Shown piece after piece: positions 1-64,000 of a stretch of DNA of 64,000 bases. The first letter of the stretch is position 1. The number at the start of each line of letters is the position of its first letter. The notes under the pieces were generated by a model. The model ran no database searches and was not told the DNA's origin. It saw only the letters and a program-made list of their open reading frames with translations. This DNA is from Acetobacterium woodii (GTDB lineage Bacteria; Bacillota; Clostridia; Eubacteriales; Eubacteriaceae): positions 62,001 through 126,000 of the forward strand of contig JACQZP010000011.1 in NCBI GenBank assembly GCA_016213825.1, in the 5' to 3' direction. The position numbers and the translations under genes were made by a program.

Positions 1-732
1 TTTTCCTATGAATTCCCCTGTTTTATTGTCTGTTGGGATCTGGAAGAAACCTATCTGTTTGAAGAAGCGGCCAAAAAATATGGACGAACCTTGTTAAAAA
101 GCAAGGAACATACAACTTCTTTGTTTTATGATCTGGTTAATTATATTGATCAGCTGTCGGCACCGAGAATCAGTTTGCATGGAGTTTTGGTTGAGGTTTT
201 TGGTGTTGGTGTGTTGATCACCGGACCAAGCGGGATCGGAAAAAGTGAAACAGCGTTAGAAATTGTTAAACGCGGTCATTGTCTGATTGCCGATGATGTG
301 GTTGAAGTTAAACGAATTCGCGATGGACATTTAATGGGGACCGCTCCAGAACTATTGCAGCATTTTATGGAGATCCGGGGAATTGGCATTATTGATGTTA
401 AAACCCTATATGGTGCCCGAGCCGTTAAAAAAGATGTGGAAATAGATATGGTAATTCGACTGGAAAATTGGGATGAGCGCTCTCCCTATGATCGACTGGG
501 TTTGGACGAGCAGACTCTGGATATTTTGGGGATCGAAGTCCCGGAGGTGATGATTCCGGTTTCTGGTGGACGAAATCTGGCCTGCATCATTGAAACGGCT
601 GCCATCAATAATCGAACGAAACAATATGGCTATCATTCAGCTCAGGTTTTTTGTGATCGGGTTGCTCATCAAAATGATCTGGAAGTACAGAAAAGAGAAT
701 TAAAGAAAAAACAGGAAGAAGAAGGAAATTGA
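1..732 (+). CDS. hprK: HPr kinase/phosphorylase, 5' end outside the window
   Basis: The reading frame is open from base 1, so only the C-terminal part of the protein is present; the ATG-like starts inside it are not the real start. HprK phosphorylates Ser46 of HPr and removes that phosphate, linking sugar uptake to catabolite repression in Firmicutes. The Walker A loop GPSGIGKSE is encoded near 226-252. It is followed by the ADDVVEV acidic motif and by the family signature EIRGIGIID near 370-396. The tail is rich in lysine and glutamate. The stop codon overlaps the start of the next gene, so the two are probably translated together. The family assignment is secure. Confidence 0.95.
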   Translation, partial: FSYEFPCFIVCWDLEETYLFEEAAKKYGRTLLKSKEHTTSLFYDLVNYIDQLSAPRISLHGVLVEVFGVGVLITGPSGIGKSETALEIVKRGHCLIADDVVEVKRIRDGHLMGTAPELLQHFMEIRGIGIIDVKTLYGARAVKKDVEIDMVIRLENWDERSPYDRLGLDEQTLDILGIEVPEVMIPVSGGRNLACIIETAAINNRTKQYGYHSAQVFCDRVAHQNDLEVQKRELKKKQEEEGN

Positions 733-1508
733 AGAAAAAAATGAGAAATTATGTTTTAGATGCCCACACTCACACCATTGCCTGTGGTCATGCCTATAAT
801 ACAGTACTGGAATTAATTGATGCTGCTGCCAAAAAAAATCTCGAGATGATTTGTATTACCGAACATGGCCCGGCGCTTCCGGGAGCACCAACCCCGTTAT
901 TTTTTGCTAATTACAGGGTAATTCCAGGAAAAATTAACAATGTTAAATTACTCAAAGGCATTGAGAGTAATATTATGGATAGCGATGGCAATACCGACAT
1001 CCCCATGGATTTTATTAAATCGCTCGAAATCATTTCGGCATCACTGCACACGCCAACCTTTAAGCCCCAGACAAAATCAAAAAACACCAGTGCGGTACTA
1101 GGAGCCATAGCCAATCCCCATGTGGATTTTATTTGCCATTTGGGTAATCCGACCTACGAGTTGGACTACGAAGCGATTCTTCAGGATGCCAAAAAGACGA
1201 ATACACTGATCGAAATCAATAATGGCTCCTTTTTTATCAGAAAGGGTTCCAAACCGAACTGCGAATGGATTGCCAATCGCTGTAAAGAACTGGAGATTCC
1301 CGTTATTATTGGCAGTGATACCCATTTTGCATCTGATATTGGCGATTTTCCCTATGTGGATCAGGTTCTGGATGCCATCGATTTTCCGGATGAACTGATT
1401 ATCAACCTCGATTCCAATAGACTAATCACTTACCTGGAAAACAAAGGAAGGGTGCTATTTGCAGATCCCCGGGAATATGCCCAAGAATTGTTTTTGAAAA
1501 ATGACTAA
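729..1508 (+). CDS. PHP-domain phosphatase/phosphoesterase (YcdX-like)
   Basis: This 259-residue protein belongs to the PHP metal-dependent phosphoesterase family and resembles the YcdX group. The metal-binding HTH motif (H13, H15) lies in DAHTHT near the start. A TEHGPALPG segment follows, and the late SDTHFASD motif supplies further metal ligands. The TTG start at 729 overlaps the hprK stop by three bases and has a purine-rich GAAGAAGGAA upstream. The ATG at 741 is an alternative start that would shorten the protein by four residues. Coupling to hprK is conserved in many Clostridia, but the physiological substrate is not known. Confidence 0.85.
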   Translation: MKKKMRNYVLDAHTHTIACGHAYNTVLELIDAAAKKNLEMICITEHGPALPGAPTPLFFANYRVIPGKINNVKLLKGIESNIMDSDGNTDIPMDFIKSLEIISASLHTPTFKPQTKSKNTSAVLGAIANPHVDFICHLGNPTYELDYEAILQDAKKTNTLIEINNGSFFIRKGSKPNCEWIANRCKELEIPVIIGSDTHFASDIGDFPYVDQVLDAIDFPDELIINLDSNRLITYLENKGRVLFADPREYAQELFLKND

Positions 1509-1556
1509 ACTGTGATAAAATAATATCTTGAAATCAAGTAGGAAAGGACATAAAGT

Positions 1557-2435
1557 ATGAATGTAAAAATCATCACCGATTCTGCCTGTGATATCCTGGA
1601 AACAGATCAACAACAATATGATATTGAGATAATGCCGGTTTATGTTGTAGAAAATGAAACGACCTATCGCGACGGTATTGATATATCTTCAGAACTGGTA
1701 TGTGAAAATATGCGTAAGGGTATACGCTATAAAACTTCCCAGATTCCCTATGGCGATTTTTACAAACGGTTTGAAGAATTGATCATGGAAAATCAGTCAT
1801 TTATTTATCTGGCTTTTTCCAGCGGTCTTTCCGGTACCTACCAGGCAGCAGCATTGGCGGAACGAGACTTGAAAGAGAAATATCCGTTGGCTGACTTTAA
1901 AGTCTTTGATACCAGGGCCGTGTGTTATGGACTGGGGCACATCGTTTACGGAGCAGCCCGGGCAGCGGCCAAGGGCGCGAGTATGGATGAACTGATAAAA
2001 CAGATTAACTATTATATCGATCATGTTAAACATGTTTTTACAGTCACTGATCTTCAATACCTGTATCGGGGCGGAAGATTAAATAAGGGCACCGCCATTA
2101 TTGGGAACATGCTAAACATTAACCCGTTACTTGAAGTGAACAAGGCCGGCGAGCTTCAGCAGATTGACAAGGTCAGAGGGGAAAAAAAGCTGGTCAAAAA
2201 AATGGTTGATTATCTGGAAGCCAACGGCAACAATTGGGATAAACAAACCATTGGCATCAGTCATGCCGATAACCCTGATTTAGTTGCCATGTTTGTTAAA
2301 ATAGCTAGCAAGCGATTTAATACTGAACAGTTTAAAATTGTTCCACTGGGGCCAACTGTCTTAACCCACTCCGGCCCTGGAACCTTGGCGGTTTTTTTCT
2401 TTGATGAATTGAAGGATGCCTATTGGGTTGAATAA
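1557..2435 (+). CDS. DegV family fatty-acid-binding protein
   Basis: The 292-residue length and the order of motifs fit the DegV/FakB family. These proteins bind a fatty acid between two domains and present it to the kinase FakA for phosphorylation. The N terminus reads MNVKIITDSACD, the usual DegV opening. The ligand-binding motifs are KTSQIP and SSGLSGTY (residues 88-95), and the later RGGRLNKG loop is typical. The start ATG follows AGGAAAGG at a suitable distance. No FakA kinase gene lies in the window, so the lipid role is taken from the family. The gene sits 48 bases after the PHP gene. Confidence 0.9.
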   Translation: MNVKIITDSACDILETDQQQYDIEIMPVYVVENETTYRDGIDISSELVCENMRKGIRYKTSQIPYGDFYKRFEELIMENQSFIYLAFSSGLSGTYQAAALAERDLKEKYPLADFKVFDTRAVCYGLGHIVYGAARAAAKGASMDELIKQINYYIDHVKHVFTVTDLQYLYRGGRLNKGTAIIGNMLNINPLLEVNKAGELQQIDKVRGEKKLVKKMVDYLEANGNNWDKQTIGISHADNPDLVAMFVKIASKRFNTEQFKIVPLGPTVLTHSGPGTLAVFFFDELKDAYWVE

Positions 2436-2462
2436 ACGGTCAATAAAAATAAGTGCTGTTAG

Positions 2463-2574
2463 CTTCGCTGCCTGTTTACATCAAACAATTTTTACACTGT
2501 ACAACGTACAGTCTATCGACTGTTCGTCTACACGTTACAAAATTGTTTATGAAAACAGAAATCAAAGCAATTTA
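2463..2574. repeat. Imperfect inverted-repeat element between degV and prfA
   Basis: Two arms of about 30 bases face each other across the degV-prfA gap. The inner core AAACAATTTT (2483-2492) is exactly complementary to 2539-2548. The outer parts (CTGTTT at 2472-2477 against AAACAG at 2553-2558, and GCTT at 2462-2465 against AAGC near 2567-2570) pair with several mismatches. Inside the arms lie a smaller hairpin (CTGTAC-AAC-GTACAG) and a second short one. The arrangement looks like a small mobile repeat or a structured RNA. A related 33-base stretch occurs at 5944-5976. Confidence 0.55.
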
Positions 2575-2628
2575 CGCTTGGAATTTTAGATATACAAACA
2601 CCTATTAAAATAAGAAATAAGGAGCACT

Positions 2629-3699
2629 ATGTTAGATAAGTTAGATTTTTTAGCAGGAAAATATGCTGAATTAAATGAAAAAATCAGTGATCCCGAGATC
2701 ATCGGCGATCAGAATCAATGGCGAAAGCTGATGAAAGAACATGCCCACATCGAACCGATCATTCAGAAATACAATGAGTTTTGCGATACCTTATCAGCGA
2801 TTGATGACACCAAAGAGATGCTGGAAGATAAACAACTGGAAAAAGATTTCAAAGAAATGGCCGAAGCTGAACTGGATGAGCTTTCAAAAAAGCGGGTTGA
2901 ACTGGAAGAGGAATTGAGAATTCTGTTGCTTCCCAAAGATGTCAATGATGATAAAAACGTTATCGTTGAAATTCGGGCTGGCGCCGGTGGCAGTGAGGCC
3001 GCCTTGTTTGCCGGTGATCTCTTTAGAATGCTGACCCGATATGCTGAGCGGCAGGGTTGGAAAAGTGAAATTATGAGTTCCAGCATTCCCGATATTGGTG
3101 GCATTAAAGAAATTATTTTTTCCATCGAAGGAACCGGCGTATACAGCCGATTGAAATACGAAAGCGGCGTTCATCGGGTTCAGCGGATCCCCAGCACCGA
3201 ATCCGGTGGGCGTATCCATACCTCAACTGCTACCGTTGCCGTACTACCAGAAGCCGAAGACGTGGAAATTGAAATTGGTGCTAATGATTTAAGGGTGGAC
3301 GTTTACCGATCGTCTGGAAACGGCGGACAAAGTGTTAACACCACCGATTCAGCCGTTCGAATTACCCATATCCCCACCGGGATGGTAGTAACCTGCCAGG
3401 ATGAAAAATCCCAACTAAAGAATAAAGACAAGGCGTTAAAAATATTAAAGGCCCGACTTTATGAAATAGAGCAACAAAAACAACAGAATGAAATCGCTGA
3501 AAATCGAAAAAGTCAGGTCGGTACCGGAGACCGAAGTGAACGAATCCGCACCTATAACTTCCCTCAAGGACGAATTTCAGATCACCGGATCAATATGACC
3601 GTGTACCAACTGGATGCCTTTTTAGATGGTGATATTGATGAAATGGTCAATGCTTTAATCACCAATGATCAGGCTGAAAAACTGAAACAGCATTCTTAA
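2629..3699 (+). CDS. prfA: Peptide chain release factor 1
   Basis: The product is 356 residues, the normal length for RF1. It recognises UAA and UAG stop codons in the ribosomal A site and triggers peptide release. The catalytic GGQ motif is at residues 232-234 within [15 protein letters not shown]. The codon-reading tripeptide region reads [14 protein letters not shown]1 has P-x-T here, whereas RF2 has SPF, which separates the two. The start ATG follows AAGGAG. The gene is not followed by prmC, the methyltransferase often found next to it, and ends in a clear terminator. Confidence 0.97.
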
Positions 3700-3704
3700 A
3701 CACC

Positions 3705-3736
3705 AAAAGGCTTTCCAACTAAGGAAAGCTTTTTTT
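3705..3736 (+). terminator. Rho-independent terminator after prfA
   Basis: AAAGGCTTTCC is followed by a short loop and GGAAAGCTTTTTTT, giving a stem with a run of seven T. It lies six bases past the prfA stop codon. Confidence 0.9.
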
Positions 3737-3867
3737 GTTCAGGGAATTAATTGGTAAAAAATCGACCTTATTTAGAAAGAGTATTGGTAAAGAGCTGTAA
3801 TATTTTATCCGTGTTGAGCTTGTCTAACGTGTTGCCATAGAAATGCCTGTAAAAATTCCGTATTATG

Positions 3868-3896
3868 TTGACAATCAAGGGCTTTAAAAGTAGAAT
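3868..3896 (+). promoter_or_regulatory. Sigma-A-type promoter for the ferredoxin gene
   Basis: TTGACA at 3868-3873 and TAGAAT at 3891-3896 are separated by exactly 17 bases. They lie about 70 bases upstream of the ferredoxin start. This is a near-consensus vegetative promoter. Confidence 0.75.
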
Positions 3897-3924
3897 GAAA
3901 ACTAGTTGAAAAAATTTAAACATA

Positions 3925-3946
3925 AATTTGATCCTCGGATCAAATT
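3925..3946 (+). other. Hairpin in the ferredoxin mRNA leader next to the ribosome-binding site
   Basis: AATTTGATC and GATCAAATT are perfect 9-base arms around a CTCG loop. The hairpin ends only seven bases before the strong Shine-Dalgarno sequence AAGGAGGA. It may protect the 5' end of the mRNA or modulate ribosome access. No T run follows, so it is not a terminator. Confidence 0.6.
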
Positions 3947-3966
3947 GTCCTTAAGGAGGAGTAACA

Positions 3967-4356
3967 ATGAAAAAAGTAGTCGTAGCAGATCAAGCAGCTT
4001 GTGTAAAATGTCTAGGATGTGAATTAGCATGTGCAAACGCATTCTACAAAGAACCCGTTTCAGAATTATCATGTATTAAAATTACCGAAAAAGAAGATGG
4101 TAGCCCAAAAACTTTGGTATGTGTACAATGTGGTAAATGTGCAAAAGCATGTGAAGCCGGAGCAATCACCCAAAATCCCAAAGGCGTATACATGATCAGT
4201 AAAAAATTATGTGTAAACTGTGGAAAATGCGTCGAAGCATGTCCATTTGGCGTACTGGTTAAATCTGAAGATAGAGATGTGCCTTCTAAATGTATCGCAT
4301 GTGGTATCTGTGTCGAAGCATGTCCACAAGACGTATTGGCAATTAAAGAAGCTTAA
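3967..4356 (+). CDS. Four-cluster [4Fe-4S] polyferredoxin (CooF/HycB-like electron carrier)
   Basis: This 129-residue protein carries four cysteine clusters, each able to hold a [4Fe-4S] centre: CVKCLGCELAC (from C12), CVQCGKCAKAC, CVNCGKCVEACP and CIACGICVEACP. The spacing resembles the electron-transfer subunits of CO dehydrogenase (CooF), formate dehydrogenase and hydrogenase complexes. There is no signal peptide or membrane segment, so it should act in the cytoplasm. The gene stands alone with a strong promoter and ribosome-binding site and its own terminator, which suggests high expression. The partner enzyme cannot be named from this window. Confidence 0.85.
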   Translation: MKKVVVADQAACVKCLGCELACANAFYKEPVSELSCIKITEKEDGSPKTLVCVQCGKCAKACEAGAITQNPKGVYMISKKLCVNCGKCVEACPFGVLVKSEDRDVPSKCIACGICVEACPQDVLAIKEA

Positions 4357-4393
4357 TTAGCTTTGGCGGTCATATAATCAAAAAATTTATCAC

Positions 4394-4443
4394 TTAAAAA
4401 GGTTCCCTGTTCGAAAAATTTTTCGAACAGGGAACCTTTTTTT
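4394..4443. terminator. Bidirectional terminator between ferredoxin and glyS
   Basis: A perfect palindrome with 23-base arms (4396-4418 against 4419-4441) is flanked by A on the left and T on the right. It can therefore stop transcription from the ferredoxin gene on the plus strand and from glyS on the minus strand. Confidence 0.9.
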
Positions 4444-4492
4444 GAGGGGATCTAATAATTGTTGATATGATCAATTTGTTTTCGTATGCTAA

Positions 4493-5887
4493 TTAAAAAT
4501 CGATACGCGTGGCAATATAGTTGACAACTTCGGAAATAGGCACCCGAACCTGATCCATGGTGTCACGATCTCTAAGAGTGACACATTCATCCTCCAGCGT
4601 ATCAAAATCCACGGTAACGCAGAAAGGCGTACCGATTTCGTCCTGACGGCGGTAACGCTTGCCGATGCTGCCGGCTTCGTCATATTCAATCATAAAATGT
4701 TTGGATAACAGCGTTGAAATTTCCACTGCCTTGTCGCTCAGTTTCTTTGACAGTGGCAATACCGCGGCCTTATAAGCGGAAAGGAAGGGATGGATTCGCA
4801 TAACGTTTCGTTCTTCGGTTTTGTCGCCATTGGTGATTGTTTCTTTTTCCATGGCATTGCATAAGAAAGCCAGAAAGACGCGGTCAGCACCCAACGATGG
4901 TTCAATGCAATAAGGAATGTATTTTTCATTGGTGACCGGATCGGTGTATTTCATGTCTTTTCCAGAGTGCTCTTGATGCTGGGTCAAGTCAAAATCGGTA
5001 CGGTCGGCAATTCCCCAGAGCTCACCCCAGCCAAATGGGAAGCGGAATTCGACATCAGTAGTGGCATTGCTGTAATGCGAGAGCTCTTCCTGGTCATGAT
5101 CCCGGAAGCGGATGTTTTCATCTTTCATGCCCAAATCATACAACCATTTTTTACAGAATTCTTTCCAGTAATTAAACCATTCCAAATCAGTGCCGGGAGC
5201 GCAGAAGAATTCCAACTCCATTTGTTCAAATTCTCGGGTTCTGAAGATAAAGTTGCCTGGGGTGATTTCATTTCGGAAGGATTTACCTACCTGGGCAATA
5301 CCAAAGGGAACTTTCTTTCGGGTGGTTCGTTGAACGTTTTTAAAATTAACAAAAATTCCCTGAGCAGTTTCTGGTCTCAGGAAGATTTCGCTGGCGGTAT
5401 CCTCGTTAACACCTTGAAAAGTTTTAAACATTAGGTTGAATTGGCGAATATCGGTATAATCCATTTTTCCACATTCAGGACAGACAATATTATGTTCCTG
5501 AATAAAGGCCATCATCTGCTCATTGGACCAGGCGTCAACAATGACATCTTCACCTTTTTCAAAATAGTAGTCAGCAATCAGTTTATCGGCCCGGAAGCGC
5601 GACTGGCAGGCTTTACAATCCATTAGTGGATCGTTAAAGCCACCAACATGACCTGAGGCAACCCAGGTTTTGGGGTTCATCAGGATAGCAGCATCCAAAC
5701 CGACATTGTATGGGGATTCTTGAACAAATTTTTTCCACCAGGCTTTTTTGACATTGTTTTTCATTTCTACACCCAGTGGGCCGTAATCCCAGCTGTTGGC
5801 AAGACCATCGTAAATTTCTGAACCTGGGAAAATAATTCCTCTCATTTTGGCGAGACTGACAATTTCAGCCATTGTAAATTCTGACAT
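4493..5887 (-). CDS. glyS: Glycyl-tRNA synthetase, single-chain alpha2 type
   Basis: At 464 residues this is the dimeric class II glycyl-tRNA synthetase (GlyQS) and not the alpha-beta form. It charges tRNA-Gly. Class II motif 2 is seen in [24 protein letters not shown]. Motif 3 appears as [14 protein letters not shown], and the C-terminal anticodon-binding domain follows. The N-terminal part has a cysteine pair CPECGKMD. The start ATG is preceded by GGAGGAAAAA on the minus strand. A glycine T-box leader lies upstream and controls expression. Confidence 0.96.
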
Positions 5888-5943
5888 TTTTTCCTCCTAA
5901 GAAACATAGTGTTTAAATAATTGCAAAATTCATTAGAATCGAA

Positions 5944-5976
5944 CAAAGTTGTTTCGTGAAAGCTGCCAACGAAGCT
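5944..5976 (-). repeat. Copy of the degV-prfA repeat arm in the glyS leader
   Basis: Read on the minus strand, this 33-base stretch starts AGCTTCG and matches the stretch starting at 2461 without gaps at about 24 of 33 positions, including AGCTTCG and AAACAA. It lies between the T-box terminator and the glyS ribosome-binding site. No second arm is evident here. Confidence 0.4.
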
Positions 5977-6009
5977 CACGGTAGTATGTTATGAAATAAC
6001 GTCGGCGCT

Positions 6010-6284
6010 AAATTAAAAAAACCGCCCCTTGTAAATATACAAGGGACGGATTAACCGCGGTTCCACCCAAGTTGTTTGCTATCAACAGCAAACCACCTTC
6101 TATTTATAACGAATTTCACGTCAAACAGCATTCGCCATAATGGACGATGTGTTTGCAGCTCCAAAAGTGCCATTCATAGGGTTTAATTACAGATCTTACA
6201 CCATCACCTGCTCGCTTGGAACTATTGACCCAATGACTTATTCTTTTTTCAACGCTTTTATTATTTATTTTAAAACTAAGTTGA
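6010..6284 (-). ncRNA. Glycine T-box leader of glyS with terminator/antiterminator
   Basis: The conserved T-box sequence GGGTGGAACCGCGG lies on the minus strand at 6055-6068. It is followed by a terminator hairpin (6022-6050, with loop sequence TATATTTA) and a run of T residues at 6015-6021. A GGC triplet at 6169-6171 lies in the context GAATGGCACTTTTGGAGC and is a good candidate for the glycine specifier codon. Uncharged tRNA-Gly would pair with specifier and T-box and favour the antiterminator. T-box control of aminoacyl-tRNA synthetases is well established in Firmicutes. Confidence 0.92.
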
Positions 6285-6313
6285 AGGATATCAAAAACCA
6301 GCGTTGATGTCAA
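6285..6313 (-). promoter_or_regulatory. Sigma-A promoter of the glyS T-box transcript
   Basis: On the minus strand TTGACA (6308-6313) and TATCCT (6285-6290) are separated by 17 bases. They lie directly upstream of the T-box leader. Confidence 0.75.
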
Positions 6314-6542
6314 CCCCAACTTAAAGATTCGATTGGCTTGTTTTATAGAAAATTAGAAATAGAGAATAATTTTGCAATAACAGGCTGAAAAATGGCGAAA
6401 CATTCAATCTTGAAAAAATAATTTTGTAAAAATTGTTTTTATTATAAGTTTGACTACCAATGAACTTTATAATATGGTAGAATTAGTTAAATCAAATGAG
6501 CGAACAAAAATAATAAAATTATCCAAATTTATAGACATAGAA

Positions 6543-6564
6543 TATACCGCTAAAACGTGGTATA
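6543..6564. repeat. Inverted repeat upstream of the riboswitch promoter
   Basis: TATACCGC and GTGGTATA form 8-base arms with one G-T pair around TAAAAC. They lie about 40 bases upstream of the promoter at 6601. The repeat could be an operator or part of another RNA; the rest of 6314-6600 shows nothing recognisable. Confidence 0.35.
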
Positions 6565-6600
6565 GACTTGTATTTTCTCTTAAGAAAAGGATTTTTTATA

Positions 6601-6629
6601 TTGACAGATAATGCTCATTAAAGTAATAT
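6601..6629 (+). promoter_or_regulatory. Sigma-A promoter feeding the c-di-GMP riboswitch
   Basis: TTGACA at 6601-6606 and TAATAT at 6624-6629 are 17 bases apart. Transcription would start just before the aptamer. This implies that the early flagellar operon is read by the housekeeping sigma factor. Confidence 0.75.
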
Positions 6630-6639
6630 TATAATAACA

Positions 6640-6733
6640 TGATATTGGCATACTTATTGAAAAGTAAGGACGCAAAACTACAGGGTCTAAATAATATATA
6701 TTATATGACAGCCAGTTGCATAATCAGGTTTCC
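6640..6733 (+). ncRNA. Cyclic di-GMP-I (GEMM-I) riboswitch
   Basis: The conserved core is present in order. GGCATAC is followed by a GAAA tetraloop-like segment, GGACGCAAAACTACAGGGTCTAA, a variable AT-rich stem, and GACAGCCAGTTGC. These match the hallmark GEMM-I blocks GGACGCAAA, ACAGGG-CUAA and GACAGCC-GUUGC. The aptamer binds the second messenger c-di-GMP. A strong hairpin follows immediately as the likely expression platform. In related Clostridia the same class of riboswitch precedes flagellar operons and reduces expression when c-di-GMP is high. The direction of control here is inferred. Confidence 0.87.
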
Positions 6734-6734
6734 A

Positions 6735-6777
6735 AAAGCCATTGATAAAGCGACAGAGACGCTTTATCAATGGCTTT
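6735..6777 (+). terminator. Hairpin downstream of the riboswitch, probable conditional terminator
   Basis: Perfect 18-base arms (6735-6752 and 6760-6777) enclose ACAGAGA. The sequence after the stem is TTTAATTATT and not a clean T run, so termination may be partial. Confidence 0.75.
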
Positions 6778-6780
6778 AAT

Positions 6781-7256
6781 TATTGAAATTAAAACACAAA
6801 TATCATTAAGAATAAAAATTAATCGGTAAAAATTCAGCTTTGTTGATGGAAAACAAAGTGTTAGTAAATTGATAAAATTAGTTGCATTTTATTAAAGTCA
6901 TAATATATAATAAATGGAGTATGTTGTTTATTTAGCAATTCTTCGAAATAATCGTGTAAATTAAAACAGCAAGCATCATGGAAACAAATTAAGAAGTAAG
7001 CGATCTGATAACTTAACATGATGATTGAAAATATCAGGCCGTTACTGACAACCGCTTTCACAAGTTGGAGCGTTTATTTCTTAAACAAATATTTCTTTTT
7101 TAAAGAACGTTGAAAAATGTTTAACTCGAGACTTCACGGTGAATAAAGATTATACCAGTCAATAGACTGTTATATAGAGCAAAACGATTGCTCAAAGTAT
7201 TTCCAGGTCTTTGTAATATCTGGGAAAAAACTGAAATTCAAGAAGGGAGGTAAGCA
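6781..7256 (+). other. Long untranslated leader of the flagellar operon
   Basis: These 476 bases hold no convincing gene. Near the 3' end lie three short inverted repeats: CAGTC-AATA-GACTG (7156-7169), GAGCAA-AACGA-TTGCTC (7177-7193) and CCAG with CTGG (about 7203-7224). The fliK ribosome-binding site AGAAGGGAGG follows. They suggest additional RNA-level control, but no known class is recognised. Confidence 0.5.
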
Positions 7257-8747
7257 ATGAATTTAGAGATTCAATCGGCTGGAAAGCCGACAATGAAAGG
7301 ATTGATGGGGATTTCTGCAAAAACAGAGAGCTCCAGAGTCAATCAATCAGAAGGTAAAGATAAGAGTGCCCAGTTTAAAGATCTGCTGCATCAGTCAAAA
7401 CAGGATATCAAGCAGGCAGATCGTCAATTGGAGACCAACCGGGGAAATCGCCGAGATTTGAAAGAACTTGACGATAATCAAAAAACTGAAGATAGCAAAT
7501 TGTCCGCAGAAGATCAGACGCAAGACAATGGGGTGAAAGTGGATAGTGATCAATCAACAGAAACTGAACCAAAAGAACTGTTGGTTGATCAAAACCAAGT
7601 GGACAGTTCCTTGCTGATGGTTGAAAATGCTCAATTAATGGGGATTCAAAGCGTTCAGGGAAATGTTGAAAATGTCTTAGCCAACTTAAATATCAAATTG
7701 GGATCGCCAGAGAATGAGGTGCCAGAAAACCTCGTGGCGCAAGTTGCAAGCAGTCAATTGGTTGATGTGAAAGGCGTGAATACAGAAGTTCTTGCCACCA
7801 CAACAGTTCCGTTATTTAATGGAGCACAAATCGATGAAACTCAAAGTGGTGTTACGAACGGTGAAATGATGGTAAATCTTGAGAATCCTGCTACTGAGAT
7901 GGTGCCGGGACGTGTTGTAAAAGATAAGCCTGAAACTGTGTTAACAGATGATTTAATCACTGAAGGGGAATCAAGCCAGACAAAAACTATCGGTCAGCTT
8001 ATGACCCAGAATGTTGATTCACAAAACCAACAAATTATTTCTGAAGATACAAATACTGAAAATGCAAAATCGCAAAAGATCATGGATTCGACTAGCGAAG
8101 TTAATCCGGCAACATTCAGTGCTGAACTTGCAAAGACTAGTAGTGGTGAGGATAATACAGTACAACCGACCGAGAATCAAAGTCTTGGCGAAAAAGGTGT
8201 ACAAGAGATCAATACGGCGAGTATCGGTGCCGCTAAAGGTTCAGAAGTCCAACCAAACAATACCCCAGTAGTTCAACAGGTTGCACAAAAGATTCTTCAG
8301 AACTTTGAGCCGAACAAGCCTATGGTGTTACAAATGACCTTGTCACCTGAAAAGCTTGGGGATATCGAAGTACAACTAAAGTTTGATCAGGGAAAACTTG
8401 TTATTGACATTATGGCAGCCAGCCGAGAAACGCAAAATCTGTTAGGAAAACAGATAAATCAACTGGTAAGAGGCTTAGCGTTACAAAATGTTCAGGTTGA
8501 AACGGTTCATATTAATACACCAGTGGAAGCCAGTAGCACAGCAGGAAACACGTCGTCTTTAATGAATAGTGGATCAGATTTTTCACAACAACAAAACAAT
8601 GCGCAACTAAGAGAAAGCTTTTTAAGAAATAATAGCATTCAAAACAGTCTGCTCGGTAATGGAAGTGAAAGTGACGACGAAGGGATTATCAGTATTGCCC
8701 AAAATCTACAATACAACGGACAGCGTCGAATTAATTATTACGTGTAA
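7257..8747 (+). CDS. fliK: Flagellar hook-length control protein FliK
   Basis: This 496-residue protein has a long, low-complexity polar N-terminal region rich in Gln, Glu, Ser and Asn. It is followed by a compact C-terminal domain. The C-terminal part VLQMTLSPEKLGDIEVQLKF, and then ALQNVQVETVHIN, is the conserved FliK_C fold that contacts FlhB and switches export from hook to filament proteins. The ATG follows AAGGGAGG. It is the first gene of the flagellar operon in this window, which is unusual because fliE, fliF, fliG, fliH and fliI normally precede it. Confidence 0.92.
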   Translation: MNLEIQSAGKPTMKGLMGISAKTESSRVNQSEGKDKSAQFKDLLHQSKQDIKQADRQLETNRGNRRDLKELDDNQKTEDSKLSAEDQTQDNGVKVDSDQSTETEPKELLVDQNQVDSSLLMVENAQLMGIQSVQGNVENVLANLNIKLGSPENEVPENLVAQVASSQLVDVKGVNTEVLATTTVPLFNGAQIDETQSGVTNGEMMVNLENPATEMVPGRVVKDKPETVLTDDLITEGESSQTKTIGQLMTQNVDSQNQQIISEDTNTENAKSQKIMDSTSEVNPATFSAELAKTSSGEDNTVQPTENQSLGEKGVQEINTASIGAAKGSEVQPNNTPVVQQVAQKILQNFEPNKPMVLQMTLSPEKLGDIEVQLKFDQGKLVIDIMAASRETQNLLGKQINQLVRGLALQNVQVETVHINTPVEASSTAGNTSSLMNSGSDFSQQQNNAQLRESFLRNNSIQNSLLGNGSESDDEGIISIAQNLQYNGQRRINYYV

Positions 8748-8760
8748 AGGAGAAAAAACG

Positions 8761-9183
8761 ATGGCAATTAATGGAATTAATGACTATTTAAGTACCTCAG
8801 CAACAACTGCGGCTACATCACAAACAACAAGTAAAGCTGCCAAAACATCATTGAATATGGACGACTTTTTAAAACTCATGGTAGCCCAGCTTCAAAATCA
8901 GGATATGAACAATACTGCTGATACATCCCAGTATACAACCCAGATGGCTCAGTTTTCAATGGTACAGGCACTAACCGATTTGACGGAGCTTTCAAAAACA
9001 AACTATAGTCTCAGTATGATTGGAAAAGAAGTGACTCTGGCTGAAACAAAGTCAGACGGATCACTAAATACGATTACAGGGACAGTGGAAGGTGTTAATC
9101 TCTATAATGGCGATGCCCAAATCATTGTCAAAGGAGTCAGTTATCCGATGAGTAGTGTCATGGCAGTAGGACAGGCAAAATAA
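8761..9183 (+). CDS. flgD: Flagellar hook assembly scaffold FlgD
   Basis: FlgD caps the growing hook so that FlgE subunits can assemble, and it is later discarded. The conserved N-terminal motif NMDDFLKLMVAQLQNQDMNN is followed by TSQYTTQMAQFSMVQAL. At 140 residues the protein is shorter than the enterobacterial form, as in other Firmicutes. The frame is open upstream to 8659, but the ATG at 8761 follows AAAGGAG and the family begins here. It lies 13 bases after fliK. Confidence 0.93.
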   Translation: MAINGINDYLSTSATTAATSQTTSKAAKTSLNMDDFLKLMVAQLQNQDMNNTADTSQYTTQMAQFSMVQALTDLTELSKTNYSLSMIGKEVTLAETKSDGSLNTITGTVEGVNLYNGDAQIIVKGVSYPMSSVMAVGQAK

Positions 9184-9212
9184 TAACAATCGATTGAAAA
9201 AGAGGTGATCAT

Positions 9213-9623
9213 ATGGCTGAGAGAATCAATGGAAACTACTATCGGTTAAATGATGCAATCATTCGACAAACAGAAAGATTGTCTAATACCGCTAATCAGA
9301 CAAAAACAGCCAATAGTACAGAAAAAACAGAATCCAGCTTTCAGGAATTGCTTAATCAGCAGATTAAGAACACCGTTACTTTTACAAAACATGCAAACAT
9401 CCGAAAAGAACAAAGAAACATTGAAGTAACAGAAAGTGATTTAGAAAAACTGGGAAACGCATGCGACCAGGCCCAGGAAAAAGGGATTGGAAATGCACTG
9501 ATCATGATGGACAATTCAGCATTTATTGTCAATGCAGCTGACAAACGCGTCATAACCGTTATGGACAAAACAGAAATGAAAAACAAACTATTCAATGATA
9601 TTGATGGTGCCGTATTTATATAG
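9213..9623 (+). CDS. Flagellar operon protein, TIGR02530 family
   Basis: This 136-residue protein matches the small family found between flgD and flgE in many Gram-positive flagellar operons. The C-terminal half is the conserved part: FTKHANIRKEQRNIEVTESD, followed by a core with NALIMMDNSAFIVNAADKRVITVMD. The N-terminal third is polar and variable. No membrane segment or signal peptide is seen. Its exact role is unknown; the position suggests a function in hook assembly. The ATG follows AAGAGGTGATC. Confidence 0.85.
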   Translation: MAERINGNYYRLNDAIIRQTERLSNTANQTKTANSTEKTESSFQELLNQQIKNTVTFTKHANIRKEQRNIEVTESDLEKLGNACDQAQEKGIGNALIMMDNSAFIVNAADKRVITVMDKTEMKNKLFNDIDGAVFI

Positions 9624-9696
9624 TTGGACCTCTCTGAGGAAACTATAAAGCTTTGACCGATTGATAAGCTTTAGGCGGCACAGAAAGGAATTAAAA

Positions 9697-11175
9697 ATGA
9701 TCAGATCTTTATATTCAGGAATTTCCGGGATGGCAGCCCACCAAACAAAACTAAACGTTATTGGTAATAATATTGCCAATGTTAATACCTACGGTTTTAA
9801 AGCAAGCCGCGTCGTCTTCAGCGACGTATTATACCAAAATCTATCAACTGCTACAGGCGCGACCGCCACTACCGGAGGAACCAACGCCAGTCAGTTGGGT
9901 TATGGAACAAAGGTTGGGAGCATTGATATGCTTAACACCATTTCATCAGGTGCGACTACGGGCAGGGCATTAGATGTTTACATCGCTGGGGAAGGCTATC
10001 TGGCCGTACAGCCAGAAGCCGGAAGCAACCGCTACACCCGGGTTGGTAATTTAAAATTTGACGCCGATGGTAACTTAACCGATGGCAATGGTAGCAAGGT
10101 TATGGGAATACCAATTGATGCGGATGGTAATCCAATTATGAATGCCAATGGGACACTAGCGATTGATGCATTAAAAGCTATCAATGTTGACCCTAAAGAG
10201 CTGGAAAAATATACCGGTATTACCATTGGTAAATCCGGTGAGATTACGGGGATTAAAGCGGGTGATCCCGAATTTACAGCTGCAACAGGTTTTAGCTGGT
10301 TAAATTCGATCACCGTTCCGACTACATCCAATTATACTGGAAATGTTAAATTAGCTGTTGGGGATATGTCATCTGTTGATGAAACAGCAACTGAATATGT
10401 TAAAGGTTTATTGACACTTGATCCTACTGCTGGTGTTGAAGGATCGATAACCTTAACAAAAACGGGAGATGTATACACAATAAGTGGTCTTAGCGATAGT
10501 ACTGGAACCGAAATTACCGATTATGGGACAGCAACCCTCTCGTCAGCTGGAATTCTGACCTTTTCAAAAGTACCCGGCCTCAAAATAGACACAACTAAAA
10601 TTACTGGTGATACAACGGCAGGTGTTGGTATTGGGACTATTGTGAAAGATGGCTACACATCGGCTGTAGCCACTGTTTCTAACGCAGGTGGAGTGGTTGA
10701 GTACTTAAAGTCGGCTGATCTGGCAGATTTTGATGGCACGACAGACAGTAGCGTTGCTCTTACAAGCACAACAACTGATGGAACGCTCACGCTGGATGTT
10801 AATGGAACCGGATTTGCACAAATAATTACGGATGGGCTGGCGACAAATCCAACCGTTGGAAAAATTGAAACTGGCAGTGACAAACCAGTTACGTTAGGCT
10901 ATCTAGCCATTGCAAAATTTGGCAATACTGATGGTTTACTGCAGGATGGAAATGGATATTTTATGGAATCAGCTAACTCGGGTATACCCATTGCATCGAA
11001 AGCCGGAACAAACGGAACCGGTGGAACAGAGTCCGCCAATTTGGAAATGTCAAATGTCGATTTATCTCAGGAATTTACTGATATGATTATTGCCCAACGT
11101 GGTTTTCAGGCCAATTCGAGAATCATTACCGTATCAGACTCGATTCTTGAAGAACTCATTAACTTAAAACGATAA
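9697..11175 (+). CDS. flgE: Flagellar hook protein FlgE
   Basis: The 492-residue protein begins MIRSLYSGISGM and carries the rod/hook signature LNVIGNNIANVNTYGFK. It ends with the conserved C-terminal helix (DMIIAQRGFQANSRIITVSDSILEELINLKR). The middle, residues about 150-400, is rich in Thr, Gly, Ser and Asp and is the surface domain. Many copies build the curved universal joint between basal body and filament. The frame is open from 9661, but ATG 9697 follows AAAGGAATT and gives the family N terminus. Confidence 0.95.
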   Translation: MIRSLYSGISGMAAHQTKLNVIGNNIANVNTYGFKASRVVFSDVLYQNLSTATGATATTGGTNASQLGYGTKVGSIDMLNTISSGATTGRALDVYIAGEGYLAVQPEAGSNRYTRVGNLKFDADGNLTDGNGSKVMGIPIDADGNPIMNANGTLAIDALKAINVDPKELEKYTGITIGKSGEITGIKAGDPEFTAATGFSWLNSITVPTTSNYTGNVKLAVGDMSSVDETATEYVKGLLTLDPTAGVEGSITLTKTGDVYTISGLSDSTGTEITDYGTATLSSAGILTFSKVPGLKIDTTKITGDTTAGVGIGTIVKDGYTSAVATVSNAGGVVEYLKSADLADFDGTTDSSVALTSTTTDGTLTLDVNGTGFAQIITDGLATNPTVGKIETGSDKPVTLGYLAIAKFGNTDGLLQDGNGYFMESANSGIPIASKAGTNGTGGTESANLEMSNVDLSQEFTDMIIAQRGFQANSRIITVSDSILEELINLKR

Positions 11176-11188
11176 ACTAAGCTAGAAC

Positions 11189-11227
11189 AGCTCACCCGAA
11201 GGAGAAAACTTCTTCGGGTAGAGCTTT
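11189..11227 (+). terminator. Hairpin after flgE (possible attenuator)
   Basis: AGCTC-ACCCGAAG pairs with CTTCGGGT-AGAGCT and is followed by TTG, not a strong T run. It may lower read-through or protect the upstream mRNA end. Confidence 0.6.
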
Positions 11228-11232
11228 GTCTA

Positions 11233-11278
11233 AAGTCAGTCACCAAATATGTGTTTGCACATATTTGGTGACTGACTT
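11233..11278 (+). other. Long perfect hairpin between flgE and flbD
   Basis: Arms of 21 bases (11233-11253 and 11258-11278) are exactly complementary around TTTG. No T run follows. It is stronger than a typical terminator stem and probably acts as an mRNA processing or stability element separating flgE from the genes downstream. Confidence 0.7.
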
Positions 11279-11347
11279 CGAACTGCAAAAGATAATTGAC
11301 TTTATGCGGTTTAATCTCAAAAATAACACGACAATTGAGGTGGAAAT

Positions 11348-11542
11348 ATGATAGAATTAACAAGATTAAATAAACAAAAAAATGAAAAATTTATTTTAAA
11401 CAGTGAACTCATTGAAACCATTGAGGAAAAACCAGATACCACCATCAGACTTGTTAATGGAAAAAATATTGTTGTTGTAGAGAGCTCAGCGCAAGTTGTT
11501 TCAAAGGTACTTGCGTATAAACGAACTATTTATGGTCGTTAG
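11348..11542 (+). CDS. flbD: FlbD/SwrD family flagellar protein
   Basis: This 64-residue protein has the FlbD pattern: MIELTRLN at the start, then FILNSELIETIEEKPDTTI and a LVNGKNIVV strand. The Bacillus homologue SwrD raises flagellar motor power. In most Firmicutes flbD is followed by motA, motB and fliL, but here fliM comes next. The ATG follows GAGGTGG. Confidence 0.9.
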   Translation: MIELTRLNKQKNEKFILNSELIETIEEKPDTTIRLVNGKNIVVVESSAQVVSKVLAYKRTIYGR

Positions 11543-11604
11543 GAACTCAATTCTGAAAGATGAATTTAACAGAAGTGTCAAAACAATAGCTAGGAGAAAC
11601 GAAC

Positions 11605-12618
11605 ATGGCAGAAATTCTTTCGCAGAGTCAAATTGATAGTCTTTTAAGCAGTTTAATAAGTGGAAAAGACGAACCGGAAGCGCCAAGTGCGGCTCCGGGT
11701 AAAAAGGTTAAGGATTATGACTTTAGAAGACCTAAGCTATTTACCAGAGAACAGCTTAAACATTTATTCAGCATCTATGAAAACTACGCCAGATTAGTGT
11801 CTTCGCACATAACGGGGATTCTGCAAACCTATAGTTTGGTAGAGATTATCGAAGTAGAAGAACAACAATACTATGAATTTAATAACGCTTTACCGGATTC
11901 AGTACTCATGGGTCTCATCGACTTTGATATCAAAGACAGTGAGGACGAAGAAGATCTGGTAATAATGGATATATCCAAAGAAGTAGGGTTTTCGAGCTTT
12001 GACAGGCTTTTAGGAGGATCAGGGAAACCATTAAAAGAAGATCGCGAATTTACTGAGATTGAAATTGGCGTTATGGAGTACTTTTACAAAGGGATGATTA
12101 ACCTGATGAAAAATGTATGGTTTGATTATCTGGAAATATCACCAAGACTCATGAAAATCGAAACAAATTCTCGGATTCTCCAGGGGATTGGCGCAGATGA
12201 GAATGTCGTTATTATTGTTATGAGTATCAAGGTTAATGAATCCCAAGGGAAAATTAATATCTGCATCCCAGCAACTACCTTAGATATGCTCTTTAAGAAA
12301 AAAATGTCGCAAACTAAAAAGAATATTAAACGTGGAGATCAACAAGCAGAAGAAAAGAGACGTCTAAATATTATCAGTGAAATAAGAAAAACAGAATTGG
12401 AAATTAAAGGCGTATTAGGTGAGACAGAAGTACTCTCACAAGATATTTATGAATTGGAAGTGGGGGATATTATAAAGTTAAATAAGCCGGCCAATTCGAT
12501 GGTAGATGTTGTTGTAAATAGTGAGGTGTGGTTTAGAGGCGAAATGGGAGACTATAAGAAAAAAAGAGCTATTCAGATTAAAGAGCTTAATGAGAGGGGA
12601 AGTGAACTATACATATGA
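11605..12618 (+). CDS. fliM: Flagellar motor switch protein FliM
   Basis: The product has 337 residues. Its N-terminal SQSQIDSLLSSL is the peptide that binds phosphorylated CheY. The central domain (about residues 45-225) contacts FliG. The C-terminal SpoA domain includes ELEVGDIIKLNKPANSMVDVVV. FliM forms the C ring and transmits the signal that changes rotation direction. The stop overlaps the next start in ATGA, indicating translational coupling to fliY. Confidence 0.96.
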   Translation: MAEILSQSQIDSLLSSLISGKDEPEAPSAAPGKKVKDYDFRRPKLFTREQLKHLFSIYENYARLVSSHITGILQTYSLVEIIEVEEQQYYEFNNALPDSVLMGLIDFDIKDSEDEEDLVIMDISKEVGFSSFDRLLGGSGKPLKEDREFTEIEIGVMEYFYKGMINLMKNVWFDYLEISPRLMKIETNSRILQGIGADENVVIIVMSIKVNESQGKINICIPATTLDMLFKKKMSQTKKNIKRGDQQAEEKRRLNIISEIRKTELEIKGVLGETEVLSQDIYELEVGDIIKLNKPANSMVDVVVNSEVWFRGEMGDYKKKRAIQIKELNERGSELYI

Positions 12619-13730
12619 CAGATATAGCAGAGAATCCAGATAAGTTAACAGGAATGGAAATTGATGTCATCGGGGAAGTGATGAATATCAGTATGGGGAC
12701 GGCAGCAACAGCCATGTCAACCATTTTAAATACAAAAGTTAACATTACAACGCCAAGAATTGAAACAATTGGCGTTGAAGCATTTGAGTTCGCTTACCTT
12801 GAACCAGTTATTGGAGTTTTAATCAATTACGTTGAAGGTATCGAAGGTGCCAATGTTCTGTTACTGCAAGAATCAGACATGAAAAAAATTCTGTCGCAGT
12901 TATTTGACATGGACACCAGTGATGAGATAGAATTTGATGAAATAAGTAAAAGTGCCATTGGCGAAATCATGAACCAGATGATGGGGGCAGCAGCAGGAGC
13001 CTTGGCTTCATTTCTTGGGAAGGTAGTAAATATTTCCCCACCAGTACTGTTGGACACGACCAATAAATCCAGTATCCGGGATTTATTCTCGCTTAAAGGG
13101 GATAATCTGGTTAGCATTAAGTTTAACTTAAGTATTGAAGGTCTGGTAGAAAGTGAATTTATCAGTGCTATGGAACCTGCCTTAGCTCGGGAAATTGTAT
13201 CGATGTCAATGGGTGCCAGTGGGATGGATGACGAAGAAGAGGAAGTAGCCGTTCCGGCTCCGCCACCGCCAGTACAACAAGCACCAGTTCAACCGGAAGC
13301 CGCTTATCAACCGCCACCACAAGCAGCTTATGCACCACAGACAGAACCAGCCCGGGTTGTCAAAAATGAGCCACCACCAGTGGCTTACGCGCAGCCTCAA
13401 CAGCCAGTTCAAGTTAGCCCATATGAATATCGAAGTTTTGATCAAGATCAACGAACCAATAATATACCAGGAGACAATTTGGATTTGCTGATGTCAGTGC
13501 CAATCCAAATCACCGTTGAACTGGGTAAGACTCGTAAAAAGATAAAAGATATTGCTGAATTGACCCTTGGAAACATTGTAGAATTGGATCGACAGGCAGG
13601 TGACCAGGTAGATGTCATTGCAAACGGACGATTGATTGCCCGGGGAGATGTTGTCGTTGTCGATGATAACTATAGTGTTAAAATAACTGAAATCATCAAA
13701 GTCAGAGAAAATTCTGATCAAAAAAAATAA
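12615..13730 (+). CDS. fliY: Flagellar motor switch phosphatase FliY (CheC-like and FliN domains)
   Basis: This 371-residue fusion has two CheC-type phosphatase signatures with Glu and Asn (EVMNISMGTAATAM near the start and EIMNQMMGAAAGAL about residue 120). A linker rich in Pro, Gln and Ala follows (about 210-280). The C-terminal FliN/SpoA domain carries IAELTLGNIVELDRQAGDQVDV. FliY replaces the shorter FliN in Gram-positive motors and dephosphorylates CheY-P at the switch. Its start overlaps the fliM stop. Confidence 0.94.
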   Translation: MTDIAENPDKLTGMEIDVIGEVMNISMGTAATAMSTILNTKVNITTPRIETIGVEAFEFAYLEPVIGVLINYVEGIEGANVLLLQESDMKKILSQLFDMDTSDEIEFDEISKSAIGEIMNQMMGAAAGALASFLGKVVNISPPVLLDTTNKSSIRDLFSLKGDNLVSIKFNLSIEGLVESEFISAMEPALAREIVSMSMGASGMDDEEEEVAVPAPPPPVQQAPVQPEAAYQPPPQAAYAPQTEPARVVKNEPPPVAYAQPQQPVQVSPYEYRSFDQDQRTNNIPGDNLDLLMSVPIQITVELGKTRKKIKDIAELTLGNIVELDRQAGDQVDVIANGRLIARGDVVVVDDNYSVKITEIIKVRENSDQKK

Positions 13731-13775
13731 TAGCGAAAATTTATCACAAAGAAAGAATGGATTAAGGAGAAAAAA

Positions 13776-14138
13776 ATGAGTAAAATTTTAATTGTTGACG
13801 ATGCGGCCTTTATGCGTATGATGATCAAAGATAGTTTAAAAAAAGGTGGTTATACTGACTTTATCGAAGCAGAAAACGGTGAAATAGCACTGGCAGAGTA
13901 CAAAGAAAACCGTCCTGATTTAGTGCTATTGGACATTACTATGCCAGTTATGGATGGCATTCAGGCTTTACAAGCGATTAAAGGGTTTGAACCACAATCA
14001 AAAGTCATTATGTGTTCAGCTATGGGTCAGGAAGGTATGGTTGTTGAAGCCATCAAAAACGGTGCCCTGGATTTTATTGTAAAACCATTTAAGGCAGACC
14101 GTCTGATCCAAACCGTCAATAGTGCCCTTGGCAAGTAA
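13776..14138 (+). CDS. cheY: Chemotaxis response regulator CheY
   Basis: A stand-alone receiver domain of 120 residues. The acidic pair D8-D9, phosphoacceptor D53 (in LLDITMPVMDG), S81 and K103 (in FIVKPF) are all in place. CheA phosphorylates it, and CheY-P then binds FliM. In Gram-positive flagellar operons cheY follows fliY, as here. The start follows AAGGAG. Confidence 0.95.
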   Translation: MSKILIVDDAAFMRMMIKDSLKKGGYTDFIEAENGEIALAEYKENRPDLVLLDITMPVMDGIQALQAIKGFEPQSKVIMCSAMGQEGMVVEAIKNGALDFIVKPFKADRLIQTVNSALGK

Positions 14139-14155
14139 AAGAAAGTAGGCCCAAA

Positions 14156-14512
14156 GTGGGTATGAGTGATGTTTTTTCAATTATTCTAGCACTGGTAGGG
14201 ACCGTTGGAGTTATTGTTTTAACCTATTACGGAAGTCGTTGGTATATCGAACGGTTTATCAAAAGACCGGGATCATTGTCTGGACAACATCACATAAAAG
14301 TAGTTGAAAGATTGATTGTTGGCAAAAACGGTTCAATCATCATTGTCGATATTCAGGGCGTGCAGTATTTAGTTGGGGTGACCGAACAGAACATTCAAAT
14401 ATTGACAAGACTTGAAAAACCAATTTCATTTCAGAAAAAGCAGGAAATACAAAAAGAAAGCTTTTTGAGTTTGATGAAATCATTTTCTCAAAAGGAAAAA
14501 CAGAATGAGTGA
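14156..14512 (+). CDS. fliO: Flagellar biosynthesis protein FliO
   Basis: The 118-residue protein has one N-terminal membrane helix (IILALVGTVGVIVLTYYGSRWY). A cytoplasmic beta-rich part follows, with VVERLIVGKNGSIIIVDIQGVQYLVGVTEQNIQIL, the FliO/FliZ pattern. FliO helps FliP form the export gate. The GTG at 14156 follows GTAGG at good spacing. The ATG at 14162 is an alternative start two codons later. The gene overlaps fliP by eight bases. Confidence 0.88.
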   Translation: MGMSDVFSIILALVGTVGVIVLTYYGSRWYIERFIKRPGSLSGQHHIKVVERLIVGKNGSIIIVDIQGVQYLVGVTEQNIQILTRLEKPISFQKKQEIQKESFLSLMKSFSQKEKQNE

Positions 14513-15293
14513 AAAAATTGAGATGATAAAAAAAAGAAAAGTGACACTTAAAAAAGCACTAGTCATAATGCCGATTATTGCCATCTTGTTTTTTCTGACA
14601 GCAACAACAGCTCATGGTGCAGAACTTTCGGTCGAAGGGCTGCTGGCTGGTCAAAGTTCAGACACTGTAAAAATTGTTGTCTTGATGACGTTGATTGCCA
14701 TTGTGCCAACTTTATTACTGATGATGACCTGTTTTGGCAGAATTATTATTGTGTTATCTTTTTTGAGAAGTGCTTTGGGTTTACAACAAACACCGCCAAA
14801 TCAGATTTTAGTTGGCCTGGCATTAGCAATCACCTTCTTTGTGATGGCACCGGTTTTAACCGAGATCAATAAGGTTGCTTTACAACCCTACAATGCCGGG
14901 ACTATAAATACGCAACAATTCCTGGATCTGGCAACTGTTCCCATTGAAGAATGGATGTTAAAACAGACAACAACTCAGGATGTAGACTTGTTTAAGAATC
15001 TATCTGTTCAGGCTGGTCAAACTGGTGTTGAAAATCTAGCGCCGCAAGAGTTGCCATTGACCATCGTTATTCCAGCATTTATCATCAGTGAATTAAAAAG
15101 AGCCTTTTTGATCGGATTTTTGTTGTTTATTCCATTTTTGCTCATTGATATGATTGTATCCAGCGTGCTCATGTCCATGGGGATGATGATGCTTCCACCG
15201 GTTATGATTTCACTACCATTTAAGATTATGCTGTTTGTGGTAGTAGACGGATGGGGTCTCTTAGTCAAAACCTTGATTATGACCTATAACTAA
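14505..15293 (+). CDS. fliP: Flagellar export gate protein FliP
   Basis: The 262-residue product has a signal-like hydrophobic N terminus ending TATTAHGAE, followed by the FliP membrane core. Signatures include CFGRIIIVLSFLRSALGLQQTPPNQ and the C-terminal MGMMMLPPVMISLPFKIMLFV. FliP with FliQ and FliR forms the helical pore of the flagellar type III export apparatus. It overlaps fliO and is followed by fliQ after 16 bases. Confidence 0.96.
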   Translation: MSEKIEMIKKRKVTLKKALVIMPIIAILFFLTATTAHGAELSVEGLLAGQSSDTVKIVVLMTLIAIVPTLLLMMTCFGRIIIVLSFLRSALGLQQTPPNQILVGLALAITFFVMAPVLTEINKVALQPYNAGTINTQQFLDLATVPIEEWMLKQTTTQDVDLFKNLSVQAGQTGVENLAPQELPLTIVIPAFIISELKRAFLIGFLLFIPFLLIDMIVSSVLMSMGMMMLPPVMISLPFKIMLFVVVDGWGLLVKTLIMTYN

Positions 15294-15309
15294 AGAAAGG
15301 AGCTGGCAA

Positions 15310-15576
15310 ATGGATACATCACAATTAATCGAAATTTTCAGAGATGCAATTCTAACTGGAATGAAAGTAGCGGGCCCAATCCTTTTGATTAGTATGTTAG
15401 TTGGATTGGTTATTTCAATTATTCAGGCGGCTACTTCCATCAATGAGCAAACCATGACCTTTGTGCCTAAATTGATTATCACTGCCATCATGCTCGTTGT
15501 ATTTGGAGGTTGGATGTTGCAACAAATGATGGATTTGTTTTTGAGAGTTATGGAATTAATTGCTACTAAGATCTAG
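15310..15576 (+). CDS. fliQ: Flagellar export gate protein FliQ
   Basis: An 88-residue protein with two transmembrane helices. It has the typical sequence GPILLISMLVGLVISIIQAATSINEQTM and the pattern VPKLI in between. It forms part of the FliPQR export gate. The start follows AAAGGAGCTGG. Confidence 0.95.
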   Translation: MDTSQLIEIFRDAILTGMKVAGPILLISMLVGLVISIIQAATSINEQTMTFVPKLIITAIMLVVFGGWMLQQMMDLFLRVMELIATKI

Positions 15577-15590
15577 AGAAATAAATATGG

Positions 15591-16373
15591 GTGATAATTG
15601 TGACATTTGACATGAATCAGTATTTGATTTTTCTATTGGCCAGTTGCAGAACCGCAGGAGTCATTTTTTTTAATCCGATATTTGGAAGAAATAGTGTTCC
15701 TACGATCATGAAAGTCGGATTATCTTTAGCAATCGCTTTATATGCAGTCTTTGATCTGGGCGTAAATCAAGTTCAGGTCATTAACTACTCAGCCATTGAA
15801 TTTATTGGCGCGATGCTGCAAGGGTTTATTATTGGTATTGTTATTGGATTTATCATGTCAATGTTTCTTACTGTTTTCCAATTAGGCGGGGAATTAATTG
15901 ACATGCAAATGGGTTTGAGTATGGCATCCATGTATGACCCGGCCACCAAGGCCAACATTTCTGTTACAGGTAACTTGTTAACAGCCATGTATGTGCTTAT
16001 TTTTTTTATTTCCAATGCCCATTTAGCATTATTTACTGTTCTAATAAAATCATTTCAGGCAGTTCCGGTTGGGATCGGTACTATTAGCGACAAGGTTGGT
16101 GTCTATTTTATTGAACTGATGTATTATATTTTTTTATATGCTGTCCAACTGGCTATTCCCATCATTGTTACCGAGATTATTGCAGAATTTGCCGTAGGGA
16201 TTCTAATGCGACTGGTACCGAATATTAATGTTTTTGTTATTAATATTCAAATAAAAGTTTTCATCGGTTTGATTGTCATTTTCACCTTAATCCCTACATT
16301 GGCAAATTTTATGACACAAATGAATCTGTTGATGATGGAAAAAATAAATCAGGTACTGACATTTTTTATATAG
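15591..16373 (+). CDS. fliR: Flagellar export gate protein FliR
   Basis: This 260-residue membrane protein has at least six hydrophobic segments. FliR motifs include RTAGVIFFNPIFGRNSVP, GGELIDMQMGLSMASMYDP and the C-terminal LVPNINVFVINIQIKVFIGL. It is the third gate subunit. GTG 15591 is the longest start and the ribosome-binding site is weak. GTG 15600 and ATG 15612 are alternatives in the same frame. Confidence 0.94.
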   Translation: MIIVTFDMNQYLIFLLASCRTAGVIFFNPIFGRNSVPTIMKVGLSLAIALYAVFDLGVNQVQVINYSAIEFIGAMLQGFIIGIVIGFIMSMFLTVFQLGGELIDMQMGLSMASMYDPATKANISVTGNLLTAMYVLIFFISNAHLALFTVLIKSFQAVPVGIGTISDKVGVYFIELMYYIFLYAVQLAIPIIVTEIIAEFAVGILMRLVPNINVFVINIQIKVFIGLIVIFTLIPTLANFMTQMNLLMMEKINQVLTFFI

Positions 16374-16394
16374 TGCTGATAATCGGAGAAAAAA

Positions 16395-17462
16395 ATGGCT
16401 GAATCAGAAAAAACCGAAAAAGCAACCCCAAAAAAGCGAAAAGATGAGCGAAAAAAAGGGAACACCTTTCAAAGCAAAGATGTTGTCAGTGTCGTTCTTC
16501 TCTATATGGCATTTTTCATTTTGAACTTACTGGTACCTTTTATTTATTTGCAGATCAAAAATTTATATGTCGCCCAAATGGACAAAATGGTAAACCTCGA
16601 TACTTTGACCGTTGCTACGGTTGGCCAGCTTTTTCGCGAAATTGCAGTTGTTTTTTTTATTTCGGTTCTGCCAATTGCGGTCATAATCATGGTCGCTGCT
16701 ATTATTGCATCAGGTGTTCAGACCGGCTTCCTGGTTACTGGGGAAGCGCTCAAACCAAAATTCAATCGGATCAACCCACTTAGCGGCTTAAAACGAATGG
16801 TTTCACTAAGAGCATTGGTTGAACTTGTTAAATCAATCATCAAAGTTACACTGATCATTGGTGTTATTTATACCATTATTTTAAGCCTGATTCCAATGAC
16901 GCCGGATATGCTGACAACCAGAATTGATGAAAATACAATGTTTATGCAGGATAAGATTATGTCAATGGTGCAGACAATCTGTATGATTTTTGCTATTGTT
17001 GCAGTTCTTGACTATGCTTATCAACGTTATGATTATGAAAAGAAATTAAAAATGACCAAACAGGAAGTCAAAGACGAGTATAAACAGACAGAAGGAAGCC
17101 CTGAGATCAAAGGAAAAATCAGACAAAAGCAACGAGAAATGAGTATGAGTCGAATGATGCAGATGGTACCTCAAGCGGATGTTATTGTCAGAAATCCGAC
17201 CCATTATGCGGTTGCTTTGAAATATGATATGGATCATGATGTTGCCCCGATGGTACTGGCTAAAGGAAAAGATCATATCGCCTTGCGAATTGTCAAGGTT
17301 GGGGAAGATAACAAGGTGCCTGTGAAAGAAAATAAACCATTGGCAAGAGGTTTGTATGAATCGGTAGAAATCAACGATTACATACCTGCAGAACTCTACA
17401 AAGCCGTGGCAGAATTAATGGCATGGGTTTACAGTAATAAAAAGAAGGAAAATATCTCATGA
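16395..17462 (+). CDS. flhB: Flagellar export switch protein FlhB
   Basis: The 355-residue protein opens with the cytoplasmic EKTEKATPKKRKDERKKGN segment. Four transmembrane helices follow, then a C-terminal domain with the self-cleavage motif N267-P268-T269-H270. Cleavage there, together with FliK, changes the export specificity from hook to filament subunits. The stop overlaps the flhA start in ATGA. Confidence 0.96.
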   Translation: MAESEKTEKATPKKRKDERKKGNTFQSKDVVSVVLLYMAFFILNLLVPFIYLQIKNLYVAQMDKMVNLDTLTVATVGQLFREIAVVFFISVLPIAVIIMVAAIIASGVQTGFLVTGEALKPKFNRINPLSGLKRMVSLRALVELVKSIIKVTLIIGVIYTIILSLIPMTPDMLTTRIDENTMFMQDKIMSMVQTICMIFAIVAVLDYAYQRYDYEKKLKMTKQEVKDEYKQTEGSPEIKGKIRQKQREMSMSRMMQMVPQADVIVRNPTHYAVALKYDMDHDVAPMVLAKGKDHIALRIVKVGEDNKVPVKENKPLARGLYESVEINDYIPAELYKAVAELMAWVYSNKKKENIS

Positions 17463-19519
17463 AAATCATTCAAAACCTTGTTGTGTTTTTTATCATTGGA
17501 ACCATCGCTCTGATCATCATTCCATTGCCACCATTTATTCTGGATTTTATGTTTATTTTAAGCATGGCCATTTCGTTGATTATTCTATTGACAACTATGT
17601 ATATCAAAGGGCCTCTGGACTTTTCGATATTTCCGTCACTGCTCTTGATCACAACTCTGTTGAGGCTGGCTTTAAATATTTCATCAACCCGACTGATCCT
17701 TTCTAATGGCGGCCAGGCGGGGCAGATGATCGAAACCTTTGGTACCTTTGTACTGGGTGGGAATGCCGTTGTCGGTTTTGTTGTATTTATCATCATTATC
17801 ATTGTTCAGTTTATTGTTATTACAAAGGGCGCTGAACGAATCTCAGAAGTATCGGCTCGCTTTACCTTGGATGCGATGCCAGGTAAGCAGATGTCCATTG
17901 ATGCGGATCTCAGTTCTGGTTCCATCACGGATGTTGAAGCCAAAGAAAGACGGCTTAAAATTCAAAATGAAGCCGAATTTTATGGATCTATGGATGGGGC
18001 CACCAAACTAGTCAAAGGCGATGCCATCGCGGCAATGATTATCGCCGTCGTCAATCTTGTCGGTGGAATTATCATTGGGATGGTCCAAGGTGGAATGGAC
18101 ATTACTGAAGTAGTCTCAGTCTACTCCATTGCAACCGTTGGGGATGGCTTGGTCAGTCAGATTCCAGCCTTGATGATCTCGGTGGCAACCGCCATGATCG
18201 TTACCCGTGCGGCCTCTGAAAACAACTTAAACGTCGATGTCAGAAATCAATTTTTATCCCAACCGCAAGTATTAGTGATAGCTGGTATTGGTGTTGCGGC
18301 TTTGGCGTTGATTCCGGGCGCACCAGCACTCCAAATTCTTGTGTTGGCGATTATGTTAAGTGGTTTTGGTCTTCTCATCATACGACGATCTCGAGTGAAG
18401 GTAGTTGTAGATGAAGCTGAGCAAATGACCCAATTGATTCAGGAAGAAAGCAGTGAAGTTGATTTTTATCGAAATATTGATAATGTTTATAATATCATTG
18501 GCGTAGAACCTATCGAAATGGAGTTTGGTTATTCTCTTCTACCGATGGTCGATGAAGGTAGCTCCGGTAATTTCATCGATCGGATTGTCATTTTCAGAAA
18601 ACAATTCGCCATGGATATGGGTGTGGTTATCCCAACTGTCAGACTAAGAGACAATGGGCTTATCAATCCCAATCAGTATGTTATTAAAATAAAAGGGGAA
18701 GAAATAGCTAAAGGCGAAGTTTTAGTAGGTTACTATCTGGCTCTGGATCCTTCAAACACCAGTGAACCCATTGATGGCATTGAAACCATTGAACCGGCCT
18801 ATGGCATCAAAGGAAAATGGATCACCGAAAGTGAGAAGGAATTGGCAGAGGTTTACGGTTATACCGTTATTGATGCCCTTTCGGTTATCGTGACACACAT
18901 GTCGGAAGTCATTAAAAAACACATGCATGAACTTTTGAGCCGACAAGATATTAACACCTTGCTAGAAAATGTGTCAAAAAGCAATCCGGCGATTGTCGAT
19001 GATGTCATCCCCAATATTATATCGATTGCTGATTTCCAGAAAATACTGATCAACCTTTTAAATGAAGGTATTCCCATTAGAGACTTAGAGAGCATCCTGG
19101 AAACGCTGGGTGATCATGGCACAAATATTAAAGATACCGACATGCTTACCGAATATGTCAGACAAAAATTAAAACGAACGATTACCAGAAAATATACCGA
19201 CGGTAATAGCATCAAAGTGATTGCTCTGGACCAGGAAATTGAAAACATTATTTTGAATTCAGCCAAGAAAAATGAACATGGCACTTATCTGGCAATTGAT
19301 CCTCAAGTTGTCCAAACCATTGTGGAAAAAGTGACAGAGCAGATCGAGAAGCTCAAAGAAATAATTGATCATTCAATTATTCTTACATCTCCGATTGTGC
19401 GTATTTATTTTAAGCGATTAATTGAACAATTTATGGCAGATTTAACCGTACTTTCCTTTAATGAAATAGATACAAATATACAAATACAAGTTATTGGAAT
19501 GATCAAATTGGAAAATTAA
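17459..19519 (+). CDS. flhA: Flagellar export apparatus protein FlhA
   Basis: The 686-residue product has an N-terminal membrane half with about eight helices. It carries the conserved cytoplasmic loop GAERISEVSARFTLDAMPGKQMSIDADL. The large C-terminal cytoplasmic domain binds export chaperones. The length and motif order are normal. In many Firmicutes flhF and flhG follow, but here the sigma factor gene comes next. Confidence 0.97.
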   Translation: MKIIQNLVVFFIIGTIALIIIPLPPFILDFMFILSMAISLIILLTTMYIKGPLDFSIFPSLLLITTLLRLALNISSTRLILSNGGQAGQMIETFGTFVLGGNAVVGFVVFIIIIIVQFIVITKGAERISEVSARFTLDAMPGKQMSIDADLSSGSITDVEAKERRLKIQNEAEFYGSMDGATKLVKGDAIAAMIIAVVNLVGGIIIGMVQGGMDITEVVSVYSIATVGDGLVSQIPALMISVATAMIVTRAASENNLNVDVRNQFLSQPQVLVIAGIGVAALALIPGAPALQILVLAIMLSGFGLLIIRRSRVKVVVDEAEQMTQLIQEESSEVDFYRNIDNVYNIIGVEPIEMEFGYSLLPMVDEGSSGNFIDRIVIFRKQFAMDMGVVIPTVRLRDNGLINPNQYVIKIKGEEIAKGEVLVGYYLALDPSNTSEPIDGIETIEPAYGIKGKWITESEKELAEVYGYTVIDALSVIVTHMSEVIKKHMHELLSRQDINTLLENVSKSNPAIVDDVIPNIISIADFQKILINLLNEGIPIRDLESILETLGDHGTNIKDTDMLTEYVRQKLKRTITRKYTDGNSIKVIALDQEIENIILNSAKKNEHGTYLAIDPQVVQTIVEKVTEQIEKLKEIIDHSIILTSPIVRIYFKRLIEQFMADLTVLSFNEIDTNIQIQVIGMIKLEN

Positions 19520-19555
19520 TCCCCGCAAATCCTTTAAAGAATAAGGAGTGTCAAA

Positions 19556-20392
19556 ATGAATGTAGCAGAATTGAATAGTCAAGAAAATATCATCGAAGAA
19601 ATTGAAATAGAAGTTCCAATGGAAAAATCAGTTGAAGAACAGGGTGCTGAGAATAAGATGGTTGCGCTGTGGCAATTGTATAAAGAACAGCGGACCACCG
19701 AAATCAGAAATGAAATTGTCCTTCAATATACCGGACTCGTGAAAAAAATTGTCTTAAGATTCAAAGGGAGCTATAACAATTTTGGACAATTGGACGATAT
19801 GGTCAATCAGGGAATGATTGTTTTGATTGATGCAGTCGAAAAGTTCGATCCGGATATGGGCAATAAATTCGAAACATTTGCAACCTTGAAAATACGAGGC
19901 GCTGTCATCGATTTTATGCGCAAGCAAGACTGGGTACCCCGCAGTCAACGAAGTCTTTCAAAAGTATTGGAAGAAACCTACGGCGAATTATATGCCTCAT
20001 TGGAAAGAGAACCGAGTGAAGCGGAAATTGCCGCAAAAATGGGTATCTCAGAAGCAAACCTGCAGAAAATTTTGCAGCAACGGCATAATTCGATTGTATT
20101 ATCATATGAAGAAGCCATTAATGAAAAAATGATGGAAGTATCACCGCTAATTACTGAGGAAAAAGCAGACGACTCACCAGAATCAAAAATTCTGTTTAAT
20201 GAGCTTAAGATAAAACTGGGAGAGGCCATTGACCAATTAAAAGAAAAGGAACGGCTAGTGGTTTCCCTGTACTACTATGAAAATCTCAAATTAAAAGAAA
20301 TCGCAGAGGTCTTGGGAGTCACAGAATCTCGGGTTTCTCAGATACATTCTCAGGCAATGATAAAAATGAGGAATCGATTAAAAAATTATTGA
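19556..20392 (+). CDS. fliA: Flagellar sigma factor FliA (sigma-28/SigD)
   Basis: This 278-residue sigma-70 family member has region 2 (LDDMVNQGMIVLIDAVEKFDPDMGNKFETFATLKIRGAVIDFMRKQDWVPRSQR) with the flagellar-type RSQR end. A region 3 follows, and region 4 ends LKEIAEVLGVTESRVSQIHSQAM. The first 30 or so residues are acidic and extra. It directs late flagellar and chemotaxis promoters of the TAAA-N15-GMCGATAT type, found in this window before flgM and fliC. FlgM (26704) should inhibit it. Confidence 0.95.
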   Translation: MNVAELNSQENIIEEIEIEVPMEKSVEEQGAENKMVALWQLYKEQRTTEIRNEIVLQYTGLVKKIVLRFKGSYNNFGQLDDMVNQGMIVLIDAVEKFDPDMGNKFETFATLKIRGAVIDFMRKQDWVPRSQRSLSKVLEETYGELYASLEREPSEAEIAAKMGISEANLQKILQQRHNSIVLSYEEAINEKMMEVSPLITEEKADDSPESKILFNELKIKLGEAIDQLKEKERLVVSLYYYENLKLKEIAEVLGVTESRVSQIHSQAMIKMRNRLKNY

Positions 20393-20410
20393 TATAAAGG
20401 AGGAACACTC

Positions 20411-21172
20411 ATGGATAGAGGATCATACTCAGCAGCCGCTGGCATGTTATCAGGCCAAAAAGCGATTAACGTCCTGGCAAATAATGTGGCAAATGTCACC
20501 ACGGCTGGTTATAAAAGTCAATCAACAGTTCAATCAACCTTCGGCGAATATATGGCATCGAGAATGAGCACCGACCCTAAAATAGCTCAGGCAGATATTG
20601 GTGCAGGGGCTTATATTACAGTCAACAATGCCCAATTTACTGATTTCACCCAAGGAATATTTGAAACAACCAACCGAAGTGTGGATATGGCCATTCAAGG
20701 ACAGGGATTTTTCGTAATTCAAAATGCCAATTTTGGTCAGGTACTTACCCGAAATGGTCAGTTTGAATTGGATCAACAGGGTTTTTTAACCTTACCAGGT
20801 GTTGGTCAGGTTTTAAATACTGCCGGGCAACCGATCCAATTGGCGGGAAGTGATTTTACAGTAAAAGCAAATGGCGCAATCATTCAAAACGGAGCTGAAG
20901 TAGCGAGGCTGAATATTTCCACAGTGGCAAATGGTGCTGATCTAACGCAGGTCGGTGAAGGCTATTTTCAAAGTGCCAATGGTTTTCAGGCTGCTCAAAA
21001 TGGCACCTATAATGTATTACAGGAGACCCTTGAAAAATCAAATGTGGATATGACCTTAGAAATGAGTGACATGATTGCCCGACAAAACAATTTCACCTCT
21101 TGTACCCAAATGCTGAAAATATTTGATCGGATTAGTGAAATTGCGTCAAATACCATCGGAAAAATCGGTTAA
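20411..21172 (+). CDS. Flagellar rod/hook-basal body protein, FlgF/FlgG family (FlhO-like)
   Basis: A 253-residue rod protein with the N-terminal signature MLSGQKAINVLANNVANVTTAGYKSQ. The central beta domain includes DMAIQGQGFFVIQ. The C-terminal helix is DMTLEMSDMIARQNNFTSCTQMLKIFDRI. It forms part of the flagellar rod. It resembles the FlhO type of Firmicutes, and which of FlgF or FlgG it replaces cannot be decided by reading. The start follows AAAGGAGGAACACTC. Confidence 0.85.
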   Translation: MDRGSYSAAAGMLSGQKAINVLANNVANVTTAGYKSQSTVQSTFGEYMASRMSTDPKIAQADIGAGAYITVNNAQFTDFTQGIFETTNRSVDMAIQGQGFFVIQNANFGQVLTRNGQFELDQQGFLTLPGVGQVLNTAGQPIQLAGSDFTVKANGAIIQNGAEVARLNISTVANGADLTQVGEGYFQSANGFQAAQNGTYNVLQETLEKSNVDMTLEMSDMIARQNNFTSCTQMLKIFDRISEIASNTIGKIG

Positions 21173-21255
21173 AATGAATAAATCTAGGCAAATTTTTGAT
21201 TATTCATTACATTTTCTGACCAATTGGACAGTGCTAAAAAGGAGGGAAAAATAAT

Positions 21256-21957
21256 ATGATAAGAGGATTTTACGCTTCAAAACTCGGCATGATCGCACAA
21301 CAGAATAGCCTGAATACCATCGCCAACAACGTTGCGAATATTAATACCGTTGCATTTAAACCACAGGTTACAGCATTTGCTTCATTACTGTACGAAAATA
21401 TTGATGGTGGAGCTGGGACTAATATCAGTACTGGACACGGCGCCAAGATTGAAAAGATTGGCATCGATTTTACACCGGGTGAAATGGAGCCGACGACACG
21501 AGCTATGGATTGTGCCATTGATGGGGCAGGATTCTTTGGGATTCGAAATAAAGAGACAAATACAACAACATACACCAGAGACGGCAACTTTCATATCAGC
21601 GTTGAAGGAACTCAAAGTTTTCTTGTTGATGTCAGAGGCAATTATGTATTGGGTAAAGATAATAACCCCATTAATATTACGGGTGGTTTTAACGCTGAAA
21701 ACCTGGGAGTGTTTTCTTTTTCTAACCCTTATGGATTAACATTACTTGGAAGTAATCAATTTACAGTGTCAAATACATCGGGACAGCCGGTGGCTGACAA
21801 CGTAAGTATTGTTAGAACCGGATACCTGGAATCGTCAGCCACCGATTCAGCCACTGAAATGGTGAAAATGCTGGAAGCCAATAGAGCCTTTTCATTTAAT
21901 TCAAAAATAGTTCAATCCACGGATGAAATGGAAAAAACAGTCAACCAACTGAGATAA
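21256..21957 (+). CDS. Flagellar rod/hook-basal body protein, FlgF/FlgG family (FlhP-like)
   Basis: A second rod protein of 233 residues with the N-terminal signature QNSLNTIANNVANINTVAFKPQ. It has the core DCAIDGAGFFGI and the C-terminal SATEMVKMLEANRAFSFNSKIVQSTDEMEKTVNQLR. It is shorter than a typical FlgG (about 260). Together with the preceding gene it resembles the flhO-flhP pair. The start follows AAAAAGGAGGG. Confidence 0.85.
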   Translation: MIRGFYASKLGMIAQQNSLNTIANNVANINTVAFKPQVTAFASLLYENIDGGAGTNISTGHGAKIEKIGIDFTPGEMEPTTRAMDCAIDGAGFFGIRNKETNTTTYTRDGNFHISVEGTQSFLVDVRGNYVLGKDNNPINITGGFNAENLGVFSFSNPYGLTLLGSNQFTVSNTSGQPVADNVSIVRTGYLESSATDSATEMVKMLEANRAFSFNSKIVQSTDEMEKTVNQLR

Positions 21958-22019
21958 TAAGGATAATGTGTGCATAGAACAATAGCATCTAAACATATTT
22001 ATAGAATTGGGGATGGGTT

Positions 22020-23465
22020 ATGATTGAGGAGAATGCAAAAATTGCGGAAAGTGTGAATTTGATTGAAGTCAGTATTAGTGAAGATAAACAACAAGGCTTC
22101 ATTAAACTGGAAAAACAGGAAGATGGGAATCAAGTCTTTACCAAAGAGGAGTTAGTTTATGCTTTAAAAGAGCAGGGGATCGTCTATGGTATTATTGACA
22201 GCGCCATTGATAAATTAGCGCAGCGACCAATTTATAATATTCGAATAAAAGTGGCGGAAGCAAAAGTGCCTATTGATGGAGAAGATGGTAAAGTTAATCT
22301 GCTTGTGAAAAAAGATGACGAGTATAAACCGGAATATAGTGAAGAAGACACAATCGACTATAAAAACCTGAGTTATTTTCAGATGGTTAAAAAAGGCCAG
22401 ATTTTATGTGAGATCACAGAAGAAACGACTGGATTAGATGGAACAAATATTCTGGGCGGAACCATTAAGGCTTCAAAAGGAAAAAAGCCATTGGTACCGG
22501 CAGGTAAGAATACAAGTTTAAGTGAGGATGAGACAAAACTGATTGCAGATTGCGACGGGATCATTAAATTTGTTAGCAGCATTAATATTAATGAAATGTT
22601 ACATATCACCAAAAATGTTGATTTTTCAACCGGAAATATTGATTTTTCAGGTGATGTCACCATTGATGGCGACGTCAGCAGCGGCTTTTCCGTTAAAGCT
22701 GGTGGTAATTTAGTAATCAAAGGTGTTGTTGAAGAAGCTACGAAAATTGAAGCTGGTGGAAATGTCATGATATCAAAAGGTATCTATGGCGGAGGCTCTG
22801 GAGTGGTTACTGTAAAAAAAGATCTTCGCTGCAATTATATCGAAAATGCTTTGATTTTTGTCGAAGGGGATATTACTGTAGATTATATAATTGGCGGAAA
22901 AATAACCTGTAAGGGAAATATTTTCCTTTCAGGTTCAAAAGAACTCATAGTTGGCGGGGAAATCATGGTGGCCGGAGAACTAATCGCAAAGGAAATCGGA
23001 AATGAGCGGGAATACCCTACGATTATTCGAATTCTTGGGGAAAAAACAATTGATGAAGATGCACTCGATAAACTCAACAAAAAAAAGGAAGTCATTAAGC
23101 AGCAGTTGGAAGAAACATATGCAAAAGAATCTCAAGTCAATGAACTATTGCTAAATCAGGAGAAAAAAGATATTTTGAGCCGAAGTCATGATAATCCGGC
23201 GATGAAACAGCTTGCTAATATAAAAAGAGAACTTGACAAACATGTTATCCAATTTAAAAAAGAAATCAGTGAAATCAATGAAGCAATCGCACAGACCGAA
23301 AACGAAGGATGTACTAATTATTATGGATCCGTTTCAGTTAAAAGAAAACTTTATCGGGGAACGCGAATATATTTCGGGGATATGCTCTTTCAATTTGACT
23401 TGGATACCCTGGAGCATTGCAAAATTTATTGGGATAATGATAATATCGTAAATGGTATGTTGTAA
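22020..23465 (+). CDS. FapA/DUF342 family protein
   Basis: This 481-residue protein has the DUF342 (FapA-like) layout. An N-terminal domain of about 170 residues holds KVAEAKVPIDGEDGKVN. It is followed by a right-handed beta-helix-like repeat region (NIDFSGDVTIDGDVSSGFSV and later VKAGGNLVIKG, IEAGGNVMISKGIYGG). A C-terminal coiled coil (about 345-430) rich in Lys, Glu and Gln comes last. Family members occur in flagellar operons and have been linked to polar or assembly functions, but no mechanism is settled. The ATG is preceded by GGGGATGGGTT. Confidence 0.8.
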   Translation: MIEENAKIAESVNLIEVSISEDKQQGFIKLEKQEDGNQVFTKEELVYALKEQGIVYGIIDSAIDKLAQRPIYNIRIKVAEAKVPIDGEDGKVNLLVKKDDEYKPEYSEEDTIDYKNLSYFQMVKKGQILCEITEETTGLDGTNILGGTIKASKGKKPLVPAGKNTSLSEDETKLIADCDGIIKFVSSININEMLHITKNVDFSTGNIDFSGDVTIDGDVSSGFSVKAGGNLVIKGVVEEATKIEAGGNVMISKGIYGGGSGVVTVKKDLRCNYIENALIFVEGDITVDYIIGGKITCKGNIFLSGSKELIVGGEIMVAGELIAKEIGNEREYPTIIRILGEKTIDEDALDKLNKKKEVIKQQLEETYAKESQVNELLLNQEKKDILSRSHDNPAMKQLANIKRELDKHVIQFKKEISEINEAIAQTENEGCTNYYGSVSVKRKLYRGTRIYFGDMLFQFDLDTLEHCKIYWDNDNIVNGML

Positions 23466-23505
23466 AATAAAATCGGAAGAAAATTGAGAAGAAAGAGGTA
23501 AAAAT

Positions 23506-24123
23506 TTGTTCGAGAATTACGATGAACTAAATGAAATGCAAATTGATATGCTCCGTGAAATTGGGAATATTGGCGCCGGTAATGCAGCCACTGCATTAGC
23601 GACCATTTTAGACGAAAAAGTTGATATGAGCGTGCCAAGTGTTCGGATCACAGGCTTCGACGAGGCGGTTGAAAACCTGGGTGGAGCCGAGACCATGACG
23701 GTGGCAGTACTTGTGAATTTCAGTGGAGACGCCCATGGCATGATCATGTTTTTGCTCAATGTTGAAGATGCTAAGAGTATTATGGACATTCTGGTTGGCG
23801 AAGATGATAGTGAAGAAGAATTAAGTGAAATGAAAATATCCGGTATTAAAGAAATTGGCAATATTCTGGCATCGTCATATGTCAATGCCATTTCGGCTTT
23901 AACAGGATTATCAATTGAAGTATCGGTTCCTTACGTGGCGATTGATATGGTTGGAGCCCTGATGAGCGTGCCGATTATTGAATTTGGAGCGATTGGTGAC
24001 AAATTAATGTTTATTGAAGAGAATTTTCTTGGGGAAACCAATGATTTGAAAAGTAATATGATCATGTTTGCTGAAATCAATACATTAAAAACTATAATGC
24101 AAAAATTAGGGCTGGAAATATGA
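23506..24123 (+). CDS. cheC: CheY-P phosphatase CheC
   Basis: The 205-residue protein has both CheC catalytic helices with the Glu and Asn pair: LREIGNIGAGNAATAL near residue 15 and IKEIGNILASSYVNAIS near residue 115. CheC dephosphorylates CheY-P and is stimulated by CheD. The start is TTG at 23506, supported by AGAAAGAGGT upstream. The end overlaps the cheD start by four bases. Confidence 0.93.
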   Translation: MFENYDELNEMQIDMLREIGNIGAGNAATALATILDEKVDMSVPSVRITGFDEAVENLGGAETMTVAVLVNFSGDAHGMIMFLLNVEDAKSIMDILVGEDDSEEELSEMKISGIKEIGNILASSYVNAISALTGLSIEVSVPYVAIDMVGALMSVPIIEFGAIGDKLMFIEENFLGETNDLKSNMIMFAEINTLKTIMQKLGLEI

Positions 24124-24608
24124 GTCAATCGCTTGTAATTGGGATATCAGATTATAAATTAGCAAAAGGCCCCGAAGTGTTAGTCACCTATGCTTTGGGT
24201 TCTTGTGTGGGAGTATGCTTATACGACAAGGTCACAAAGGTTGGTGGATTGTCGCATATTATGCTGCCGGACAGTACTAATTTTTCAAACAAGGATATTA
24301 ATCGAAAAAAGTTTGCCGATACAGCTCTTGTTGATTTGGTCGCAGAAATGAAACGGGCTGGATGTGGAAATAATCGGATTGTTGCAAAGATTGCCGGCGG
24401 AGCCCAAATGTTTGAGGTTCAGCCAGGCAGTAAGTTGGGCGCCATTGGAGAAAGAAATATTATTTGTGTCAAACAGGTATTGAGTCAATTGCGCATTCCC
24501 ATTCTGGCGGAAGATACAGGACTTAATTTTGGGAGAACCCAATATTTTGATCTGGAAACAGGAATTATGAAGATTCAATCCCTTAATCGCAGAATTGAGG
24601 AGTTTTAG
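24120..24608 (+). CDS. cheD: Chemoreceptor glutamine deamidase CheD
   Basis: The product has 162 residues. The catalytic cysteine lies in YALGSCVGVCLYD and the histidine in GGLSHIMLP, both standard for CheD. It deamidates receptor glutamines and also binds CheC to form an adaptation circuit. It is translationally coupled to cheC. No chemoreceptor gene is in the window. Confidence 0.94.
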   Translation: MSQSLVIGISDYKLAKGPEVLVTYALGSCVGVCLYDKVTKVGGLSHIMLPDSTNFSNKDINRKKFADTALVDLVAEMKRAGCGNNRIVAKIAGGAQMFEVQPGSKLGAIGERNIICVKQVLSQLRIPILAEDTGLNFGRTQYFDLETGIMKIQSLNRRIEEF

Positions 24609-24661
24609 CCAGGACTTTATTATTTTGAAGCGTTCTATTAATATAAAATAATCAGTCATCT

Positions 24662-24690
24662 GCTGAGCACTCCGTGCCCAGCTTTTTTTC
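24662..24690 (+). terminator. Terminator after cheD
   Basis: GCTGAGCAC and GTGCCCAGC pair with one mismatch and are followed by seven T residues. It probably ends the long early flagellar transcript. Confidence 0.8.
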
Positions 24691-24810
24691 ATGACTAAAT
24701 TAAAAGTAAAATTCAAAGTAAAGTTTAGATGTTGGTTATTCGGGTAAAAAAAGAACATGTTTCATCAAAGTGATGTATAAAATAGGGTGTACCTTTTAGC
24801 AAGTTTAAAG

Positions 24811-24816
24811 TATAAT
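24811..24816 (+). promoter_or_regulatory. Possible -10 element for cheW-cheB
   Basis: A consensus TATAAT stands 47 bases before the cheW start, after the cheD terminator. No good -35 box is seen at 17 bases, so the call is tentative. Confidence 0.4.
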
Positions 24817-24862
24817 AGAAAAAACGAGAACTTTTCAAATTCATTCAAAGAGGAGAATTATA

Positions 24863-25366
24863 ATGGCAGAGAATGTTGTAGATAATTACAATCTGGAAGA
24901 AGATACTCAACACGGCAGATTTCTTACTTTTTCATTAGAGGATGAAGTATTCGGTATCGAAATTAAATATGTAACTGAGATTATTGGGATGCAATCAATT
25001 ACCAAGGTTCCAGAAGTACCAACCTATATAAAAGGGATCATTAATTTGCGAGGCAAGATTATTCCCGTATTAGATGTCAGATTGCAGTTCGGGAAAGAAC
25101 CTGTCGATTACAATGACCGAACCTGTATTGTCGTTATTGACATTGAAGCAGTATCGGTTGGATTAATTGTTGATAATGTTGAAGAAGTCTTGACCATTGA
25201 TGATGAAGAAATTGCCCCACCACCATCCAATAAAACTGGCTTTGAAAACCGTTTTATGAAAGGGATTGGAAAAGCTGGCGGCAAAGTTCAGTTACTGCTT
25301 GATTGTGAAAGACTGTTAAAAAATGAAGAAATAGAAGTCATTGAAGAGTTGCTAGAAGAAAAATAA
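24863..25366 (+). CDS. cheW: Chemotaxis coupling protein CheW
   Basis: At 167 residues this is a single CheW domain that links receptors to the CheA kinase. Motifs include FLTFSLEDEVFGIEIKYV, the IKGIINLRGKIIPVLDVR core and VGLIVDNVEEVLTI. The start follows AAAGAGGAGAA. It is followed by cheB after 14 bases. Confidence 0.94.
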   Translation: MAENVVDNYNLEEDTQHGRFLTFSLEDEVFGIEIKYVTEIIGMQSITKVPEVPTYIKGIINLRGKIIPVLDVRLQFGKEPVDYNDRTCIVVIDIEAVSVGLIVDNVEEVLTIDDEEIAPPPSNKTGFENRFMKGIGKAGGKVQLLLDCERLLKNEEIEVIEELLEEK

Positions 25367-25380
25367 TAGGAGGATCCGTG

Positions 25381-26412
25381 ATGAGACTTAAGCAAAGAAT
25401 TAAGGTGCTGATCGTAGACGATTCCTTGGTCTTTCGTGAGTCTTTATCAAGAGAAATAGCGAAAGATCCGGATATCGAAGTTGTCGGGACAGCAACAGAT
25501 CCATATATGGCCAGAGATTTGATCATCAAATTAAAACCTGACGTCTTAACCCTGGATGTGGAAATGCCTAAAATGAACGGCATTGAATTTCTAAAAAAAC
25601 TCATGCCCCAGTATCCTTTACCGGTAATTGTCGTCAGCTCCGTGTCCCAGAATGTTTTGGACGCTTTGGATGCTGGTGCGGTGGAATTTGTAACAAAACC
25701 GAATGTAACCAGACCAGGTGGAATGGCATCTTTTGTCAATGAGCTGATCATTAAAATCAAAATTGCGTCCACCGCCAAGGTCGGCAACCTGAAAAGAGAC
25801 TATACGCCAAGTAAACCAATTGCTAATCAGGGTATTGACACCATGAGTACCGTCATTGCTATTGGTGCCTCAACTGGCGGAACCGATGCTATCCACGCAG
25901 TTATCTCTGCTTTACCAAGAGACATGCCCCCGATCATCATTGTCCAGCACATGCCGCCGGTCTTCACCAAACTTTATGCAGAACGGCTAAACAATACATG
26001 CGAACTTGAAGTAAAAGAAGCAGAAGATGGTGATGTCTTAAAACCTGGCCGAGTTCTAATTGCCCCCGGTAATTACCAGATGCGTCTAGCAAAAAGAGGA
26101 ACCGGATACATTGTTAAATGTACTCAGGAAGAAAAAGTTAGCGGCCATTGCCCGTCAGTTGACGTTCTTTTCGATTCTGTGGCAGATGTGGCCGGCAAAA
26201 AGTCGATAGGTGTCATTCTTACCGGTATGGGAAGGGATGGTGCAAATGGATTGCTCAAGATGAAAAAAACAGGGGCATATACCATCGGACAGGACGAAAA
26301 AACATCCATCGTCTATGGCATGCCCATGGTCGCCTTCAATATCGGAGGGGTAGAAAAACAACTCCCCCTCGATCGAATCGCCGACGAAATCATTCGGTTC
26401 TTATCAAAATAA
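25381..26412 (+). CDS. cheB: Protein-glutamate methylesterase CheB
   Basis: The 343-residue protein has an N-terminal receiver domain (D13-D14, phosphoacceptor D59 in LTLDVEMPKMNG) and a C-terminal methylesterase. The catalytic serine lies in AIGASTGGTDA, the histidine in IVQHMPP and the aspartate in TGMGRDGANG. It removes methyl groups from chemoreceptors during adaptation. The ATG at 25381 follows AGGAGGATCCGTG; the GTG three bases before is less likely. The partner methyltransferase cheR is not in the window. Confidence 0.94.
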   Translation: MRLKQRIKVLIVDDSLVFRESLSREIAKDPDIEVVGTATDPYMARDLIIKLKPDVLTLDVEMPKMNGIEFLKKLMPQYPLPVIVVSSVSQNVLDALDAGAVEFVTKPNVTRPGGMASFVNELIIKIKIASTAKVGNLKRDYTPSKPIANQGIDTMSTVIAIGASTGGTDAIHAVISALPRDMPPIIIVQHMPPVFTKLYAERLNNTCELEVKEAEDGDVLKPGRVLIAPGNYQMRLAKRGTGYIVKCTQEEKVSGHCPSVDVLFDSVADVAGKKSIGVILTGMGRDGANGLLKMKKTGAYTIGQDEKTSIVYGMPMVAFNIGGVEKQLPLDRIADEIIRFLSK

Positions 26413-26431
26413 CATAACGCATTATTCTGTG

Positions 26432-26545
26432 GGGCGATTATCAATCGCCCGGCAATCAAATCACAAATCTAACAGTCCATCTGCGGGTACTACCCGCCCT
26501 CATAGTCCAGACATCATCTCACATAAATGATGTCTGGATTATTTG
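26432..26545 (+). terminator. Three successive hairpins after cheB, the last a terminator
   Basis: GGGCGATT-ATC-AATCGCCC (26432-26450), GCGGGT-ACT-ACCCGC (26483-26497) and TCCAGACATCAT paired with ATGATGTCTGGA (26506-26538) follow one another. The last is trailed by TTATTT. They insulate cheB from the flgM operon. Confidence 0.7.
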
Positions 26546-26586
26546 CTTATAACGCATGTTAAACAATAATATTTGCTATCTTTTTC

Positions 26587-26613
26587 TAAAGTTTTCTTTT
26601 ATAATGACGATAT
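26587..26613 (+). promoter_or_regulatory. Sigma-28 promoter of the flgM operon
   Basis: TAAA (26587-26590, followed by GTTTT) and GACGATAT (26606-26613) are separated by exactly 15 bases, matching the FliA/SigD consensus. It lies 90 bases before flgM. Confidence 0.85.
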
Positions 26614-26703
26614 GTATATCAAGAGATAGAAAAGCTTAATTATTCAAATAATAATCAGCAAAAATAAATTATCATCCTATATAATATAGAAGGAGGTTTA
26701 GTT

Positions 26704-27015
26704 ATGAAAATTTCATTAGGCAATAATCCCGTCGTCCAGTCTAAGATCGGACAGGATACAGCAACAGAATCCACCCGTCGTGTTGATTCAGAAAACAAAA
26801 AAAGTATTGCAAAAAATAAACTGGATAGCAGTGACATTTCAAATGGCCGAAGCGCAACAACTTTTGAAGATAGTCGAGTTGCCACTGCAAAATCAGCTGT
26901 TCTTTATGATGTAACGGTAAAAGAGTCAGATCGTTTAAGTGAATTAAAAGAAGCCGTTCAAAACGGTACCTACCACGTGCCAACCGAGGCACTGGTTGAT
27001 GCGCTCTTAAAATAA
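26704..27015 (+). CDS. flgM: Anti-sigma-28 factor FlgM
   Basis: The 103-residue protein has a polar, probably disordered N-terminal half. The C-terminal helical part is VKESDRLSELKEAVQNGTYHVPTEALVDALLK, the FlgM family motif. It holds FliA inactive until it is exported through the completed hook. It is the first gene of the late operon and sits behind a sigma-28 promoter, which gives the usual feedback loop. The start follows AGAAGGAGGTTTAGTT. Confidence 0.93.
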   Translation: MKISLGNNPVVQSKIGQDTATESTRRVDSENKKSIAKNKLDSSDISNGRSATTFEDSRVATAKSAVLYDVTVKESDRLSELKEAVQNGTYHVPTEALVDALLK

Positions 27016-27055
27016 GAAGCAAGAATTAGAATGAAGAATTTCGAGGAGGCTTAAC

Positions 27056-27553
27056 ATGCTTGAAACAAAAGAATATAAAGAAACGCTCGATAGTTTTTAT
27101 GACTATCTTTTCGGGGTTGTTAAGCTTCATCGGGATATGATTCCTAAACTGAAAGATGAGCTGATGTTGATTCAAAGCAATAGTATCGATGAATTAAGTG
27201 ACAACCTTAATCATCAACAGCTGTATCTTTATAAAATAAAGAACTTCGATAAGGACGTTGCCGATTATATGACAAAATTAAATGTCAACGGGAAAAAATT
27301 ATCAGAGGTCGTTCTACAATTCCCAGCCGATGAACAAATGCGTTTTTTTGAGCTGTTAGGCCAATTTAAAGAAACAACAAAAGAAATAGAATTTTACAAA
27401 GAAAAATGCAAGACTCTGCTTCAAACAAGATTACATACAGTCAATAAAAATATTGCTCAGTTTAAATTAACCAGTGATAAAACGACATATAAGCAAGATG
27501 GCAAAGAATCAGCAAAACCAAAACTGATTAACACCTTTGAGAAAAGCATTTAA
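27056..27553 (+). CDS. flgN: Flagellar export chaperone FlgN family
   Basis: This 165-residue protein is almost entirely helical, rich in Lys, Glu and Leu. It sits between flgM and flgK, where FlgN (YvyG in Bacillus) is found. FlgN guards the hook-associated proteins FlgK and FlgL before export. Sequence identity in this family is low, so position and composition carry much of the call. The start follows CGAGGAGGCTTAAC. Confidence 0.82.
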   Translation: MLETKEYKETLDSFYDYLFGVVKLHRDMIPKLKDELMLIQSNSIDELSDNLNHQQLYLYKIKNFDKDVADYMTKLNVNGKKLSEVVLQFPADEQMRFFELLGQFKETTKEIEFYKEKCKTLLQTRLHTVNKNIAQFKLTSDKTTYKQDGKESAKPKLINTFEKSI

Positions 27554-27569
27554 ATAAAGGAGAAATATA

Positions 27570-29162
27570 ATGACTGCAACATTTTTAGCATATAGCGTTG
27601 CCAGCAGAGCGATGGAAGCCAGCCAGGCAAGCATTAATATAGTTGGGAATAATATTTCCAACGTCAATACAGAAGGATATACCAGACAGCGGGTGGACAT
27701 TGTTTCGGTTACCACCAGCGGGATGGTAGAAAAATATGCGACACCAAAAGTATCAACTGGCATCGGGGCAAAAGCCATCAGAACAACTCAGTTGCGAGAC
27801 CCCTACATTGATGCCCGTTATCGAACTCAAAATTCAGAAGCCAATCGTTACGAAACAATGGTAAAAGGTTTAACTAATCTGGAAGATGTTTTTGATGAAG
27901 CTTCAACAGAGGCCTTACAAGGTGAACTGTCCAGTTTTATTAATGATTTACATAAGCTAGAACAGATGCCTACAAGCTCGGATATTGCCCAGGTTGCCCG
28001 CTCTGCAGCGGAAAAAGTAACCCAGACGATCAATATGTATGCCACCCAGCTTGAAGAAGTTAGAACTGAACAAACCGAAAATTTGGATGTGACAGTAAAA
28101 AGCGAGTTCAATACCTATGTAAAAAACATCGCAAGTTTAAACAAACAAATCCAAAAAGAAGAAATATATGGAAACACACCCAACGAGCTTTACGATCAGC
28201 GGAATTTACTGATTGATAAGTTATCCGGTGTAGCAAATATTGAAGTGAGTATGTCACCGGCGGATGTAATCTCAGAAAATCTCTCAATTCCCCACTACAG
28301 CATTAAAATTAAGAATCAATCCGGCGGTGACGATATTCTTCTGGTTGACAATGACAAATATGCAGAAATGAGTCTGGATTCAAAAACGGATCCTTTAAAC
28401 GTTCAGCTTAAAATTACGGATACCACCGGTGTTGAAAGAACTGATGTGAACAGCAATGTGATCGATGGCTCACTTAGGGGTTATATCAACCTAATCAATG
28501 GAAAAGGCAGTTTTGCTGATACGGTCTCCGGGGAAAGTGATGCCAAAGGCATTTACTACTATTCACAAAAAATGGATATATTTGCGAAACAATTTGCTAC
28601 AGAATTAAATACAATTAACAGTGCCGTTGCAGGTGCTGATGGTGTTATCGGTTCCGGTGGAGTAAAAAACCTTTTTACTGATGCTTCTGGCGTGACAACA
28701 ACTAATATCACAGCAAAAAATTTACAGGTATCGACAGCCTGGTTTAACAACCCATCGTATATCAATGCCACAAAATATCCAACACTAAATCCTACTCCAA
28801 CCGGTTACATAGCTACCCCAGCCAGTGCTGATAATATTGAGCGTATGATTGCAAAAATGAGTGATAAACTTGATTTTAAGGACAGCTCAGGGAATACAAT
28901 TTTAACAGGAACCTTTAATGAGTATATGACAGGTGTTGTCAGCGAAGTTGGGACAGATGTGGAATTAAATACAAATTTCTCTAAAACAGCAACGAATGTA
29001 TTTCAAACAATTTCGGATTCAAGAGACGCGGTAGCTGGGGTTTCTTTAAATGAAGAAGGTGTTAATCTATCAGCATATCAAAAAGTATACAACGCGGCCA
29101 TGCGGTATTTTAATGTTTTAGACGAAAATTTAGATACTATTATCAATAGAATGGGTGTTTAG
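27570..29162 (+). CDS. flgK: Flagellar hook-associated protein FlgK (HAP1)
   Basis: The 530-residue protein has the N-terminal motif ASQASINIVGNNISNVNTEGYTRQ. It has the conserved C-terminal helix QKVYNAAMRYFNVLDENLDTIINRMGV. FlgK joins hook and filament. The middle region (about 330-470) is variable. The start follows AAAGGAGAAATATA. Confidence 0.95.
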   Translation: MTATFLAYSVASRAMEASQASINIVGNNISNVNTEGYTRQRVDIVSVTTSGMVEKYATPKVSTGIGAKAIRTTQLRDPYIDARYRTQNSEANRYETMVKGLTNLEDVFDEASTEALQGELSSFINDLHKLEQMPTSSDIAQVARSAAEKVTQTINMYATQLEEVRTEQTENLDVTVKSEFNTYVKNIASLNKQIQKEEIYGNTPNELYDQRNLLIDKLSGVANIEVSMSPADVISENLSIPHYSIKIKNQSGGDDILLVDNDKYAEMSLDSKTDPLNVQLKITDTTGVERTDVNSNVIDGSLRGYINLINGKGSFADTVSGESDAKGIYYYSQKMDIFAKQFATELNTINSAVAGADGVIGSGGVKNLFTDASGVTTTNITAKNLQVSTAWFNNPSYINATKYPTLNPTPTGYIATPASADNIERMIAKMSDKLDFKDSSGNTILTGTFNEYMTGVVSEVGTDVELNTNFSKTATNVFQTISDSRDAVAGVSLNEEGVNLSAYQKVYNAAMRYFNVLDENLDTIINRMGV

Positions 29163-29207
29163 GGTTGTGTTTATAGTTAAGCAGAATCAGAAAGGAATGT
29201 GTAAAAA

Positions 29208-30245
29208 ATGAGAATTACATATAGAATGATGACATCAAAATATTCAACAAATTTGAATAGTCTATCATCAGATCTCGATAAGTTAAATACCCAGGTAGCG
29301 ACAGGACGAAAGTATGCTCGGACATCTGAAGACGTATCCTCTGCTGTTAGGGGATATCAGATCAGACGGAATATTTCGAAAATTGAAGGGTATCAGGATA
29401 ATATCAGTCATGCCGATGATTTTTTAACCAATTCAGAAAGTACCTTAGGTCAAATGGAATCATCACTTGCTGAAGCGACAGATAAAATATTACAGGGTAT
29501 GAACGGTACTCAAAGTCAAGATGATCGAAAGATCATTGCCACTGAACTTCGTACTATTCAAGACCAGTTATTGGAAACACTCAATACCAGTACCTCTGGC
29601 ATGTATCTTTTCGGCGGAAGTAATGATCAAAAACCATTCGCGGTTGTGTCCGGCAAACTTCAATACAATGGGAAAAATTTAGATGACTTAAATGATGGCG
29701 CTACTGCAACCGCAGCAGAAAAAGAACTAGTCAATTCACTAAAAAAAGATTCTTTATATGTCGATATTGGATTAGGCGTATCTTTTGACGAAACAACAGG
29801 TGAAGTTGATCGAAATTCGGTTTTTAATTATTCAACAGCAGGCATTAACTTTGTTGGAAACGGAACCAATTCAACTGTGATTTCAGGTGAAACTGTTTCA
29901 AATAATCTTTATGACCTATTAGGTAGAATAGCGACTGAATTTGAAAAGTCTGATGTCAATTATTCGGCTAGCAAAGTGGATAGTCTTTATGGTTTGTATA
30001 AAGAAAATAGTCTTAAGACCTATCAGACAACAACGCAGATTGGTGCAAAAAGCCAGTATCTGGAATTTATGACGAGCCGTTATGAAACCCAGAATTTTAA
30101 TTTGGAAGAAAGACAGGTAAAGGTAGAGGGGGTCGATGCAGCGTATACCTATATTGCCTTTCAAAGCCAAAAGGTCGCCTATTCTGCGGCACTTCAAATG
30201 GGACAAAGTGTAGTGCAACAGTCAGTCTTTGACTATATGTCATAA
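29208..30245 (+). CDS. flgL: Flagellar hook-associated protein FlgL (HAP3)
   Basis: This 345-residue protein is flagellin-like at both ends. The N terminus reads MRITYRMMTSKYSTNLN, with LNTQVATGRKYARTSEDVSSAVRGYQIRR. The C-terminal helix is YTYIAFQSQKVAYSAALQMGQSVVQQSVFDYM. It forms the second junction layer between hook and filament. It lies 46 bases after flgK. Confidence 0.94.
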   Translation: MRITYRMMTSKYSTNLNSLSSDLDKLNTQVATGRKYARTSEDVSSAVRGYQIRRNISKIEGYQDNISHADDFLTNSESTLGQMESSLAEATDKILQGMNGTQSQDDRKIIATELRTIQDQLLETLNTSTSGMYLFGGSNDQKPFAVVSGKLQYNGKNLDDLNDGATATAAEKELVNSLKKDSLYVDIGLGVSFDETTGEVDRNSVFNYSTAGINFVGNGTNSTVISGETVSNNLYDLLGRIATEFEKSDVNYSASKVDSLYGLYKENSLKTYQTTTQIGAKSQYLEFMTSRYETQNFNLEERQVKVEGVDAAYTYIAFQSQKVAYSAALQMGQSVVQQSVFDYMS

Positions 30246-30304
30246 ACGAAAAGTAAAACAAATCAGAAGTTTTTATTAAAAAAAAGCTTTAGTAAGGAGG
30301 AAAA

Positions 30305-30910
30305 ATGGATACGCTTATTACAATCGAAACAGTACCCATAAAATTAGAATATGTCGAAAAAAAGCCATTGGCACTTTCATCAGTTCATGATGTGGATATT
30401 CGTATTGACAAGGAAATAAATCAAAGTCATTTCAAGCGCGAACCGATTCGGATAGCTTTACAAGACGCGTTCGTGCCGAGCTCAAACTATAACTGGGAGA
30501 ATTCAACTTATACTGCAACCGGAAAAATTGGTGATGATGGGAGTTTAAAATTAAACATCCAGATGGAGGATGGTGATTCAAGGGCAATCCGTTTCACTCA
30601 GGCAAACCGGAGCATTAATTCCATGTCAAATCAAGTGAATTATGAAAACAACATTGAACTAGAAAATATGCAATTAAGCATACCGATGAGCGATCTTACT
30701 GCGGGCATGGCTGCAATAGATAATCAAAATAATGAGTTTATGCCACCGGATTTGGAAATGGTTGTCACACAGTGGCCAGATGTTATTATTAAATATGTAG
30801 GCGGTCCTATTTATGTTCCTCCCAGTGCAGATCCGAATTATACGCCGCCGATTGGCTTCGAACAAACGACGGCAACAATGGATGGTATGAAGTTGGATCA
30901 AAAGGCCTAG
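30305..30910 (+). CDS. YviE-like (DUF6470) protein downstream of flgL
   Basis: The 201-residue protein starts MDTLITIETVPIKLEYVEKK and holds WENSTYTATGKIGDDGSLKL and the late PPDLEMVVTQWPDVIIKYVGGPIYVPPSADP. It matches the Bacillus YviE group (DUF6470), which sits between flgL and fliW. The function is unknown. No fliW or csrA follows here, unlike the usual order. The start follows AAGGAGGAAAA, and a terminator lies 17 bases after the stop. Confidence 0.82.
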   Translation: MDTLITIETVPIKLEYVEKKPLALSSVHDVDIRIDKEINQSHFKREPIRIALQDAFVPSSNYNWENSTYTATGKIGDDGSLKLNIQMEDGDSRAIRFTQANRSINSMSNQVNYENNIELENMQLSIPMSDLTAGMAAIDNQNNEFMPPDLEMVVTQWPDVIIKYVGGPIYVPPSADPNYTPPIGFEQTTATMDGMKLDQKA

Positions 30911-30926
30911 TAAATGAATTTGCAAT

Positions 30927-30986
30927 TAAAAAGTTTTTCGAGTTTTCTTCGATTTCTGATCGATAGAATTCGAAAAACTTTTTTAT
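30927..30986 (+). terminator. Terminator of the flgM-to-yviE operon
   Basis: AAAAAGTTTTTCGA (30928-30941) pairs with TCGAAAAACTTTTT (30970-30983). The internal bases can extend the stem, and a T run follows. Confidence 0.85.
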
Positions 30987-31002
30987 TTATTTAAAAAAAT
31001 AC

Positions 31003-31029
31003 TAAAGAAAAAGCCGTGAGAGACGATAA
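31003..31029 (+). promoter_or_regulatory. Upstream sigma-28 promoter of flagellin (P1)
   Basis: TAAA (31003-31006) and GACGATAA (31022-31029) are separated by 15 bases, a good FliA site. It lies 272 bases from the flagellin start. Confidence 0.75.
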
Positions 31030-31158
31030 TAAAGATAACAAGAGATCAGAATGAATAAATAATCTCAATCTCTTGGAAGGTACGGCTATTAGTATCTGAT
31101 TATGTGGATTTTAACAAGGATAAAATGAATAAAATATCGAAAGATATTGAAAAAAAAC

Positions 31159-31185
31159 TAAAGTTTAATCTGGATAGGACGATAT
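31159..31185 (+). promoter_or_regulatory. Downstream sigma-28 promoter of flagellin (P2)
   Basis: TAAAGTTT at 31159 and GACGATAT (31178-31185), with 15 bases between the TAAA and the -10, give a near-perfect FliA site. Transcription from here gives a leader of about 110 bases. Confidence 0.87.
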
Positions 31186-31191
31186 TAATAA

Positions 31192-31300
31192 TAAGAGCGA
31201 AAAAGCTTCAATAATTTGGCAGACCTTGCGTACGAAGGAAGGCCTAAACAATTCCCTGGGTCGAGGGTAATCGATCAATAAAAAAACGGAGGAAAATACA
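31192..31300 (+). other. Flagellin mRNA leader with GGA motifs
   Basis: The leader can form CCTT-AAGG around GCGTACG and CCCT-AGGG around GGGTCG. It carries GTACGAAGGAAGG and the ribosome-binding site ACGGAGGA. Several GGA motifs resemble CsrA-binding sites, as known for Bacillus hag. Neither csrA nor fliW is in the window. Confidence 0.45.
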
Positions 31301-32503
31301 ATGAGAATCAACCATAATATTGCGGCACTTAACACCTATAACAAATTATCGGCAAACAATGCAGCGACTTCTAAGTCATTAGAAAAACTGTCTTCTGGTT
31401 TAAAAATCAATCGAGCTGGCGATAATGCGGCAGGATTAGCAATTTCAGAAAAAATGCGTGGCCAGATTTCAGGTTTAAACACAGCATCTACGAATGCAAG
31501 TGATGGTATTTCTTTAATCCAAACTGCTGAAGGTGCATTAAGTGAAACACACTCTATTCTTCAAAGAATGAGAGAACTGGCAGTACAATCTTCAAATGAC
31601 ACGAATACCACTACAGATCGTGGTGAAATGCAGAAAGAAATCAATCAGTTAACTGATGAAATTGATCGAATTGCCAATACGACTGAGTTCAATACTCAAA
31701 AATTATTGGATGGTACAAAACAAGGGTTGAGAGATGCTGCTAATGGTCAAGTTAAATTTTCAGCTAACACGAGTGCTAGTCTTGCAATTGCAGGAGCGGC
31801 AACAGTATTGCAAGGCGCTGCAACAGTGGCAGGTTCATTAAAAGCTGATTTTACTGTAACGATCACACGAACAGATGCAGCAGCAGCGACTGCAAGCTTT
31901 AATGTAGCTACACCAACACAAGCTACTGGTTTGATATCTTTATCAGACACAGATACTCTTGCAATTGATGGTACTTTAGTATCAGGCGGCACGGCTGGAT
32001 CTCTGGATATTACAAATCTAGCTAATATGAAAGTCGGAGAAAGTGTAACACTTACTTTCAAAAAAGCTGATGCCGGTAATCAAAGTGTAACCTCAGCTGT
32101 TAACATGCAAATTGGCGCAAATACAGGACAGAATATGTATGTTGGAATGGATGATATGCGAGCAGCAGCTCTAGGGATAAGAACTGGTGCCGCTGGTGCC
32201 GCTGTCAATATTGGAAGTGCCGCAAATGCGTCGGCAGCCGTCACAACAATCGACAACGCTATCGAAAAAGTTTCTGCTCAACGTTCACAACTTGGGGCCT
32301 TCCAGAATAGATTGGAACATACTATTAACAACTTAGGTACTTCTTCTGAAAACCTAACTTCTTCTGAATCTCGAATCCGTGATGTTGATATGGCAAAAGA
32401 AATGATGGAATTTACCAAAAACAACATTCTGTCACAAGCAGCTCAATCAATGCTTGCACAGGCAAACCAACAACCACAGAAAGTTCTTCAACTATTACAA
32501 TAA
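31301..32503 (+). CDS. fliC: Flagellin
   Basis: The 400-residue filament subunit has the conserved N-terminal helices (MRINHNIAALNTYNKLSANN, then LSSGLKINRAGDNAAGLAISEKMRGQI). The C-terminal helices end NILSQAAQSMLAQANQQPQKVLQLLQ. The middle (about residues 145-305) is rich in Ala, Thr, Ser and Gly, surface exposed, and a plausible target for O-glycosylation. Only one flagellin gene is present. The glycan island follows directly downstream. The start follows ACGGAGGAAAATACA. Confidence 0.97.
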   Translation: MRINHNIAALNTYNKLSANNAATSKSLEKLSSGLKINRAGDNAAGLAISEKMRGQISGLNTASTNASDGISLIQTAEGALSETHSILQRMRELAVQSSNDTNTTTDRGEMQKEINQLTDEIDRIANTTEFNTQKLLDGTKQGLRDAANGQVKFSANTSASLAIAGAATVLQGAATVAGSLKADFTVTITRTDAAAATASFNVATPTQATGLISLSDTDTLAIDGTLVSGGTAGSLDITNLANMKVGESVTLTFKKADAGNQSVTSAVNMQIGANTGQNMYVGMDDMRAAALGIRTGAAGAAVNIGSAANASAAVTTIDNAIEKVSAQRSQLGAFQNRLEHTINNLGTSSENLTSSESRIRDVDMAKEMMEFTKNNILSQAAQSMLAQANQQPQKVLQLLQ

Positions 32504-32540
32504 TTGAAAGTTTTGAAATCGTATCTGGCATAAAACTTGA

Positions 32541-32573
32541 GGGTCATGAGAATATTTTCTCTGACCCTTTTTA
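32541..32573 (+). terminator. Flagellin terminator
   Basis: GGGTCA-T-GAG pairs with CTC-TGACCC around AATATTTT and is followed by TTTTT. Confidence 0.85.
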
Positions 32574-32720
32574 AAATGAATTGAGGATCTAATATACAAT
32601 AATATTTAGCTGCTTTTTAATTTGAGAGTCAATAAATAGCTTTATTAAATAAAATACAAAAAAAGTTATACAAAAGTGATTTATTTAATGAAACTATTTA
32701 ATAAGAAAGGGTGGAAAAAA

Positions 32721-34862
32721 GTGCAATTAAGCATTGGAATGATAGTAAAAAACGAATCAAAATACTTGCGAATGTGCTTGGAAGGTTTAAAACCAATACT
32801 CAATAATATAGATGCAGAATTAGTGATAGTCGATACCGGTTCCACAGATGATACAGTTGAAATTGCAAAATTATATACAGATAAGGTATTTTACCATCAA
32901 TGGAACAATGATTTTTCTGAGGCGAGGAATATAACGATCGAAAAATCCGAAGGAGAATGGTATTTTTATCTCGATGCGGATGAAATATTAGAAAACCCCA
33001 AGAGTATTATTGATTTTTTTAATAAAGGTAATCATAAAGATTTCAAAGCTGTGGCGTTGAAAATTGAAAATTTAGCAAAAGAAGATCGAAGTAAAATTGG
33101 CACGACATTTCACAGCAGACGGATTGTAAAAAAAGACAAAAATATCAGATTTACAAGTAAGATTCACGAGCATTTACCAAATATGGTGCCGGTATATCTA
33201 TCCGACGCAGTGCTCATTCACTATGGGTATATCCAAACTAATTCAAACTTTGTGAATGAGAAAGCTAAAAGAAATATCGAAATTATCAAAGATGAATTGA
33301 AGACTGAGCCTAACAGCATTTTTTTGTTATATCATTTAGCTCAAACCTACGTTTTTAATTATTATTATATTGAAGCCTTAGAGCCAGCAAGAAAAGCATT
33401 AGAAATTGCAAGAAAGTCAAAAGTATATCCAATGCATGTGTATACTTTAATGCTTGATACCTGTATAAAAAATCAACTCTATTTTGAAGCTGAAAAAACA
33501 GCGGAAGAAGTACTGGATGCAAAGCTAGAGGAAAATTCGGCATATATTAATATTTATTTTTACTTGGCACAAGCCCAAGGGATGCTTAAGAAAAATAAAA
33601 AAGCGATCGGAAATTATATTAAGTGTTTGACATTATTTCAAAAATATGAAGATAATTCACTAACAATTGATTTGAGTGCAACAGTGGCCGATTTTGGAGG
33701 TGAGAAGTATGTATATTCTCAAATTGCTGCATTATATGATTCACTTTTAGACTATGAAAATTCAATAGAGTATACAAAAAAAATATTAAATTTAGCAAAA
33801 GAAAAGAGAGATAATTCAGAACAGGACTATTATTATAAAGCAGTAAGTCAAATTGTAAAATTAGGCGTTAAATACAATCGTTATGATAGTTTAGTTGCAT
33901 TCTATAATGAAATTATTAACGAAGAAAATGAAATGAAATCCGTGTTGACCGACCGATTTGAAAATACACTCGAATCAATGCTTGACAATAATATGAAGCA
34001 TACGGATGCGGTAATCGAACATTTTGCAGAATTGAAAATTGAAACTGATTATGTATTTCTGAACAAAATGAGAAAGAAAAAGAAATTAAAGCAGGCATTA
34101 ACAATAGAAGATGCGGAACAAATTAGTTCATATGATTTCAATGATAAAATTGATATGTATGGGGAATTCATATATTATCTAATGACGGACGGTTTTCAGA
34201 TCGATTCGGTTCTTTCAAAAATTGAGGAAAAAGAGATCAATCGTTACAATGAATATTTGGCTAAAAAATTCATTGATTTTTCTGAAGTTGTTACGAATTA
34301 TTTCAAGAAGAATGATGATGTCAAAGATATCTATTATTCGATCTTTTCCAAAGCGCTAAAACGAGTGGTGTTGATAAAAGAAGAAATCGATAATGAAAGC
34401 TATTTAGATTTATTTAAAAGATATGTTGAAGAAGGTGTTTTTTACCTGGAAAACGTGTATAATGAAACAATCTTGGATACCGAGAATATCTATGTGCTGA
34501 AAAATCATGAAGAGGCTTTTTTTATGTTTATGAGAAAAGCACTAATGAATAAAGATCGTGACCAATCTAAATATTTGCAGTATATGAGAAAGGCACTAGG
34601 CGTTTATGATTATATGAAAAAAGGAATAGGGCTTCTTCTTGCAGAATTAAAAAATGAAGAAAAGAAACAAGCAGAGTCAGATAATCATACTAAAAATGAA
34701 TTCGAAGAGTACAAGATGCTAGTTAAAAACAATATTTATGCGTTAGTAGAAGATAATAAGACAGCAGAAGCTAAGCATTTACTCGATGAGTACCTTACTA
34801 TAGTTTCAGATGATTTAGAAATGCTTACTTTGAAATCAGAAATTCAACTGAAATTAATTTAA
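32721..34862 (+). CDS. Family 2 glycosyltransferase with helical/TPR-like repeats
   Basis: An N-terminal GT-A domain of about 230 residues has LSIGMIVKNESKYLRMCLEGL, VDTGSTDDT and the DxD-like YLDADEIL. The rest (to about 713 residues) is helical with TPR-like pairs such as FLLYHLAQTYVFNYYYIEALEPARKALEIA. It probably adds a sugar to a protein or glycan. The frame is open from GTG 32676, but GTG 32721 has AAAGGGTGG at good spacing and begins where the family begins. Its place right after fliC suggests flagellin as acceptor, which is inference. Confidence 0.85.
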   Translation: MQLSIGMIVKNESKYLRMCLEGLKPILNNIDAELVIVDTGSTDDTVEIAKLYTDKVFYHQWNNDFSEARNITIEKSEGEWYFYLDADEILENPKSIIDFFNKGNHKDFKAVALKIENLAKEDRSKIGTTFHSRRIVKKDKNIRFTSKIHEHLPNMVPVYLSDAVLIHYGYIQTNSNFVNEKAKRNIEIIKDELKTEPNSIFLLYHLAQTYVFNYYYIEALEPARKALEIARKSKVYPMHVYTLMLDTCIKNQLYFEAEKTAEEVLDAKLEENSAYINIYFYLAQAQGMLKKNKKAIGNYIKCLTLFQKYEDNSLTIDLSATVADFGGEKYVYSQIAALYDSLLDYENSIEYTKKILNLAKEKRDNSEQDYYYKAVSQIVKLGVKYNRYDSLVAFYNEIINEENEMKSVLTDRFENTLESMLDNNMKHTDAVIEHFAELKIETDYVFLNKMRKKKKLKQALTIEDAEQISSYDFNDKIDMYGEFIYYLMTDGFQIDSVLSKIEEKEINRYNEYLAKKFIDFSEVVTNYFKKNDDVKDIYYSIFSKALKRVVLIKEEIDNESYLDLFKRYVEEGVFYLENVYNETILDTENIYVLKNHEEAFFMFMRKALMNKDRDQSKYLQYMRKALGVYDYMKKGIGLLLAELKNEEKKQAESDNHTKNEFEEYKMLVKNNIYALVEDNKTAEAKHLLDEYLTIVSDDLEMLTLKSEIQLKLI

Positions 34863-35510
34863 GCGTCTAAACTTTAGTATTTTTAATTAAATTGACCGCT
34901 AAACCTTGAATTAGTAATTATACAAATAAATGGCTAGGAATAGTTATGTCGAGTAACCGCGAAAACGAGACGGTATGAAGCTTAAAAAATGGGCAAATCG
35001 CCTTTCAGAACTTGTTGTATGTTGGAATAAAGAAGATCTCGTATAGCTATAAAATCACTGATCTTTGTGACTACCCACTCCCAGGTGGCATTGGAATCCG
35101 AAACCCTGTACGGGTAATCGCAGACAAACGCTTTGCACGTGACTGTTTAACAATGTCAAAGAGTATCAAGATTGAAAATATCAAACTTGAAATAATTTTT
35201 TCATGCTCAAAAAGAGTATGGGGGTCAGTTCGAGCCAGAGACGCCAAATTTTTCATGCCAAATCTTTGATAGTAATTATAAAAGCGCCAGGTATCGAGCA
35301 TAATTAAAATACCTTTTTCATGAGTAGTAACTAATAATAATAACCCGTACTTGCTCATTATTGGTGTGAACTCCAAACGTCAAGTATTAAAAAAACATAC
35401 TGAACACCGAGAAATCTGGAGGAAAAGAAAAAGCCAGCAATCATTAAAACACTGGTAGGATTTATCTCTAGAGTTTTCGAGGAAACTAGTAGTTAGTTAA
35501 GGAGGATTTT
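34863..35510. other. Gene-free stretch between two glycosyltransferase genes
   Basis: No gene with a ribosome-binding site is seen. Open frames of 85 and 101 codons run on opposite strands over 35012-35376 without a recognisable family. The higher G+C of 35060-35260 compared with its surroundings suggests an imported fragment. The ribosome-binding site of the next gene (AAGGAGGA) is at the right end. Confidence 0.4.
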
Positions 35511-38500
35511 TTGGATCATAAAATATTGGATTTAAAAGAAAAATTTAAACGAAATATTAGCGCCTTGATTGAAAATGGTAATCTTTCAGAGGCAAAAGAG
35601 TTGTTAATTCAATATGATAAGATTGCGGCCAATGAAATAGATGTTTATTCTATTAAAGGTGTAATTGCTATGCTGGAAGGTGACCTAAGTGGAGCGGAGT
35701 GTATACTTAAAAAAGGTTTAGCACAAGATGAGACTGATTTTGATTTGCTTTTTAATTTAGGGTATCTATACGAGTTAACTGACGATAAAACGCAAGCCAT
35801 CAAATACTATAAAAAATCACTTGTGAATTCCAAAGATGTTACTCAAGAAGAAGATGCGTACAACATTTTATTAAAACTAGGTTTAACAGGGAAGATTAGA
35901 GATATAAAAGATAAATGTCTATCAGAAAACTTTTGCGAACAGGCTTTTATTCAAGAGGCTGATGGGAATAAAAGTGATGCGGCAATAAACTACGGATTGG
36001 CTTATAAATATTCAAAAGATGCTTTGGAAAAGGCTGAAATTGCTGATCGTGTAAGTAAGAATGAAGTATTAAAACATATATTTGATGTTGCCGCAAAATC
36101 TGAAAAACGAAGATTTATCATTTTATCTTCTTGTGGATGGACTGACATTTACCAGAGGATGCATCATATTTCAAGATCACTTGCTAAGTTTGGCAATGAA
36201 GTCATTTATGTAATACCAAGTACTACAAATAATACAGAAGTAAGTGACACGGATTTTAAAGACATAAATAATTATTCACTAGAAAACATAAGAGATGTTG
36301 AAGGGGTTAAAATATATGCCCCAGTAGCTAAAACTCACAATGGAACAGTACAAACATGTAATTATAATGATCTAGTACAACAGTTATTAGATGAAAATGT
36401 TGAATCAAAAAAATCGGTAATTATAACTTATACGCCCTGTCAAGTAAATACTATTAAAGAAATGAAGGGTGATTTTTTTCATATCTATGATTGCGTTGAT
36501 GATCATTCTGATATGGAGTACGCTTTTTGGGGAAATATAAAGGACAGTGTTTGGGAACAAGAATTGATGGATAAGGCAGACGCTATTACAACAACAGCAA
36601 CTTCACTATTCTTGCAAAGAGTGGCTATTGAGAGAAAAAATAATGTTTATCTATCACGAAATGCGGTGAATGAGGGAGACTTTCCTATAGATGATAAGAG
36701 TAGTATCCCGGAGGATTTAATAGTAATCCCAGAGCCACGAATAGTTTACACAGGCGCTATTTATGAATGGTTTGATAAAGAACTTTTTTATTCTGTCGTG
36801 AAAGCTAATCCGGAAAAGTCATTTGTAATAATTGGATTTGGTGATGATAAAGTATTCAGTGAAAAATATGATAATTTATTTCTGCTAGGTCCTAAAAAAC
36901 ACAGTGAACTAAAGAGATACTTAAATAATTGTCAAGTAGCGATAATACCCTTTAAAGATGGATCAGATTTAGTCATCAATTGTGATCCGATAAAACAATA
37001 TGAGTATATTGCTGTCGGCCTACCTGTAGTCGCTACGTATATGCCGGAGGTCGCCATTGGAAAAATAAACACTCTCTGTGCTAATACAGTAGAGGCGTTT
37101 AATCAGGCAATTGAGAGATGTTTAAAGTTAGAGATAGACGATAATGCTATTACAGAATTTTTAATAGAGAACTCATGGAATGAAAGAGCTGCATTATTAT
37201 GTGATATTGCCGATATTAATAGAAAAAGCTTAAAAAAATCTGGAATGAGATTAAACTTGAAAAAAGAGTTAGATACCTTGTGTAATAATTATGAATCACC
37301 TGTATTTGACGCGCTCAAAGGGGTTTATTTTAATTTGCATGATAGTCTAAAGTTTGAAGAGTATTTGAGTAGATCCTATATGAAACAAAAAAACAGATAT
37401 ATTGAACGACAGTATTTAACTGCGTTGTATTTAAATAAAAAACTAGATAGATTTACTGAGGTGTTAAAAGACTCAAGATTTATAAATAATGAATTAAGTG
37501 ATGAGCTTCAGTACGTTAGAAATAATTCTAGAATTCCTTGTTTAGAAATTGTTTTAAATCTATGTCTTGGTAGAATAAGAACTGCAAGTTTGCTGACACA
37601 GAAGATAAAAGATTTAACAATTATGAAAGGTTACCAAGCTTATATAAACATTCTTTTAGATGAAATGATTTTTGATATCGAAATTAATAATGATATTTTT
37701 ACGCATCATAGTAGTGCTTTTGCTAATTTCATAATGGAGAAACAAATTGTTAGTGAATCAAAAATCCAAGTAACAAGTAAAGAACCGTTTATTAGTGTGA
37801 TAATACCAACCAGAAATTCTGCTGAAATATTAAAATATGCACTTAAGACTTGCATAGAACAAAATTATGACAATTACGAAATTATTGTTAGTGACAATAG
37901 TTCACCGGGTAACGATGATACTAGAAAAATGGTAGCTGGCTTAAATAGTGATAAAATTTGCTATTTCAGAACACCGGAAGAGTATGCAATGATGGATAAT
38001 TTTGAATATGCATATAATCAGGCGAATGGAGAATATATGATCGTTATCGGTTCAGATGATGGCTTATTGTTACATTGCTTAGACACTCTGGCTAAAATTA
38101 TTATCGAATTAGATAGACCATTATCGATAACGTGGGATTTAATCGCTTATGGATGGCCGGGAGTTGGTATCAACAGCATGAAAAATGGACTATTTATACC
38201 ATACCCCAACATGATAAATAATGTTAAGTGTAATTATCGAGACGAATCCATTTTAAGAGCTGTGTTAAATTTTGAAATGCGATACAGTGCATTACCGATG
38301 TTCTATATGAATTCGATCATAAAAAGAGAGCTTGCTGAAGAGGCAAAAAGATTTACTGGAAAACTTTTTGCTGGTTCACCACCAGATGTATATACTGGCT
38401 TAGTTTTTGCGTATTTACAGAAAAAATATCTGTATGTTAATATTCCAATGAGTATTAGTGGTTCATCAGAAAAGAGTATCGGTGCAACCGCAACAGTTGA

Positions 38501-38969
38501 ATACAACAAAGACAAAAAATCTGAGAACAAATTAAAATTTGAAGATGACAGATTAAAAGAGAAAATAGATTTGCAGGATTATTATGTACCATATTTTGCC
38601 GTAGAAGAAGTAGGTGTTTTAACTGCATCAATGATGGCAAAAGAGTATTTTAGCAACAATGACTTTGAAATCAATAGAGAGAATTTTTATAAAGCGAGCG
38701 CGAGGTACTTGTTTGAAGATGAATATTTTCTCAAAAAGAAGAAAGAATTATATCATTTAATTAAAAATCATGGAAATAGTAAGATAGTAAAATGGTATGA
38801 AAATGACATTGTTAATAATAATGAATTTAAAGGTCATTATAATTATCAGAATAATGATTTGCTTGTTGGGTACAGAGAAAATGGTGGTTTAGTACTTGAT
38901 GCTGCTAAATTTAATGCCTCTAATGTATATGAAGCTGCTAAATTGTATAGAAACATTGTTGGTTACTAG
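35511..38969 (+). CDS. Three-module protein: TPR, GT-B-type and GT2 glycosyltransferase domains
   Basis: This 1152-residue protein has TPR-like repeats at residues 1-185. A GT-B-like glycosyltransferase part spans about 200-570, with RRFIILSSCGWTDIYQRMHHISRSLAKFGNE, RIVYTGAIYEWFDKELF and CDPIKQYEYIAVGLPVVAT. A helical linker follows. A C-terminal GT2 domain lies at about 760-1000, with PFISVIIPTRNSAEILKYALKTC and VIGSDDGLL. It could add two sugars in succession. The start is TTG 35511, supported by AAGGAGGA. It stands alone between two non-coding stretches. Confidence 0.85.
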   Translation: MDHKILDLKEKFKRNISALIENGNLSEAKELLIQYDKIAANEIDVYSIKGVIAMLEGDLSGAECILKKGLAQDETDFDLLFNLGYLYELTDDKTQAIKYYKKSLVNSKDVTQEEDAYNILLKLGLTGKIRDIKDKCLSENFCEQAFIQEADGNKSDAAINYGLAYKYSKDALEKAEIADRVSKNEVLKHIFDVAAKSEKRRFIILSSCGWTDIYQRMHHISRSLAKFGNEVIYVIPSTTNNTEVSDTDFKDINNYSLENIRDVEGVKIYAPVAKTHNGTVQTCNYNDLVQQLLDENVESKKSVIITYTPCQVNTIKEMKGDFFHIYDCVDDHSDMEYAFWGNIKDSVWEQELMDKADAITTTATSLFLQRVAIERKNNVYLSRNAVNEGDFPIDDKSSIPEDLIVIPEPRIVYTGAIYEWFDKELFYSVVKANPEKSFVIIGFGDDKVFSEKYDNLFLLGPKKHSELKRYLNNCQVAIIPFKDGSDLVINCDPIKQYEYIAVGLPVVATYMPEVAIGKINTLCANTVEAFNQAIERCLKLEIDDNAITEFLIENSWNERAALLCDIADINRKSLKKSGMRLNLKKELDTLCNNYESPVFDALKGVYFNLHDSLKFEEYLSRSYMKQKNRYIERQYLTALYLNKKLDRFTEVLKDSRFINNELSDELQYVRNNSRIPCLEIVLNLCLGRIRTASLLTQKIKDLTIMKGYQAYINILLDEMIFDIEINNDIFTHHSSAFANFIMEKQIVSESKIQVTSKEPFISVIIPTRNSAEILKYALKTCIEQNYDNYEIIVSDNSSPGNDDTRKMVAGLNSDKICYFRTPEEYAMMDNFEYAYNQANGEYMIVIGSDDGLLLHCLDTLAKIIIELDRPLSITWDLIAYGWPGVGINSMKNGLFIPYPNMINNVKCNYRDESILRAVLNFEMRYSALPMFYMNSIIKRELAEEAKRFTGKLFAGSPPDVYTGLVFAYLQKKYLYVNIPMSISGSSEKSIGATATVEYNKDKKSENKLKFEDDRLKEKIDLQDYYVPYFAVEEVGVLTASMMAKEYFSNNDFEINRENFYKASARYLFEDEYFLKKKKELYHLIKNHGNSKIVKWYENDIVNNNEFKGHYNYQNNDLLVGYRENGGLVLDAAKFNASNVYEAAKLYRNIVGY

Positions 38970-39224
38970 AAGAGATCCATTTGAAAATACAGAAAGGTTA
39001 TATAGGTAGGTCTTTTTAATAAGGATGCGAAACTTATTTTAACAGCTAGGTGTAGCACCGTATTAGGTGAGCTTAAAACTAATTCTTCATAATCTTCACG
39101 CCTAAGTGTTACCAGACACTTGAGTATTATTATCTGATTGTCATAGGCTACACAATGGAATAATATATCGATGTCCTTATCAATATATTGGTGTTCAAAG
39201 TAGAAATTTGACTTTAAAAGTGGA
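38970..39224. other. Gene-free stretch after the three-module glycosyltransferase
   Basis: Nothing recognisable is seen on the plus strand. An 88-codon frame on the minus strand (38966-39232) lacks a known motif and a clear ribosome-binding site. Confidence 0.3.
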
Positions 39225-39416
39225 GGATACATTTCTATTAAGGAATTTTACGAAGATGCATCAGCAAAGGCGTTAGATAATTTTGAAGAATTATGTTTTA
39301 CAGAGGCTTGCAGATATTGTAATATGCCATATAACGCTCAAGAAATAATCGCAGGTGAACAAATTGACGAGTTAACCAGATCCGCTGAAAGATATTTATT
39401 ATTTTCAAATATCTGA
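39225..39416 (+). pseudogene. Remnant of a radical-SAM protein C terminus
   Basis: The frame ending TGA at 39414-39416 encodes CRYCNMPYNAQEIIAGEQI near its middle. This closely parallels the end of the intact radical-SAM gene at 50637 (CPNCNGDYDLNKILLPAGEQI). The rest of the radical-SAM domain, including its CxxxCxxC, is missing. It runs directly into the next remnant, so a deletion probably joined the two. Confidence 0.6.
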
Positions 39417-40067
39417 AAATGAGTTGACAATTCATATAATAAATTAATACACAGATAAAATAATAGAAAACTTAAAAGAAGAACTCAAAAACTATGAAAA
39501 GTACATTAGTAAATTGAATATTGGTTCAGAAAATAATGTAGGTTGTGTGAATTTTGTTGGCTGAGGATTAACACAAAAATTTATAGAAATAATTTTAAAT
39601 AAACCTTTAAAAGATTTCTATTTTACCACAGAATTAGGTATGGATAATATTTTAACTAATGCAGATAATAACTATGGCTTATATAATCATGTGAATGCAA
39701 ATATCAGCAAGTCTTATTTTCTACCAAATTATTTGATAGATGAAATTATTTTTCTCATCACCAGAGGACAGTTGATAAAAAGGGATACCCTGTCTATACT
39801 AAAAATGCATGTGTAGAGTTTGTCTCTTACAGAACAATGCCATAAACGCATTAAGAAATATGTTGGTGAATTTTGGAATATGGCCAATTTTTATTGGAAA
39901 GAGAGCTTGAGGGAGTTTTAATTGACAGGTTTTTCGGTCTACTGATATCTGGTAAAAGTTTCATTTCAAATCAAATAAAGAAAGGTTTGTTTTTAAATGA
40001 TTATTACAATAGCGAAACAGAAAATATGTATCTAGATTTAGACGTAAATTCAGAAAGAGAGTCTTAA
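39390..40067 (+). pseudogene. Decayed copy of the COG5610-type HAD protein (3' part)
   Basis: Stretches in different frames match the C-terminal third of the intact gene at 54183. Examples are YYFQISENELTIHI, EKYISKLNIG, VGCVNFVG followed by TGA and then GLTQKFIEIIL, SKSYFLPNYL, LTEQCHKRIKKY and the last 64 residues (FLLERELEGVLIDRFFGLL, then NQIKKGLFLNDYYNSE). At least two in-frame stops and about three frameshifts break it. The final open piece (39873-40067) should not be called as a gene. Confidence 0.85.
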
Positions 40068-40068
40068 T

Positions 40069-41403
40069 TTGATAAATATCTTACACATAACAACGCATAT
40101 GGGTGGCGGCGTTGGAAAATTTCTATCGGAAACTTGTATTTATGAAAAAAAAAGTATATCTAATTATAACCATAGTATTTTACTATTAGATAAACCCGAA
40201 AAAACTACTTTTATTGATATCTGCTTAAAATGGGAAATACCAGTAGAAATATCAAACAACATAACATATATTCAAAATCAAATGAAAAATTCAGATGTAG
40301 TAATCTTACATTGGTGGCATAATCCAATTATGTGTAAATTATTAAATGATTTCCCTGAAACAAAAATAAGGCTAATTATTTGGAGCCATGTTTCTGGTTG
40401 CAATTATCCAGCGATACCAGAGCAATTTGCCCAACTTCCAGATAAGATATTTTTCACAACTCCATATTCTTATGAAAACCCGTTTTGGAGTGAAAAAAGT
40501 CGTGAGAAAATACAAAAATCTTCTAAAGTTATATATGGTTTAGGCGTTGGTACTAAAAGCAACGATCATATTTCAATAAAAAAAGATAATGCTTGTTTTA
40601 ATATTGGATATGTTGGCACATTAAACAAAAGTAAAATTAACGAGAATTTTATAGAATATTGTAAGGCTATTTTAAAATTAAAAAGTAATGTAAAATTCTA
40701 TTTGGTTGGTGATTTAGTAAATGATGAATTGCTAAATCAAATTAAAGCCAATAGTATCGAAGAAAAATTTGAATTGGTGGGTTATACAAATGAGGTAAAT
40801 AAATACTATGAAATATTTGATATATTTGCTTATCCACTTAACCCATACCACTTTGGCACAACTGAAAACGTAATACTCGAAGCTATGTCAAATGGCTTAG
40901 CTGTAGTATTATTAAACCAAAACACTGAGAAATATATTATCACCGATATGGAAGACGGCGTGCTTGCAAATTCAATAGATGATTATGCCAAAAAGATTGA
41001 ATTTCTATTGGATAACCCGGAAAAACGATTACGCATGGGTGAAAATGCAATAAAAACAATACAAACAAAATTTAGTATTAAAAATAATATTAAAGAATTA
41101 GAAAATGAACTAGAAGACATTTTGAAACTAGACAAAAAAAAATTTGAATTCAAAAGTGTATTTGGAGATAATCCGTATGAATGGTTTTTGACTTGCTTAG
41201 GTGAAGACAAAAAAATATTTGAAGATAATCTTACAAATGATAAATGTGCTGCTAAGTTAAGTTCTTCTGAAATAAAACCGATATTAAAAGGTAAAGGGAA
41301 AAGTTCGATAGAACATTTTTATGTAACATTTCCCAATGATAAAAAGTTAGAATCGCTATATAAATTAATTACAGAAAAAACAACACGGCTTGAAGATATG
41401 TGA
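40069..41403 (+). CDS. Family 4 glycosyltransferase
   Basis: The 444-residue protein has the GT-B fold. The N-terminal ILHITTHMGGGVGKFLSE is the acceptor-side glycine-rich loop. FNIGYVGTLNKSK starts the donor domain, and the nucleotide-sugar motif is seen in YPLNPYHFGTTENVILEAMSNGLAVV. A C-terminal tail of about 90 residues follows. The start is TTG 40069, one base after the pseudogene stop, with AAAGAGAG upstream. It heads a tightly packed operon reaching 48999. Confidence 0.87.
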   Translation: MINILHITTHMGGGVGKFLSETCIYEKKSISNYNHSILLLDKPEKTTFIDICLKWEIPVEISNNITYIQNQMKNSDVVILHWWHNPIMCKLLNDFPETKIRLIIWSHVSGCNYPAIPEQFAQLPDKIFFTTPYSYENPFWSEKSREKIQKSSKVIYGLGVGTKSNDHISIKKDNACFNIGYVGTLNKSKINENFIEYCKAILKLKSNVKFYLVGDLVNDELLNQIKANSIEEKFELVGYTNEVNKYYEIFDIFAYPLNPYHFGTTENVILEAMSNGLAVVLLNQNTEKYIITDMEDGVLANSIDDYAKKIEFLLDNPEKRLRMGENAIKTIQTKFSIKNNIKELENELEDILKLDKKKFEFKSVFGDNPYEWFLTCLGEDKKIFEDNLTNDKCAAKLSSSEIKPILKGKGKSSIEHFYVTFPNDKKLESLYKLITEKTTRLEDM

Positions 41404-41441
41404 GATTTAGATTATATTCATGTTGCGAAAGGGGAATTACC

Positions 41442-42467
41442 ATGGCCGAAATTAAACCTAGTTATGATACAAAAAGAACCAATTTAGCCGAAGTAATACC
41501 ATTAGATTCGCCTTTTGGTATGTATATAGAGCCAACACGATTATGCAATTTTAAATGTTTTTATTGTATGCACGCAACTAGAGGAGAAGTTGATGGCGCG
41601 CTTAAAAAAACAGGATTCAAAATAGAAAATATGAGAATGGAGCTTTTTGATAAACTTGTAATAAATATTATGAATTTTCCAACTCAGCCAAAAAGAATTT
41701 GTTTTTCTGGTTTGGGCGACCCTTTAATGAATAATGATTTACCCGTTATGATTAAAAAATTAAGATGCGCCGGATTTAATGGCAGATTAGATGTATTAAC
41801 TAATGGAGTTCTGCTTACAAACGAGATGAGTAATAGATTAATTGAAGCAGGAATAAATCGTTTACAGATATCTATACAAGGTCTAAATGATGAAAAGTAT
41901 AGAGAAATATGTAAGACAAAAGTAGATTTTAAAAATTTAGTAGATAATTTAAAATACTTTTATCAGACTAAAGGAGAAAATGTAACGTTGTTCATAAAAA
42001 TAATAGATTCTCTTTTAGAAGATAAAGAAGATGAAAAAAGGTTTCATGAAGTTTTCTCAAGCATTTGTGACACTATTTTTATTGAGCATTTAGTAATAAT
42101 GCAACAGCAAATGGGCGACCATGGTGGTCAAGCCGACCATATCAAAAATTTAAACGGTGAGTATGTAATCCCTAAAAAAATCTGTTCAATAATGTTTTAT
42201 TTTTTACAAGTTAACATTGATGGTGAAACGTTCCCTTGTTCAACACCAGGATTACCTAATAGCTTTTCTATGGGAAATGCTAATGAAAAGACATTAATTG
42301 AAATATGGAATGATAAAAAAAGATATAATTTGATGATCAAAAATTTGAAAGTCGGATATAAAGCGTTTAACGAATGTGCTGAGTGTTCTTCTGTTGTATG
42401 TATAGCAGATAAAAATGAATTTCTTGATGATAAAGCAGAAAGTGTATTAAAAAAATTAGAAAAATAA
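41442..42467 (+). CDS. Radical SAM/SPASM protein 1
   Basis: The 341-residue enzyme has the [4Fe-4S]-SAM motif C35-N-F-K-C39-F-Y-C42. The usual GDP-type motif reads FSGLGDPLMN, and a SPASM C terminus has cysteines at CSIMFYFLQ, FPCSTPG and CAECSSVVC. It generates a 5'-deoxyadenosyl radical, but the substrate is unknown. The frame is open from GTG 41400, but ATG 41442 follows GAAAGGGGAATT and gives an N terminus like its two neighbours. The context suggests sugar or glycan tailoring. Confidence 0.88.
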   Translation: MAEIKPSYDTKRTNLAEVIPLDSPFGMYIEPTRLCNFKCFYCMHATRGEVDGALKKTGFKIENMRMELFDKLVINIMNFPTQPKRICFSGLGDPLMNNDLPVMIKKLRCAGFNGRLDVLTNGVLLTNEMSNRLIEAGINRLQISIQGLNDEKYREICKTKVDFKNLVDNLKYFYQTKGENVTLFIKIIDSLLEDKEDEKRFHEVFSSICDTIFIEHLVIMQQQMGDHGGQADHIKNLNGEYVIPKKICSIMFYFLQVNIDGETFPCSTPGLPNSFSMGNANEKTLIEIWNDKKRYNLMIKNLKVGYKAFNECAECSSVVCIADKNEFLDDKAESVLKKLEK

Positions 42468-42486
42468 TAAAAAAGGGTGATAACTA

Positions 42487-43488
42487 TTGAAATCAAAAAT
42501 AAAACCAATGGCAACAGCAGAAAGAGTTAGACTTTCAGATGTCGTTCCGTTAGATACACCTTTTACAGTTTATATTTATCCAACGACTTTCTGCAATTTT
42601 AGGTGCACTTATTGTGGACATTCGCTTGGCAAGGAAACGATGAAAGAAGTATATGACTTAGACTTTGAAACAATGGAAATGGATACTTTCAAACTTATAA
42701 TAGATCTGTTGAAAGCATTCCCCCGAAAATTAAAAGTTCTTTCATTGACAGGTCATGGAGAGCCTTTAATAAATGAAAATTTGTCTGATATGGTTCGTTA
42801 TGCAAAAGAAAACAACATATCTGAAAAAATAGAATTTATTTCCAATGGTTCTTTACTTACTAATGAAGTATCAAACAATCTAATAGATGCAGGACTTGAT
42901 TGCTTAAAATTATCTATTCAAGGTGTTACAGCAAAATCCTACAAAAAAGTATGTAATTATAATATTGATTATGAAGAATTCATAAAACAAGTGGAATACT
43001 TTTATAATAATAGAAAAAATTGCCAGTTATATGTTAAAACGATGGACATTGCTTTATCAGAAAACGAAAGAGAACTATTTTATAAAACTTATGAAAACAT
43101 TTCAGATAGAATGTATATAGAAGAAGTAAGAAATGTTTATTCTGGAGTCTCGTCAACTGAAAATATTAATGTGACAAAAGACAGATATGGCAGAACACAT
43201 GAAAAGAGACATGTTTGTCCGCTATGTTTTTTCGGACTTGGCATTTTGCCAAATGGTGATGTCAAGCCATGTGATTCTGTTTACAAACCTATTATACTCG
43301 GGAATGTTAGAGATTCTTCACTTATTGATATGTGGAATGGTAAAATCCTAAAAGAATTCAGACGAACGCAACTTAAAGGTGAAAGATATTCAAATGAAAA
43401 GTGTAAAGTATGTATTGCACCAGATGATGTTTCACACCCATTAGATGAATTAGATGCAAAAGCACAGGAAATATTGAAAAAATTATAA
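42487..43488 (+). CDS. Radical SAM/SPASM protein 2
   Basis: A 333-residue paralogue of the preceding protein, with C36-N-F-R-C40-T-Y-C43, the LTGHGEPLIN motif and a SPASM tail (CPLCFFGLGILPNGDVKPCDSVY and CKVCIAP). The N-terminal lead-in RVRLSDVVPLDTPF is shared with proteins 1 and 3. The start is TTG 42487, 19 bases after the previous stop, preceded by AAAAGGGTGATAAC. The substrate is unknown. Confidence 0.88.
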   Translation: MKSKIKPMATAERVRLSDVVPLDTPFTVYIYPTTFCNFRCTYCGHSLGKETMKEVYDLDFETMEMDTFKLIIDLLKAFPRKLKVLSLTGHGEPLINENLSDMVRYAKENNISEKIEFISNGSLLTNEVSNNLIDAGLDCLKLSIQGVTAKSYKKVCNYNIDYEEFIKQVEYFYNNRKNCQLYVKTMDIALSENERELFYKTYENISDRMYIEEVRNVYSGVSSTENINVTKDRYGRTHEKRHVCPLCFFGLGILPNGDVKPCDSVYKPIILGNVRDSSLIDMWNGKILKEFRRTQLKGERYSNEKCKVCIAPDDVSHPLDELDAKAQEILKKL

Positions 43489-43505
43489 AAAAATGCGAGG
43501 TATAA

Positions 43506-44540
43506 ATGGATAATAAGATTTTAAAAACACCAACAACTGGTGGGGAGAGAATACCTCTTGCAGATAACTTACCGCTTCACACACCTTTACTAATTCAAAT
43601 TTTCCCAGTTTATGCTTGTAATTTTAAATGTGGCTATTGTATTTATGCAATAGACAAGAGTAAACATGGCTATATTTCAGACAGAGTATTCATGGAAATG
43701 GACTTATACAAGAAATCTATTGATGGTATGAAGCAGTTTGATAAGAAAGTTAAAATGTTACGCTTCGCCGCAATCGGCGAACCATTGTTACATAAGAACA
43801 TTGCTGATATGATTGATTATGCTAAAAATGCTGACATAGCTGATAATATAGATATTGTTACAAACGGTTCGTTACTTACCGAAAAACTTTCTGATGATCT
43901 AATAAATGCGGGACTTTCAAAACTAAGAATATCACTGGAGGGATTGAGTAACGAAGATTATAAAAAGAATAGTAGTGTAAATATTGATTTTAATAGACTA
44001 GTTCAAAATATAGCATATTTCTACAAAAATAAAAAACAATCTAAAATTTATATAAAAATTATCGATTATATGCTGAAAAATGATGAATATAAAAATAAGT
44101 TTTATGATACATTCTATCCCATTTGTGATGAAATTGCAATTGAGCATTTAACACCAACCATAGCTGATATAGATTATAGCAAAATGTCAGATGAAAAATT
44201 AGATAAGCCTCAAAACGAAGAAAAAATGATTGATACAAATATTTGCTCGGAACCTTTTTATTTAATGCAGATTAATCCTGATGGTAAAGTTGTACCTTGT
44301 TGTAATATGACATATCCAGAAATTTTGGGAGATGTCAATATTAATTCAGTTAAAGAAATATGGAATGGCAAAAAGTTTAATTGTTTTAGACTGCGACAGT
44401 TAAATGGAACTAAAAGCACATGTGATGTGTGTAAGGAGTGCAAAACATATTTATATGGCATGCACAGGGAAGACTTACTTGACAATAATAAGGTTGAATT
44501 GATTGGTAAGTATAAACTGGAGAAGGAAGATGGAGAATAA
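43506..44540 (+). CDS. Radical SAM/SPASM protein 3
   Basis: A third paralogue, 344 residues, with C38-N-F-K-C42-G-Y-C45, the FAAIGEPLLH motif and a SPASM tail (CSEPFYLMQINPDGKVVPCCNMTYPEILG and CDVCKECKTYL). The double cysteine in VPCC is a small difference from protein 2. The start ATG follows TGCGAGGTATAA. The gene overlaps the next start by 11 bases. Three such genes in a row are unusual. Confidence 0.88.
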   Translation: MDNKILKTPTTGGERIPLADNLPLHTPLLIQIFPVYACNFKCGYCIYAIDKSKHGYISDRVFMEMDLYKKSIDGMKQFDKKVKMLRFAAIGEPLLHKNIADMIDYAKNADIADNIDIVTNGSLLTEKLSDDLINAGLSKLRISLEGLSNEDYKKNSSVNIDFNRLVQNIAYFYKNKKQSKIYIKIIDYMLKNDEYKNKFYDTFYPICDEIAIEHLTPTIADIDYSKMSDEKLDKPQNEEKMIDTNICSEPFYLMQINPDGKVVPCCNMTYPEILGDVNINSVKEIWNGKKFNCFRLRQLNGTKSTCDVCKECKTYLYGMHREDLLDNNKVELIGKYKLEKEDGE

Positions 44541-46044
44541 TGATATCGTAATTTTTGATACTGAAAATATGATTCCGCCGAAAGTGGGCAATGACTTATA
44601 TGCTTCAAGAATTAATTATGCAAATAATCTTACGAATGGATCAGGTCCACTTGTTTCGATAGTTGTGCAAGGTTACAATAGAGTTGATAAAACTAAAGTG
44701 TGCGTTGAAGCTATTCTAAAGTATACTACTAATATTGATTATGAGCTCATTTTAGTTGACAATGGTAGCACTGATGGTACTTTTGATTACTTTAGAAGTG
44801 TAGAATGTAAGAATAAAAAAATTATCAAGATAACAAAAAATATAGGAGCATTCTATCCTTTAACAAAATATATGAAATTGTATTCTGGAAAATACATAGC
44901 AGGAATTTCTAATGATATCATTGTGACTAAAAATTGGTTAGATAATATTTTAAAATGCTATGAAGCTGATAATAGAATTGGATATGTTATGCCGATGTCG
45001 ACAAATGTTACCAATCTTCAAGAAGTGCCTAATGAATTCTCTAATCTTGATGAAATGCAGTCATTTGCGGAAAAATTCAACAAACACAACCCAGATAAAT
45101 GGGAACAACGAATGAGATTAGTTGCTGTAATTTCCGTATTTAAGCGCGAAATCTTAGATATTGTAGGTACTTATGATTTTGGTTTTTTTCATGATTTTTC
45201 AGAAGACGACCATTGTTTAAGAATAAGACGAGCGGGTTATAAATTAGTTTTATGTGGGGATACATTCATTCACCATAACCACGATTTCAGAAACTTGGAA
45301 GATAAGGATGAAGAACAGTTTAATAAGTCTCTTGAAATAGGTCGACAAAATTTTAAAGATAAATATCTTGGTTTAGATGCTTGGGATGACGTAAATAATT
45401 TTGAGCTCAATCTTATTGGCATGCTAAAAAACAAAACACCTTTTGAAAATCCAAAGATTTTAGGCATAGATGTTAGAATGGGAAGCCCAATTCTTGAAAT
45501 TAAAAATAAATTAAGAAAAAAACGAATAACTGAATGTATCTGTAATGCATTTACTACTCAAGCAAAATATTTTACAGATTTACAAACGGTATGCGATGGA
45601 AATGTAGTTTGCGATAGAATAGATTACATGATGGAATACTACTTGCCCGAAACTTTCGACTATTGCATTTTAGGTGAGTCAATAAACACATACCCAACAC
45701 CATTAAAGGTATTACAAAAATTATTGGCTATAACTAAGTCGGGGGGGTACTTACTTGTTAAATTAAGAAATACAAATGATATTCGTAAAGCTTTATTAAC
45801 CATGGGCTTATTTAACAATACTGACCCATCAATGCCAAATGATATTTCAAGAGATGATTTTGTAAACTTTCTTAATATGTTGTCGGTTCATAGCTTTGAA
45901 ATCTTGCAAGAATGTAGCGTTTTAGAACCGGATGTTGATGAATTCATCAAGAACTCTTTAAAAAATATAGGTAATGAAAATGAAATAGAAACGATACTGA
46001 CTAATTTAAGTACAAATGAGTATTTATTTTGTGTAAAAAAATAA
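44530..46044 (+). CDS. GT2 glycosyltransferase fused to a methyltransferase-like domain
   Basis: The 504-residue protein has a GT2 domain at about residues 30-270 (SIVVQGYNRVDKTKVCVEAIL, VDNGSTDGTFDYF, ISNDIIV, FFHDFSEDDHCLRIRRAGYKL). A second domain (about 315-500) resembles the end of a Rossmann methyltransferase (FDYCILGESINTYPTPLKVLQ and TKSGGYLLVKLRN). The upstream frame extends to 44503, but ATG 44530 follows GGAGAAGGAAG. It overlaps the previous gene, so translation is coupled. Confidence 0.8.
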   Translation: MENNDIVIFDTENMIPPKVGNDLYASRINYANNLTNGSGPLVSIVVQGYNRVDKTKVCVEAILKYTTNIDYELILVDNGSTDGTFDYFRSVECKNKKIIKITKNIGAFYPLTKYMKLYSGKYIAGISNDIIVTKNWLDNILKCYEADNRIGYVMPMSTNVTNLQEVPNEFSNLDEMQSFAEKFNKHNPDKWEQRMRLVAVISVFKREILDIVGTYDFGFFHDFSEDDHCLRIRRAGYKLVLCGDTFIHHNHDFRNLEDKDEEQFNKSLEIGRQNFKDKYLGLDAWDDVNNFELNLIGMLKNKTPFENPKILGIDVRMGSPILEIKNKLRKKRITECICNAFTTQAKYFTDLQTVCDGNVVCDRIDYMMEYYLPETFDYCILGESINTYPTPLKVLQKLLAITKSGGYLLVKLRNTNDIRKALLTMGLFNNTDPSMPNDISRDDFVNFLNMLSVHSFEILQECSVLEPDVDEFIKNSLKNIGNENEIETILTNLSTNEYLFCVKK

Positions 46045-46053
46045 AAGTAGACT

Positions 46054-47175
46054 GTGAGCAAATTTATGAGCGAAAAAATTGTAAAAAGTATAATAAATGA
46101 ATCAAAAGAGCCAAATTACAGTTTAAATAATTTTCCTTATGATAATGTAATTATTTATGGTGCCGGTGTGACAGGAAAATTGGTATATAAAATTTTCAAG
46201 TATCTTAATATAAATGTATTGTTTTTCTTAGATAGAGCTGCTACTAAAAACCAAACAGTGTTTGATCTGCCAGTATATCATTACAATGAGCAGATAATAA
46301 CTGAAAGTGATAAAAGTAATGCCGTGGTTATTACTCTGGATAAATTTAAATACAATATTAACGATGTTGTGAAGGAGTTAAATAATTGCGGTTTTGATAA
46401 CGCATTTTATGACCGCAACATAATGTGCAAATCTAACTTTTACCATTTTAACACAACTTATAACTTGGAAATTAACCTAAAAAATGAGGAAGAAAAGATT
46501 TTAAAAGCTTTTAATCTATTTGATGATGAAAATAGCAAAGAGGTTTTCATTAGTTTTTTGAAAGCTTACGCAACTTCTAATTTTGACAATACTGTAATAA
46601 GCAAAGGAACTTTAATTAATACAGATGTCAAACTTAACAAAGGTTATTCTAAGTATATTGATTGCGGTGCCTACATAGGTGATACTTTTAGCGAATTAAT
46701 TAAATTTATTAAACCAGAAATTTACGTTGGTATCGAGCCAATGATTGAAACATTTGAGTTGTTATCAAAAACAATTGATAATAATCCTAATTCGTATGAT
46801 AAAGCTTATCTCTTCCCTTGTGGTGTGGCTGATGTTAACTCGTATGCAAGTTTTGATGCCGACTTAAACGGTGGCAGCGGACTTAGTGAAAATGGGAAAT
46901 CTACGATAATAACAAGCAAAATTGATAGTCTATTAAAAAATATTTCCCCTACGATCATAAAAATGGATGTTGAAGGAGCAGAAATACCTGCCTTAAAGGG
47001 GGCGAAAGAAACTATATTAAAATTTCAACCAGATTTAGCTATATGTGTTTATCATAGATTATCAGACCTTTGGAATATTCCACTTTTGATTAAGAATTTT
47101 GATCCTAATTATAAACTCAGTTTGAGATGTTATGGAATCGCAACTCTTGAGACAATTTTATTTGCTACAATTTAG
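46054..47175 (+). CDS. FkbM family methyltransferase with an N-terminal Rossmann-like module (copy 1)
   Basis: The first 110 residues form a Rossmann-like module (NVIIYGAGVTGKLVYKIFKYLNINVLFFLDRAA and DLPVYHYNEQII). The C-terminal half is an FkbM methyltransferase: D203-C-G-A-Y-I-G-D-T, then IIKMDVEGAEIPALKGAKETI and PDLAICVYH. FkbM enzymes usually O-methylate sugars. The GTG at 46054 is the longest start; ATG 46066 is an alternative. A related gene lies at 53043. Confidence 0.88.
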   Translation: MSKFMSEKIVKSIINESKEPNYSLNNFPYDNVIIYGAGVTGKLVYKIFKYLNINVLFFLDRAATKNQTVFDLPVYHYNEQIITESDKSNAVVITLDKFKYNINDVVKELNNCGFDNAFYDRNIMCKSNFYHFNTTYNLEINLKNEEEKILKAFNLFDDENSKEVFISFLKAYATSNFDNTVISKGTLINTDVKLNKGYSKYIDCGAYIGDTFSELIKFIKPEIYVGIEPMIETFELLSKTIDNNPNSYDKAYLFPCGVADVNSYASFDADLNGGSGLSENGKSTIITSKIDSLLKNISPTIIKMDVEGAEIPALKGAKETILKFQPDLAICVYHRLSDLWNIPLLIKNFDPNYKLSLRCYGIATLETILFATI

Positions 47176-47187
47176 GGAGAAAATAAT

Positions 47188-48999
47188 ATGAACTATCTAA
47201 TAGTAATGCCACAAATAACGAAAATAAAAGAACAATATTACCCTTTTCCAATTGGTCTTGCTTATGTATCGGCAAGTTTAAAATCTACTGGCAGGAATGT
47301 AGTTACACTAAATTTGAATTATAAGGAATCATCAATATTTGACATACTAAAAGAACATATTGAAGAAAATAACATTGATGTATTGGCAACTGGTGGACTG
47401 ACTGCACAATACAATCAAATAAAAGAAATATTAGAATTTGCAAAAAAAATCAAACCATCAATTGTTACAGTTGTTGGTGGAGGGATTATCACAAGCGATG
47501 CTGAGTCCGCAATGATAGCTTTGGAAGTTGCCGATTATGGAGTTATTGGCGAGGGTGAAATAACCATCTGCGAACTTGCAGAAGCTTTTGAAAAAGGTTT
47601 GGATTTACAAACAGTTGATGGTTTAATATATAAAAAAGAGAGTATCTATAATATAACCAATCAACGAAAAGAAATCATGGATTTAGACACTTTACCATTT
47701 CCAGATTATGAAGGATTTGAATTTAAAGAAGTTATAAATAAATCACCATCAGATATTTATGCTTTTGTAGATGGTAATTTTGCAATGGTTAGTTTTGGCC
47801 GTTCTTGTCCATATAACTGCACATTTTGCTTTCATTCAAGTGGTACAAAATATAGAAAAAGATCATTAAACAGCGTTTTTAGGGAGTTAGATATAATTGT
47901 TTTAAAATATAAAATAAAAAATATTGCGATTACGGATGAGCTCTTTGCGGCAAAAAAAGACTATGTAAATGAATTTTGCGAAAGAATAAAGAAATATAAT
48001 ATCGGCTTTGTTGTTTCCTTAAGAGTTGATATTATCACAAAAGAAATATTGCAAATGTTAAAGAATAGTGGTTGTATTTCTGTTGGGTTTGGACTAGAAT
48101 CAGCAGACAATTCCATTTTAAAAAGTATGCATAAAAATATTACTGTTGAACAAATTGATAATGCTTTAACTTTATGTAATGAAGTTGGTTTAAATGCACA
48201 AGGTAATTTTATTTTTGGTGACATAGAAGAAACTATTGAAACTGCCAATAATACGATCAGCTGGTGGCTAGCTCATCCGCAATTTCAAATTGCGCTTCAC
48301 TTTATAGTTGTTTATCCAGGAACACATCTTTACAATTATGCGTGCCAAAAAGGCGTTATAAAAGATAAAGTGCAATTTATTAAAGACGGCTGCCCTTACA
48401 TTAATATTTCTAAACTAAGTGATGTTGAATATAAAGAATTAGCTACTCGTTTGGATACATTATCACTTACGAGAACAGAGTATTTTAAGAATGTATCGAT
48501 AAAAAGTAAAGAGTTTGGGAAAGTAGATTTTACTGGTGATTGCCCCACTTGTGGCATTACTAATACATTCATAAATCTTGATGTTTTTAGACCATTGTCA
48601 AATGTTGAATGTAAAAATTGCAACAAAATGATGAATATTTTGGTTGCTGATTATATAGATGATACTTTTGAAAAAAACATTAACAGCTTACTCAAAGAAC
48701 ATAAAATTGCCATTTGGCCTGTCAATAATACTTTAACTGCAATTTTTGATAATTCAAAATCTTTAAGCCAAGAAAATGTCTTTCTTATAGATTCTTCTCC
48801 TTTTAAGCAGGGTAATAATATTATGGGAAAAACAATTCAAAGTCCTAAAATTATCAATGATGAGAAAATTGATATTGTTATTGTCACTGTTACAACTTCT
48901 ATTGGCAACGAAATAATTGATATTATAGAAAAAAATTATAAGACCGTTACTAAAATTCTATTTCTTGGAGAATTAATTAACAAATATTTTCAAATTTGA
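47188..48999 (+). CDS. B12-binding-type radical SAM protein with zinc-ribbon-like and Rossmann-like C-terminal parts
   Basis: Residues 1-150 form a cobalamin-binding-like Rossmann domain (YPFPIGLAYVSASLKSTGRNV, then VVGGGIITSDAESAM and YGVIGEGEITICELAEAF). The radical-SAM domain has C207-P-Y-N-C211-T-F-C214. Later, CPTCGITN and ECKNCNKMM form a zinc-ribbon-like knuckle. The last 95 residues repeat the Rossmann-like module of the neighbours (VFLIDSSPFKQGNNIMGKTI). B12 radical-SAM enzymes often methylate unreactive carbons; the substrate here is unknown. The start ATG follows AGGGAGAAAATA. Confidence 0.85.
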   Translation: MNYLIVMPQITKIKEQYYPFPIGLAYVSASLKSTGRNVVTLNLNYKESSIFDILKEHIEENNIDVLATGGLTAQYNQIKEILEFAKKIKPSIVTVVGGGIITSDAESAMIALEVADYGVIGEGEITICELAEAFEKGLDLQTVDGLIYKKESIYNITNQRKEIMDLDTLPFPDYEGFEFKEVINKSPSDIYAFVDGNFAMVSFGRSCPYNCTFCFHSSGTKYRKRSLNSVFRELDIIVLKYKIKNIAITDELFAAKKDYVNEFCERIKKYNIGFVVSLRVDIITKEILQMLKNSGCISVGFGLESADNSILKSMHKNITVEQIDNALTLCNEVGLNAQGNFIFGDIEETIETANNTISWWLAHPQFQIALHFIVVYPGTHLYNYACQKGVIKDKVQFIKDGCPYINISKLSDVEYKELATRLDTLSLTRTEYFKNVSIKSKEFGKVDFTGDCPTCGITNTFINLDVFRPLSNVECKNCNKMMNILVADYIDDTFEKNINSLLKEHKIAIWPVNNTLTAIFDNSKSLSQENVFLIDSSPFKQGNNIMGKTIQSPKIINDEKIDIVIVTVTTSIGNEIIDIIEKNYKTVTKILFLGELINKYFQI

Positions 49000-49451
49000 C
49001 CACTATTTGAACTCAGAATGGATTTAAAGATTGTTATTACTGACTAAAGTTTTTACCCAGTGGCCTAATATCATGAAGAAAAAAGGCAACATCATACTTA
49101 TAGAAAAAGAATTAAAATTAAATAAAGTTCATATTAATCAATGGAAATGTACGATGTCTTAGAAGCATGGCTTACGAATACGCATATTATATACCAACAT
49201 CTCCATACAAGTCATAATTGGTTTGAAAAATCACGAACAAAACAGGACCTTAAAAATGAACTGGTTTACAACCGCTATTATCATGACGATCATGAACGCA
49301 ACAATTCGGTTATATAATTTGCTAATATTATAATATGACAATATCAGACTCCATTTTAAGCACGTAATCAAAAAAATTAGATCAAAATGTTGCAAAATCG
49401 CTTGACCGCTGCATATTTAGGGACAAATAATATTGGAAACGAGGAAGGTAA
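49000..49451. other. Non-coding gap between the two modification operons
   Basis: A 56-codon frame from ATG 49147 to 49317 (starting MYDVLEAWLTNTHIIYQHLH) lacks a ribosome-binding site and a known family; it may be a remnant. No terminator or promoter is clear. Confidence 0.35.
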
Positions 49452-50615
49452 ATGTTTGAAGAAACTATGAGTAATGATCTTTACTTTTTAAGATGGTCTA
49501 TCAATAAAACTTATATTTTATTTGGTGCTTCCGAAACAATTGTAAAATTTAGAAATGCTTTTGATTTTGAGATAGATTTAAAATGTATTGTTGACAATTC
49601 AAAAGAAAAACAGAACAAGTACTTTGGAAGTTTAAAAGTTAATGACCCATCTTATTTGAATAGTATTAAAAACGAATGCCAAATAATAATCACTGCTCCT
49701 TCAATAAAAGCTCAAATTCAGATTAAAGAACAATTGGAAAGTATGGGTTTTATTGAAGGACAGAATTTTACAACATATACTAAACTTATGATGGTTTGGA
49801 AATGGTACACTGATAGATCAATTGCTGTAAATTATACAGAAGTCATGATCACAAGTAAATGTAATCTTAAATGTCAGAATTGTGGTTTGTATATTCCTTG
49901 CTATGAAAATCAAGAACATAGAACTATTGAGTCAATCAATCGTGACTTAGATTCATATTTCAAGGTTATAGATTATGTTAGTGAATTCAGGTTATTGGGA
50001 GGAGAACCACTTATTTACCCGGAAATTGTGGATTTAATTACAATTATCGGAGAAAAATACAGGGCTAAGATAGGAGAATTTGTGATTGTAACGAATGGTA
50101 TTGCTGCAGCAAAGTGCGACCTAATCACAGTCATGAAAAAGTTTAATGTTGTTTTTCATATAAGTGATTACTCGAACACGCTCCCACAAATACGTAAATC
50201 AATTGGTAAATTGATAATAAGATCAGAAGAAGCTGGGATAACTTATAAAAGAAATTCGTCAAATAAATGGCTTGATTTAGGTTCCCCGTTCAATTCAAGA
50301 AAATTGTCAAAAAAACAATTGATTGAAAAATTCAACCGTTGCAAAATGCCATGCAGAAGTTTATATAATCAAAAGATGTTTTATTGTGGTCCTTTAAGCA
50401 GTGCGGTTATGGCTAGAATATATAGCTCAGTTCGAAATGATTATTTTGACCTCTCTGAAGCGCAATATATGTCTAAAGAAGAAAAGTTTAACAGTTTATT
50501 AAACTTTGAGCTAGGGAATACTCAAATGGGCTATATAACATTTTGTGATTTTTGTAATGGATTTGGGTGTGATAACACCTTTTATGTAGAACCAGGAGTT
50601 CAAATTGAAATGTAA
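49452..50615 (+). CDS. Radical SAM protein with an N-terminal Rossmann-like module (4)
   Basis: The 387-residue protein begins with the shared module (NKTYILFGASETIVKFRNAFDFEIDLKCIVDNSKE and later CQIIITAPSIKAQIQIKEQLESMGF). The radical-SAM core follows with C137-N-L-K-C141-Q-N-C144 and FRLLGGEPLIYPEI. The C-terminal cysteines are CKMPCRSLYNQKMFYCGP and CDFCNGFGCD. It is a close relative of the next gene. The start follows GAGGAAGGTAA. The substrate is unknown. Confidence 0.86.
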   Translation: MFEETMSNDLYFLRWSINKTYILFGASETIVKFRNAFDFEIDLKCIVDNSKEKQNKYFGSLKVNDPSYLNSIKNECQIIITAPSIKAQIQIKEQLESMGFIEGQNFTTYTKLMMVWKWYTDRSIAVNYTEVMITSKCNLKCQNCGLYIPCYENQEHRTIESINRDLDSYFKVIDYVSEFRLLGGEPLIYPEIVDLITIIGEKYRAKIGEFVIVTNGIAAAKCDLITVMKKFNVVFHISDYSNTLPQIRKSIGKLIIRSEEAGITYKRNSSNKWLDLGSPFNSRKLSKKQLIEKFNRCKMPCRSLYNQKMFYCGPLSSAVMARIYSSVRNDYFDLSEAQYMSKEEKFNSLLNFELGNTQMGYITFCDFCNGFGCDNTFYVEPGVQIEM

Positions 50616-50636
50616 TATGTTGAAAGGAAAAATATA

Positions 50637-51770
50637 ATGACATATAATAAAAAAATCGATAAACTGATTTCTTTTTTATCTGATGATATTGAGTTTATAT
50701 TATTTGGAATTGGTCGTAATTATGAACTGTTTAAAAATTGCCTTAAAGACAAATTGAAGGTTTCTTATTGCGTTGATAATGAATTCTCACTTCAAGGCCA
50801 GAAGATAGACGGATTAGAAATAAAAAATCCAAATGAGTTAATGAATAAATTACCGGAGCAAAAAATATTAATTCTATCTGGATCTGTATGTGCGATAAAA
50901 AATCAGTTAGATTTAATGGGGTTTAAAAATCATGAGGATTATTGTTATGTAAGAGAAATAATTCCTTTATTTTACTGGACAAATGAAAGAAAACTATTTT
51001 TGACGGATACTTCATTTTTGATCACGTTTAATTGTACGTTGAAATGTAAAAATTGTAGCTTGAAAATTCCTTATATATCAAAGACGCAACATAGAGATAT
51101 TGTTTCTTTGAAGCAGGACATTGATTTGTATTTTAAATATGTCGATTTTGTCTATAATTTCAAAATAATGGGTGGTGAACCTACGATGTCACCATATCTA
51201 GAAGAAATATTATTATACATTGGAAAGAATTATCGCAAAAAAATCTTTACTATCAAAGTAGTTACAAACGCTACGATACCGCTATCAGATGCAATCCTAA
51301 ATGTTCTGAAACAAAACAATATGACAATAGAAATAAATGATTATTCTGATTTTGTGAATTACAAAGTTTCAATAGGTGACTATATAGAGGCTCTCCAAAA
51401 AAACAATATTGATTTTATAAGTTATCGTACAACCATGAATGATAAATGGGTGGATTTTGGAGATCCAAATATAATTAATCATGAGCTTGAGACAGATATT
51501 CAAAACCATTTTTCGATGTGTGCATATTATAGTAGAGGTCTCTGTTTTTCAAAACTCTATTTTTGTACAATTAATGCTGCTTTAGCTAATTTAAAAATTA
51601 TAGATGATAACGAAAATGATTATCTAGATTTAACACTGAATATAAGTAAAGAAGAGATGTTTTTATTTGAAATGGGAATGTTAAAATTAGGTTACACTAC
51701 ACTGTGTCCAAATTGCAATGGAGACTATGATCTTAATAAAATATTATTGCCTGCTGGTGAGCAAATATAG
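50637..51770 (+). CDS. Radical SAM protein with an N-terminal Rossmann-like module (5)
   Basis: A 377-residue paralogue of the previous gene with the same layout. The module reads IEFILFGIGRNYELFKNCLKDKLKVSYCVDNEF and ends at about residue 105. The radical-SAM motif is C133-T-L-K-C137-K-N-C140, with FKIMGGEPTMSPYLEE. The C terminus ends CPNCNGDYDLNKILLPAGEQI, which matches the pseudogene fragment at 39225. The start ATG follows AAAGGAAAAATATA. Confidence 0.86.
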   Translation: MTYNKKIDKLISFLSDDIEFILFGIGRNYELFKNCLKDKLKVSYCVDNEFSLQGQKIDGLEIKNPNELMNKLPEQKILILSGSVCAIKNQLDLMGFKNHEDYCYVREIIPLFYWTNERKLFLTDTSFLITFNCTLKCKNCSLKIPYISKTQHRDIVSLKQDIDLYFKYVDFVYNFKIMGGEPTMSPYLEEILLYIGKNYRKKIFTIKVVTNATIPLSDAILNVLKQNNMTIEINDYSDFVNYKVSIGDYIEALQKNNIDFISYRTTMNDKWVDFGDPNIINHELETDIQNHFSMCAYYSRGLCFSKLYFCTINAALANLKIIDDNENDYLDLTLNISKEEMFLFEMGMLKLGYTTLCPNCNGDYDLNKILLPAGEQI

Positions 51771-51794
51771 AATTCAAATTGGGGGAAGAAAACA

Positions 51795-52973
51795 ATGTTA
51801 GATGGAACGTTTGAAAATCCAACAAAAATATTTTTTGGTAAAGGCTTTGAAAATGATATTGGTAAAGAAATTGTAAAGTATTCAAAAAATGTGTTGCTTC
51901 ATTTTGGTTCAGGTAGTATAAAAAAAAATGGTTTATATAATCGTATTTTGAAATCTTTAAATGATTATGATATAAAATTCACAGAACTTGGGGGCGTGCA
52001 ATCTAATCCTAAAACAAATTTAATTTATGAAGGAATACAGATTTGTAAAAGTAAAAATATAGATTTTGTACTTGCAATTGGCGGTGGAAGTGTAATAGAT
52101 TCTGCTAAAGCAATAGCGATTGGGGTACCATATGATGGTGATTTTTATGATTTTTTTGAAGGTAAAGAAAATCCCCAAAAAGCAATAAAAATTGGGACCA
52201 TACTTACTATATCAGGTTCAGGAAGTGAATCTATTTCAGGAGCGGTAATAAGCGATTTGGAAAAAGGAACTAAATTATCTTATGGTAATCCTTTGATGTT
52301 TCCTGTATTTTCAGTGATGAATCCCGAGTTAACATTCACGGTTCCTAAACATCTTACTTCAGCGGGTATTGTGGATTCTATTTCACATATTTTAGAAAGA
52401 TATTTCAGCAATACATTATATACAGAATGCACAGACAGAATGAGTGAAGGAATAATAAGAACTTTGATGAAGTATGGACTTAAAATAATGGAGTGTCCAA
52501 TGGATTATGATATTAGATCAGAAATTATGTGGGCAAGCAAGATAGCACATGACAATAGTTTAGGTTTTGGAAAAAAGCAAGATTGGTCGTGCCATACTAT
52601 CAGTCATGAAATAGCTGCAAAGTATGATTTTATACATGGGAATATATTAGCAGTAATAATACCTGCCTGGATGAAATTTGTTTATCAGAAGAATAATTTT
52701 AAATTTGTCGAACTTGGTAAAAATGTCTTTGAGTTAGATATAGATATTTATGAAAATGGTAAAGAAGTAGGTGAAATCGTAATCCGAAAATTTAAGGAAT
52801 ATTTCAAAAATATTGGTATGCCAACTTGTCTGAGAGATTTGGGAAATGTTAACAAAGATGACTTTTGTGAGATTGCAAAAAAATGCAGCAATACAACACT
52901 AAGTGGAACAATAGGAAACTATGTTAGATTAACAGAGGAAAATATAATTACAATATTGGAAGCGTCATATTGA
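51795..52973 (+). CDS. Iron-containing alcohol dehydrogenase
   Basis: The 392-residue protein belongs to the group III (Fe-ADH) family, with the nucleotide motif GGGSVIDSAKAIA. The metal ligands are D194 and H198 (VDSISHILE) and H267 and H281 (HTISHEIAAKYDFIHG). It would interconvert an alcohol and a carbonyl with NAD(P)H. Its place between radical-SAM and FkbM genes suggests a sugar-type carbonyl substrate and not fermentation; that is inference. The fold is shared with dehydroquinate and 2-deoxy-scyllo-inosose synthases. The start follows GGGGGAAGAAAACA. Confidence 0.9.
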   Translation: MLDGTFENPTKIFFGKGFENDIGKEIVKYSKNVLLHFGSGSIKKNGLYNRILKSLNDYDIKFTELGGVQSNPKTNLIYEGIQICKSKNIDFVLAIGGGSVIDSAKAIAIGVPYDGDFYDFFEGKENPQKAIKIGTILTISGSGSESISGAVISDLEKGTKLSYGNPLMFPVFSVMNPELTFTVPKHLTSAGIVDSISHILERYFSNTLYTECTDRMSEGIIRTLMKYGLKIMECPMDYDIRSEIMWASKIAHDNSLGFGKKQDWSCHTISHEIAAKYDFIHGNILAVIIPAWMKFVYQKNNFKFVELGKNVFELDIDIYENGKEVGEIVIRKFKEYFKNIGMPTCLRDLGNVNKDDFCEIAKKCSNTTLSGTIGNYVRLTEENIITILEASY

Positions 52974-53042
52974 AAATTAATTATTATGGATTTTTAAGTA
53001 TCGTTAGAATAGATATAACTTAATAAACAAGGATAAGGAAAT

Positions 53043-54170
53043 ATGAAGAAAATAAACTATGTTGAAATACTCAATGAGAATAGTCTAATAAATAATTTTG
53101 TCGAGACTTGTAATAACACTAACATTAAACTAGCATTATTCGGATGTGGAAATGCACTTGTAAATGCGCTTGGATTTTTAAAATTCTTTAATATTACGCC
53201 ATATAAAATTATTGATAATGATTTTTGTAAAGTGGGAGAATTTGTCAATGATTTGGAAATTATAAGTTACGAAGCATTTAAATCGATTCATAATGAGTAT
53301 ATGGTACTTATTGTTCCACAGGATGTTAAAGCAATCAGAGAAATAAAAAAACAACTTATGGAAATAATGAGCGAGAATTTCATATATAGTTTTGATTTTA
53401 TTTATTTTGATTTTTATAATCAGATACAGTCATATTTAAGTTACAGAGATTTCTTTAAAGAGAACTTTGATGAAATCTTATGGTTGTTTGATAATTTAGA
53501 AGATGATAAATCTAAGGAGACTTTGATTGCGTTTTTAAAAGGCAGAATGACTCAGGACTATAAATATTATGAAAGTGTATATTGTGAAGAACAATACTTT
53601 GATAAGGAAATTGTGAAACTAACAGATAATGAAACATTTATAGATTGTGGAGCGTGGGATGGTGATACAATCATAGATTTTATGAATAGAGTTAACAGTT
53701 ATGATAATATTTATTGTTTTGAACCTGATAGTGTTACATTTAAAAAACTAGAATCTTTCGTTAAAGATAATGATTCAAGTAAAAAGATTGTTTTATTTGA
53801 AAATGCTGTTTGGAAAAAATCAGAGATTTTAAAGTTTAATGCAATAGGAGAAACGCAGTCAAATGTTTGTACTGATCAGAATTCGATTTATTCTACAGAG
53901 GTGAAAGCTATCGCATTGGATGATTGCAGTTTTGATAATGTAACACAGATAAAAATGGATATTGAGGGTTCAGAATATGAAGCTTTAATTGGTGCAACGC
54001 GGACTATAAGAGATTTCAAACCACGTCTTACAATTTGTGCATATCACAAGTATGAAGATTTGGTTTTAATTCCTAGATTTATAAAACAAATAGAACCTAG
54101 ATATAAATTGTTTTTGCGACAACACAAGCCATATGGATCTGAATTGGTTTTGTATGCTGTAGTAAAGTAA
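53043..54170 (+). CDS. FkbM family methyltransferase with an N-terminal Rossmann-like module (copy 2)
   Basis: A 375-residue paralogue of the gene at 46054. The module is IKLALFGCGNALVNALGFLKFFNITPYKIIDND. A linker follows, and then the FkbM core D201-C-G-A-W-D-G-D-T, with TQIKMDIEGSEYEALIGATRTI and PRLTICAYHKYEDLVLIPRFI. It probably O-methylates a sugar. The start follows AAGGATAAGGAAAT. Confidence 0.88.
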   Translation: MKKINYVEILNENSLINNFVETCNNTNIKLALFGCGNALVNALGFLKFFNITPYKIIDNDFCKVGEFVNDLEIISYEAFKSIHNEYMVLIVPQDVKAIREIKKQLMEIMSENFIYSFDFIYFDFYNQIQSYLSYRDFFKENFDEILWLFDNLEDDKSKETLIAFLKGRMTQDYKYYESVYCEEQYFDKEIVKLTDNETFIDCGAWDGDTIIDFMNRVNSYDNIYCFEPDSVTFKKLESFVKDNDSSKKIVLFENAVWKKSEILKFNAIGETQSNVCTDQNSIYSTEVKAIALDDCSFDNVTQIKMDIEGSEYEALIGATRTIRDFKPRLTICAYHKYEDLVLIPRFIKQIEPRYKLFLRQHKPYGSELVLYAVVK

Positions 54171-54182
54171 ACTGGAGATACT

Positions 54183-56366
54183 ATGCGTGATGTTGAAATA
54201 AATTTCAAGCAAAGTCTATTAGATAATTTTGATCACAACTTCGATAGTTTTAAAAATGATCCAATTGTTCTTTATGGAATTGGCGAAAAAACTGAGATTA
54301 TTCTTCAATTAGAAAATAAATACAATATAATCGGTTTGATGGACAGCAACAGTGTAGGTGATACAGTTTATGGATTTAGGGTTTTGACGAATCAAGAGGT
54401 AATAAAGAAAGCAGCAATTATAATAATAGTTGCTAATATAGCCTCATGTCCTGCCATTTACAAAAGGATAGAATTTTTAAGGAAAGAGCATGGAATTAAA
54501 ATTTTTTATCTAAATGGGTTTATTCCAGAAACTAATGAAAATTGTGATCGTGACCCATACTGGAGAAAGGGCTTAAATCACTTATATAAAGAAATAGAAA
54601 TGTATGATATCATATCTTTTGACATCTTTGACACAATAATTATGAGAAAGGTGCTATTACCTACTGATATTTTTGAACTAGTAGAGGAGAGGTTAAAAAA
54701 GCAATATAATATCGATATTGATTTTAAAAAAAATCGTATAAAAGCAGAAAGAAACTGTTATCAAAAAGTCGATAAGTATTGCGATTTAGTTCAAATATAC
54801 GAAGAATTAAAAAAAATTACTGATGTGTGCGAAGATACCCTGGAGAAAATTCGAAAACTGGAGTATGATATTGAATTTGAAAATTGTGTTGCAAGAGATG
54901 ATATATTAAGTGCTTATAACTATGCGATCAACAATAAAAAAACGGTATATTTAATTACGGATATGTATTGGGATAGGAAAATTTTGGTTGATCTTTTAGC
55001 CAGAAATTCTATTTATGGCTACGAGCAACTCTTAATATCGTGTGAACAGAAGAAATCTAAACAAAATGGCGACATTTGGGAGTTAGTTCTCAAAGAAATG
55101 ATTAATGGTAAAATACTTCATATAGGAGATAATCAACATGCTGATATTGAAGTGCCCCAAAAATATGGAATAAGCACTTATCATATCAGAAGCTCATTAG
55201 AGCTTATTCAAAGCTCTGACTTGAGATATTTATATGATAGCTGCGAAAATAAATTAACTGATAACCTAATTTTGGGAAAATTTGCTGCTAGTGCTTTAAA
55301 CAGCCCGTTTTCCTTAAGTAAGTATAAAGGCAAATTAGAAATAGAGACGATGTTTGATATGGGTTTTTTAATTTTAGGGCCGTTAGTACTTAATTATGTC
55401 TTATGGTTAATAAAAAAATGTGATGAGTGCAAAATTGATAAGGTATTATTTTTTTCTAGAGATGGGTATTTTATAAAAAAAATTTACGATTTTATCTCAA
55501 TAAAAATGAAAATAAAAGTACCAAATTCGATTTATTTTTTAACCTCAAGAAGAGCTGCAAGCGTAGCAACGATAAAAGATTTAGATGATATTGAATTCAT
55601 TATAAAAAATCTGTGTAAAATAAAGAAGTGCAAAATAGGAGAAATTATTTTCAGAGGTTTTGGTATTGAGATGGACAATGATGATAAGTTAAAAGATATG
55701 TATTATTTTCAGCTTTCGGAAGATGAATTGATATTTCATATACAAAATAAATACGCTGAGAGAATAATTAAGACATCAAAAGTAGAGCGCCTTAACTACG
55801 AAAAATATATCAGAAAACAAAATATTGATTTAGAAAATAATATTGGTTGTGTGAATTTTATTGGTAGAGGTTTAACACAGAAATTCGTAGAAGTAATTTT
55901 AGGTAGATCCATGAATGGCTTCTATTTTGCTACAGAGTCGGAAATAAAGAAATTTCTTAAAAGTTCTAAAAAGAACTTTGGTTTATATGGAGAATATGAG
56001 GATACATGTATTAGTAAGTCGTATTTGATCTCAAACTATATAGTAGGAGAAATTATATTTTCATCACCGGACGAGCAGCTAATTAAATTTGATAAAAAGG
56101 GATGCCCTATTTATAATAACAAAAGTAACAAAAGAGATTTTTCATTGATTGAGCAATGTCATCAAGGGATTGAGAAATATATTACTAATTTTCTGAAATA
56201 TGACACGTTTCTATTAGAAAGAGAGTTTGATACAGGGTTAATTGACAAGTTATTTGGTCTGTTAGTATCTGATAAAAGTGTATTTTCAAACCAAATAAAA
56301 AAGGGATTACTTTTTAATGATTACTATAATAGTGAATCGGAAAATATATATATAGATTTAAACTGA
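54183..56366 (+). CDS. COG5610-type HAD superfamily protein with a Rossmann-like module
   Basis: The 727-residue protein starts with the shared module (DPIVLYGIGEKTEIILQLENKYNIIGLMDSNSVGD). A HAD phosphatase-like domain follows, with D147-I-F-D-T, LITDMYWD and ILHIGDNQHADIEVPQKYG. The C-terminal 350 residues are family-specific (FFSRDGYFIKKI, FLTSRRAASVAT, NFIGRGLTQKFVEVIL). Related proteins occur in polysaccharide clusters; the reaction is not established. A ruined copy lies at 39390-40067. The start follows CTGGAGATACT. Confidence 0.83.
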   Translation: MRDVEINFKQSLLDNFDHNFDSFKNDPIVLYGIGEKTEIILQLENKYNIIGLMDSNSVGDTVYGFRVLTNQEVIKKAAIIIIVANIASCPAIYKRIEFLRKEHGIKIFYLNGFIPETNENCDRDPYWRKGLNHLYKEIEMYDIISFDIFDTIIMRKVLLPTDIFELVEERLKKQYNIDIDFKKNRIKAERNCYQKVDKYCDLVQIYEELKKITDVCEDTLEKIRKLEYDIEFENCVARDDILSAYNYAINNKKTVYLITDMYWDRKILVDLLARNSIYGYEQLLISCEQKKSKQNGDIWELVLKEMINGKILHIGDNQHADIEVPQKYGISTYHIRSSLELIQSSDLRYLYDSCENKLTDNLILGKFAASALNSPFSLSKYKGKLEIETMFDMGFLILGPLVLNYVLWLIKKCDECKIDKVLFFSRDGYFIKKIYDFISIKMKIKVPNSIYFLTSRRAASVATIKDLDDIEFIIKNLCKIKKCKIGEIIFRGFGIEMDNDDKLKDMYYFQLSEDELIFHIQNKYAERIIKTSKVERLNYEKYIRKQNIDLENNIGCVNFIGRGLTQKFVEVILGRSMNGFYFATESEIKKFLKSSKKNFGLYGEYEDTCISKSYLISNYIVGEIIFSSPDEQLIKFDKKGCPIYNNKSNKRDFSLIEQCHQGIEKYITNFLKYDTFLLEREFDTGLIDKLFGLLVSDKSVFSNQIKKGLLFNDYYNSESENIYIDLN

Positions 56367-56394
56367 TTATTTATGGGAGAATTAGATCGTCAAA

Positions 56395-57240
56395 ACTCTT
56401 TAAAGGGAGTCGCATTATAATATGTGTAAGAAAAATAGGCGAAACCACATAAAAACCATAAACAAGAGTAATTTATAATATATTAAGTAATGATCAAGTC
56501 AGTTTCGGCGATTTCAAACAAACCATTGGGCATGAAATGAATATAATCAATCGATGGATAAAAAAGCAGAGTCGATTCCTTGGAAAGCCATAGAAAAAAA
56601 TATGCCAAACTATGCTTAAATTAATAAGGGGATTTGGCTAACCAATTGAAACTTGCATTGGGTGCCTGCATCATTCAAACTGAGAAAGGCCCTGCTAGTT
56701 TAAGTGAGACTCTAGCTGCAGTTCTTTTTGGATTTCTGTGACCGGGATAAACTGCGATTTGATTCCTCCCTGATAGAGTGCTTTCTCAAATGGCTGACTC
56801 TGGAAGGGAGCAACTAAATAATTATTCAAAAAGTTAAAGTTGAAAAGGAGACTGGTGAGTCAGATAATCAGGATGATTCCTACGTCAGACGAATCGCTTC
56901 TAAAATAGTGGAACCATCGTTTTTGACGTGAACTGTATGATATCTCATATCCGGTATCTCAAAAATACTGCACTGCTGAATGAAGCCAGAGAAATGCAAA
57001 GAAATGATCACTGAAATGCATAACTCATCCGATGACGGTACCGAGCACCTATGCCGGACATGCACATAAAGATCACTTCAATTTTATTTCTCAAGAAGAA
57101 ATTAGCCCACAAAAAAGCTGTCTAAAAAGTGTTGACAAGCCAAAATGCAGCAAAACAATATACAGTGCATTTAGAAAACAACTGTGTTACCTAGGGAGAG
57201 ATCTGACCATTATCGATAGCAGGCTAAGTAAATTATTGTG
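56395..57240 (+). pseudogene. Decayed insertion-sequence transposase (DUF772/DDE type, IS5/IS1182-like)
   Basis: Scattered pieces in several frames match the common DUF772-DDE transposase. They are SRFLGKP and PWKAIEKN near 56573, LKLALGACIIQTEKGP near 56650, FCDRDKLRFDSSLIECFLK near 56740, SGTIVFDVNCMISHIRY near 56912, LNEAREM near 56980, and FRKQLCYLGRDLTIIDSRLSKLL at the end. Stops and frameshifts break it throughout. It marks an old insertion between the modification operon and the CDP-sugar genes. Terminal repeats were not found. Confidence 0.7.
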
Positions 57241-57390
57241 AATAGAATTAGATACATGTGTGGACAATAATCCTTGGACAACTGTCCAAGAGGGTTTTAA
57301 ATCAATAATTTTATAATTGATGAGATAGTGATAGGTCAGATGTCGGAGGCTTTTCAACAACAATAATAAAATAATAATAAGGTGGCTGGA

Positions 57391-57936
57391 ATGTATAGAT
57401 TAGTGAAAACGAAAATAGATGGATGCATAGAACTCAAAGTAAATGTATTTGAAGATGATAGAGGTGTTACTATGAAGCCCTTTCATGTTGATGAATACAA
57501 TCTTCTTGGCATTCCAGATGTTTTTAAAGAAGATTTAATGGTAACTTCAAGAAAAGGCGTGCTAAGAGGATTGCATTTTCAGAGCAATCCATTTTCGCAA
57601 GCAAAGCTTATTTACTGTGCAAAAGGTTCAGTTTATGATGTTGCAGTTGATATTAGAAAAAACTCGCCAACATATGGAGAATATGTTGATTTTGTAATTG
57701 ATGCAAAAAAACATAACTTAGCATATATCCCAGTAGGATTTGCACATGGGTATCAGGTCTTGGAAGATGATACAACAGTTATCTACAAAATGTCTTCCAT
57801 TTATTCGCTAGATCATGAAGGTGGGATCAGATGGGATTCATTAGGGATTGATTGGCCTATGAAAAATCCTGTTTTATCGGATAAGGATATCCTATTACCC
57901 AAATTTGAAGACTTTACTAGTAGTTTCAATTATTAA
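57391..57936 (+). CDS. rfbC: dTDP-4-dehydrorhamnose 3,5-epimerase-like protein (RfbC family)
   Basis: The 181-residue cupin has the RfbC pattern: VFEDDRGVTMKPFHVDEYN, the catalytic histidine in VLRGLHFQSNPFSQAKLIYCAKGSVYDVAVDIRKNSPTYG, and IPVGFAHGYQVLEDDTTVIYKMS. It epimerises C3 and/or C5 of a 4-keto-6-deoxy sugar. The neighbours make CDP-sugars, so its substrate is probably CDP-4-keto-6-deoxyglucose and not the dTDP form. ATG 57391 follows AAGGTGG at good spacing; GTG 57382 would place the start inside that site. Confidence 0.88.
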   Translation: MYRLVKTKIDGCIELKVNVFEDDRGVTMKPFHVDEYNLLGIPDVFKEDLMVTSRKGVLRGLHFQSNPFSQAKLIYCAKGSVYDVAVDIRKNSPTYGEYVDFVIDAKKHNLAYIPVGFAHGYQVLEDDTTVIYKMSSIYSLDHEGGIRWDSLGIDWPMKNPVLSDKDILLPKFEDFTSSFNY

Positions 57937-57951
57937 TCCAGAGGGGGTGAG

Positions 57952-58731
57952 ATGATGAAAGTAGTAATTTTATGTGGCGGTTATGGTACCCGAATTAGTG
58001 AAGAATCACACTTGAAACCTAAACCAATGATCGGAATTGGAGAAAGACCAATCTTATGGCATATCATGAAAAGTTACTCATATTACGGCTTTAATGATTT
58101 TGTGCTCTGTTTGGGTTATAAAGGTCATTTAATTAAAGAATACTTTTCAAACTATTTTCTTTACGGTTCAGATGTAACGTTTGACTTATCCAGTAATAAC
58201 AGCATGCAAATTCACTCCTGTGAATCAGTTGAGCCGTGGAAAGTTACGCTTGCCAATACTGGTCTTGAAACGATGACAGGCGGAAGAATTAAAAGAGTGA
58301 AAAAATATATAGGGGATGAAACGTTTATGTTAACTTATGGTGACGGGCTATCGGACGTAAATATTGAAGAACTTTACCAGTTTCATAAATCACATGGAAA
58401 GCTTGCTACTGTTACAGCCGTACAACCCAGCGGTAGATATGGAGTTTTAGGCTTAAATGAGGATTCCACAGTGCTTGAATTTGTTGAAAAACCAAAAAAT
58501 TTGGACGCCTGGATCAATGGCGGTTTTCTTGTACTTGAACCAGAAGTTTTGGACTATATTGAAGGCGATCAAACAAGCTTTGAGAAAGGTCCATTGGATA
58601 AACTAGCAGAAGATGGACAAATCGTTGCATATAAGCATGCTGGGTTTTGGCAGTGTATGGATACCCAAAGAGATAAACATACCCTTGAAACCATATGGGA
58701 AAATGGCAAGGCGCCATGGAAAGTGTGGTAG
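57952..58731 (+). CDS. rfbF: Glucose-1-phosphate cytidylyltransferase
   Basis: The 259-residue protein makes CDP-glucose from glucose 1-phosphate and CTP. The nucleotide-binding start is VVILCGGYGTRISEES, then HLKPKPMIGIGERPILWHIM. Further RfbF motifs are MLTYGDGLSDVNI, GGFLVLEPEVLDYI and FWQCMDTQRDKHTLE. The start follows AGAGGGGGTGAG; ATG 57955 is equivalent. It is followed by rfbG after seven bases. Confidence 0.96.
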   Translation: MMKVVILCGGYGTRISEESHLKPKPMIGIGERPILWHIMKSYSYYGFNDFVLCLGYKGHLIKEYFSNYFLYGSDVTFDLSSNNSMQIHSCESVEPWKVTLANTGLETMTGGRIKRVKKYIGDETFMLTYGDGLSDVNIEELYQFHKSHGKLATVTAVQPSGRYGVLGLNEDSTVLEFVEKPKNLDAWINGGFLVLEPEVLDYIEGDQTSFEKGPLDKLAEDGQIVAYKHAGFWQCMDTQRDKHTLETIWENGKAPWKVW

Positions 58732-58738
58732 GTCAAAG

Positions 58739-59809
58739 TTGTTTAATAATTTTTATAAAGGGAAAAATATTCTTATAACAGGTCACACTGGTTTTAAAGG
58801 GTCATGGCTTTCGATCTGGTTAACGAAACTGGGCGCAAATGTTACAGGTTACGCCTTAAATCCCCCTACTGAGCCTTCTATGTTTGAACTATGTAAAATT
58901 AATGATAGGATCAATTCCATCATTGGTGATATGCGAGATCGAGATAACTTAGTAAAGATAATTACCATGACACAACCGGAAATCATTTTTCACATGGCAG
59001 CGCAACCACTTGTAAGGCGTTCTTATGAACAGCCGATAGAAACTTTTGAAACGAATATTATGGGAACGGTTAATCTTTTGGATTCAGTTCGACATTGTCC
59101 ATCGGTAAGAGTAGTAGTGAATGTAACGACGGATAAATGTTATGAAAATAATGAATCGTTTTGGGGATATCGGGAAGTAGATCGGCTTGGTGGCTATGAA
59201 CCATATTCAAGTAGTAAAGCTTGTTCAGAGCTGGTTACGGATTCATATCGGAACTGCTATTTTAATCCTGATCAATATGATCAACATAAGGTTGCGATTG
59301 CTACTGCACGGGCTGGAAATGTAATTGGTGGAGGTGACTTTGCACTCGATCGATTGATACCGGATTGCATCAGGGGAATGATGCGTAATGAGGAATTGTT
59401 GATCCGCAATCCTCACGCTATTCGGCCTTGGCAGCATGTATTGGAGGCGTTAACTGGATACATGCAATTAGCAATGCGATTAGGCATAGATGGTTGTAAG
59501 TATAACGGCGCATGGAATTTTGGACCTGAGAAAGACAACGAAAAAGCTGTTGAATATATTGTTGACAAGATGTGTAGTCTTTGGGATGGAGACTCAAAAT
59601 ATCGATTTGACACAAGCCGTCAGCCGCATGAAACATCATATTTGAAATTAGATTCCTATAAGGCGAGAAAACTATTAGGTTATGAATCAAAGTTAGGTAT
59701 TAACAAAGCATTAGAGATGGTTGTTGATTGGATGGATGTGTATAAAAATAACAAAAAAAACTTATACGACTTTACGGTTTCTCAAATTAATGACTATGAA
59801 AATATTTAA
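58739..59809 (+). CDS. rfbG: CDP-glucose 4,6-dehydratase
   Basis: The 356-residue SDR enzyme converts CDP-glucose into CDP-4-keto-6-deoxyglucose. NAD binding is at ILITGHTGFKGSWLS near the N terminus. The catalytic part contains VNVTTDKCYENNE and the Y-x-x-x-K of EPYSSSKACSE. A long open frame extends upstream to 58613 inside rfbF, but TTG 58739 with GTAGG ahead gives the normal RfbG N terminus and length. It is probably co-translated with rfbF. Confidence 0.95.
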   Translation: MFNNFYKGKNILITGHTGFKGSWLSIWLTKLGANVTGYALNPPTEPSMFELCKINDRINSIIGDMRDRDNLVKIITMTQPEIIFHMAAQPLVRRSYEQPIETFETNIMGTVNLLDSVRHCPSVRVVVNVTTDKCYENNESFWGYREVDRLGGYEPYSSSKACSELVTDSYRNCYFNPDQYDQHKVAIATARAGNVIGGGDFALDRLIPDCIRGMMRNEELLIRNPHAIRPWQHVLEALTGYMQLAMRLGIDGCKYNGAWNFGPEKDNEKAVEYIVDKMCSLWDGDSKYRFDTSRQPHETSYLKLDSYKARKLLGYESKLGINKALEMVVDWMDVYKNNKKNLYDFTVSQINDYENI

Positions 59810-59834
59810 GAAAAGATTAAATTGTGGTGAGTAG

Positions 59835-60713
59835 ATGAAGAAGATATTAGTTACAGGAGGAACAGGCTTTGTAGGTTCCAATTTGGTGAGCAGACTAGTG
59901 CATCAGGGATACGAGACTCATGTTGTAGTAAGAAAAAACTCCAGCATTGACGAATTAAAGTCTTTAGACAGAAATCTCTTTATTCACGTTTATACTCACA
60001 GTCTTCAAAGCATGACAGAAATTTTTAAAAATGCTTCACCTGATATAGTTGTTCATTTAGCTTCTTTATTTATATCTGAGCATAATGCAGATGATATCGA
60101 TGAGCTTTTCCAGAGTAATTTATTATTTGGTACGCATTTATTAGAAGCTATGAAGCAAATGGATGTAAATTACTTAATAAATACGGGAACAAACTGGCAG
60201 AATTACTGTGGCAGTGATTATAATCCTGTGAATTTATATGCGGCAACAAAAGAGGCCTTTGAAGACATCGCAAAATTCTACACACAATCGACATCGATGA
60301 GAATGTTAACGCTTAGATTATATGATACGTATGGACCAAATGACAAAAGACCAAAGATTCTTTCTTTGTTTAAAAAGATTGCACGAACTGAAGAAAATTT
60401 AGATATGTCACCAGGGGATCAGCTTCTTGGATTTGTGTATATTGATGATGTAGTTGATGCTTTTTTAGGAGCAATCGAGTTAATTAAGTTAAAAGAAGAA
60501 CATTATCAAGAAGTGTTTTTTCTAAATCCAGATAAGTATTATTCTTTAAAAGAAGTTGTTGGAATTTATGAAGAGGTAAAAGCGATTCGACTAAATATCA
60601 ATTGGGGGCTAAGGCAATATCGTAGCAGAGAGGTCATGAAACCATTTGAAGGGAATAGATTACCTGGCTGGAATCCTAGGATAAATTTAAGAGAGGGACT
60701 TAATCTTGTTTAG
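59835..60713 (+). CDS. NAD(P)-dependent epimerase/reductase of a CDP-sugar pathway
   Basis: The 292-residue SDR protein has the Rossmann start ILVTGGTGFVGSNL and the catalytic Y-x-x-x-K in VNLYAATKEAFED. Later, DTYGPNDKRPKILSLFKK resembles CDP-abequose/paratose synthases (RfbJ/RfbS). It may reduce the C4 keto group of a CDP-6-deoxyhexose. No RfbH dehydrase is present, so the product may not be a 3,6-dideoxy sugar. The start is 26 bases after rfbG. It is the last gene of the island. Confidence 0.85.
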   Translation: MKKILVTGGTGFVGSNLVSRLVHQGYETHVVVRKNSSIDELKSLDRNLFIHVYTHSLQSMTEIFKNASPDIVVHLASLFISEHNADDIDELFQSNLLFGTHLLEAMKQMDVNYLINTGTNWQNYCGSDYNPVNLYAATKEAFEDIAKFYTQSTSMRMLTLRLYDTYGPNDKRPKILSLFKKIARTEENLDMSPGDQLLGFVYIDDVVDAFLGAIELIKLKEEHYQEVFFLNPDKYYSLKEVVGIYEEVKAIRLNINWGLRQYRSREVMKPFEGNRLPGWNPRINLREGLNLV

Positions 60714-60727
60714 GGGGAATTTGATTT

Positions 60728-61105
60728 TCAAACCAATCTTCCCCCCGAATCATTCCCCTCTGCAACATTCAGCAACGACACATAAATATTAACCACAATC
60801 TGAAACAGCTCCGGTGGGATTTCCTGTCCCATTTGGAGTTTAGACAGCAGAGTAGCGGCGCTGTCATCATGATAGATGGGGATGCCGTTTTCTTCAGCAA
60901 CATTTAGAATATTTTGGGCAACAAAACCAGTACCAGCGGCGACAATTACAGGAGAATTGTTTTTGGCGGGATCATAGCGTAAAGCGGTTACTTTGAGTGG
61001 TTTATCTTTTGCTGGTTCTTCTTTACTTGCTTTGCTGTTGACTTGGCCGTCCTGAATATGGACGGCTTTTTTTTGTGTTTTTTTCTTATCATTAGATGGT
61101 GACAT
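60728..61105 (-). CDS. FlhB C-terminal-domain homologue (YlqH-like)
   Basis: This 125-residue protein has no membrane part. Residues about 38-118 match the cytoplasmic FlhB/EscU domain (VTALRYDPAKNNSPVIVAAGTGFVAQNILNVAEENGIPIYHDDSAATLLSKLQMGQEIPPELFQIVVNIYV). The NPTH cleavage site is replaced by NNSP. The Bacillus homologue YlqH is of unclear function and lies next to ylqG, as here. It overlaps the preceding gene by 14 bases on the minus strand. Confidence 0.87.
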   Translation of the reverse strand: MSPSNDKKKTQKKAVHIQDGQVNSKASKEEPAKDKPLKVTALRYDPAKNNSPVIVAAGTGFVAQNILNVAEENGIPIYHDDSAATLLSKLQMGQEIPPELFQIVVNIYVSLLNVAEGNDSGGRLV

Positions 61106-62702
61106 CGAGGCCTACCTTTCTGAAAGCCAACTTAGGAAACCGTTGCAGAATAGTTTGGCTTTCTAAATACTCGCCAACTCCATAACCGATCAAGGAGTAT
61201 CCTTGTTCTTCAACGATGGCCTTTAATTGTTCTTTTGTTGATTTCAATGTTTCAACTAAGGCGGCTGGAGACTTAATATTCAGGGTGATATTCTGGTCTC
61301 GGGCCAGTAGCTCCACTTCAAAATTGCCGTAACGATCTGACTGGATCGTAAAGAAAATATCCGTTGCATTTTCAGAGTCACCTTTTTCACCTTTTTTGGG
61401 TGTTGGATCTTTATCTACAAAAAATTCGCCATAGGAATTCTCATCAAGAAAACGTAGTGGGATAAGAAAGTGCATGATGGTAAGGATGGGGCTTTCGTTT
61501 CTTACCATGGTTTCCAATAGCGTGTGAGCCGAGTTGATAATTTTGGATGAATTTTTATCGTCCAATGCTTGATCTAAAAGTTGTGCTAAGGCTACTTTTT
61601 CACCTTCCCCAGGATGCTTTGCAGATGTTTCCAAGCGATCAGATAGAATTTCGGATTCTTTTGCATGTAAGAAGAGCTGATTTTTCATATCCACAATTTC
61701 ACTGTCTGACAAATTTGAAAGGGGTTTTAGGGCTTGTGAAAATCGCAGGACAGCTGCCTCCAATTGCTCAGGATTCCCTTTATCATAGCGCACAATATGG
61801 TCGATAATGGTGGCAACAGACTGATAGGTTTTATCACTGTATGCCTGGGATTGCAAAATTTGACGAAGGACAGGGATCGTATCATTTTTAAGCAACTTTT
61901 GAATTTCCTGATAGTTAAGGTTTTTACCATTAAGCAAGTTTTCTATTCTTGCCAAACGTTGCTCCAACTGATCACCTAGTTTACCGTTTTGTACAGCCTT
62001 TAAATTGATCAGGTTCTGGAGTTCCTGACTCGTCTGTCCTTTTCCTTTGGCAGCATCAAGATTAACCAGTTTATCAATACTTGATTCACTGGCACTTGAT
62101 TTGCTTAAAACAGTTTCTAATTTAGCCAGTTCCTGCTCAAGTAAGGCCCTTTCTTTTGAAGGGAGATTCATCAGGAGACGGCTGGTTTCGATAAAAATGC
62201 CTTTAAGGGTTTGATTGCGGTTTACATAGGCATCATAATGTCTGAGAATCGAAACTATGGCATCTTTTAACTGGGGGTATCCTTCCAGTTTAGCCAAAGA
62301 TCTCAGGCTGTCAAAAAAAGAACCTTTGAAAATTGAATCAGTTTTATCTTGCAGGAGAAGCTCACTTAATAAATCCTGAGAATTGATAAAGATTCCATCC
62401 AGAATATCTTTGGGAATAGCACCAGCCGAAGATTCAAAAAGTTCTGAAATCAGAACAAGTTTACGGAGCGCATCGGCTTGGGCGGTCGTACTATTTAATA
62501 AGGGCTTTAAAATATCCTTTTGTAAATTTTGAAATAAGGTTTCGCGAAAACTCTCCTTCTGGAATTTTTCGGATACCGGTTCTATTTTTATGGCGTTATC
62601 AAGGTTGTTGATATCAAAAATTGAATCACTTGGTGTGTGTTTACTGGGTATATCGTTAACCTTTGGTGTAGAAACAGTGGAGGTTATTTTTATACTATCC
62701 AA
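61092..62702 (-). CDS. FliK C-terminal-like protein (YlqG-like)
   Basis: The 536-residue protein is mostly helical. Its C-terminal 100 residues hold FFTIQSDRYGNFEVELLARDQNITLNI and LKAIVEEQGYSLIGYGV, a FliK-C-like fold. YlqG in Bacillus has the same neighbour, ylqH. The pair resembles a second hook-length/FlhB-like set but has no known role. The start is TTG 62702 with AAGGGAG upstream on the minus strand. Confidence 0.78.
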   Translation of the reverse strand: MDSIKITSTVSTPKVNDIPSKHTPSDSIFDINNLDNAIKIEPVSEKFQKESFRETLFQNLQKDILKPLLNSTTAQADALRKLVLISELFESSAGAIPKDILDGIFINSQDLLSELLLQDKTDSIFKGSFFDSLRSLAKLEGYPQLKDAIVSILRHYDAYVNRNQTLKGIFIETSRLLMNLPSKERALLEQELAKLETVLSKSSASESSIDKLVNLDAAKGKGQTSQELQNLINLKAVQNGKLGDQLEQRLARIENLLNGKNLNYQEIQKLLKNDTIPVLRQILQSQAYSDKTYQSVATIIDHIVRYDKGNPEQLEAAVLRFSQALKPLSNLSDSEIVDMKNQLFLHAKESEILSDRLETSAKHPGEGEKVALAQLLDQALDDKNSSKIINSAHTLLETMVRNESPILTIMHFLIPLRFLDENSYGEFFVDKDPTPKKGEKGDSENATDIFFTIQSDRYGNFEVELLARDQNITLNIKSPAALVETLKSTKEQLKAIVEEQGYSLIGYGVGEYLESQTILQRFPKLAFRKVGLDVTI

Positions 62703-63066
62703 CAGAGAGCTCCCTTCATCTAAATAATTAAGATTATGTCAGTTTATTATTTATCGACCGTTTCTTAGTTAAGATTATACTTTATCACCAATAGATAATC
62801 AATCTTTTCAGGATGCATTTCAAATATGGTAAGAATAAATAAAGAAGTCGGTTATTTTACTGGAGATCTAAAGTTCTTAATTGTTTTTGTCGATATAAAT
62901 ACAGATGGATAAATTAATATTACATCTCAAAACACAGCTTTCTAATAAATAAACAATAGCAATTTGGGTATATCCTAAGTGAAATTGAAAAATAAAGTGC
63001 ATTTAATGCAAAAAGCCGATATAATAAAACAAGATAAAAATTTCGTGTATATAAAGGATGGACAAA
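62703..63066. promoter_or_regulatory. Divergent control region between ylqG-like gene and cheA
   Basis: On the plus strand TAAA (62869-62872) and GTCGATAT (62889-62896) are 16 bases apart, a near sigma-28 site. A second -10-like GCCGATAT at 63015 lacks a well-spaced -35. On the minus strand TAAT (62774-62777) and GTCGATAA (62751-62758) are 15 bases apart. All are weaker than the flgM and fliC promoters. Confidence 0.5.
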
Positions 63067-64000
63067 ATGAGTAATTATGATTCTGGAAATGATTCGATTT
63101 TAGAGATGTATATTTTTGAATCGGAAACGCTGCTTGATCAATTAGAGGAAATTTTACTTCAATCTGAAGACAATGCGGAATTAACTCCGGATGATATAAA
63201 TGAAATCTTCCGGATTATGCATACAATTAAAGGGTCTTCAGCGATGATGGAGTTTGATATGCTTGCGCATTCATCGCATAAATTGGAGGACTTATTCTTT
63301 GTTATTCGAGAAAACGGTATAAAACAAGAAGATTTTGGGGATTTGATGGATTTAGTTCTTAATTTTTCAACCTTTTTGAAGGGCGAAGTTGAAAAGATCA
63401 AAAATAACGAAACCCTTTTGGACGAAAATGAAGAACTGATCGTAGAAACCAATGCGTTTTTAAATCGAATTAAAGGGTTGGCCCAAGATGACCTTAAGCA
63501 TGAACAAGAAGAAACGATTCTTAAAAACGATGATGAAACAGAAACTTCAGTGAGACCAGATGAAGAAGATTTCTTTGGTGAGTTGAGTTTTGACGAAACA
63601 CCAATTGACAAAGTGGAAGATGAAGAACTTCAGACTGAAACTGTTCAAATTAATGTAACGCCTGGTGATGTAGAGAGTTCGCAAAAACCTAATCTCTATT
63701 GTTTGCATACCCGGTTTAAAGAAGATTCTCAAATGGAAAATATACGGGCATTTATGCTGGTTAACAAACTGGAATCTATTGGTAAGGTGTCGAAAAAAAA
63801 TCCAGAACAGTTAAACAATAATCCAGAAGCAGCGGGTATTATTTTAAAAAATGGATTTTTCTGCCATCTTGAAACAACGGCTGACAAAGAAACCATTGAA
63901 AATATTGCCTTAAGCATTTTATCAGTAAAAAGCATCGAGTTTTTAGACTGTGCTCAGGAAGAACTTGAACCGGAGGTTATTGAAAAATCTGAAGTCGTTG
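63067..64000 (+). CDS. cheA: Chemotaxis histidine kinase CheA, 3' end outside the window
   Basis: The first 311 residues are present. The HPt domain has the phosphorylated histidine H52 in IMHTIKGSSAMMEFDMLAHSSHKLED. An acidic linker follows, and a P2-like CheY-binding region starts at about residue 210 (LYCLHTRFKEDSQMENIRAFMLV). The kinase domain would follow beyond the window. CheA phosphorylates CheY and CheB. The ATG is preceded by AAAGGATGGACAAA. The gene is far from cheW and cheB, on the other side of the glycan island. Confidence 0.93.
   Translation, partial: MSNYDSGNDSILEMYIFESETLLDQLEEILLQSEDNAELTPDDINEIFRIMHTIKGSSAMMEFDMLAHSSHKLEDLFFVIRENGIKQEDFGDLMDLVLNFSTFLKGEVEKIKNNETLLDENEELIVETNAFLNRIKGLAQDDLKHEQEETILKNDDETETSVRPDEEDFFGELSFDETPIDKVEDEELQTETVQINVTPGDVESSQKPNLYCLHTRFKEDSQMENIRAFMLVNKLESIGKVSKKNPEQLNNNPEAAGIILKNGFFCHLETTADKETIENIALSILSVKSIEFLDCAQEELEPEVIEKSEVV

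Follow-up and report, generated by a model that had tools for sequence, protein, structure and literature searches.

What do six proteins of different activity gain from carrying the same domain? The window analysed here is a 64,000-nucleotide stretch of the Acetobacterium woodii genome, and within 10.3 kb of it (46054–56366) six proteins have a Rossmann module of about 100 residues in common (Table 1). Two FkbM methyltransferases, two radical-SAM enzymes (rSAM3 and rSAM4) and a HAD protein carry it at the N-terminus, a B12-binding radical-SAM enzyme at the C-terminus. The genes probably belong to an island for flagella modification. Both methyltransferases are assigned to FkbM by PF05050 (Methyltransf_21; 56.3 and 48.3 bits, cut-off 22.7), the HAD protein has no Pfam HAD match at E ≤ 1, and a C-terminal Cys is conserved between rSAM3 and rSAM4. 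An Fe-ADH gene within the interval (51795–52973) is without the module (module profile E 860).

Table 1. Module-bearing genes, their modules and the neighbouring sugar-nucleotide genes, in positions of the window.
Feature	Position	Strand	Details
FkbM methyltransferase 1 (FkbM1)	46054..47175	+	373 aa; PF05050 5.8e-15 at aa 203-331
FkbM1 module, N-terminal	46081..46437	+	aa 10-128; module HMM E 2.2e-19 (self in profile); leave-one-out 6.4e-15
B12-binding radical-SAM enzyme	47188..48999	+	603 aa; PF02310 2.1e-18, PF04055 1.4e-19
B12 radical-SAM module, C-terminal	48643..48993	+	aa 486-602; module HMM E 1.4e-17 (self in profile)
Radical-SAM enzyme rSAM3	49452..50615	+	387 aa; PF04055 1.2e-9
rSAM3 module, N-terminal	49494..49805	+	module HMM aa 15-118; leave-one-out 6.6e-18
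Radical-SAM enzyme rSAM4	50637..51770	+	377 aa; catalytic part closest to SpeY in fold
rSAM4 module, N-terminal	50640..50978	+	aa 2-114; leave-one-out 4.7e-15; AlphaFold2 pLDDT 90.3
FkbM methyltransferase 2 (FkbM2)	53043..54170	+	375 aa; PF05050 1.6e-12
FkbM2 module, N-terminal	53064..53417	+	module HMM aa 8-125; leave-one-out 7.9e-15
HAD protein	54183..56366	+	727 aa; TIGR01549 3.4e-4 (below cut-off); DIFDT motif by eye; relatives annotated HAD-IA
HAD protein module, N-terminal	54201..54536	+	module HMM aa 7-118; leave-one-out 2.9e-10
Sugar-nucleotide neighbours without module	57382..60713	+	57382 (by eye, presumably rfbC-like); nucleotidyltransferase 57952 (Pfam; by eye presumably rfbF-like); 4,6-dehydratase-type SDR 58613 (Pfam); epimerase-type SDR 59835 (Pfam)

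BLASTP between single modules gave clear links only for rSAM3/rSAM4 (E 3e-10) and FkbM2/rSAM3 (3e-5). Most pairs are beyond the reach of single-sequence comparison, so that profiles had to be used. Leave-one-out profiles, from which the target and its Fusibacter orthologue were removed and for which the search size was set to 4000, recovered five of the six modules before iteration, with no match to the B12 copy, and all six after two iterations, when the B12 copy scored 1.7e-9 at aa 496–601. A profile of 98 modules without window or Fusibacter rows, collected by iteration from a seed that contained the window modules, found all six at E 3.6e-17 to 2.4e-10. With this profile the lowest E-value was 0.031 among 1800 shuffles and 7.8 among the 62 other window ORFs, which include two SDR-type Rossmann enzymes (7.8 and 380). 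Across the 3.94 Mb genome, six of the seven matches at E ≤ 1e-5 fall in the 10.3 kb interval (16 of 23 first-look candidates scored). The proposal of the preliminary description that one module sits on six catalytic proteins, at the N-terminus of five and the C-terminus of the B12 enzyme, is borne out by these searches: judged by sequence, the same module family is present on six activities.

The domain itself is already known, as the model of the rSAM4 module, the one of the six that was folded, matches solved structures: Rex, VioB (7txp), the WbaP DUF, 2g6t and 2py6. A Rossmann fold with a GxG loop after strand 1 and an Asp after strand 2 is seen in this model and in the alignment, the B12 copy being without the loop. 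Rex (PF02629) gave the top Foldseek matches and the best PDB sequence match, and four proteins that Pfam verified as Rex reach 2e-19 to 2e-16 on the module profile, on par with the six. The Rex sensor domain is joined to a winged helix, like the HTH-module proteins of other loci, but the HTH family of Rex is a different one (PF06971), and its CoA_binding scores are stronger than theirs. In the six window proteins Pfam finds neither PF06971 nor a DNA-binding domain, and the Rossmann part alone matches Rex. The fold of the WbaP DUF (PF13727, CoA_binding_3), also present in CapD/PglF-like dehydratases, matches the module as well; in WbaP this domain is reported to bind uridine nucleotides, to dimerise and to regulate (PMC10942596). 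In WbaP/CapD/PglF-like proteins PF13727 follows a membrane helix bundle, whereas on the six window proteins no such bundle stands before the module; their catalytic domains differ from those of WbaP/PglF-like proteins, and they show no PF13727 at E ≤ 1.

The N-terminal domain of PglD, NeuD and VioB (PglD_N, PF17836) has the same fold and motif as the module. In FkbM1 it is matched at 9e-4 (20.2 bits, under the Pfam cut-off of 23.4), with the other five unlisted at E ≤ 1, and NCBIfam NeuD on FkbM1 (2.8e-7) is far under its cut-off. Some relatives do pass the PglD_N cut-off (e.g., the radical-SAM protein L101:8894 with 28.6 bits), and 12 of 106 module-bearing ORFs match PF17836 at E ≤ 1e-3. Unlike PglD, NeuD and VioB, the six window proteins have no acetyltransferase domain. 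In 2PY6 of Methylobacillus flagellatus, a solved FkbM enzyme for which no paper on function was found, the module fold is at the N-terminus and the partner is FkbM alone. The best structural match, 2g6t of Clostridium acetobutylicum, is an orphan structure (C2185-like_N, PF22674), and PF08484 (the C-terminal domain of Methyltransf_14; KijD1, MtmC) is a C-methyltransferase fusion of known type with this fold. Neither family is listed for the six window proteins at E ≤ 1, and at E ≤ 1e-3 they match five and six of the 106 relatives, respectively. The preliminary description had known of no such system. This was too broad for the fold and for several fusions (PglD/NeuD/VioB, CapD-like/WbaP PF13727, PF08484, 2PY6), but the open-access literature that we found does not describe the module as common to many unrelated catalytic families. 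The unexpected feature is the breadth of module partners, not the domain itself.

This breadth is seen at other loci. The partners in the 106 module-bearing ORFs include glycosyl-, methyl-, acetyl-, phospho- and pyruvyltransferase-type, ATP-grasp, HAD and radical-SAM domains; GT2, GT4, GT11, WbsX, glycerophosphotransferase and deacetylase are among the individual types. The module is N-terminal in 66, C-terminal in 28, in the middle of six and stand-alone in six, where some ORFs end at contig or stretch edges, including one of the stand-alone copies (L110), and where the loci were picked for having module matches, so that these fractions cannot be taken as genome-wide rates. The tally omits five near-copies and 23 ORFs sorted by length as Rex or CapD (134 ORFs in all). 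These 'Rex' (12) and 'CapD' (11) labels, which also enter the tree, placement and similarity analyses, were assigned by ORF length and module position. Pfam confirmed all three of the 11 'CapD' ORFs that were searched as CapD-like; among seven of the 12 'Rex' ORFs it identified four as Rex and three (L045, L050, L054) as HTH/MarR plus module. Matches of about 215 aa had been candidates for NeuD/PglD and were rejected, as those checked are Rex or HTH-module proteins. Close to glycan genes, the module is also borne by three winged-helix proteins, of which two are near-identical. Module-less relatives also occur, and phages gave no match to rSAM4.

Could such a scattered domain be a mere passenger, a stable Rossmann domain moved by repeated recombination in glycan islands and with no shared function? 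The high divergence of the copies, their scatter over enzyme types, the module-less relatives and the absence of the Gly-rich turn from some copies would fit this. The turn, which the preliminary description gave as a trait of the module, is retained with the acidic residue in most copies; the B12 enzyme is among those without it and has WPVNN at that site. However, G30, G32 and D54 are conserved at 96%, 81% and 80%, and in an 11-row alignment the D is invariant and the G near-invariant. Moreover, the module persists together with radical-SAM in Fusibacter, a spirochaete, a deltaproteobacterium and an actinomycete, and B12 radical-SAM enzymes with a weakly matching C-terminal module are found in a deltaproteobacterium and in Azospirillum. 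We regard a passenger without common function as very unlikely. Three relatives of the B12 enzyme are on plasmids: two have a weak C-terminal module match (L153, E 0.0099; L154, 0.0015) and one has none (L155).

The module could instead serve as a common substrate handle, as the preliminary description had suggested: it would grip the nucleotide of an NDP-sugar and offer the sugar moiety to the catalytic domain, in the manner of the PglD/VioB acetyltransferases and the C-3'-methyltransferases. In that case one CDP-sugar would be the shared substrate of the radical-SAM, B12 radical-SAM and FkbM enzymes. The structural matches of the rSAM4 module include VioB bound to a TDP-amino-sugar and residues 307–412 of KijD1. 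In its catalytic part rSAM4 is similar to the twitch radical-SAM dehydrogenase SpeY and, at a lower level, to BtrN, BlsE and CTP-bound viperin-like enzymes. Sugar-nucleotide genes adjoin in the window as well as in Fusibacter (L005) and pBHWA1. Yet the module is also borne by proteins that have a donor-binding domain of their own or whose catalytic domains are unrelated (GT2, GT4, GT11, WbsX, glycerophosphotransferase, ATP-grasp, deacetylase, HAD) and by DNA-binding proteins, and it is found at either end, which makes a handle rather unlikely. In the looser sense of one ligand common to the modules, a handle may still apply.

The preliminary description had also suggested a scaffold for a multi-enzyme complex. 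For a docking set, the six modules would be expected to be mutual best matches, and they are not: in a ranking against 96 modules of other loci the window pairs come 18th to 85th, except for rSAM3/rSAM4 and FkbM2/rSAM3. By this sequence comparison the six are no specially related subset, as modules elsewhere are equally similar to them, two pairs apart. A lack of specific mutual similarity was among the outcomes that the preliminary description itself had set against its proposal, and a scaffold peculiar to this cluster is not supported. Within-locus similarity is slightly higher than between-locus similarity (mean 10.4 versus 8.6 bits, paralogues included; 21 of 1000 permutations as high). 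The module tree is poorly resolved (15 of 127 branches starred as resolved) and thus gives evidence of scattering rather than of history. For all enzyme types together it needs 37 changes against 66.6 when shuffled, so modules partly follow enzyme family; FkbM modules partly do so (14 versus 22.3), whereas those of GT2 do not (13 versus 13.5).

A more general form of docking, in which modules pair as Rex- or WbaP-like dimers and anchored stand-alone copies act as hubs that keep pathway enzymes together, would profit from the slight within-locus excess and from 13 stretches, including two adjacent ones of a single contig, with four to seven module-bearing ORFs each, although these loci were selected for having module matches. 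Stand-alone copies with an N-terminal hydrophobic segment are consistent with such hubs, two being clear in L107 (hydropathy 3.5 and 2.95) and one weaker in L116 (2.0), and stand-alone-size relatives occur in four of 283 genomes (G040, G055, G082, G223), each with at least four module matches among those listed by a scan that scored up to 14 candidates per genome. But no stand-alone copy was found in this genome at E ≤ 1e-6 or among Fusibacter ORFs of at least 100 aa, and the ligand loop kept in most copies would be needless for a pure scaffold. The six modules also show no specific mutual similarity, and we consider docking very unlikely.

Placement at either end and fusion to DNA-binding domains favour sensing or regulation over the holding of a substrate in the active site. 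By analogy with WbaP and Rex, this is the reading that we prefer. Our tentative explanation is that the module belongs, as an accessory Rossmann domain, to the Rex, PglD_N and PF13727 (WbaP DUF) group, and that it may repeatedly have been joined, at one end or the other, to enzymes for surface-glycan and probable flagellin modification. It would dimerise and regulate allosterically as a sensor of a nucleotide or nucleotide-sugar that the pathway produces or sets free, and dissimilar enzymes of one pathway could then respond to the same signal. Genes resembling a CDP-deoxysugar route adjoin module genes here, in Fusibacter and on a Brachyspira plasmid, which makes a cytidine nucleotide the first candidate ligand. 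A bolder version, which we hold to be distinctly unlikely, is a plug-in system of control and assembly. Here about twenty enzyme families, stand-alone hubs anchored in the membrane and the transcription factor of the pathway would all carry an exchangeable nucleotide-sensing module; enzymes would pair through it, and catalysis, placement and gene expression would answer to one nucleotide.

The annotation of glycan-island enzymes usually considers nothing but the catalytic domain. An accessory module shared by methyl-, glycosyl-, acetyl- and phosphotransferases, radical-SAM and HAD proteins, with further copies on DNA-binding proteins, would mean that glycan pathways have an overlooked common control input or meeting point, an idea for which small, soluble domains offer a test. 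The orphan structures 2G6T and 2PY6 would receive a first clue as well, and the feedback role proposed for the WbaP DUF would be widened. FkbM genes occur in flagellin islands such as that of Geobacillus, in the excerpted account of which radical SAM is not mentioned. Across partner types, the module of the HAD protein and that of a GNAT-type protein in another locus (L097) are 33% identical over 115 columns.

The preliminary description had recognised one module in six catalytic proteins, and this observation is sound: leave-one-out profiles, as well as a profile without rows from the window or from Fusibacter, detect all six copies (in FkbM1, FkbM2, the HAD protein, the B12 radical-SAM protein and the radical-SAM proteins rSAM3 and rSAM4). 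After iteration, leave-one-out profiles recovered 6/6 modules (E 6.6e-18 to 1.7e-9); un-iterated, they recovered five and missed the B12 copy. The 98-module profile without window or Fusibacter rows, which is independent as a profile but whose rows were gathered by iteration starting with a seed in which window modules were present, found the six at E 3.6e-17 to 2.4e-10, with 0.031 for the best of 1800 shuffled copies and 7.8 for the best of 62 other window ORFs. Structure prediction for the rSAM4 module was of high confidence (pLDDT 90.3, pTM 0.85) and gave five strands that alternate with helices, the last of which (105-120) runs into the catalytic domain. The domain itself is already known.

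The modules had also been proposed to form a docking scaffold for a multi-enzyme complex. A scaffold specific to this cluster is not supported, as all-against-all comparison placed the window modules no closer to each other than to modules of other loci, two pairs excepted. These are rSAM3/rSAM4 (28.6 bits), whose enzymes are homologous along their whole length, and FkbM2/rSAM3 (20.2 bits; rank 2/96 seen from rSAM3 and 6/96 from FkbM2); the remaining pairs rank 18th to 85th. Docking of the attached enzymes in general, third among the functions considered, is improbable in our estimation. Beyond its Fusibacter orthologue, the HAD module is most similar to that of a GNAT-type protein encoded in a different genome (33% identical across 115 columns; E 3e-14 as a single comparison). 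In a tree of 130 modules, CapD-like modules form one clade, FkbM-borne modules are partly grouped and GT2-borne modules show no more grouping than chance; over all labels, the tree is more grouped than with shuffled labels (37 versus 66.6 changes). Together with the all-against-all ranks, these groupings point to repeated fusion and exchange, the module keeping some loyalty to its enzyme.

The range of partners is broad. We searched 291 genomes of the presumed class, Clostridia; 196 gave matches at E <= 0.01, many of which have the size of Rex- or CapD-like proteins, and 20 stretches from this survey were fetched along with further single loci. Among 106 non-redundant module-bearing ORFs, a Pfam tally made without positions gave 55 families, several describing the same domain; the 25 listed first include FkbM (26), GT2 (12), radical-SAM (8), MptE-like (5), glycerophosphotransferase (4), cytidylyltransferase-like (3), and TupA ATP-grasp, LicD, deacetylase, GT4 and TylF (2 each). 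Twenty of these ORFs were scanned singly with domain positions. Here, the module adjoins class I methyltransferase, GNAT-type acetyltransferase, GT11, ATP-grasp, TOD1/MUCI70, cytidylyltransferase, Gly_transf_sug, radical-SAM, MptE-like, WbsX, HAD, glycerophosphotransferase, GT2, pyruvyltransferase and FkbM domains; one ORF (L099:2873) had no Pfam match. The module is N-terminal in 66 of the 106, C-terminal in 28, internal in six and alone in six. One FkbM protein carries tandem modules. Eight radical-SAM relatives align to rSAM4 outside the module only, at loci where no module ORF was found, making the module optional for this enzyme type.

Features of the window and of stretches fetched from other genomes (L numbers)
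Feature	Coordinates	Remarks
Flagellin	window 31301-32503	ahead of island; other flagellar and chemotaxis genes alongside
HAD-like stretches	window 39370-40040	
Three SPASM radical-SAM proteins	window 41400-44540	module-free
Further radical-SAM genes	window 47188-51770	two with N-terminal module, one B12 enzyme
Sugar-nucleotide genes	window 57382-60713	downstream of six module genes; three of four supported by Pfam
Stand-alone modules	L107:6181-6678, 7929-8453	strongly hydrophobic N-terminal segment
Stand-alone module	L116:13439-13927	weaker N-terminal hydrophobic segment
FkbM protein	L114:4354-5751	modules at aa 8-110 and 134-243
Brachyspira plasmid pBHWA1	L150:7246-20832	module-bearing radical-SAM and HAD genes
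Deltaproteobacterial plasmid	L151:11812-22729	five module ORFs
Winged-helix/MarR-type proteins	L156:6312-6962, L157:7254-7865, L158:6267-6917	module C-terminal

Module-bearing rSAM4 relatives were also found on a 36 kb Brachyspira hyodysenteriae plasmid, in Nonomuraea and in a deltaproteobacterium. The Brachyspira plasmid additionally carries the HAD protein with its module, six further radical-SAM/SPASM genes, rfbF and rfbC, and has much of the gene constellation of the window and of the Fusibacter sp. 3D3 locus (L005) in another phylum. On a deltaproteobacterial plasmid, five ORFs annotated as hypothetical each combine an N-terminal module with CxxxCxxC; the one checked by Pfam is radical-SAM. 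The alignment of this plasmid's B12 radical-SAM protein with the window enzyme extends to aa 569 and reaches a C-terminal region in which the Gly loop of the plasmid protein is intact. C-terminal module scores in B12 relatives were 0.0099 (deltaproteobacterium) and 0.0015 (Azospirillum), each weak alone, and a third relative gave no C-terminal module match.

Three winged-helix proteins bear the module, recalling Rex, in which a winged helix is joined to an NADH sensor. Two are near-identical, leaving two independent sequences. Their genes lie directly upstream of genes read by eye as a PglC-like transferase and an aminotransferase, with a small ORF in between and fatty-acid-type genes on the opposite side at two of the three loci. 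The stand-alone copies of L107 and L116 sit in loci where module-bearing or glycan-type ORFs abound. In our searches, which covered open-access full texts, we did not find a description of a module so general among enzyme families that also has regulator and anchored forms.

Most copies retain the Gly-rich loop and the Asp that follows strand 2 (96, 81 and 80%), so that a ligand of some kind is to be expected for most of them. That the module is a relic we rank last, as quite improbable. A Trp after strand 2 (DNNxxKWG, column 60) is the commonest residue there in fusions (27% of 90 rows) and lies outside the top three in Rex- or CapD-labelled rows. The nearest experimental parallel is WbaP: according to the published work (PMC10942596), its DUF carries most dimer contacts, gains stability with UMP, UDP and UTP and loses it with UDP-Gal, and the enzyme is inhibited by UMP. 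We favour a separable sensor over an active-site part because the module occurs at either end of proteins, because its partners are enzymes both with and without nucleotide-sugar substrates, and because of the winged-helix proteins. A handle for NDP-sugars, ranked second, is unlikely. Given the WbaP precedent, the loop retention and the three facts favouring a sensor, we tentatively put first a module that would respond to nucleotide, dimerise and act in regulation; here we infer ligand and dimer as well as any catalytic effect. The weaker context of the regulator genes tells slightly against this reading and in favour of a relic. In fold comparison, the rSAM4 catalytic half (model pLDDT 73.5) is closest to SpeY and less close to BtrN, BlsE and viperin-like enzymes, a likeness that would fit, short of proof, a sugar-oxidising radical-SAM enzyme.

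In the window, the module genes belong to an island of lower G+C (~29-34% versus ~37-40% in the flanks) that contains glycosyltransferases and the SPASM proteins, followed by the six module proteins, with an iron-containing alcohol dehydrogenase gene interspersed among the latter. Its gene setting suggests flagellin modification; Geobacillus flagellin glycosylation islands include FkbM genes, according to a published study (PMC5109656). Two stretches match the HAD protein's C-terminal half at 48-50% identity but contain several stops, and seem to be what is left of a second HAD gene after decay. Six radical-SAM genes seem dense for a putative flagellar island.
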